A program made the position numbers and the translations under genes. Positions 1-34,717 of a DNA stretch of 34,717 nt are shown in pieces; positions within the stretch are counted from its first letter, which is position 1; each line of letters starts with the position of its first letter. The notes under the pieces are model-generated. The model ran no database searches, had not been told where the DNA came from, and saw only the letters and a list, made by a program, of their open reading frames with translations. The DNA comes from Candidatus Spyradosoma merdigallinarum (GTDB taxonomy: Bacteria; Verrucomicrobiota; Verrucomicrobiia; Opitutales; UBA953): positions 1 to 34,717 of the forward strand of contig DVOG01000132.1 in assembly GCA_018713755.1 (NCBI GenBank). Direction: 5' to 3'.

Positions 1-220
1 AGCCTTCGTCTTCCTGCCAGACGTGGATGAGCGGGCAGGGAAAGGATTTCCGGAATTCCTCGATGAGGGCGCGCGTGGCTTCGCCGCTCCCGTCGTCGGC
101 GACGACGGTTTCGTCCGGCAGGCGGGTTTGGCGCTTCACGCTTTCCAGGACGAGGCGCAGCGCTTCCGGCCAGTTGTAGGTCGAAATGAGCAAAGCGCAG
201 GTCTCAGGTTCCGTCGCCAT
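1..220 (-). CDS. Glycosyltransferase family 2, N-terminal part (truncated by window edge)
   Basis: Reverse strand from ATG at 220 reads MATEPETCALLISTYNWPEALRLVLESVKRQTRLPDETVVADDGSGEATRALIEEF..., a typical GT2 N-terminus (STYNWPEAL, VADDGS). Confidence 0.85.
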   Translation of the reverse strand, partial: MATEPETCALLISTYNWPEALRLVLESVKRQTRLPDETVVADDGSGEATRALIEEFRKSFPCPLIHVWQEDEG

Positions 221-250
221 AAGACAGGGTGGGCAATTTTCGGGATTTCC

Positions 251-284
251 GGCGGGAACGCAAGCGGAAAAGTCCGTTCCCGCC
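251..284. repeat. Inverted repeat GGCGGGAACG...CGTTCCCGCC between divergent genes
   Basis: Perfect 10-bp arms at 251-260 and 275-284; made of the iterated GGGAACG motif. Confidence 0.8.
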
Positions 285-296
285 GCGCGTCGGAGC

Positions 297-325
297 TTTA
301 CTTTCTGCGCGGTCGGGGATAATAT
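297..325 (+). promoter_or_regulatory. Candidate sigma70-like promoter for pntAA (TTTACT-N17-TAATAT)
   Basis: TTTACT 297-302, 17-bp spacer, TAATAT 320-325, upstream of ATG 368. Confidence 0.5.
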
Positions 326-367
326 TGCACCTTCACACTGCACTGATTTTCCTTTTCAGCAAATCAA

Positions 368-1495
368 ATGAAAACCGTATTCGTTCCTCGTGAGACGCGC
401 GAAGAAGAAACGCGCACAGCTCTCATCCCGCAGGACGTCGCCGTTCTGACGCGCCTCGGGTATGAAATCCGTGTCGAGAAAGGTCTCGGCAAGAAATCCG
501 GCTTCGCTGACGAAGCCTACGAAAAGGCGGGCGCGACGCTCGTCGGCGATCCCGCGGCGGCGCTCGCCGAAGCCGACATCGTCGTGCGCGTGCTCAAGCC
601 CGAAAACGCGCAGGGCATGAAGCCCGGCGCGCTGCACCTGAGCTTCCTCGATCCGTTCAACGAAAAGGCGCTGCTGAACGAGTTCGCCGCGGCGAAACTC
701 AGCGCGGTTTCGCTCGAAATGATCCCGCGCTCGACGCTCGCGCAGAAAATGGACGTGCAGAGCTCGCAGACGTCGCTCGCCGGCTACTACGCGGTGATTT
801 TGGCGGCGACGAAGCTGCCGAAGATTTTCCCGATGATGATGACGCCCGCGGGAACGATTTCCCCGGCGCGCGTGTTCGTCATCGGCGTCGGCGTCGCCGG
901 GCTGCAGGCGATCGCGACGGCGAAGCGCCTCGGCGCGCGCGTCGAGGCGTTCGACACGCGCCCGGTCGTCGAAGAGCAGGTCAAGTCTCTCGGCGCGAAA
1001 TTCGTCAAGATCGACTTGGGCGAGATGGGGCAGACGGCGCAGGGCTACGCGAAAGAGCTCACGCCGGAGCAGCTCGAGCTTCAGAAGAAAGGGCAGGCGA
1101 AAGTCTGCGCGCAAAGCGACATCGTCATCACGACGGCGAAGGTTTTCGGCCGCAAGGCGCCGCGGCTGCTGACGAAGGACATGATCGCGGGCATGAAGCC
1201 GGGCAGCGTCATCGTCGACATGGCCGTCTCCACCGGCGGGAACGTCGAAGGCTCCGACCCGACGAAGGACGTCGTCACGGAAAACGGCGTGCTCATCATC
1301 GGCGGGGACAACCTCGAACGCCGCGTTCCCGCGGACGCCTCGAAGATGTTCTCCGGGAACATTTCCGCGTTTCTCCAGCACTTCTGGGACGCGGAGAACA
1401 AGACGCTCAAAATCGATCAGGAAGAGCCGATCATGAAGGGCTGCCTGCTCACGCACGGCGGCGCGATCGTGCACGAGCGCTTCAAAAACGCGTGA
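368..1495 (+). CDS. pntAA: NAD(P) transhydrogenase subunit alpha, part 1
   Basis: MKTVFVPRETREEETRTALIPQDVAVLTRLGYEIRVEKG...; alanine dehydrogenase/PNT domain; followed by pntAB and pntB. Confidence 0.95.
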   Translation: MKTVFVPRETREEETRTALIPQDVAVLTRLGYEIRVEKGLGKKSGFADEAYEKAGATLVGDPAAALAEADIVVRVLKPENAQGMKPGALHLSFLDPFNEKALLNEFAAAKLSAVSLEMIPRSTLAQKMDVQSSQTSLAGYYAVILAATKLPKIFPMMMTPAGTISPARVFVIGVGVAGLQAIATAKRLGARVEAFDTRPVVEEQVKSLGAKFVKIDLGEMGQTAQGYAKELTPEQLELQKKGQAKVCAQSDIVITTAKVFGRKAPRLLTKDMIAGMKPGSVIVDMAVSTGGNVEGSDPTKDVVTENGVLIIGGDNLERRVPADASKMFSGNISAFLQHFWDAENKTLKIDQEEPIMKGCLLTHGGAIVHERFKNA

Positions 1496-1550
1496 TTTTT
1501 CCGCGGACGAAAGGAAGCAAGTTTTTTAATCTCAACAAAAAAATCAAGCC

Positions 1551-1835
<285 letters not shown>

Positions 1836-1839
1836 TCCG

Positions 1840-3360
1840 ATGAACGCAGCAATTTTAGCGCAGGCGGCGGCCGCCGCCGTCGGAAGCGGACCCGTTCCCG
1901 AAACGGTGATCAACCTCGCCTATATCGTCGCGTGCGTGTTCTTCATCTTCGGGATCAAGCGGCTCGGAAAAACCGAGACCGCGCGGAGCGGGAACGTGGT
2001 TTCCTCGCTCGGCATGCTCATCGCCGTCGTCGCCGTCTTCCTTGAAAAGGACGTGACGGCGTCGTGGACGACGGACTGGTACATGAACGGCTATCTGTGG
2101 TGCTTCGGCGGCATCGCGATCGGTGCGGTCATCGGCGCGGTCTGGGCGAAGAAAGTCAAGATGACGGGCATGCCCGAACTCGTCGCGCTCTTCAACGGCT
2201 TCGGCGGTCTGGCGTCGATGCTCGTCGCGTGGTCGGAATTCGTCAAGCTCGACGCGACGGGCGCGCCCGTTTCGCACGCGCTCACGAGCGAGAACGCGGT
2301 CAGCGAAGTTTCGCTTTACCTGACGATTCTGATCGGCGCGATCACGTTCACGGGATCGGTGCTCGCGTGGGCGAAGCTTTCCGAAAAGATTTCGGGGCGT
2401 CCGTTCCTGTTCAAGGGCCAGCAGGCGGTGAACGCGGTGATCGTGCTCGCGGTGCTCGTCGGCATGGTCGTTTACCTGTTCCCGGGCATCGTTCCCGCGG
2501 GCGATCCCGCGACCGTGCAGGAAGTCGCGCTTTACGGGGCGATCGTCGTTTCGCTGATCATGGGCGTCACGGTCGTGCTGCCGATCGGCGGCGGCGACAT
2601 GCCGGTCGTGATTTCGATGCTGAACAGCTTGTCCGGCTTGGCCGCGGCGATGGCGGGCTTCGTCATCAGCAACAACGTGCTCGTGGTCGCGGGCTGCTTG
2701 GTCGGCGCGTCGGGCGTGATCCTTACCGTCATCATGTGCAAGGCGATGAACCGCTCCGTCGGCAACCTGCTCTTCAGCGGCTTCGGCGCGGCGGATTCCG
2801 GCTCTTCGAAGAAGGCGGGAACGGGCGCGGAGCCGAAGGCGGTTTCCGTGGAAGACGCGTATCTCGTGCTCGAGGCGGCGCGCTCGGTCGTGTTCATTCC
2901 CGGCTACGGGATGGCGGTCGCGCAGGCGCAGCACGTCGTGAAGGAACTCGCGGCGAAGCTCGAAGAAAACGGCGCGGAAGTCAACTTCGCGATTCACCCG
3001 GTCGCGGGGCGCATGCCCGGGCACATGAACGTGCTGCTCGCGGAAGCGGACGTGCCTTATGAACAGCTCAAGACGATGGACGAAATCAACCCGATGATGC
3101 CGATGCAGGACGTCGCGATCGTCATCGGCGCGAACGACGTCGTCAACCCGGCGGCGGCTTCCGACAAGTCTTCGCCGATTTACGGCATGCCGATCATCAA
3201 GGCGAACGAGGCGCGCACGGTCTTCGTGCTCAAGCGCGGGAAGGGCAAAGGCTTCTCCGGCATCGAGAACGAGCTGTTCACGCTGCCGAACACGCGCATG
3301 ATTTACGGCGACGCGAAGGCGACGATCTCCGCGCTCGTTTCCGAATTCGGGAAAGACTGA
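1840..3360 (+). CDS. pntB: NAD(P) transhydrogenase subunit beta
   Basis: 506 aa; FNGFGGLAS, GGGDMPVVISMLNSLSGLAAA, IPGYGMAVAQAQH motifs. Confidence 0.97.
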   Translation: MNAAILAQAAAAAVGSGPVPETVINLAYIVACVFFIFGIKRLGKTETARSGNVVSSLGMLIAVVAVFLEKDVTASWTTDWYMNGYLWCFGGIAIGAVIGAVWAKKVKMTGMPELVALFNGFGGLASMLVAWSEFVKLDATGAPVSHALTSENAVSEVSLYLTILIGAITFTGSVLAWAKLSEKISGRPFLFKGQQAVNAVIVLAVLVGMVVYLFPGIVPAGDPATVQEVALYGAIVVSLIMGVTVVLPIGGGDMPVVISMLNSLSGLAAAMAGFVISNNVLVVAGCLVGASGVILTVIMCKAMNRSVGNLLFSGFGAADSGSSKKAGTGAEPKAVSVEDAYLVLEAARSVVFIPGYGMAVAQAQHVVKELAAKLEENGAEVNFAIHPVAGRMPGHMNVLLAEADVPYEQLKTMDEINPMMPMQDVAIVIGANDVVNPAAASDKSSPIYGMPIIKANEARTVFVLKRGKGKGFSGIENELFTLPNTRMIYGDAKATISALVSEFGKD

Positions 3361-3400
3361 GCGCTTTCCCCCGCGTTCCCGCGACAGGCGGGAAAAGAAA

Positions 3401-3443
3401 AAAAAGCGTTCCCGCGATGCGTTTCGCGGGAACGCTTTTTTTT
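3401..3443. terminator. Bidirectional rho-independent terminator between pntB and speA
   Basis: AGCGTTCCCGCGA-tgcgtt-TCGCGGGAACGCT (13-bp perfect stem) flanked by A-tract and T-tract, between convergent genes. Confidence 0.92.
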
Positions 3444-3527
3444 GTGTTTCGGCGGAAAAAAGGCGGCGCCTGCCGGAACCGCGGGAACTTTTTTTCTCGC
3501 TCCCGCGCGGGAACGCGCCGCGCGCGC

Positions 3528-5504
3528 TCAGGCGGATTTTTTCCGGGAGCTTTTCCCGCGGGAACTCTTTCTCGCCGCGCGCGCGGGAACGAGGTAGGAC
3601 TTCGCCTTGATGAGCTTTTCGTAAAGCGCGAGCAGCGCGACGCCTTCGCGCGGGCGCACGCGGTCCGCCTTCGTTTCCTGGTCGATGCTGCGCTTCATCA
3701 TGCGGCAGAGCTCGTCCGCGTCGTATTGAATCATCGCCAGGATTTTTTCGACGGAAAAGCCGGAAATCGCCTCCTCGATGTAGAAGCCGTCCTCTTCGTC
3801 TTCTTCGAGAAAAACGTGCGCTTCGTCGACGCGCCCGAAGAGATTGTGCATGTCGCCGACGATGTCCTGATAGGCGCCGACGAGGAACGCGCCGAGGTAA
3901 TACGGCTCCTTCGGGTTGAGCGGATGGAGCGCGAGCATGTTGCGCACGTCCTCGAAATCGACGAAGTTGGAGATTTTCCCGTCGCTGTCGCAGGTGATGT
4001 CCACGAGCGTGGTTTCGACCGTGGGCTTTTCGTTGAGACGATGAATCGGCGCGATCGGGAACAGCTGCCCGATCGCCCAATGGTCGAGCAGCGACTGGAA
4101 CACGGAAAAGTTGCAGACGTATTGCTCGGAGAGCGCCGCGTCGAGGTCGGCGAGCTCTTCGGGAACGTTGCCCTCGAGCGCGGGAAGCTCCTTTTGGATT
4201 TCCCGGCAGATTTCCCAGAAAAGACGATCCGCTTCCGCGCGGTTTTCGAGGTTGAGATAGCCGTGCTGGAACAGCGAAAGCGCTTCGTCGCGCTTCTGCT
4301 CCGCGTCGTGGTAGCGCTCGAGCAGCCCGTAGCGCTTCCCGTCCTTGAGAATGTCTTCGAGTTCCCGCACGATGGGCGCTTTCTTCGCGCGCACGAGCGG
4401 GCCGGAATCGGACGCTCCCGGAGAAATTTTTCCCACGGCTTCGAAAATCAGAATCGCGTGCGGCGCGACGATGGCGCGCCCGCTCTCCGACGTGATGTTC
4501 GGGTGCGGCACGTCCGCGTCGTCGCAGACCGCCTTGATGTTGGAGACGACGTCGCGCGCGTAGACTTCCGTCGAGTAGTTCATCGAGCTTTCGTAGTTCG
4601 AGCGGCTTCCGTCGTAGTCGATGCCGAGCCCGCCGCCGACGTCGATGTTGCCCATCGGGAACCCCATTTTGTAAAGCTCGCAGTAGAAGCGCGCGGCCTC
4701 CGTGACGGCTTTTTTGATCGTGAGAATGTTCGGCACCTGCGAGCCGACGTGAAAGTGCAGCAGCTGGAGCGAGTCCGCCATGCGCGCGCGCTTGAGCTTT
4801 TTCGCGGCGAGAATGATTTCGCTGGGAGAAAGCCCGAACTTGGCGGATTCGCCGGTGGACTTCGCCCATTTGCCTTCGCCGCTCGTCATCAGCTTCGCGC
4901 GGAATCCGATGACGGGAACGACGTCCACTTCCCGCGAAAGGCGGATGATTTCGTCCACCTCGTCGAGCTGCTCCACGACGATGACCGTGCGCTTCCCGAG
5001 GCGGCGCCCCATCAGCGCGAGGCGGATGTATTCCTCGTCCTTGTAACCGTTGCAGATGAGCAGCGCCTTTTTGCTCTCGAGCAGCGCGAGCGCGATCAGC
5101 AGCTCCGGCTTCGAGCCGGCTTCGAGCCCGTAGTCGTAGTCTTCGCCGGCGTCGAGAATTTCGTCGACGACTTCGCGGAGCTGGTTGACTTTTATCGGGA
5201 ACACGCCGCGGTAGCGCCCGTCGTAGGCCTCGTCCTTGATCGCGGCGCGGAACGCCTCGTTGAGCTGCATGACGCGGGAACGCAGCAGATCCTGCACGCG
5301 CACCGTGAGCGGCGGGCGCAGCCCCATCGATTCCGCCTCCTTCACGATGTCGATGATGCGGATGTGCCGCTGGTCGCCCATCGGATGCACGTTGAGAAAG
5401 CCGTCCTCGTCGACGGAAAAATGCGAGGCGCCCCAGCGCCGGAAGCCGTAGTATTCTTCCGCTTCGCGCGGAGTCCAGGGAATGACGGAATTTTTCTTGC
5501 TCAC
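3528..5504 (-). CDS. speA: Biosynthetic arginine decarboxylase
   Basis: Homologous region begins VSKKNSVIPWTPREAEEYYGFRRWGASHFSVDEDGFLNVHP; GTG start at 5504 preferred over the 5642 ORF start because the extension is motif-derived RGNA repeats. FPIKVNQ, HFHVGSQ, DVGGGLGIDYDGS motifs. Confidence 0.93.
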   Translation of the reverse strand: MSKKNSVIPWTPREAEEYYGFRRWGASHFSVDEDGFLNVHPMGDQRHIRIIDIVKEAESMGLRPPLTVRVQDLLRSRVMQLNEAFRAAIKDEAYDGRYRGVFPIKVNQLREVVDEILDAGEDYDYGLEAGSKPELLIALALLESKKALLICNGYKDEEYIRLALMGRRLGKRTVIVVEQLDEVDEIIRLSREVDVVPVIGFRAKLMTSGEGKWAKSTGESAKFGLSPSEIILAAKKLKRARMADSLQLLHFHVGSQVPNILTIKKAVTEAARFYCELYKMGFPMGNIDVGGGLGIDYDGSRSNYESSMNYSTEVYARDVVSNIKAVCDDADVPHPNITSESGRAIVAPHAILIFEAVGKISPGASDSGPLVRAKKAPIVRELEDILKDGKRYGLLERYHDAEQKRDEALSLFQHGYLNLENRAEADRLFWEICREIQKELPALEGNVPEELADLDAALSEQYVCNFSVFQSLLDHWAIGQLFPIAPIHRLNEKPTVETTLVDITCDSDGKISNFVDFEDVRNMLALHPLNPKEPYYLGAFLVGAYQDIVGDMHNLFGRVDEAHVFLEEDEEDGFYIEEAISGFSVEKILAMIQYDADELCRMMKRSIDQETKADRVRPREGVALLALYEKLIKAKSYLVPARAARKSSRGKSSRKKSA

Positions 5505-5648
5505 TGTCGTTTCGGTATTCGCGGAAAAATTTTCTGCGGGAATTAAAACCGCTGCGGCGTTCCCGCGCAATGATTTTGACGCCGCGTTCCCGCGTCTTTT
5601 CTCTTGCGCGTTCCCGCGTTGCCGAGCATACTTTCTCGCCACATTTAC

Positions 5649-5725
5649 GGGCGTTTAGCTCAGCCGGTCAGAGCGTCTCGTTTACACCGAGAAGGTCGGG
5701 GGTTCGAGCCCCTCAGCGCCTACCA
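5649..5725 (+). tRNA. tRNA-Val (anticodon TAC), CCA encoded
   Basis: GGGCGTTTAGCTCAGCCGGTCAGAGCGTCTCGTTTACACCGAGAAGGTCGGGGGTTCGAGCCCCTCAGCGCCTACCA folds as cloverleaf; anticodon loop TTTACAC. Confidence 0.93.
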
Positions 5726-5745
5726 GAGGGTATTTTTTTTCCGAT

Positions 5746-6240
5746 ATGAACAAGCACACACTTTCCGCACTCGTCGAAAACAAGTTCGGCGTTCTCGCCC
5801 GCGTGTCCGGTCTGCTCAGCGGCCGCGGCTTCAACATCGAGACGCTGAACGTCGGGCCGACCAACGACCCGCGCTTTTCGCGCATCACGGCGACCGTCGT
5901 CGCCGACGACGCCGGCTTTGACCGCTGCGTCCGCCAGCTCGAAAAGCTCTTCAACGTCGTCACGGTGCAGAACTTCGACGGCGTGGATTTCGTCTCGCGG
6001 GAGCTCGTGATGGTCAAAGTGAAGGCGAACCAGGAAACGCGCTCGCAGATTCTCGAAATCGCGGGAATTTTCCGCGCGCAGGTCGTCGACGTTTCGCTCG
6101 AAAGCCTCATCCTCGAGTTCACCGGCAACGCCAACAAAATCAAGGCGCTGCTCAAGCTGCTCGAAAACTACGAAATCATCGAAATGGGCCGCACGGGAAC
6201 GCTCTCGCTCGAACGCGGGCTGAACGCCGTGCGCGGCTGA
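5746..6240 (+). CDS. ilvN: Acetolactate synthase small (regulatory) subunit
   Basis: MNKHTLSALVENKFGVLARVSGLLSGRGFNIETLNVGPTNDPRFSRIT; ACT domain. Confidence 0.95.
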   Translation: MNKHTLSALVENKFGVLARVSGLLSGRGFNIETLNVGPTNDPRFSRITATVVADDAGFDRCVRQLEKLFNVVTVQNFDGVDFVSRELVMVKVKANQETRSQILEIAGIFRAQVVDVSLESLILEFTGNANKIKALLKLLENYEIIEMGRTGTLSLERGLNAVRG

Positions 6241-6326
6241 GTTTCTCCTTCCGCGCGTTCCCGCGGGAACGGCGTCCGCGCCGTCCCCCTTCCGCGAAAA
6301 CACCGAATTTCATCGCAAAAAAAATT

Positions 6327-7454
6327 ATGGCAACGAAAAAAGCGACAGCTACGAAAACGGCGGCGAAAAAGGCCGCTCCCGCGAAAAAGGCTTGCGGCAA
6401 AAAAGCCTGCGCCGCGAAGGCGTCCGCTCCCGCGAAAAAAGCGGCGGCGTCCAAGAAAGTGCCCGTCGGCAGCGTGAAAGTCTATCACGAAAAAGACGCG
6501 GATCTCGGCGCGCTCAAAGGCAAGACCGTCGCCGTGCTCGGCTACGGCGCGCAGGGCCGCGCGCAGGCGCTGTGCATGCGCGATTCCGGCGTGAACGTCA
6601 TCATCGGCGTCCGTCCCGGGAAGTCGTTCAAGGCCGCGAAGGCGGACGGCTTCGAAGTGATGCCCGTGGACAAGGCCGCCAAGCGCGCGGACATCATCCA
6701 CCTGCTCCTGCCGGACGAAAAGCACAAGGAAGTTTACGACGCGCAGATCAAGAAGCACGTCAAGCCGGGCAAGACGCTCTGCTGCTCCCACGGCTTCGCC
6801 TACGTCTTCAAGACGATCGTTCCGCCCGAAGGCGTCGACGTGATCATGGTCGCGCCGAAAGGCCCGGGAACGGAAGTGCGCCGCGTCTTCGAAGAAGGCT
6901 TCGGCTGCCCGGGACTCGTCGCCGTGTTCCAGGACGCGTCGGGAACGGCGCTGCAGACGGCGCTCGCCATCGCGAAGGCGGAAGGGCTGACGCGCGGCGG
7001 CGTGCTCGAATGCACCATGGAGCAGGAAACCTACGAAGACCTCTTCGGCGAACAGAACGTGCTCTGCGGCGGGCTCGTCGACCTGATGAAATACGGCTTC
7101 GAAACGCTCACCGAAGCGGGCTACCCGCCGGAAATGGCGTATTTCGAATGCGTCCACGAAGCGAAGCTCATCGTCGACATCATCTACAACAAGGGCATCG
7201 CGGCGATGAACGCCGTCATTTCCAACACGGCGGAATTCGGCGAATACTACAACGGGCCGAAAATCATCACGCCGGACGTCAAGAAGCGCATGAAGGAATC
7301 GCTGGAGCGCATCCAGAGCGGCAAGTTCGCCAAGGATTGGCTCCGCGAGGCCGCGAAAGGCGCTCCGACCCTCGCGAAGAAGCGCGAACAGCTCTCCGCG
7401 CACACGGTCGAAGTCGTCGGCAACGAAATCCGCAAAATGTTCGAACGCAAATAA
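6327..7454 (+). CDS. ilvC: Ketol-acid reductoisomerase with Lys/Ala-rich N-terminal extension
   Basis: KVYHEKDADLGALKGKTVAVLGYGAQGRAQALCMRDSG, PDEKHKEVY, APKGPGTEVRRVF; about 44-aa KA-rich extension before the catalytic core. Confidence 0.95.
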   Translation: MATKKATATKTAAKKAAPAKKACGKKACAAKASAPAKKAAASKKVPVGSVKVYHEKDADLGALKGKTVAVLGYGAQGRAQALCMRDSGVNVIIGVRPGKSFKAAKADGFEVMPVDKAAKRADIIHLLLPDEKHKEVYDAQIKKHVKPGKTLCCSHGFAYVFKTIVPPEGVDVIMVAPKGPGTEVRRVFEEGFGCPGLVAVFQDASGTALQTALAIAKAEGLTRGGVLECTMEQETYEDLFGEQNVLCGGLVDLMKYGFETLTEAGYPPEMAYFECVHEAKLIVDIIYNKGIAAMNAVISNTAEFGEYYNGPKIITPDVKKRMKESLERIQSGKFAKDWLREAAKGAPTLAKKREQLSAHTVEVVGNEIRKMFERK

Positions 7455-7478
7455 GCCCGCGTTCCCGTTTTGAAAAAG

Positions 7479-7518
7479 AAGCGTTCCCGCGCGGTTTCCG
7501 CCGGCGGGAACGCTTTTC
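7479..7518 (+). terminator. Terminator-like hairpin after ilvC
   Basis: AGCGTTCCCGC (7480-7490) / GCGGGAACGCT (7504-7514) followed by TTTCGTTTT. Confidence 0.75.
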
Positions 7519-7558
7519 GTTTTCTCCGCGCCGCGGGCTCGTTCCCGCGCCTTACGGC

Positions 7559-7587
7559 TTGAATTCCGCGCCGCGGAGCTTTTTAAT
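7559..7587 (+). promoter_or_regulatory. Candidate promoter for lysC (TTGAAT-N17-TTTAAT)
   Basis: TTGAAT 7559-7564, 17-bp spacer, TTTAAT 7582-7587; lysC ATG at 7609. Confidence 0.55.
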
Positions 7588-7608
7588 GTCTCCCACATTT
7601 TTCGAAAA

Positions 7609-8823
7609 ATGCTGATAGTCCAGAAATACGGCGGAACTTCCGTCGGAAATGTTGACCGCATCAAAAACGTCGCCGCGAAGATCAAAAGCTACTGGTCGGA
7701 GGGGCACCAGGTCGTCGTCGTCGTTTCCGCGCGCAGCGGCGTGACCAACGAGCTCATCGCCCGCGCCAAAGCGATCGCGCCCGCGCCGAGCGAGCGCGAG
7801 ATGGACATGCTGCTCGCCACCGGCGAACAGGAAACCATCGCGCTGACCGCCATCGCGCTCCACGCCCTCGGCGTTCCCGCCGTCTCCCGCACGGGAGCGC
7901 AGGCGGGAATCATCACCGACGCGCTGCATTCCCGCGCGCACATCGCGAAGCTCACCGGAGGGGACATTCGGGAACGGCTCGACGAGGGCAAGGTCGTCAT
8001 CGTCGCCGGTTTCCAGGGCATTTCTTTCGACCGCGAAATCACGACGCTCGGCCGCGGCGGGAGCGACCTGACCGCCATCGCGCTCGCCGCCGCGCTCAAG
8101 GCGGACATTTGCCAGATTTTCACGGACGTGGACGGCGTCTACACTGCGGACCCGCGCATCGTCGTCGACGCCCGCAAGCTTCAGCGCATCTGCTACGAAG
8201 AAATGCTCGAGCTCGCCTCGAGCGGCTCGAAAGTCATGCAGTCGCGCTCCGTCGAATTCGCGCAAAAATACGGCGTCACCTTCGAAGTGCGCTCCTCTTT
8301 CAACAATCAACCCGGAACAGTCGTGAAAGCTTTTGAAAAAACCATGGAAGACGCCCTCGTTTCCGGCGTCGCGCTCGACCGCACGCAGACGCGCGTCACG
8401 GTCGGCGATTTGCCCGATTCTCCCGCCGCGTTCGCGGCGATTTTCGACGCGCTCGGCGAAGCGAGCGTCAGCGTCGACATGATCGTCAAGAACGTCGCGA
8501 AGGCGCCGGGCTCGGCGAATCTGACGTTTTCCGTGAACACCGACCAGGTCGGCTACGCCGAAAAAGTGATCAACGCCGCGCTCAAGAAGCTCGGCGCGGG
8601 AACGTTCCGCTCCTCCGGCGGCATCGCGAAGGTTTCCATCGTCGGCGTCGGCATGACGTCGCATCCGGGCGTCGCGGGAACGCTTTTCCGCGCGCTCGCC
8701 GACGCCGGCATCAATTCCGAACTGATCACGACGTCGGAAATCAAAATTTCCGTCGGCATCGCTCCGGAACAGGCGGACGCCGCCGTGCGCGCGATTCACG
8801 CCGCGTTCGGCCTGCAGAACTGA
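7609..8823 (+). CDS. lysC: Aspartate kinase
   Basis: MLIVQKYGGTSVGNVDRIKNVA, GRGGSDLTAIALA, C-terminal ACT domains. Confidence 0.96.
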   Translation: MLIVQKYGGTSVGNVDRIKNVAAKIKSYWSEGHQVVVVVSARSGVTNELIARAKAIAPAPSEREMDMLLATGEQETIALTAIALHALGVPAVSRTGAQAGIITDALHSRAHIAKLTGGDIRERLDEGKVVIVAGFQGISFDREITTLGRGGSDLTAIALAAALKADICQIFTDVDGVYTADPRIVVDARKLQRICYEEMLELASSGSKVMQSRSVEFAQKYGVTFEVRSSFNNQPGTVVKAFEKTMEDALVSGVALDRTQTRVTVGDLPDSPAAFAAIFDALGEASVSVDMIVKNVAKAPGSANLTFSVNTDQVGYAEKVINAALKKLGAGTFRSSGGIAKVSIVGVGMTSHPGVAGTLFRALADAGINSELITTSEIKISVGIAPEQADAAVRAIHAAFGLQN

Positions 8824-8830
8824 TCGTGCC

Positions 8831-8882
8831 GCCGCGGGAACGCCGCGCCGCTTCCCGTGAGCGCGCGGCGCGTTCCCGCGGC
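8831..8882. repeat. Inverted repeat/hairpin between lysC and next gene
   Basis: GCCGCGGGAACGC (8831-8843) and GCGTTCCCGCGGC (8870-8882), 13-bp perfect arms; no T-tract. Confidence 0.75.
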
Positions 8883-8893
8883 GCGAGACGACG

Positions 8894-10360
8894 ATGCGCC
8901 AGCTCATTTTCACTTCCGCGCTCGCCGGGTTGGATCGAGGCCGCTCCGGTTTCTGCACGGTCGCGCGCCACGCCTCGCTTCGCGCGCGCACGGTCGCCGA
9001 GCTGGAGAAAATGAGCGCCTACGAGCCGCCGGAGGGGACGCGGCCGACGGTCTTTCTTTTCCGCGTCTATTCCGGCGGGAGCGAGCCGCTCTACATCCTC
9101 ACGCGCGCCGGCGACGCGGGAACGGATCCCTTCGGACGCCCGAACTGCGTCGTGCATCACCTCATTTTTCGCCGCGACGAAATCGTACGGCTGTTCCCGC
9201 CCGCGGAAACCGCGCTGCGCTTCCGCGGCTGGTGCGAAAAGTTCGAAGGTCCGCCGCGCTTTTTGCCGGAAGACGAATCGCTCCCGCCGGAAATTCTGCG
9301 CGGGGACGGCGAGTCGCTCCTGCCCGCGCGCCGTTGGAAAGAGCTGACGGGTGACGCCGGGAACGCCGCGCTGCTGTGCCCGCGCGGCGATCCGCGCTCG
9401 ACGGTTTTCGTCGGCGACGATTTCATGACCGGAGAAGTGCTCGGGCTTTTCGCGGAATCCGCGGAAACGCTCGGAGCGGCGAACGCGTGGGAGGTCGCGT
9501 TTTCGACGGGCATCTGCTCGAAAAAGGGCGCGGGCCGCTTCCTGTGGCGCATGGTCGGCGAACGCGAGCTCGCCGTGCGGCATCCCGGCGATTTCATCCT
9601 CGATTTCCTCGCGCCGCTTTCCGTGCTGCGCGCGCCGAAAACGGCGTTCGCGGAATTCGCGCGGACGGGAAAAATGCCTCCGACGGACGACGACGGATTT
9701 CCCCTCGGCGAAGACGACGACGCGGACGAAACGGCGGATTCTGCAGTCCCGCCGCCTCTTGCCTCCGCGCCTGCCGGGAAAGCGTTCGCGGCGGGCGTTC
9801 CCGCGAAAGGCGACGCCGAGCGGAAGCGTTTCGCGGACATCGCGGGAACGGCGAAATTTCTCGGCATCTCCGCGCTGGTCGTCGCCGTCGTCGTTTTCGG
9901 CGTGCTGCTGTGGAATCCGTTCCCGCGCCGCGCCGCGGAAAGCGCTCCCGCGGCGATCGCCGGAACCGTTTCGGCGGAGAAGGACGCGGCGTCCGTGCGG
10001 CGCGGCATTCTTGAGGCGCGCATCCGCGAGGGCGATTTCGCGGGAGCGGCGGAAGCCTGGCTTTCTTTCGCCGAAGCGTTCCCGCAGGAAGCGGAAAAGC
10101 TGCGGCAGACGCATTGGCCGCGCTTCCGCCTCAAGACGCCGGGCGCGTACGCCGCGCGCGTCGCGCGGAGGCTGGCGCTGCTCGACGCGGGCGGCGTTTG
10201 GACGCAGGAGGAAAAAATGCTCGTCGCCGCGGATTTGGCGATGTTCCGCCGCGTTTGCCGCGAGCTCGAGCTGACGCCCGGTCTCGTTCAGAAAAAGAAC
10301 GCCGCCGTTTTCGAGCGCGCGGAGGCGGCGCTCGCCGCCGCGGGAACGGAGAAAGATTGA
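8894..10360 (+). CDS. Membrane-anchored protein resembling the bacterial GTPase-associated protein 1 (GAP1) N-terminal domain
   Basis: MRQLIFTSALAGLDRGRSGFCTVARHASL...; PNCVVHHLIF; one transmembrane segment FLGISALVVAVVVFGVLLW. Family assignment from memory of the N-terminal pattern, not searched. Confidence 0.6.
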   Translation: MRQLIFTSALAGLDRGRSGFCTVARHASLRARTVAELEKMSAYEPPEGTRPTVFLFRVYSGGSEPLYILTRAGDAGTDPFGRPNCVVHHLIFRRDEIVRLFPPAETALRFRGWCEKFEGPPRFLPEDESLPPEILRGDGESLLPARRWKELTGDAGNAALLCPRGDPRSTVFVGDDFMTGEVLGLFAESAETLGAANAWEVAFSTGICSKKGAGRFLWRMVGERELAVRHPGDFILDFLAPLSVLRAPKTAFAEFARTGKMPPTDDDGFPLGEDDDADETADSAVPPPLASAPAGKAFAAGVPAKGDAERKRFADIAGTAKFLGISALVVAVVVFGVLLWNPFPRRAAESAPAAIAGTVSAEKDAASVRRGILEARIREGDFAGAAEAWLSFAEAFPQEAEKLRQTHWPRFRLKTPGAYAARVARRLALLDAGGVWTQEEKMLVAADLAMFRRVCRELELTPGLVQKKNAAVFERAEAALAAAGTEKD

Positions 10361-10415
10361 GCGGCGGAACGCGCGGCGCGTTCCCGTCCCGGCGGCCGTT
10401 CCCGCGCCTTTGGAT

Positions 10416-10444
10416 TTGAAAGGCGCGCCGAAAAATCCCATAAT
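10416..10444 (+). promoter_or_regulatory. Candidate promoter for leuS (TTGAAA-N17-CATAAT)
   Basis: TTGAAA 10416-10421, 17-bp spacer, CATAAT 10439-10444; ATG at 10469. Confidence 0.6.
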
Positions 10445-10468
10445 GCGCCCTTACTTTTTTTTTTCACG

Positions 10469-13066
<2,598 letters not shown>

Positions 13067-13101
13067 GAATCCGACGACGCACCCGCATTTTGCGCGCATC
13101 G

Positions 13102-13145
13102 CGTTCCCGCGGCGGCTTTTCCCGGCTCCGCGGGAACGTTTTTTT
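13102..13145 (+). terminator. Rho-independent terminator after leuS
   Basis: CGTTCCCGCGG (13102-13112) / CCGCGGGAACG (13128-13138) followed by TTTTTTT. Confidence 0.85.
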
Positions 13146-13167
13146 CGCGGGAACGCGCGGCGCTCCG

Positions 13168-13842
13168 TCAGCTCCGCAGCAGCGCGCTGATGAGCCCGAC
13201 GCTGACTTCCGTCAGCCGGTTCACGACGCAGTGCGCGCGCGTGCGCCGAAGCAAATCGGCGGGATTCGTCGTGGCGACGGCGACGACTTTGAAGCCGCCG
13301 GCGATGCCTGCCTCGATGCCGGCGAGCGAATCCTCGAAGACGACGATGTTTTCCGGCGGGAGCCCGAGCGTCTGCGCCGCCTGCAGAAAAACGTCCGGCG
13401 AAGGCTTGCCCGCGGCGACGCATTCCTTGGAAATGATGCCGGAAAAATTGGAATGCAAATCCATGATTTCGAGCGCGAGGTCGATGTTCGCGCGCTCGGT
13501 CGACGAGCCGACGGCGCAGGGAATGTTCTGCTGCTTCAAGTCTTCCAGCAGACGGCGCGCGCCGGGCAGCGGCTCGAGGCCGTCTTCGCGGATGATTTTC
13601 CTGAAAATTTCCTCCTTGCGTTCGGAAAGCGCGCGGATTTCTTCCGGATCGCTGCTCCAGCCGAGAACGTGCGGGATGATTTCTTCGTTCCGGCGGCCGA
13701 AGCCGAGCCTGAAATGGTTTTCCGGGAGAAAGAGGTTTTTCTCTGCGGCGAGAATTTCCCAGCTGCGCTTGTGCGCGGCGGAAGAATCGACGATGACGCC
13801 GTCCCAATCGAAGACGGCTCCGGAGGCGAAATTTTTTCTCAT
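13168..13842 (-). CDS. HAD-family hydrolase (beta-phosphoglucomutase/phosphatase-like)
   Basis: From ATG 13842: MRKNFASGAVFDWDGVIVDSSAAHKRSWEILAAEK; DWDG, GSSTER, PSPDVFLQAA, VFEDSLAGIEA motifs. Confidence 0.88.
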   Translation of the reverse strand: MRKNFASGAVFDWDGVIVDSSAAHKRSWEILAAEKNLFLPENHFRLGFGRRNEEIIPHVLGWSSDPEEIRALSERKEEIFRKIIREDGLEPLPGARRLLEDLKQQNIPCAVGSSTERANIDLALEIMDLHSNFSGIISKECVAAGKPSPDVFLQAAQTLGLPPENIVVFEDSLAGIEAGIAGGFKVVAVATTNPADLLRRTRAHCVVNRLTEVSVGLISALLRS

Positions 13843-14052
13843 GGCGAAGCGAGGAGCGGAAACGAGGCTGAAAACGAGATGCGCGCCGCGCGCGGGAACG
13901 CCGGCGACGGGAACGAATATCGCACACTTCGCGCGGCTTGTAAACCGCCTTTTTGCCGCGCGCGCCGCGCCATGTTTTTCTGTTGTCAAGCCTGCGGGCG
14001 GCGTTTAATTTGAACGAAAATTCCCCCCAGATTAAACCTTGGTTAAAAAGCG

Positions 14053-15468
14053 ATGAAAGGATTGAGATTTTTCGCGGCGATGCTCGCCGCGGCGGCGCTC
14101 GCGCCGTTCATGCATGGACAGGACGCGGCCGAGACGGCGTCCGCCGCCGTTCCCGTCGAGAAAGCGGCGGCGGATGTTCCCGCGGAATCCGCCGCGGCGC
14201 CGGAAGCGGAAAAAGCTCCGGAAGCGCTCCCGGCGGCGTCGGATGCGTCGAACGCCTCCGTCGTTCCCGCCGCGCCGGCCGCTGCTCCCGCGGCGATGCC
14301 TTCCGACGGCGATTTGACCGAAAACCAGAAAAAGCAGCTGCGCATCAGCGTGCTCAAGGCGCGGCAGGCGCGCGTCAACGCGGAAATCGCGCTCGGCAAG
14401 GCGCGGCTCGCCGAAAAGCTCGCGCCGCAGAAGGAAGAACGCGCGCGGCTCGAAGCCGAAACTTCGCTGCGCGCCGCGCGCACGACGGCGCGGCTCGCGG
14501 AAGTCGAATCCGCCAAGAAAAAGCTCGACGCCGAACTCGCGCGCGACAAGGCGCGCAACGATTTGGAGCTTTTCGAAAAGCGCAGCAAAGTGAGCGAGGC
14601 GGAGCTCGACCTGAAAATTTCCCGCCTCGAGCAGGAAATGCAGCTCGCCCGGTTCTCGCAGGGCATCGAGCAGGTGAAGGCGGCGGAAGCGCTGCGCGGC
14701 ATCGTCGTGTCCGACGCGGCCGCCGCTCCCGCCTACCGCAAGGATCCGCTTGAAAACGGCAAGCTCTACATTTCCGACCGCCGCATCGAGTTCAACGGCC
14801 CCGTCACGCCGGAGCTCGCCGAGCACGTCGTCGGACGCATTTATTTCTACAACAACCAAAGCGCGGAATATCCGATTTTCATCGTCATCGACAATTCGCC
14901 CGGCGGGAGCGTCGCGGCGGGCTACCAGATCATGAAGGCGATGGAGAGCAGCAAGGCGCCGGTTTACGTCGTGGTGAAGAGCTACGCCGCGTCGATGGCG
15001 GCGATGATCACGACGTTCGCGGAGCGTTCGTTCTGCTACGGGAACACGGTGCTGCTTCAGCATCAGCCGTCTTCCGGGATGAAGGGCAACCTGACGCAGA
15101 TGCGCGAAGGGCTCGATTCCGTCACGCGCTGGACGCGCAACATCAACGACCAGCTCGCGAAAAAAATGGGCATGACCTACGAAGAATACGTCGCGGAAAT
15201 GTACAAGCACGATTCCCGCGGCGACTGGTCGGAATTCGGCGACGGCGCGCAGCGCTGGAAGTGGGTGACCGACGTCGTCGACGCGATGGAAGAAACGAGC
15301 ATCGTTCGGAAAAACGACGGCGACAAACCCGCCGCCGCCGTTCCCGGAAGCGTCCGCGAATACAAATTCGACGAGCGCGGGAAGCCTTACGTCGAGCTTC
15401 CGACGCTCCCGGCGGGAGACATGTGGATGATTTACGATCCCGCGAACCTTTACCGCGTCGGCATCTGA
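14053..15468 (+). CDS. Exported coiled-coil protein with C-terminal ClpP-like serine protease domain (paralog 1)
   Basis: Signal peptide MKGLRFFAAMLAAAALAPFMHGQ, Ala/Pro-rich linker, charged coiled coil, then ClpP fold: IDNSPGGSVAAGYQI, SYAASMAAM (Ser), LLQHQPSSG (His), GDWSE (Asp). Confidence 0.85.
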   Translation: MKGLRFFAAMLAAAALAPFMHGQDAAETASAAVPVEKAAADVPAESAAAPEAEKAPEALPAASDASNASVVPAAPAAAPAAMPSDGDLTENQKKQLRISVLKARQARVNAEIALGKARLAEKLAPQKEERARLEAETSLRAARTTARLAEVESAKKKLDAELARDKARNDLELFEKRSKVSEAELDLKISRLEQEMQLARFSQGIEQVKAAEALRGIVVSDAAAAPAYRKDPLENGKLYISDRRIEFNGPVTPELAEHVVGRIYFYNNQSAEYPIFIVIDNSPGGSVAAGYQIMKAMESSKAPVYVVVKSYAASMAAMITTFAERSFCYGNTVLLQHQPSSGMKGNLTQMREGLDSVTRWTRNINDQLAKKMGMTYEEYVAEMYKHDSRGDWSEFGDGAQRWKWVTDVVDAMEETSIVRKNDGDKPAAAVPGSVREYKFDERGKPYVELPTLPAGDMWMIYDPANLYRVGI

Positions 15469-15509
15469 CGGCGCTTTCTCCCGGCAAATTTCTGACGAAG
15501 GATTTTTTT

Positions 15510-16901
15510 ATGGAATTGGAAAAAAAGCGTTTTTCGCGTTTCGCGCTGTTCGGCGCGGCGCTCGTCCTCTCCGGCTGCATTTCCGAACCGCCGCCGCCGC
15601 CGCCCGCGCCGCCGCCGGCCGAGCCCGAGGTGCTGACGCTGGAACAGATCGTCTCCGAGGCGATGTCGACGAACATCCCCAAGCTCGCTTCCGAAGAGAC
15701 GCATTCCGTCGAGGAAGCGAAAACGGAGCTGGGGCGGCTTTCGGCGGAAACGGAAGCGCTCCGCCTGGAAAAGGAACTCATCGAGGCGCGCCTCGCGCTC
15801 GCCGCCTCCGAAAACGAACGGGCGCTCGCGTCGATGCAGCTCGAAAAAACCGCGCTGGAAGCGGAGTGCGCCGACGCCGCGGCGAAAGTCGCCGAGGAAA
15901 TCGCCGGCATCACCGAGGAACGCATGGAGCTGGAACGGCGCCTCGCGCTTGAAACGGCGCAGTCGAACCTGCGCATCCGCGAAAAGCAGGAACGCCTCGA
16001 CGAGCTCGAAGTCGCTTCCCGCGCGCTGAAGGCGGAGATGACCGGCAAGGCCATGAGCACGAGCTTCTCCGTCGCCGTCGCCGACAAGAAGGAGCAGCTT
16101 TCCAAGCTCGCTCCCGCCGCCGCGCTGACGCCGAAATACCTGAAGGACCCGTTCGTGGACGGCACGCTCTACATCTCCGACCGCCGCGTCGCGCTGAACG
16201 GTCCCGTGACGGACGCCCTCGCGGAATCCGTCTGCGAGCAGCTTTATTTCTACGACAACCAGAACGCGGATTATCCGATTTTCCTCGTCATCGACAGCTC
16301 TCCCGGCGGGAGCGTCGCGGCGGGTTATCAGATTCAGAAGGCGATGCAGAGCTGCCGCGCTCCCGTCTACGTCGTCGTCAAAAATTTCGCCGCGTCGATG
16401 GCGGCCGTCATCGCGACGACGGCGGAGCGCTCGTTCTGCTTCTCGAACACGCAGATTCTGCACCATCAGATTTCGTCCGGCGTGCAGGGCAATCTGACGG
16501 TCATGCGGGAAGGCGTGGCCAAGGGCGAGCTTTGGTACAAGCGCTTCCTGGAGCCCGTCGCCCGCAAAATGGGAATTTCGCTCGAAGAGCTGACCAAGCA
16601 GATGTACGCGCACAATTCCGACGGCGACTGGTCCGAGACGGGAACGCGCGCCGTCGAGCTGAAGTGGATCGACCATCTGGCGACGCGCATCGAGGAAACC
16701 GGCGTGATCTCCATCGCCGAAAAAGAACCCGAAGCCAAAATAAAAGTGCTTCCCGCCGTTCCCGCGTCGAAAAAAGACGGGAACGCGCTCGCCGAAAAAA
16801 CCGACGCTCAGGGCCGCCGCTACGTCGAGCTGCCCGTGCTCGAAAACCCGTTCGACTTCTGGGCGATTTACGACAAGAACAACTATTACCGGACGCGCTG
16901 A
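15510..16901 (+). CDS. Lipoprotein with coiled coil and C-terminal ClpP-like serine protease domain (paralog 2)
   Basis: ATG at 15510; lipobox LVLSGC, proline-rich PPPPPPAPPPAEPE linker, coiled coil, ClpP fold with NFAASMAAV, LHHQISSG, GDWSE. Confidence 0.85.
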   Translation: MELEKKRFSRFALFGAALVLSGCISEPPPPPPAPPPAEPEVLTLEQIVSEAMSTNIPKLASEETHSVEEAKTELGRLSAETEALRLEKELIEARLALAASENERALASMQLEKTALEAECADAAAKVAEEIAGITEERMELERRLALETAQSNLRIREKQERLDELEVASRALKAEMTGKAMSTSFSVAVADKKEQLSKLAPAAALTPKYLKDPFVDGTLYISDRRVALNGPVTDALAESVCEQLYFYDNQNADYPIFLVIDSSPGGSVAAGYQIQKAMQSCRAPVYVVVKNFAASMAAVIATTAERSFCFSNTQILHHQISSGVQGNLTVMREGVAKGELWYKRFLEPVARKMGISLEELTKQMYAHNSDGDWSETGTRAVELKWIDHLATRIEETGVISIAEKEPEAKIKVLPAVPASKKDGNALAEKTDAQGRRYVELPVLENPFDFWAIYDKNNYYRTR

Positions 16902-16906
16902 CCGCC

Positions 16907-16942
16907 GCTCCCGGCGTTCCCGCGCGGGAACGCGCCGGGAGC
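16907..16942 (+). terminator. Large hairpin after the ClpP-like pair (possible terminator)
   Basis: GCTCCCGGCGTTCCCGCGCGGGAACGCGCCGGGAGC, near-perfect dyad with a 2-nt bulge; core CGTTCCCGCGCGGGAACG. No strong T-tract. Confidence 0.55.
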
Positions 16943-16964
16943 TTCGCGCTTGCTTTTTGAAAAA

Positions 16965-18149
16965 ATGGAATTCGCTCAACTGGGCTTGCCCGAATATCTG
17001 CTTTCGACGATAGAAAAAATCGGCTACAAGACGCCGACGCCGATTCAGGAAAAGGCCGTTCCCGTCGCCTTGCAGGGGCGCGACGTCATCGGCGCCGCGC
17101 AGACGGGAACGGGAAAAACCGCCGCTTACGCGCTGCCGACGCTCGCGCGTCTCGGCGAACCGAAAGGGAAACCGCGCTGCCTCGTGCTCGTGCCGACGCG
17201 GGAACTCGCCATGCAGGTGGACGAGGCGTTCCGCCGCTTCGGCGAAAACACGGCGGACAAAATCGCGCTGCTTTACGGCGGCGTGCGCTACGATCAGCAG
17301 GTGAAGGCGTTGCGCGCCGGCGCGGAAATCGTCGTCGCCACGCCCGGGCGTCTGCTCGACCTTCAGCGGCAGCGCTTCCTGGATCTTTCCTCGATCGAGG
17401 TGCTCGTGCTCGACGAAGTCGACCGCATGCTCGACATGGGCTTCATCGAGGACGTTTCCGCCATTATCCGCCTTTGCCCGAAAGACCGCCAGACGCTGCT
17501 TTTTTCGGCGACGGTCAACAAGACCATTCGCGAAATCGCCGGCTGGGCGCTGCGCGAGCCCGTGGAAATCGACGTGCGCACGGGAACGCTCGCCGCGGAC
17601 ACGATTTCCCACGCGCTGTATCCGGTCGCCGGATACCAGAAATACGATCTGCTCCTCGCGCTGCTCGAACGCACGAAATACCGGAGCGTCATCGTCTTCA
17701 CGCGCACGAAGCGCGACGCCGACCGCATCACGGAATGGCTCGAGGCGAACGGAATCGCCGTCGCGACCATGCACGCGGACCGCACGCAGCGGGAACGCGT
17801 CGAGGCGCTCGGCGGCTTCAAGTCCGGAAAATACAGCGTGCTCGTCGCGACGGACATCGCTTCCCGCGGGCTGGATATTTCCGGCGTTTCCCACGTCATC
17901 AACTACAACGTTCCCGAGCACCCGGAGGATTACGTCCACCGCATCGGGCGCACCGGGCGCGCCGGCGACGAAGGCGAGGCGTTCACGCTGTTTTCGCCCG
18001 ACGAACTTTCGCAGCTGCAGGCGATCGAGCGCTTGCTCGGGAAACCGATCGAGCGCAAGAAGCTCGACGGATTCCGTTACCGGACGGAACCGCTGATGCT
18101 GATGCCGGGCGCCGTTCCCGCCGCGCGTCCGCGCCGCCGCAACCGCTGA
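16965..18149 (+). CDS. DEAD-box family ATP-dependent RNA helicase (motif II is DEVD)
   Basis: PTPIQEKAVPVALQGRDVIGAAQTGTGKT, LDEVDRMLDMGF, FSATVNKTIR, HRIGRTGRAG. ATG at 16965 preferred to TTG at 16950. Confidence 0.95.
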   Translation: MEFAQLGLPEYLLSTIEKIGYKTPTPIQEKAVPVALQGRDVIGAAQTGTGKTAAYALPTLARLGEPKGKPRCLVLVPTRELAMQVDEAFRRFGENTADKIALLYGGVRYDQQVKALRAGAEIVVATPGRLLDLQRQRFLDLSSIEVLVLDEVDRMLDMGFIEDVSAIIRLCPKDRQTLLFSATVNKTIREIAGWALREPVEIDVRTGTLAADTISHALYPVAGYQKYDLLLALLERTKYRSVIVFTRTKRDADRITEWLEANGIAVATMHADRTQRERVEALGGFKSGKYSVLVATDIASRGLDISGVSHVINYNVPEHPEDYVHRIGRTGRAGDEGEAFTLFSPDELSQLQAIERLLGKPIERKKLDGFRYRTEPLMLMPGAVPAARPRRRNR

Positions 18150-18206
18150 GGTCCCCGATGCGCCGCGCGCGCCGTTCCCGCGGCGAAAAAAAAAAGAACC
18201 GCACGC

Positions 18207-19250
18207 ATGAAGATTTTCGCGGCAGAAAGCTCCTGCGACGAATCCGCGCTCGCCGTCTTCGACTCCGGACGCGGCGTCGTCGCGGAGCGCGTGAACACGC
18301 AGATCGCGCTGCACGGACAGTTCGGCGGCGTCGTCCCCGATTTGGCGGCGCGGGAACACCTCGCGAATTTCCCGGCGCTGCTCGAAGATATTTGTCGGAG
18401 CGTCGATCCCGCGGAAATCGACGCCGTGGCCGTCACGCGCGGCCCCGGACTCGCGGGCTGCCTCGCGCTCGGCATCGCTTATGCGCGCGCCGTCGCCGCG
18501 GCGTGGGGCAAGCCGATCGCCGCCGTGAATCATCTGCGCGGGCATCTTTTTTCTCCGTTCATTCCCGTGCATGAGGAAGATCCCGCGGCGTTCCCGCGCC
18601 GGCGCGCCGCGCTTTTCCCGCATTTGGGTCTCGTCGTTTCCGGCGGGAACACGCTGCTCGTCTCCGTCGACGCGGAATGCCGCGTCGAAATTCTCGCGCA
18701 GACCGTCGACGACGCCGCCGGCGAAGCGTTCGACAAGGGCGCGAAGCTGCTCGGGATGCCGTATCCCGGCGGCGCGCTGATCGAGAAGCAGGCGCGGCTC
18801 GCGCGCGTCCGCGGAACGTTCGCCTTCCCGCGCGGGGAAAATCTGCGCAAGGGCGCGCGCTTCAGTTTTTCCGGGCTGAAAACGAGCCTGCGCTATCGTC
18901 TGGAAAAGATGAGCGACGCGGAGCTCGCGGCCGCGCTGCCGGAAATCTGCGCGGATTATCAGGACGCGATCGTCGCGCAGCTCGCGGGGAAAACTTCCGC
19001 CGCGCTGCGGGAACGCCGCTTCGCGAGCCTGGGCGTTTCCGGCGGCGTTTCCAACAACGGCGCGCTGCGGGAAGCCGTCGCGGAAATCGCGGCGAAAAGC
19101 GGAATTCCGTTGCTCGCGGCGCGTCCGCGGCATACGGGCGACAACGCGGCGATGATCGCGTTCGCCGCGTGGTTTGACGCGCAGCTCCCGCCTCCCGCCC
19201 GCGCGCTCCCGGTCAGCTTCGCTCCCGCGCTGACGATAGACGTGCCCTGA
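18207..19250 (+). CDS. tsaD: tRNA N6-adenosine threonylcarbamoyltransferase
   Basis: AAESSCDESALAV, TRGPGLAGCLALG, NHLRGHLFSPF, VVSGGNTLL, GGVSNNGALRE. Confidence 0.95.
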   Translation: MKIFAAESSCDESALAVFDSGRGVVAERVNTQIALHGQFGGVVPDLAAREHLANFPALLEDICRSVDPAEIDAVAVTRGPGLAGCLALGIAYARAVAAAWGKPIAAVNHLRGHLFSPFIPVHEEDPAAFPRRRAALFPHLGLVVSGGNTLLVSVDAECRVEILAQTVDDAAGEAFDKGAKLLGMPYPGGALIEKQARLARVRGTFAFPRGENLRKGARFSFSGLKTSLRYRLEKMSDAELAAALPEICADYQDAIVAQLAGKTSAALRERRFASLGVSGGVSNNGALREAVAEIAAKSGIPLLAARPRHTGDNAAMIAFAAWFDAQLPPPARALPVSFAPALTIDVP

Positions 19251-19404
19251 GGCTTTTCGCTTCGAGCGGGAACGCGTTTCTTTCCGCTTCGCGCGGCGTG
19301 CGTTCTTGATTTTCGGCGGGCGATGTGCTTGAATAGCCGCCGTTCGGAAATCGTGTTCCGAGCGTCATACGAAGCAAACATCAATACAACCCCATACTCC
19401 AAAA

Positions 19405-19764
19405 ATGAACGGACAAATCAATATTACCGGCATCAATCTCGAACTCACGGAAGCGCTCAAAAACTACGTGAACGAAAAAGCCGCCAAGCTTTTCGAGCAT
19501 AATGACCGCATCATCCGCGCGAATTTCGATTTGGAATACATTCCGACGAAAGCGCCCGAGCAGTCCTTCGTAGCGAAATCCACGATTGAAATCGCCGGGC
19601 CGAACATCGTGCTCAGCGTGACGTCCGCCGACCTTTACAAATCCATCGACGAACTGATGGACAAGCTGATCCGGCAGATTCGCCGCGCGCATCGCCTCGA
19701 AAAGGAAAAGCGCAATCACCCGCAGGACATCGACATCGGGGACGACATCCCGAAGACGAAATGA
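19405..19764 (+). CDS. hpf: Ribosome hibernation promoting factor (short form)
   Basis: INITGINLELTEALKNYVNEKAAKLFEH, DLYKSIDELMDKLIRQIRRAH; 119 aa. Confidence 0.9.
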   Translation: MNGQINITGINLELTEALKNYVNEKAAKLFEHNDRIIRANFDLEYIPTKAPEQSFVAKSTIEIAGPNIVLSVTSADLYKSIDELMDKLIRQIRRAHRLEKEKRNHPQDIDIGDDIPKTK

Positions 19765-19792
19765 TTCCTCCGCCGGAGAAATCCGCGAGAAC

Positions 19793-19830
19793 AAAGCCGC
19801 CGCGCGCAGAAAATGCCGCGGCGGCTTTTT
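19793..19830 (+). terminator. Rho-independent terminator after hpf
   Basis: AAAGCCGCCGCG / CGCGGCGGCTTTTT; stem does not use the iterated motif. Confidence 0.85.
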
Positions 19831-19935
19831 CGTTCGCGGCGGGAACGGGCGTTCCCGCGCGTTTTCGGCGTTCCCGCGGGAACGGCATTCGCGGTTTGCA
19901 AGGCGCGGGAAAAACTGTTTTCATTGCCCGCTGAA

Positions 19936-20937
19936 ATGAGAACTCCAACACCGTCAGTTTATATTCGGGGCATGGGCGTCTATATGCCCGAACGCCGTTT
20001 GACCAACGCGGATCTCGAGCGGCTCGTCGAAACGTCGGACGAATGGATCCGCACGCGGACGGGCATCGTCGAGCGCCGGCTCGCGGCTCCGGAAGAAGCG
20101 ACGTCCGACCTCGCGGTGAAAGCGGCGGAAAAGGCGATCGTCGACGCGGGCATTTCCAAGGAGGACATCGACCTCGTCATCGTCGCCACGGTGACGCCGG
20201 ACCAGACGTTCCCGTCCACCGCCTGCCACGTGCAGGCCAAGCTCGGCCTGCGCACGGACATTCCCGCGTTCGACATGGTCGCCGCCTGCTCCGGGTTCAT
20301 CTACATGATGCAGGTCGCGAACCACATGCTGCGCGCGGGCGACTACAAGAACGTGCTGATCGTCGCCGCGGAAAAGCTCTCTTCCATCGTGAACTGGGAA
20401 GACCGCACGACCTGCGTGCTTTTCGGCGACGGCGCCGCCGCCTACGTGCTCACGAAGTGCAACGAGCCCTACGTCGGCATCCTCGGGAACATCCTCGGCG
20501 CGGACGGTTCGCAGGGCGAACTGCTGAAGCTCCCCGCCGGCGGAAGCCTTCACCCGGCGAGCTACGAGACCGTGCGCGAAAAGGAGCACTGCCTGCAGAT
20601 GCAGGGCAATCAGGTCTTCAAAATCGCCGTCCGCACGATGTCCGACTGCTGTCTGCGCCTGCTCGAAAAATGCAACGTGAGCGCCGACCAGATCAAATGC
20701 GTGATTCCGCACCAGGCGAATCTGCGCATCATCGACGCCGTCGCGCGGCAGATCCGCATTCCGCTGGAAAAATTCTGCATCAACATGGAAAAGACGGGCA
20801 ACACTTCGGCGTGCTCGATTCCCATTTGCATGGAAGAGTCCTACCGCGCGGGAAAATTCGGTCCCGGCGATCTGATTCTGCTTACGGCGTTCGGCGGCGG
20901 CTTCACATGGGGCGCGACGCTGATCCGCTGGAAATGA
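19936..20937 (+). CDS. fabH: 3-oxoacyl-[ACP] synthase III
   Basis: ATG 19936 MRTPTPSVYIRGMGVYMPERRLTNADLERLVETSDEWIRTRTGI; ACSGF (Cys), IPHQAN (His), GNTSA (Asn). Confidence 0.96.
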   Translation: MRTPTPSVYIRGMGVYMPERRLTNADLERLVETSDEWIRTRTGIVERRLAAPEEATSDLAVKAAEKAIVDAGISKEDIDLVIVATVTPDQTFPSTACHVQAKLGLRTDIPAFDMVAACSGFIYMMQVANHMLRAGDYKNVLIVAAEKLSSIVNWEDRTTCVLFGDGAAAYVLTKCNEPYVGILGNILGADGSQGELLKLPAGGSLHPASYETVREKEHCLQMQGNQVFKIAVRTMSDCCLRLLEKCNVSADQIKCVIPHQANLRIIDAVARQIRIPLEKFCINMEKTGNTSACSIPICMEESYRAGKFGPGDLILLTAFGGGFTWGATLIRWK

Positions 20938-20973
20938 GGGCGCGGGAACGCGAGGCGCAGCTGCACGACGCTC

Positions 20974-22326
20974 ATGAAATCCGGATTTTCGCACAGGAAA
21001 GGACGCCTTCTGCCGGCGGCAGTCTTCGGCGCGGGAACGCTTTTGCTTTTCTGCGCGTCCGGCTGCGCGTCGGCGAAGCTGCCGGCGTCCGCGGGAACGG
21101 TTCCCGCGGCAGGGCAGGAAACCGACGCCCGCGCTGCGCTGCGGCTGCAGATTGAGGCGGACGTCGCCGAAGGCGCGCGCGAAGAGGGCTTGCCTTCGGA
21201 CATTTTCGAAACCGGAAATCTCGGCGCCTACGCGGATTTTCTCATCGACGGCGCGCTGGCGAAAGGCGTTCCCGCCGCGGAGGCGGAAATCCCGATCGCG
21301 GCGCTCGTCGTCGCTTTCGCGCTGGAAAAAAGCGGAGAAGATTCCCGCGCGCTCGGCGCGTACGCCGACGTCGCCGCGCTTTTCCCCGACAGCGATTTCG
21401 CGGCGGAAGCGCTTTACCGGCAGGGCGCGGTTTATTCCTCGCGCCGCCAGTTCGACGCCGCGTTCGAGTGCTTTTCCGCGCTGGAAGATTCGTATCCGGC
21501 GTCCCCGCGCGTCGACGACGCCGTCGTGCAGGCGTATCTCGTCGCGGAAATGGTGCGCAACGGCGTCCGCCCGCTCAAAGGCGGCTGGTTCCCGTGGTTC
21601 CGCGACCGCAACGCGGCGCTCGCGTTTTACGACCGTCTTTACGAGATGGCGCCGCACCTGCCGATTTCCCCGCGCCTGCTTTATCACAAGGGCATATTCG
21701 CCTTCGAGCTTTCGCATGAATGGTTCGCGTTCGACAAGACGCTCGAGGCCATCGACGCTTTCGAGCGCCTGATCAGCATTTATCCCGACGCGCAGTTCGT
21801 TCCCGACGCGTATTTGGAGCTCGCTGAAACTTACGAAGCGGGCATCGTCGGCGCGGAATGGGATCAGCTCTCGACGCGCCGCGCCATCAATTACTATACG
21901 GATTTCTATTCCCTGTTCCCGGAGCACCCGCTGGCGGAAGCCGTTTACGACCGCACCGTCGTGCTGACGAATCTGCTCGCCGCGAACCGCCTCGCGTTCG
22001 GCGATTTTTACTATTCCCGCCACAACAATCTGCGCGCCGCGCTGACGTTCTACAACGAGGCGATCACGCTCGCGCCGGATTCTCCGGCGGGAAAAGACGC
22101 GCAGGAGCGCATCGAGCGCATCCGCCGCGGCGAGCGTTCCGAGCGCACGCTGGTCGACTGGATTTTCGGACGCTATCCGAACTACGACGCGGGAGACTAT
22201 TTCGACGCGCCGTCGCTGAAGCCGCTCGACGAAATGGGTTTCCGCAGCGGGAACGCCGCCGCGCAGCAGCTTGATTCTCCCGCCGCTCCCGCGAACGAGG
22301 GCTATCAGAATCCGGGCGAAGACTGA
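20974..22326 (+). CDS. BamD/YfiO-like outer-membrane lipoprotein with TPR-like repeats
   Basis: Lipobox LLLFCASGC; repeated tetratricopeptide-like helices (ALYRQGAVYSSRRQFDAAFECFSALEDSYPASPRVDDA). Confidence 0.75.
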   Translation: MKSGFSHRKGRLLPAAVFGAGTLLLFCASGCASAKLPASAGTVPAAGQETDARAALRLQIEADVAEGAREEGLPSDIFETGNLGAYADFLIDGALAKGVPAAEAEIPIAALVVAFALEKSGEDSRALGAYADVAALFPDSDFAAEALYRQGAVYSSRRQFDAAFECFSALEDSYPASPRVDDAVVQAYLVAEMVRNGVRPLKGGWFPWFRDRNAALAFYDRLYEMAPHLPISPRLLYHKGIFAFELSHEWFAFDKTLEAIDAFERLISIYPDAQFVPDAYLELAETYEAGIVGAEWDQLSTRRAINYYTDFYSLFPEHPLAEAVYDRTVVLTNLLAANRLAFGDFYYSRHNNLRAALTFYNEAITLAPDSPAGKDAQERIERIRRGERSERTLVDWIFGRYPNYDAGDYFDAPSLKPLDEMGFRSGNAAAQQLDSPAAPANEGYQNPGED

Positions 22327-22351
22327 TTTTTTCTCAGGAGAAAGCGCTTTC

Positions 22352-22894
22352 ATGAAAAATTTTCTGCAGAGGTTTTTTCGCGGGAACGCGCCGCGCGCGG
22401 CGCGTTCCGCGCTTTGGGCGGGAACGCTGCTCGCCGTCGTTTCCGCGTGTTCCTATTCGCTCGGCAACCGCGGAGAGCTCCCGTTTTCGACGATTGAAAT
22501 CGCGCCGATCGTGAACGAGGCGGATTTGCCGCAGGCGCAGGCGACGCTCGCCCGCGAAATCGCGGATGCGCTGAACCGCGAGCCGAAGCTGAGCACCGTC
22601 ATCGACCGCGGCGACGCGGAGCTCGAAATCGTGATTTCGGATTACCGCCGAAGCATTTCCTCCACGGCGAGCCGCGATTCCGTGCTCGCGAGCACGCAGA
22701 ATCTGACGCTTGTGCTGAAATGCTCGCTGCTGAACAAGCGGACGGGGAAATACTATTTCCGCAACCGCTCGATTTCCGTTTCGACGGAAGTCTACACGGG
22801 GCAGGCGCCGGGACTCGGCGAGCCTCAGTCGTTCCCCGTGCTTTCCCGCGAGGCGGCGCGCAAAGTCCGCGATCTGGTGACGAACGTGTGGTGA
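22352..22894 (+). CDS. lptE: LptE-like lipoprotein (LPS assembly)
   Basis: Lipobox AVVSAC followed by SYSLGNRGELPFSTIEIAPIVNEADLPQAQATLAREIADALNR; ends in RDLVTNVW. Confidence 0.75.
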   Translation: MKNFLQRFFRGNAPRAARSALWAGTLLAVVSACSYSLGNRGELPFSTIEIAPIVNEADLPQAQATLAREIADALNREPKLSTVIDRGDAELEIVISDYRRSISSTASRDSVLASTQNLTLVLKCSLLNKRTGKYYFRNRSISVSTEVYTGQAPGLGEPQSFPVLSREAARKVRDLVTNVW

Positions 22895-23025
22895 CCGCCG
22901 CGCCGCGTTCCCGCCGCCGCGCCGGAGCTCTTTCCGCGAGAACGCTTCCGCGGCGTTCCCGCGCGAGGCGTTGACAAGCCCCGCGCGGTGATGTTTTCTT
23001 AAATGCAACGTTTTTTGGAGAGCTT

Positions 23026-24042
23026 ATGATTAAAAAAATCCCGGGAATTTTCTCTACGGCGATCGGCATCGACTTGGGCACGGCGAACGTTCTCGTCTAC
23101 GTCAAAGGGCGCGGCGTCATCATGAACGAACCGAGTTTCGTCGCGATCGATTCCAAGACGCGGCGGCCGCTCGCCATCGGCGAAGACGCGAAGCGCATGG
23201 CGGACCTCGCCCCGGAAGGCATCGAAATCGTGCGCCCGATGAAAAACGGCGTCATCGCCGATTTCGAGGTCAGCGAGCACATGCTGCGCTATTTCATCAG
23301 AAAAGCCGGGCAGCACTCTTTCCTCACGCATCTCACGGTCGTCATCGCGGTTCCTTACGGGATCACGCCGGTCGAGGAGCGCGCGGTGAAGGATTCCGCT
23401 TACCGCGCGGGAGCGCAGAACGTTCAGACGATTCAGGAGCCGATCGCCTCCGCGCTCGGCGCCGGGCTTCCCGTCGGAGAATCCGAAACGTCGATGATCG
23501 TCGACATCGGCGGCGGAACCTCGGAAATCGCCGTGCTTTCGCTCGGCGGGATCGTCGCGGCGAAAAGCATCCGCGTCGGCGGGGACGAGTTCGACCGCAG
23601 CATCGTCAATTACGTCAAGAGCGCCTACGGGCTCGTCATCGCGTCGAAAACGGCGGAGCAGGTGAAGCTTCAGATCGGCTCGGCGTATCCGCTCGACCAG
23701 GAGCTTTCGTTCGAAATCAAGGGCCGCGACTCCATTTCCGGCATGCCGCGCGCGCAGACGATCAACTCGACCGAAGTCCGCGACGCGCTCAAGCACAATT
23801 TCGACGACATTCTCGAAGGCATTTCCAAGACGCTGGAAATCTGCCCGCCGGAATCCGCCGGGCAGCTGCTCGACCGCGGCGCGGTGCTCGCCGGCGGCGG
23901 CGCGAAAATCCGCGGTCTCGCGCGCTTCCTCAGCGACAAGACGGGCATTCCGTTTTTCGTGGCGGAAGAGCCGCTGCGCTGCGTCGTCAACGGCACGGGC
24001 ATCATCATCGAAAACTCGAACTGGAACACGTTCCGCCGCTGA
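23026..24042 (+). CDS. mreB: Rod shape-determining protein MreB
   Basis: GIDLGTANVLVYVKGRGVIMNEPSFVAID, VDIGGGTSEIAVLSLGGIV, LAGGGAKIRGL. Confidence 0.98.
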   Translation: MIKKIPGIFSTAIGIDLGTANVLVYVKGRGVIMNEPSFVAIDSKTRRPLAIGEDAKRMADLAPEGIEIVRPMKNGVIADFEVSEHMLRYFIRKAGQHSFLTHLTVVIAVPYGITPVEERAVKDSAYRAGAQNVQTIQEPIASALGAGLPVGESETSMIVDIGGGTSEIAVLSLGGIVAAKSIRVGGDEFDRSIVNYVKSAYGLVIASKTAEQVKLQIGSAYPLDQELSFEIKGRDSISGMPRAQTINSTEVRDALKHNFDDILEGISKTLEICPPESAGQLLDRGAVLAGGGAKIRGLARFLSDKTGIPFFVAEEPLRCVVNGTGIIIENSNWNTFRR

Positions 24043-24127
24043 TTCCTTCCGCTCGCGGAAAACGGCCCGGAAAGAGGGCGCGCGGCGTTCCCGCCGGAAG
24101 AAGAAACCCGTTCCCGCGTTCCCGCCG

Positions 24128-24991
24128 ATGACTCCGGAAATCCGCAATCTCCGCCCGTTTTTTTTCCTTTTCGCGGGCATGTTCGTCTGGTGGTTCGCGC
24201 CGGCGGCGGCGCGGCGCGCGGTCTACGAAGCGGTTTACGAGTTCGAGGCGCCGTCCTTCATCCTTTCTTCTCGGATGCGTGAGCTCGCGCAGTATTGGGA
24301 ACTGCGTTCCCGCTCCGAGAACGACCTGATCCGCGCCGGGCGCGACGCTTCGCGGCTGGCGGCGACGATGCAGTATGAAATTTCCCGCAACGCCGCGCTG
24401 CGTGCGGAAAATCTTCGCCTGGAAAAACTGCTCGGTCTGCCTTCGCGCCCGGAATACCGCACCGTTCCCGCGCGCACGGTTCAGCGGCGCCTGGGCATGT
24501 GGTGGCAGCAGCTCGTGCTGCGTCGCGGCGAGGAAGACGGCGTGCGGCCCGGCTGTCCCGTCGTCACGGCCTACGGCGTTGTCGGGCGCGTGCGCGAAGT
24601 GTTTTACGACACCTGCGTCGTCGAGCTGATTTCCTCGCCCTCGTTCCGCATTTCCGCGCGCATCGCCGGCATGGAAAACCGCCCGGTGACGTATCAGGGC
24701 GCGGGCGCGGCGCCGTTCGGAAAACCGCGCGGAAAAATCAGCGACGTTCCCGCCGACGCGGTTTTGCCCGGCGGCGGCGCGCGGCTCGACGTCGTCACTT
24801 CCGGACTCGGCGGAATTTTTCCCGCCGGGCTGAAAATCGGCTCCGTCGCGGGAACGGCTGCGCGCTCGGGCGACGGAATTTTTCGCGAGGCGGACGTCGC
24901 GCTTTCGCAGGATTTGGCGTCGATCGAGGAGGCGGCGATTCTCGTTCCCGTCATCCCGGACGTTTCGGAAACGCCGGCTCCGCGCGCGTAA
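24128..24991 (+). CDS. mreC: Rod shape-determining protein MreC
   Basis: N-terminal TM, coiled coil (LRAENLRLEKLLGL), PVVTAYGVVGRV; downstream of mreB. Confidence 0.92.
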   Translation: MTPEIRNLRPFFFLFAGMFVWWFAPAAARRAVYEAVYEFEAPSFILSSRMRELAQYWELRSRSENDLIRAGRDASRLAATMQYEISRNAALRAENLRLEKLLGLPSRPEYRTVPARTVQRRLGMWWQQLVLRRGEEDGVRPGCPVVTAYGVVGRVREVFYDTCVVELISSPSFRISARIAGMENRPVTYQGAGAAPFGKPRGKISDVPADAVLPGGGARLDVVTSGLGGIFPAGLKIGSVAGTAARSGDGIFREADVALSQDLASIEEAAILVPVIPDVSETPAPRA

Positions 24992-25006
24992 GGACGCAGA
25001 GAAAAG

Positions 25007-25651
25007 ATGCGGGAACGGCTGAAAAAGATTTTTTCCTCCGGGGCGTTCTTTTGGATTCCCGGCTGCGCCGCGGCGTATCTGTGGATTTTTCTCGCGGGAA
25101 CGGCGGCGGACGCGCTATCGCCGCTGAATCTCGACGTTTTCGCGCCGGGCATCCTCGTCGTCGTTCCCGCGCTGCTGATGCCGCTGCAGCGCGGATTCGC
25201 CGTCGCGCTCGTTTCGGGGCTGCTTTTCGACGCGTCGCTCCCGATTCCCTATGAAACGATGGAGGCGGCGTTGGGCGCGTCGGCGGAATACGTTTCGCTG
25301 TTCGGAGAAACGGCGGTGAACGTGCCTTCGACGACGGGCTTCGGCATGATGTGGACGGCGATTTTCTTCTTCGTGCTGCGCTTTTTCCGCCGCTTCGTCG
25401 CGGAGGATTCGCCGCGGGAATGGCTGTTCTGCGCGCTCGCCGTGAATTTCGTGATTTTCCTGCTCTGGGCCTGCGGGATCGGCTGGAGCCGTCTCGGAAC
25501 GGCGGAGTTTTGGCTGAGCTTCGCCGCGGACGCGCTGACGGCTTCCGCGTTCATCGTGCTGCTCGGCTGGTGGTATTTCGACGCCGTCGTTTCGCTCTAC
25601 CGCATCTGCGGCGCGGATTTGCTCGGAGAAGAACGGGAGGCGGCGGCATGA
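25007..25651 (+). CDS. mreD: Rod shape-determining protein MreD-like membrane protein
   Basis: Multi-TM 214-aa protein located between mreC and mrdA; overlaps mrdA start (ATGA). Confidence 0.75.
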   Translation: MRERLKKIFSSGAFFWIPGCAAAYLWIFLAGTAADALSPLNLDVFAPGILVVVPALLMPLQRGFAVALVSGLLFDASLPIPYETMEAALGASAEYVSLFGETAVNVPSTTGFGMMWTAIFFFVLRFFRRFVAEDSPREWLFCALAVNFVIFLLWACGIGWSRLGTAEFWLSFAADALTASAFIVLLGWWYFDAVVSLYRICGADLLGEEREAAA

Positions 25652-27696
25652 GCGTTTTGGGCGAAGTCAGGCTCTTCGGGTTCAGCCCGCGGCGCATGAT
25701 CGTCATTTTCGCGCTGATCGGCGCCGCGCTGATTTACCTGGTCGGCGGGCTCGCGGTGCGGCAGATTTTCCGCCGCGACGAATATTTGCGGCAGTTCGAA
25801 AACCAGAGCCTGCGCTACGTGACCGTTCCCGCCGCGCGCGGCGACATTTTGGATCGGCACGGGAACGTCATCGTCTCGAGCCGGCCGCGTTTTTCCGTCG
25901 TCATCGATTTGGGAACGCTGCGGGAAGAGTTCGCGGAGACGGCGCGGCGCGACATCCGCGACGCGCGGCGGGAACGGGAAAAATTTCCGGACATGAAGGT
26001 CGACGCGGCGGCGCTGCGCGCGCAGGCGGCGACGAAAGTCGTCCAGCAGCATCTCGATCGCGTGAACAAGGCGATAGGGCGTTCCCGCGTGCTCGATCCC
26101 GCGACGCTTTCGCGCTATCTCGGCGGGAAACGCGTGCTGCCGTTCCCGCTCGCGGAAAAACTGACGGAGACGGAGCGCGCGCGCTTCGTCGAAGCGTTCC
26201 CGCCGGACGCGCCCGAGCAGCTTTACGTCGAGACGGAGCGCACGTATCCCTACGGAAAGCTCGCGGCGCATTTCATCGGCCGCCTGGAAAAGGACGACGG
26301 CGGCGCTCTCGCGGATTTGCCCGAAGACAGCCGCGGCATGCGCGTCACGCAGCGCGCGGGAAAGCAGGGCAGTTTCGGCATCGAACGGCAGTTCGACGAA
26401 ATGATCCGCGGGCGCGACGGCTACCAGCTGTGGCAGGTCGACAACATGGGCTACCTGCACAAAAAGCTCGACGAACGCAAGCCGGAGAAAGGCGCGCCGT
26501 TCGTTTCGTCCTTCGATTTGGAGCTGCAGAAAACGGCGGAAGAGGCGCTGGATTCGCGTTCCCGCGCGGGAGCCGTCATCGCGCTCGACGTGCGCACCGG
26601 CGAGGTGCTGGCGGCGGCCTCCGCGCCGTCGTTCGACCCGCGCGAAGGCATCGACGGCTTTTCCGTCGAGTATTACCGTTCCCTTGAAGAAAGCCGCGCG
26701 CTTTGGAACCGCGCGCTCATCGGCCGCTATCCGCCGGGATCGACGTTCAAGCTCGTCACCGCGGTCGCCGCGATGCGCTCGAAAACGTTCAACGACAGCG
26801 CCGAAATCGCGAAAATTTCCCCGCATTCCGCCGCGGCGAAACGGCCGTCGGGTCCGATTTCTCCGACGGAAAAATTCGACTGCGGCGCGTTTCTCGTCGT
26901 GAACGGGCAGCGCAGACCGGAGCACGATTTGATCGCGTTCGGCGAAGTCGATCTCGCGCGGATGATCCGCGTTTCGTCGAACGTTTACTGCTACAACGCC
27001 GCGCTGATTCTCGGCATCGGGCCCATCGCCGCGGAAGCCTTCCGCTTCGGCTTCGGCGAACACGTGCCGCTGGACTTGAGCGAGGCGAAGTCGGACGTGC
27101 TCGGCCGGCTCGTCGTCGCGAATCCCGAATTCAAACTGCAGGACGGACGCGGGCGCTGGGTCGCCGGCGACACGACGAACGCCGCCATCGGGCAGGGCTT
27201 CAACCTGACTTCGCCGCTGCACATCGCGTGCATGACCGCGTCGCTGGCGCGGCGGGAAACGCGCACGCGTCCGTCGGTCGTGCACGATCCCGCGCGCGTC
27301 GATCCCGCGACGGGGCTCGCGCGCGTCGACCACGGCGGCGAGCCGATCGGCATTTCCGACGAAGCCTACGGCGAGATTCTGCGCGGCATGATCGAGTGCG
27401 TCGCCTACGGCACGGGAAAAAGGGCGCGGGTCGACGGGCTGGAAGTCGCCGCGAAGTCGGGAACGGCGCAGTGGAACGCGCGGGAACGGACGGAGCTCGC
27501 GTGGTTCACGGCGTTCGCTCCCGCGCGCGATCCGCGCATCGCCGTGACCGTCGTCGTCGAAGGGCTTCCCGGAGAAAACATCGGCGGCGGGCTCGCCGCC
27601 GCTCCCGTCGCGGGAGCGGTTCTGAAACGCTGGAAAGAGCTTTATTTCCGCCCCGGCGAAAGCGTTCCCGCGGAGAAAAACGCCCGCGCGGAGTGA
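25648..27696 (+). CDS. mrdA: Penicillin-binding protein 2
   Basis: N-terminal TM, AARGDILDRHGNVI, PPGSTFK (SxxK), SSN (SxN), KSGTAQ (KTG box). Confidence 0.95.
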   Translation: MSVLGEVRLFGFSPRRMIVIFALIGAALIYLVGGLAVRQIFRRDEYLRQFENQSLRYVTVPAARGDILDRHGNVIVSSRPRFSVVIDLGTLREEFAETARRDIRDARREREKFPDMKVDAAALRAQAATKVVQQHLDRVNKAIGRSRVLDPATLSRYLGGKRVLPFPLAEKLTETERARFVEAFPPDAPEQLYVETERTYPYGKLAAHFIGRLEKDDGGALADLPEDSRGMRVTQRAGKQGSFGIERQFDEMIRGRDGYQLWQVDNMGYLHKKLDERKPEKGAPFVSSFDLELQKTAEEALDSRSRAGAVIALDVRTGEVLAAASAPSFDPREGIDGFSVEYYRSLEESRALWNRALIGRYPPGSTFKLVTAVAAMRSKTFNDSAEIAKISPHSAAAKRPSGPISPTEKFDCGAFLVVNGQRRPEHDLIAFGEVDLARMIRVSSNVYCYNAALILGIGPIAAEAFRFGFGEHVPLDLSEAKSDVLGRLVVANPEFKLQDGRGRWVAGDTTNAAIGQGFNLTSPLHIACMTASLARRETRTRPSVVHDPARVDPATGLARVDHGGEPIGISDEAYGEILRGMIECVAYGTGKRARVDGLEVAAKSGTAQWNARERTELAWFTAFAPARDPRIAVTVVVEGLPGENIGGGLAAAPVAGAVLKRWKELYFRPGESVPAEKNARAE

Positions 27697-27744
27697 GCGC
27701 GTTCCCGCGGCGCGTTAGCTTTGCGTTAAGGCGCGTCAGAAAAC

Positions 27745-27773
27745 TTGACTTGCGTTTTGGCGCCGCGTAAATT
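27745..27773 (+). promoter_or_regulatory. Candidate promoter for hppA (TTGACT-N17-TAAATT)
   Basis: TTGACT 27745-27750, 17-bp spacer, TAAATT 27768-27773; ATG 27805. Confidence 0.6.
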
Positions 27774-27804
27774 CCCGCTCGGTCATTTTTCGCTTATAAA
27801 CCCT

Positions 27805-29946
27805 ATGCATACAGACATCATCAGCCAGCCCATTTTCTGGGCGATTCCCGCGGCATCCGCCGTCGCGCTCGCGTTCGCGGCGCATTTTTACCGGCAAATG
27901 AAAACGTGCGACGAAGGCACGCCGACGATGCGGCGGATCGCGCAGCATGTGCGCGACGGCGCGATGGCGTATCTGAAACAGCAATACAAAATCGTCGCCG
28001 CCGTCTTCGTCGTGCTCGCCGTGCTTTTCGCCGTGCTCGCCGCGAACGGGCTGCAGAACCCGGTCGTTCCCGTGGCGTTTCTGACGGGCGGCTTCTTTTC
28101 CGGACTCGCCGGGTTTTTCGGCATGAAGACGGCGACTTACGCCAGCGCGCGGACGGCGCGCGCCGCGCAGAACTCGCTCGATTCGGGGCTGAAGGTCGCG
28201 TTCCGCTCCGGCGCGGTGATGGGGCTCGTCGTCGTCGGGCTCGGGCTGCTGGACATTTCGCTTTGGGCGCTCATTCTCGACTGCTGCGCGCATTGGATCG
28301 ACGAGACGGCGACGGGAACGCACAAGATGATTTTCATCACGACGACGATGCTGACCTTCGGCATGGGCGCGGACCTTTACGAATCCTACTGCGGCTCGAT
28401 TCTCGCGACGGCGGCGCTGGGCGCGGCGGCGTTCGTCGGCTTCGGCGCGGACGCGGACGTTTCCGTCGCGATGCAGATTAAGGCGGTGCTCGCGCCGATG
28501 CTCATCGCGGCGGTCGGCATTCTGCTTTCGATTTTCGGAATTTACCTGGTGCGCACGAAAGAGGGCGCGACGATGAAGAATCTCCTCGGCGCGCTCGGCC
28601 GCGGCGTGAACATTTCCTCCGCGCTGATCGTCGTCGCGACGTTCGCGATTCTGCGCCTGCTCGACATGCCGAACTGGGTCGGCGTCTCGCTGGCGGTCGT
28701 CGTCGGGCTGATTGCGGGAATCGTCATCGGACAGGCGACGGAATACTACACGTCGCATTCCTACAAGCCGACGCGCCGCGTCGCGGAATCGGCGAAGACG
28801 GGGCCGGCGACGGTCATCATTTCCGGCATCGGTCTGGGAATGCTTTCGACGTGCATTCCCGTGGTGACGATCGTCGTCGCCATCGTGCTCTCGTTCATTT
28901 TCGCCGCGGGCGGCTTCGGGCTGCGCGACGGCGTGACGCTCGCGAACGTCTTTTCCGCGGAAAATCTCGGCTTCGGGCTTTACGGGATCGGCATCGCGGC
29001 GGTCGGGATGCTTTCCACGCTCGGCATCACGCTCGCTACGGACGCCTACGGACCGATCGCCGACAACGCCGGCGGGAACGCCGAAATGTCCGGGCTGGAG
29101 CCGGAAGTGCGCCGGCGCACGGACGCGCTCGACGCGCTCGGGAACACGACGGCGGCGACGGGCAAGGGCTTCGCCATCGGCTCGGCGGCGCTCACGGCGC
29201 TCGCGCTGCTCGCTTCCTACATCGAGGAGATCCGCATCGCGCTGCTGCGCATCGTCAAAGGCGGCGGAGACCTGAGCTCGCTTCCCGACGCGCTGCGGGC
29301 GGACGCGGGAACGACGGCGCAGCAGCTTGCGGAGAAAATTCAGACGGCGAACTTCGTCGACTTCATGGCGTGGTACGACGTGACGCTGATGAATCCGCGC
29401 GTGCTCGCGGGCATGTTCGTCGGCTCGATGATGGCGTTTCTTTTTTGCGGGCTGACGATGAACGCCGTCGGCCGCGCGGCGCAGAGCATGGTCGTCGAAG
29501 TGCGCCGCCAGTTCAAGGAAATTCCCGGCATTCTCGAGGGGAAGGGAACGCCGGACTACGCGCGCTGCGTCGCGATTTCCACCAAGGGCGCGCAGCGCGA
29601 GATGCTCGTGCCTTCGCTGATCGCGATCGTCGTTCCGATTCTGACGGGCGTCGTGCTCGGCATCGCCGGCGTGATGGGGCTGCTCGTCGGCGGGCTCGCG
29701 GCGGGTTTCGTGCTCGCGGTGTTCATGGCGAACTCCGGCGGCGCGTGGGACAACGCGAAAAAGTTCATCGAAGAAGGCAATTTCGGCGGAAAAGGTTCCG
29801 AGCGGCACAAGGCGACGGTCGTCGGCGACACGGTCGGCGATCCGTTCAAGGACACGTCCGGACCGAGCCTGAACATCCTCATCAAGCTGATGAGCATGGT
29901 CGCGATCGTCGTCGCCGGGCTGACCGCCGCATGGTCGCTCTTCTGA
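27805..29946 (+). CDS. hppA: Membrane-bound ion-translocating pyrophosphatase, predicted K+-dependent
   Basis: [102 protein letters not shown]. Confidence 0.97.
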
Positions 29947-29978
29947 GCCGTTTCGGCGCGTTCCCGCGCTCCAAAAAA

Positions 29979-30015
29979 AAGGCGTTCCCGCAAGCGATGC
30001 GGGAACGCCTTTTTC
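29979..30015. terminator. Bidirectional rho-independent terminator between hppA and the DUF486-type gene
   Basis: AGGCGTTCCCGCA-agcga-TGCGGGAACGCCT with flanking A8 and T5. Confidence 0.9.
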
Positions 30016-30039
30016 TTTCGGCGAAACGCGCGGGAACGC

Positions 30040-30393
30040 TCACGCCTTGTCGCGAAAAACGAAATAGACCGCGCCGACGATGCACAGGAACGCCCAAAGG
30101 TAGTCCCAGCGCCATTTTTCGCCCATGAACAGCAGCGCGAACGGCACGAAGACGCACAGCGTAATCACTTCCTGCATGATTTTGAGCTGACCCAGCGCCA
30201 GCCCGCCGCCGTAGCCGAGGCGATTCGCGGGAACCATGATCATGTATTCGAAAAACGCGATGCCCCAGCTCGCCAAAACGGCGATGAAAAGCGGCGCGGT
30301 CTTCAGCCCCTTCAAGTGCCCGTACCAGGCGTACGTCATGAAGCAGTTCGACAGAATCAGCAGCGCCGCCGTCTTGAAAATGACAAGATTCAT
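30040..30393 (-). CDS. DMT-superfamily / DUF486-type small membrane protein
   Basis: From ATG 30393: [61 protein letters not shown]. Confidence 0.88.
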
Positions 30394-30648
30394 TGAACCG
30401 AAAATGCTCTCTCCGCCGCGCCGTTTTTTCAAGCGCGAAAATTTCTTTTCCGTCCCGTTCCCGCGAGGCAGGGAACGCGCGCGTCGCGAAGTCTCAAAAA
30501 AAAAACGAAAAAGAGCTTGCACGGACACTTTTTTTTTTTGTCAGAATCGCGGTCACGGAAATGAGACATGCTCCCGCGGCGACGCGGCGGCGGTTTCGTT
30601 CCCGAGAAATTCTCATCGTTTTATTCCTGAACAACACAATATATCATC

Positions 30649-31428
30649 ATGAAGAAATATATCACAGTCGCGGCGCTTCTCGCCGCAGGATCGGCGTTCG
30701 CGAACGCCGACGTCGTCACGATCGCCGAGGGTTTCTTCGGCAGCGAAGGTTCGACCTCCGCCACGTTCAAAGGCGGACAGTGGGGCAAACCGTTCAACGG
30801 CATATGGACGGCTGATTCGGACGCTTCCGGCGGCGTTTTCGGCGCGGAGACGGACAGCTTCACTGACGTCTACAACTACGGGCTCAGCGGCGGCGCCGCT
30901 GGCTGGAGCGCGGGAACGCTCTACTACGGCACGTCGAGCAACAGTCAGATCGGCGACGCCGCCAATGCGCCGATGCTCACGGTTTCCGAGGGGAGCGCCA
31001 GCATCACCAACATCGCGGTCACGGGAAAGGGCGCGACGGTCGCCGTCATCCAGAACACGATCTCCGCGGCCGATCTGCAGAGCGTCACCGATCTGTCGCT
31101 CAGCTTTACGGTCGGCTCGGATCCGGTTGACGTCGCGGTGTTCTATCTCGCGAACGGAGGCGGCGCATACGACGTCAAGCGTCTCGGTCTCGGGAAATAT
31201 TCGTCCGAGGGCGCGCAGTCGCTGACGCTCGACTATTCCGCGATTGACGCGACGAAGGACGGAACCTTCGTGGTCGCCGTCCGCAATGTCGGGAGCAGCT
31301 GGACTTACGTCGGCGCGAACGACCTGACGTGGTCGGGAACGTCCGCGATTCCGGAACCGTCGGCGTTCGGCCTGCTCGCCGGCTTGGGCGCGCTCGCGCT
31401 TGTCGCCTCGCGCCGCCGCCGCAAATAA
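30649..31428 (+). CDS. PEP-CTERM sorting domain-containing exported protein
   Basis: Signal peptide MKKYITVAALLAAGSAFANA; C-terminus IPEPSAFGLLAGLGALALVASRRRRK (PEP, hydrophobic helix, Arg-rich tail). Confidence 0.9.
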   Translation: MKKYITVAALLAAGSAFANADVVTIAEGFFGSEGSTSATFKGGQWGKPFNGIWTADSDASGGVFGAETDSFTDVYNYGLSGGAAGWSAGTLYYGTSSNSQIGDAANAPMLTVSEGSASITNIAVTGKGATVAVIQNTISAADLQSVTDLSLSFTVGSDPVDVAVFYLANGGGAYDVKRLGLGKYSSEGAQSLTLDYSAIDATKDGTFVVAVRNVGSSWTYVGANDLTWSGTSAIPEPSAFGLLAGLGALALVASRRRRK

Positions 31429-31452
31429 GACGAAGCTCGAACGCTTCCTGAA

Positions 31453-31497
31453 AAACGTTCCCGCGGGAATTTTCCTGCGGGAACGTTTCTTTTTTTC
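31453..31497 (+). terminator. Rho-independent terminator after the PEP-CTERM gene
   Basis: AAACGTTCCCGC (31453-31464) / GCGGGAACGTTT (31477-31488) followed by CTTTTTTT. Confidence 0.87.
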
Positions 31498-31518
31498 GCC
31501 GCCGCGGGAACGGCAACG

Positions 31519-31558
31519 AAAAAAAACTCTCCCGCTTGCGCGAGGAGAGCTTTTTTTT
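31519..31558. terminator. Second, bidirectional terminator between the PEP-CTERM gene and gpmI
   Basis: AAAAAAAACTCTCCCGC ttgc GCGAGGAGAGCTTTTTTTT; stem with one bulge; flanking A and T tracts. Confidence 0.8.
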
Positions 31559-31589
31559 GTGAGCGGACGATTGCTTTCGCGTCTTTCCC

Positions 31590-33158
31590 TTATTTTTCGA
31601 TGAGGGATTTTCCCGTCATTTCCGGAGGCGTCGGCAGCCCCATCATGTCGAGAATCGTCGGCGCGATGTCGCCGAGGGCGCCGCCGTTCTGCCGCAGCTT
31701 GAGGTTTTTCACGCCTTTTCCGTAGAGCACGACTTCGACGGGGTTGAGCGTGTGCTGCGTGTGCGGGCCGTCCGTGGCTTCGTCCCACATTTCGTCGACG
31801 TTCCCGTGGTCGGCGGTGATGAGCATGTCGACGCCGCATTCGTCGGCGGCGGCGCAAATGCGCGCGAGGCATTTGTCCACGGTTTCGACCGCCTTGATGA
31901 TGGCGGGCTGCTTGCCGGTGTGCCCGACCATGTCGGGATTGGCGAAGTTCGTGACGATGAGCGCGTATTTTCCGCTGCGCAGCGCGGCGATCGTGGATTC
32001 GCAGACGCCTTCCGCGGACATTTCCGGCTTCTGGTCATAGGTGGCGACTTCCTTCGGCGAGGGAATCAGGCCGCGTTCCTCGCCCGGGAACGGCTCGTCG
32101 CGGTAGTCGTTGAAGAAGAACGTGACGTGCGGGAACTTTTCCGTTTCCGCCGTGCGGTATTGCTTCAGGCCCTGCTTTGCGATCCAGTCGCCGAGGATGT
32201 TTTTCATCGGCTCGGGCTTCGGGAACACGACGTTGGGGCAGAGGCCCTTCTGGTATTCGGTCATCGTCGCGTAGTAGATGTCGAGCTTTTTCGGGCGCGG
32301 GAACGCGTCGAATTTCTCGTCGATGAACGCGTGCGTGAGCTCGCGCGGGCGGTCGCCGCGGAAGTTGAAGAAGATGACGCTGTCGCCGTCGCTGATTTTT
32401 CCGACGGGAACGCCGTTTTTGACGATGCGCGTGGGCAGGACGAATTCGTCGCCCTGTTCGGAATCGCTGGACGGATTCTTGTAGTACCGCTCGACGGCGG
32501 CGGTCGCGGATTCCGCGGTGAGCGCGTCGCCGCCGGTCAGGCAGGCGTAAGCTTTTTCGACGCGGTTCCAGCGGTTGTCGCGGTCCATCGCCCAAAAGCG
32601 CCCGGCGACGGTGGCGATTTCGCCGAGACCGATTTCGGCGCATTTGTCCTCGATTTCCTTGATGAAGCCGACGCCGCTGGTGGGCGGGCTGTCGCGTCCG
32701 TCCATGAACGCGTGGATGCACACGGCGGGAACGCCGGCGGCCTTCGCGCCGCGGATGAGCCCGTAAAGGTGCGGGAGCGTGGAGTGCACGCCCGCCGCGC
32801 TCGCGAGGCCCATCAGGTGCAGCACGCCGTTGTTTTTCTTGGCGTTTTCGAAAGCGGCCTGCAGCACGGCGTTTTTCTTCATGCCCTCGTCGGTCAGCCC
32901 GATGTCGATGCGCATGATTTCCTGCGGAACGATGCGCCCGGCGCCGATGTTCTGGTGGCCGACTTCGGAGTTGCCCATGATGCCTTCGGGCAGGCCGACG
33001 GCGGGACCGTGCGCCGCGACTTCCGTGCGAGGCCATTCGGCGGAAAGCTTGTTCGAAAACGGAATGTCCGCGATTTTCAGCGCGTTGTATTTGTCCTGTT
33101 CGCGATGGTGGTTCGCGCCCCAGCCGTCGCGGATGACGAGTAGAACTGTTTTGCTCAT
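31590..33158 (-). CDS. gpmI: 2,3-bisphosphoglycerate-independent phosphoglycerate mutase
   Basis: ATG at 33158: [61 protein letters not shown]. Confidence 0.96.
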
Positions 33159-33315
33159 AAGTGAAAAAAATTCTGAGGCTTTCGCGGGAACGCGACAAGG
33201 ATTTTCTCGGGCGCGCGGGCGCGGAACCGCGCGCCTTTTCCGCGCCGGGGAAAGCCGCCCGAGCGTTTTCTTTTTGCGTTCCCGCCGCGGGCGGTTTTTC
33301 ATTGCGTTTCTGCAT

Positions 33316-34539
33316 ATGGACACGGCGGACAAAAAAAGCGGCCCGGGCGGGCGCCGCGTTTCTTCCATCGAACGGATTCTCGGTCGGATCGACGATTTGG
33401 ATTCGACGAATCTCGCGATTCTCGTGCAGCGGCTCGCGCGGGAACGCGCGCTGTTCGAGATGCTTTTCAACACGATCGACGAGGGCATCATCGTCATCGA
33501 CGACGCGGGAACGGTCGAATACGCCAACAGCGCCGGAATGCGCATGGTCGGGCTGCGCGCGAACGAGACGGGAACGGCCGTGCTGTGGAAGCTCGTTCCC
33601 GACCTCGCGCGCTCGCTGAATTTTCTGCCGGGCGGCGAGGACACGCTCGCGCCGAACATCACGCGCGACGCGGAGGTTTTCTACCCGGAGCACCGTTGGC
33701 TGCGCCTGCAGTTCAGCCGCATCCCGCTCCCGGAAAAAAAGACCGCTCCCGCGCGCTTCGTCGTGATTCTGCGCGACATCACGGCGGACAAAAATTCGAC
33801 GGAGGAAATGATCGAGAGCGAGCGCGTGAATTCCATTTTCACGCTCGCCGCGAGCGTCGCCCACGAAATCGGCAATCCGCTCAATTCGATGAAGATTCAT
33901 CTCGAGCTCATCCGCCGCAAGCTCGAAAAAACGACGCTCCCGGAAAAAGCCGCGGGAACGGTGAAAAATTCCCTCGGCGTGTGCCTCGAAGAAATTTCGC
34001 GTCTCGACGAAATTCTGAAAAACTTCCTCGGCGCGATCCGCCCGCAGAAACCGGCGCTCGCCAGGACGAATCTGCTCGAAGTCGTGCTCGACGTGCTCGG
34101 CGTGCAGAAGGCGGAGCTGGAAAACCGCAACATCCGCTGTTCGATGACGCAGGTCAGCAAGGAGCTGCCCGTCGTTCTCGGCGACGTTTCGCAGCTCAAG
34201 CAGCTCGTCTTCAACGTGACGAAAAACGCGATGGAGGCGATGCAGGACGGCGGCAGCATCGCCATCGAGACGGACTGCGACGACGCCTTCGTCTTCCTGC
34301 GCGTCAAAGACACGGGCTGCGGCATCAGCCGCGACGATATTTCGAAAATTTACGAGCCGTTCTTCACGACGAAGGACAACGGCCACGGCCTCGGCATGAT
34401 GATCGTCATGCGCATCATGCGGGAACACGGCGGGCAGGTCGGCATCGACAGCGAGCCGGGAAAGGGCACGACGGTGACGCTGCAGTTCCCGAAGCCGGAG
34501 GCGCGCGCGCGAATGCTCCCGTCCGCAGGAAAATCCTGA
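33316..34539 (+). CDS. Soluble PAS-domain sensor histidine kinase (NtrB-like)
   Basis: PAS region [27 protein letters not shown] box [18 protein letters not shown] box [11 protein letters not shown] boxes DTGCGIS and GHGLGMMI. Confidence 0.93.
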
Positions 34540-34556
34540 ACGCTTTTTTTTTTGCG

Positions 34557-34717
34557 ATGACGAAAACGAAGAAAATTTTGGCGGGAACGCTTGCCGCCGC
34601 CGCGCTCGCCGCCGCGCTCGCCGTCGCCGCAAGCGTTTCCGCGTCGCGCTTCGCCGAACCGCCCGCGGCGCCCGCGGGAACGGAATTTCCCGTGCGGCTC
34701 GGCGGGAAGACGCTTTC
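34557..34717 (+). CDS. Exported protein of unknown function, truncated by window end
   Basis: MTKTKKILAGTLAAAALAAALAVAASVSASRFAEPPAAPAGTEFPVRLGGKTL, a signal peptide start. Confidence 0.65.
   Translation, partial: MTKTKKILAGTLAAAALAAALAVAASVSASRFAEPPAAPAGTEFPVRLGGKTL

Follow-up and report, generated by a model that had tools for sequence, protein, structure and literature searches.

Inverted pairs of a dispersed motif, probably a DNA uptake sequence, form many predicted terminators in a genus of Verrucomicrobiota

The region between the convergent genes pntB and speA in a 34,717-nt stretch of DNA from Candidatus Spyradosoma merdigallinarum (referred to below as the window) contains two inverted copies of a short motif bordered by A- and T-tracts. 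The original prediction was that this pair constitutes a transcription terminator, that the same arms recur in the hairpins behind four other genes, and that these terminators strengthen the reading of the motif as a DNA uptake sequence. The locus thus raises two questions: do the inverted pairs act as terminators, and what maintains the motif from which they are built?

All five predicted hairpins are present in the window, within 1–4 nt of where they had been placed (Table 1), and Pfam agrees with the names given to their neighbors, i.e. pntB, speA (arginine decarboxylase), ilvC, leuS, and the genes for an H+-pyrophosphatase and a PEP-CTERM protein. The order of the stem is CGTTCCCG...CGGGAACG followed by a T-tract in five out of five cases, and the distance from the upstream stop codon to the hairpin is 23–45 nt. 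Convergent gene pairs flank four of the hairpins, three of which were called as terminators on both strands by our terminator finder. RNA folding of the five gave values of -25.3 to -29.6 kcal/mol (z -4.3 to -7.5), and each was more stable than all of its dinucleotide shuffles. The hairpin between pntB and speA consists of a 13-bp stem (AGCGTTCCCGCGA/TCGCGGGAACGCT) and a loop of 6 nt (TGCGTT). It is bordered by an A-tract (3398–3405) and a T-tract (3436–3443), folds together with these tracts at -29.6 kcal/mol (z -7.5), and is located 45 nt beyond the stop codon of pntB and, on the opposite strand, 92 nt beyond that of speA. The prediction that all five share the same arms had to be narrowed: motif stems are present in each, and what they have in common is the core CGTTCCCG(C/T), not the full 10-mer GCGTTCCCGC. 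The outer base pair is variable; the arms of the PEP-CTERM hairpin are ACGTTCCCGC, in which the core is kept and the outer pair is A-T, and in the leuS hairpin the end of the 3′ arm reads ACG... on the other strand. Stable GC-rich hairpins are thus found directly before a U-tract and just 3′ of stop codons, as in intrinsic terminators, and it is near certain in silico that the five act as such, with RNA 3′ ends expected at these positions. Some terminator-like hairpins of the window lack the motif, for instance that at 19795–19826.

Table 1. Motif hairpins and other motif copies in the 34,717-nt window
Feature	Positions	Strand	Basis
Bidirectional intrinsic-terminator hairpin between convergent pntB (+) and speA (-)	3405..3436	.	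sequence, finder, folding
Terminator hairpin 3′ of ilvC, both motif arms	7480..7514	+	finder, folding, genus-mate orthologues
Terminator hairpin 3′ of leuS, both core arms and T-tract; convergent with HAD-like hydrolase gene	13101..13139	+	Pfam, finder, folding, orthologues
Bidirectional terminator hairpin between H+-pyrophosphatase (+) and DUF486/DMT_6 (-) genes, A- and T-tracts	29980..30010	.	Pfam, finder, folding
Bidirectional terminator hairpin between PEP-CTERM (+) and iPGM (-) genes	31453..31488	.	Pfam, finder, folding
Single motif copy, pntB/speA intergenic region, outside the hairpin	3373..3382	+	exact match
Single motif copy, pntB/speA intergenic region	3507..3516	-	exact match
Abutting inverted motif pair, perfect 20-bp palindrome, just 3′ of Clp-protease-like gene	16914..16933	.	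motif scan, Pfam, folding
Span of 60 exact GCGTTCCCGC copies, genic and intergenic	252..34590	both strands	motif scan

The exact 10-mers of the window compare with 0.86 +/- 0.90 in shuffled sequences, and 142 copies are found when up to one mismatch is allowed. The palindrome formed by two abutting copies folds without a T-tract next to it and was left out of the terminator set.

The share of terminators built from the motif was estimated with a finder that requires a hairpin of dG <= -9 followed by a T-tract downstream of a gene end; the expected share was taken from other intergenic DNA, in stretches of matched length. Genes were called with a dicodon model and simple scripts. The genome from which the window derives (G000) is a 1.6-Mb MAG of 198 contigs and 92% completeness, of which stretches totalling 368 kb (23% of the genome) were covered in the gene and terminator analysis, together with parts of its genus mates. 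The finder produced 126 terminator-like hits at 299 gene ends of G000, and the core is present in 81 of these (64%) versus 24% expected. Hence, it is not so that most terminators of this genome lack the motif, a result that would have counted against the prediction. For the five motif-rich genus mates the share ranged from 25 to 56%, versus 5–13% expected: 29/61 (48%, 9% expected) in G002, 49/92 (53%, 11% expected) in G007 and, in smaller samples, 9/22 (41%, 5% expected) in G005, 7/28 (25%, 7% expected) in G004 and 5/9 (56%, 13% expected) in G003, for which only nine terminators were available. These percentages are approximate, as the finder is permissive: about 20% of the mid-gene windows in G000, G002 and G007 yield a hit too, while both arms were present in only 1 of 387 such control windows. 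Among hairpins with dG <= -18 in these three best sampled genomes 73–81% bear the motif.

The arrangement of the pairs is strongly biased. Exact double-arm stems have the + then - order in 35 of 35 cases in G000, 32 of 32 in G007 and 16 of 19 in G002, and intergenic pairs in the six motif-rich genomes comprise 97 of +- and 21 of -+ order. On average 3.1–4.8 of the 6 nt preceding intergenic +- pairs are A, and 3.5–4.3 of the 6 nt following them are T (G000, G002 and G007); this A/T enrichment is much less around -+ pairs and around coding pairs. Orthologues of leuS and ilvC keep the hairpin and the T-tract with unrelated loops, the arms of the ilvC hairpin being identical in genus-mate orthologues. 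Terminator loops and flanks in general differ between genes as well as between orthologues. Over-represented in the G000 stretches is also CGCTCCCGC/GCGGGAGCG (143 copies versus 35 expected), which pairs with a motif arm via G-U and forms the second arm of several terminators; it may be a terminator-linked variant.

Genome-wide, GCGTTCCCGC is present in 2455 copies in G000 (1289 forward, 1166 reverse), versus 15 for the reversed (mirror) control. The motif is enriched in all eight genomes of the genus, with 1591–2235 copies in the five motif-rich mates, 334 in G001 and 138 in G006, and stays at background or close to it in the 107 further genomes searched from the order. Of 287 genomes of the class, four have the perfect inverted pair GCGTTCCCGC-N3-20-GCGGGAACGC, and these four belong to this genus: it occurs 45 times in G000, 37, 15 and 9 times in three mates, and not in the other 283. 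The nearest named LeuS relatives come from Opitutae (Verrucomicrobiota) MAGs, and the motif is enriched at none of those loci. Single-position substitution revealed a sharp core: positions 2–9 (CGTTCCCG) are little tolerant, most internal one-mismatch variants being near expectation, position 1 favours G and position 10 favours C or T. The extended form is GCGTTCCCGCG, and outside the G 5′ and the CG 3′ of the core the flanks carry little information. In the six motif-rich genomes the density of CGTTCCCG[CT] is 2.2–2.9 per kb in genes and 2.6–9.5 per kb between genes. Between the genes of G000 the overall value is 9.5 per kb, with a maximum of 15.7 in convergent and a minimum of 6.5 in divergent regions; convergent regions are the densest in most motif-rich genomes. 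The longest motif-free stretch in about 925 kb of G000, G002 and G007 is at most 2.6 kb, and the spacing of the copies is about as even as random placement would give.

Is the motif itself maintained inside genes? Conservation of copies in orthologous genes was compared with that of control 8-mers of equal GC content containing at least two CpG, both motif orientations being pooled. Between motif-rich species 58% of the coding copies are exactly conserved, versus 19% of the matched 8-mers. When only sites with identical amino acids are considered, the values are 89% versus 35%. The coding motif is thus conserved at synonymous sites, which indicates that something reads the DNA itself.

Two genus mates depart from this pattern. 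Coding conservation is at the control level in G001 (12% versus 16%) and in G006 (7% versus 10%), and the few coding copies that these genomes contain are preferentially those that motif-rich species also have (54% versus 11%; 24 sites). The core is still present in 8 of 24 terminator-like 3′ ends of G001. The arms of the ilvC hairpin are altered in both genomes, to GTGTTCCCG...CGGGAACAC in G001 and to CGTTCCCG...CGGGAGCG in G006, and in another case G006 has GCGTTCTCGC...GCGAGAGCGC opposite GCGTTCCCGC...GCGGGAACGC in G005, so that the arms have changed and their pairing is preserved. These examples, which carry no statistical test, indicate two separable forces: termination would keep the pairing, and something else would keep the letters.

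In a PilB/PilT/PilC tree and in a ComEC tree G001 and G006 are found with the motif-rich G003, apart from the five other motif-rich genomes. This suggests that the motif was present in the ancestor of the genus and that its maintenance lapsed later; counts of gains and losses are uncertain because the branching of G001, G003 and G006 is unresolved. LeuS was dropped as a species tree, as it conflicts with the other two: it places G001 (L238) with G002, G004, G005 and G007 and not with G003 and G006. To judge from this disagreement, leuS has probably been exchanged between species. We also considered a switch of dialect in G006. A search for an alternative dispersed motif yielded few copies of GCGAGAACGC and CGTTCTCGC and no replacement code, and GGTTGGTGGTG was rejected as such because this repeat is intergenic. 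G006 has a repeat of its own, GGTTGGTGGTG/CACCACCAACC (loci L113–L122): 87 kb contain 75 copies of GTTGGTGGT, of which 69 are intergenic, often in clusters, with none in G001 and two in G002. All 18 copies of TAGCGGGAG in G006 are intergenic as well.

Each of the eight genomes of the genus has genes for ComEC, DprA, PilB/PilT/PilC, a ComM-like protein and prepilins, and seven have one for a secretin, which was not found in G000, an incomplete MAG. A dedicated ComEA was not found, the matches to HHH_3 (PF12836) being large Tex-like frames that are uninformative. Loss of core competence genes is ruled out as the cause of the motif decay, since both G001 and G006 retain ComEC, DprA, the ComM-like protein and pili; motif maintenance therefore does not track the presence of the core machinery. 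It is possible that a receptor was lost or changed in these two genomes. Four consecutive prepilin genes are clustered at 15596–18804 of L188 (G002) and 7389–10648 of L128, and such a cluster, which recalls comNOPQ in layout only, is a candidate site of the motif receptor. Also retained in G001 and G006, and absent from the motif-rich mates G002–G005 and G007, are an additional secretin and an extra ATPase of the GspE/PilB type (type II secretion-like).

We propose the following explanation, to which we assign a probability of about 0.7. The 8-bp motif CGTTCCCG, dispersed over both strands at about 2–3 copies per kb, would be maintained throughout the genome by sequence-specific recognition, and the likeliest recognizer would be a selection of self-DNA during natural transformation via the type IV pilus machine. 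With copies everywhere in both orientations, inverted pairs would arise easily at gene 3′ ends, and CGTTCCCG-loop-CGGGAACG pairs having an A-tract and a T-tract would be co-opted as Rho-independent terminators: the RNA hairpin would fold and the U-tract would release RNA polymerase. Between convergent genes one element could work in both directions. Several characteristics of known uptake sequences are found here: a short, sharp, non-palindromic core, about equal use of the strands, upkeep in genes and between them, transformation machinery, and +- pairs that make up a large share of the terminators, the core being present in 25–64% of terminator-like 3′ ends of the motif-rich genomes. As judged from these sequence data, the genome-wide role of the motif is probably DNA uptake.

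The alternative that survives best holds that the hairpins are real terminators and that the motif has some other role at the DNA level, as a methylation or restriction tag, a recombination or repair hotspot or a chromosome-organization site, and was likewise co-opted. We regard it as unlikely, though to be taken seriously. The terminators alone are no proof of uptake because any abundant non-palindromic motif present on both strands offers ready stems; hence, the prediction that they strengthen the uptake reading holds only insofar as they exclude mainly strand-polar and palindromic motifs. Retention of ComEC, DprA and pili by G001 and G006 despite the decay of the motif also fits another role, as does a weak strand bias, 58% of copies reading CGGGAACG on the G-rich strand. 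However, the motif does not resemble the best known signals of such kinds. HIP1 of cyanobacteria, likewise a very abundant short motif, is palindromic, as are most methylation sites, whereas CGTTCCCG differs from its own reverse complement. Chi and KOPS sites, likewise abundant conserved octamers, are strongly strand-polar, whereas the bias found here (58:42 on G-rich and 53:47 on C-rich pieces) is far below theirs. Moreover, the number of copies per kb, the sharp core of 8–10 bp, the synonymous conservation and the terminator pairs of one orientation together match uptake sequences. The uptake reading is favoured above all because the motif is kept in genes and because G001 and G006 lost its maintenance while hairpins persist.

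It is highly improbable that the inverted pairs result by chance from the abundance of the motif and are not terminators. At the intergenic density of G000, 24% of random stretches of equal length indeed contain the motif, but the shares found in the motif-rich genomes exceed expectation by a factor of about 2.7 to 8. The near-exclusive + then - order of double-arm stems, the A/T tracts beside intergenic +- pairs, the leuS and ilvC orthologues with their unrelated loops, and the pairing-preserving arm changes in G001 and G006 all argue against it.

Equally improbable is that a REP/BIME-like palindromic element spread as terminators and left single copies as remnants. The density peak between convergent genes and the persistence of the motif in one third of terminator-like 3′ ends of G001, where its coding density is low, would be in line with this. 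Such elements, however, are confined to extragenic DNA and have a palindromic unit, whereas 923 of 1263 sites in G000 are genic; the exact conservation of coding copies at synonymous sites already contradicts such an origin, and the variable loops and flanks of the terminators also speak against it. Finally, action of the motif in RNA, where a regulator or a processing enzyme would bind it, is hardly credible, since, although the 3′-end hairpins would be transcribed judging by their position, both orientations are common in genes (415 same, 508 opposite in G000) and the conservation, measured over both, fits a signal in double-stranded DNA.

The interpretation of the motif as an uptake sequence that was co-opted for termination has precedents. 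In Neisseria 54–57% of the terminators contain the DUS, with 226 +- and 5 -+ pairs, and the Pasteurellaceae display a similar, weaker pattern for the USS (PMC1852404). Inverted uptake sequences act as terminators in Neisseria and Haemophilus, and the orientation bias, A/T tracts and 3′-end placement described above agree with these published cases. Within the searchable literature uptake-sequence terminators are reported only from Neisseriaceae and Pasteurellaceae (PMC1852404, PMC13020248), the two families also named in a survey from 2026 that covered tens of millions of terminators (PMC13020248). The motif has in common with the Neisseria DUS (GCCGTCTGAA) a non-palindromic core of 8–10 bp, about 2000 copies, presence in about half of the predicted terminators, a strong preference for +- pairs, A/T tracts and enrichment in convergent regions. 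Unlike the DUS, to which it is unrelated in sequence and phylum, it has most of its copies in genes, at a higher density (2–3 per kb), and its uptake role and any ComP-like receptor for it are putative. With the USS of Haemophilus and other Pasteurellaceae (AAGTGCGGT) it shares the dispersal, the use in terminator stems and the type IV pilus and ComEC machinery; the USS, in contrast, has long AT-rich flanks and a lower terminator share (16–29%).

On balance, and with somewhat less assurance than for the role of the motif as such, it appears that a self-DNA uptake sequence arose independently in this genus of Verrucomicrobiota and was recruited into about half of the terminators there, and that its upkeep lapsed in G001 and G006, where several terminators were kept with changed arms. 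No report of uptake sequences in Verrucomicrobiota or Opitutae was found in the searchable literature, mostly without subscription journals, and within that literature this would be the first uptake-like motif of such a kind found outside the Pseudomonadota. If correct, it would constitute a third, unrelated case beside Neisseriaceae and Pasteurellaceae, and the arrangement would be convergent, following from any self-DNA tag that is present on both strands. One genus of eight species, six of which maintain the code and two of which do not, would allow the forces behind the upkeep of uptake sequences and of terminators to be separated by comparison, and natural transformation could be sought in uncultured Verrucomicrobiota with CGTTCCCG as a ready test motif.
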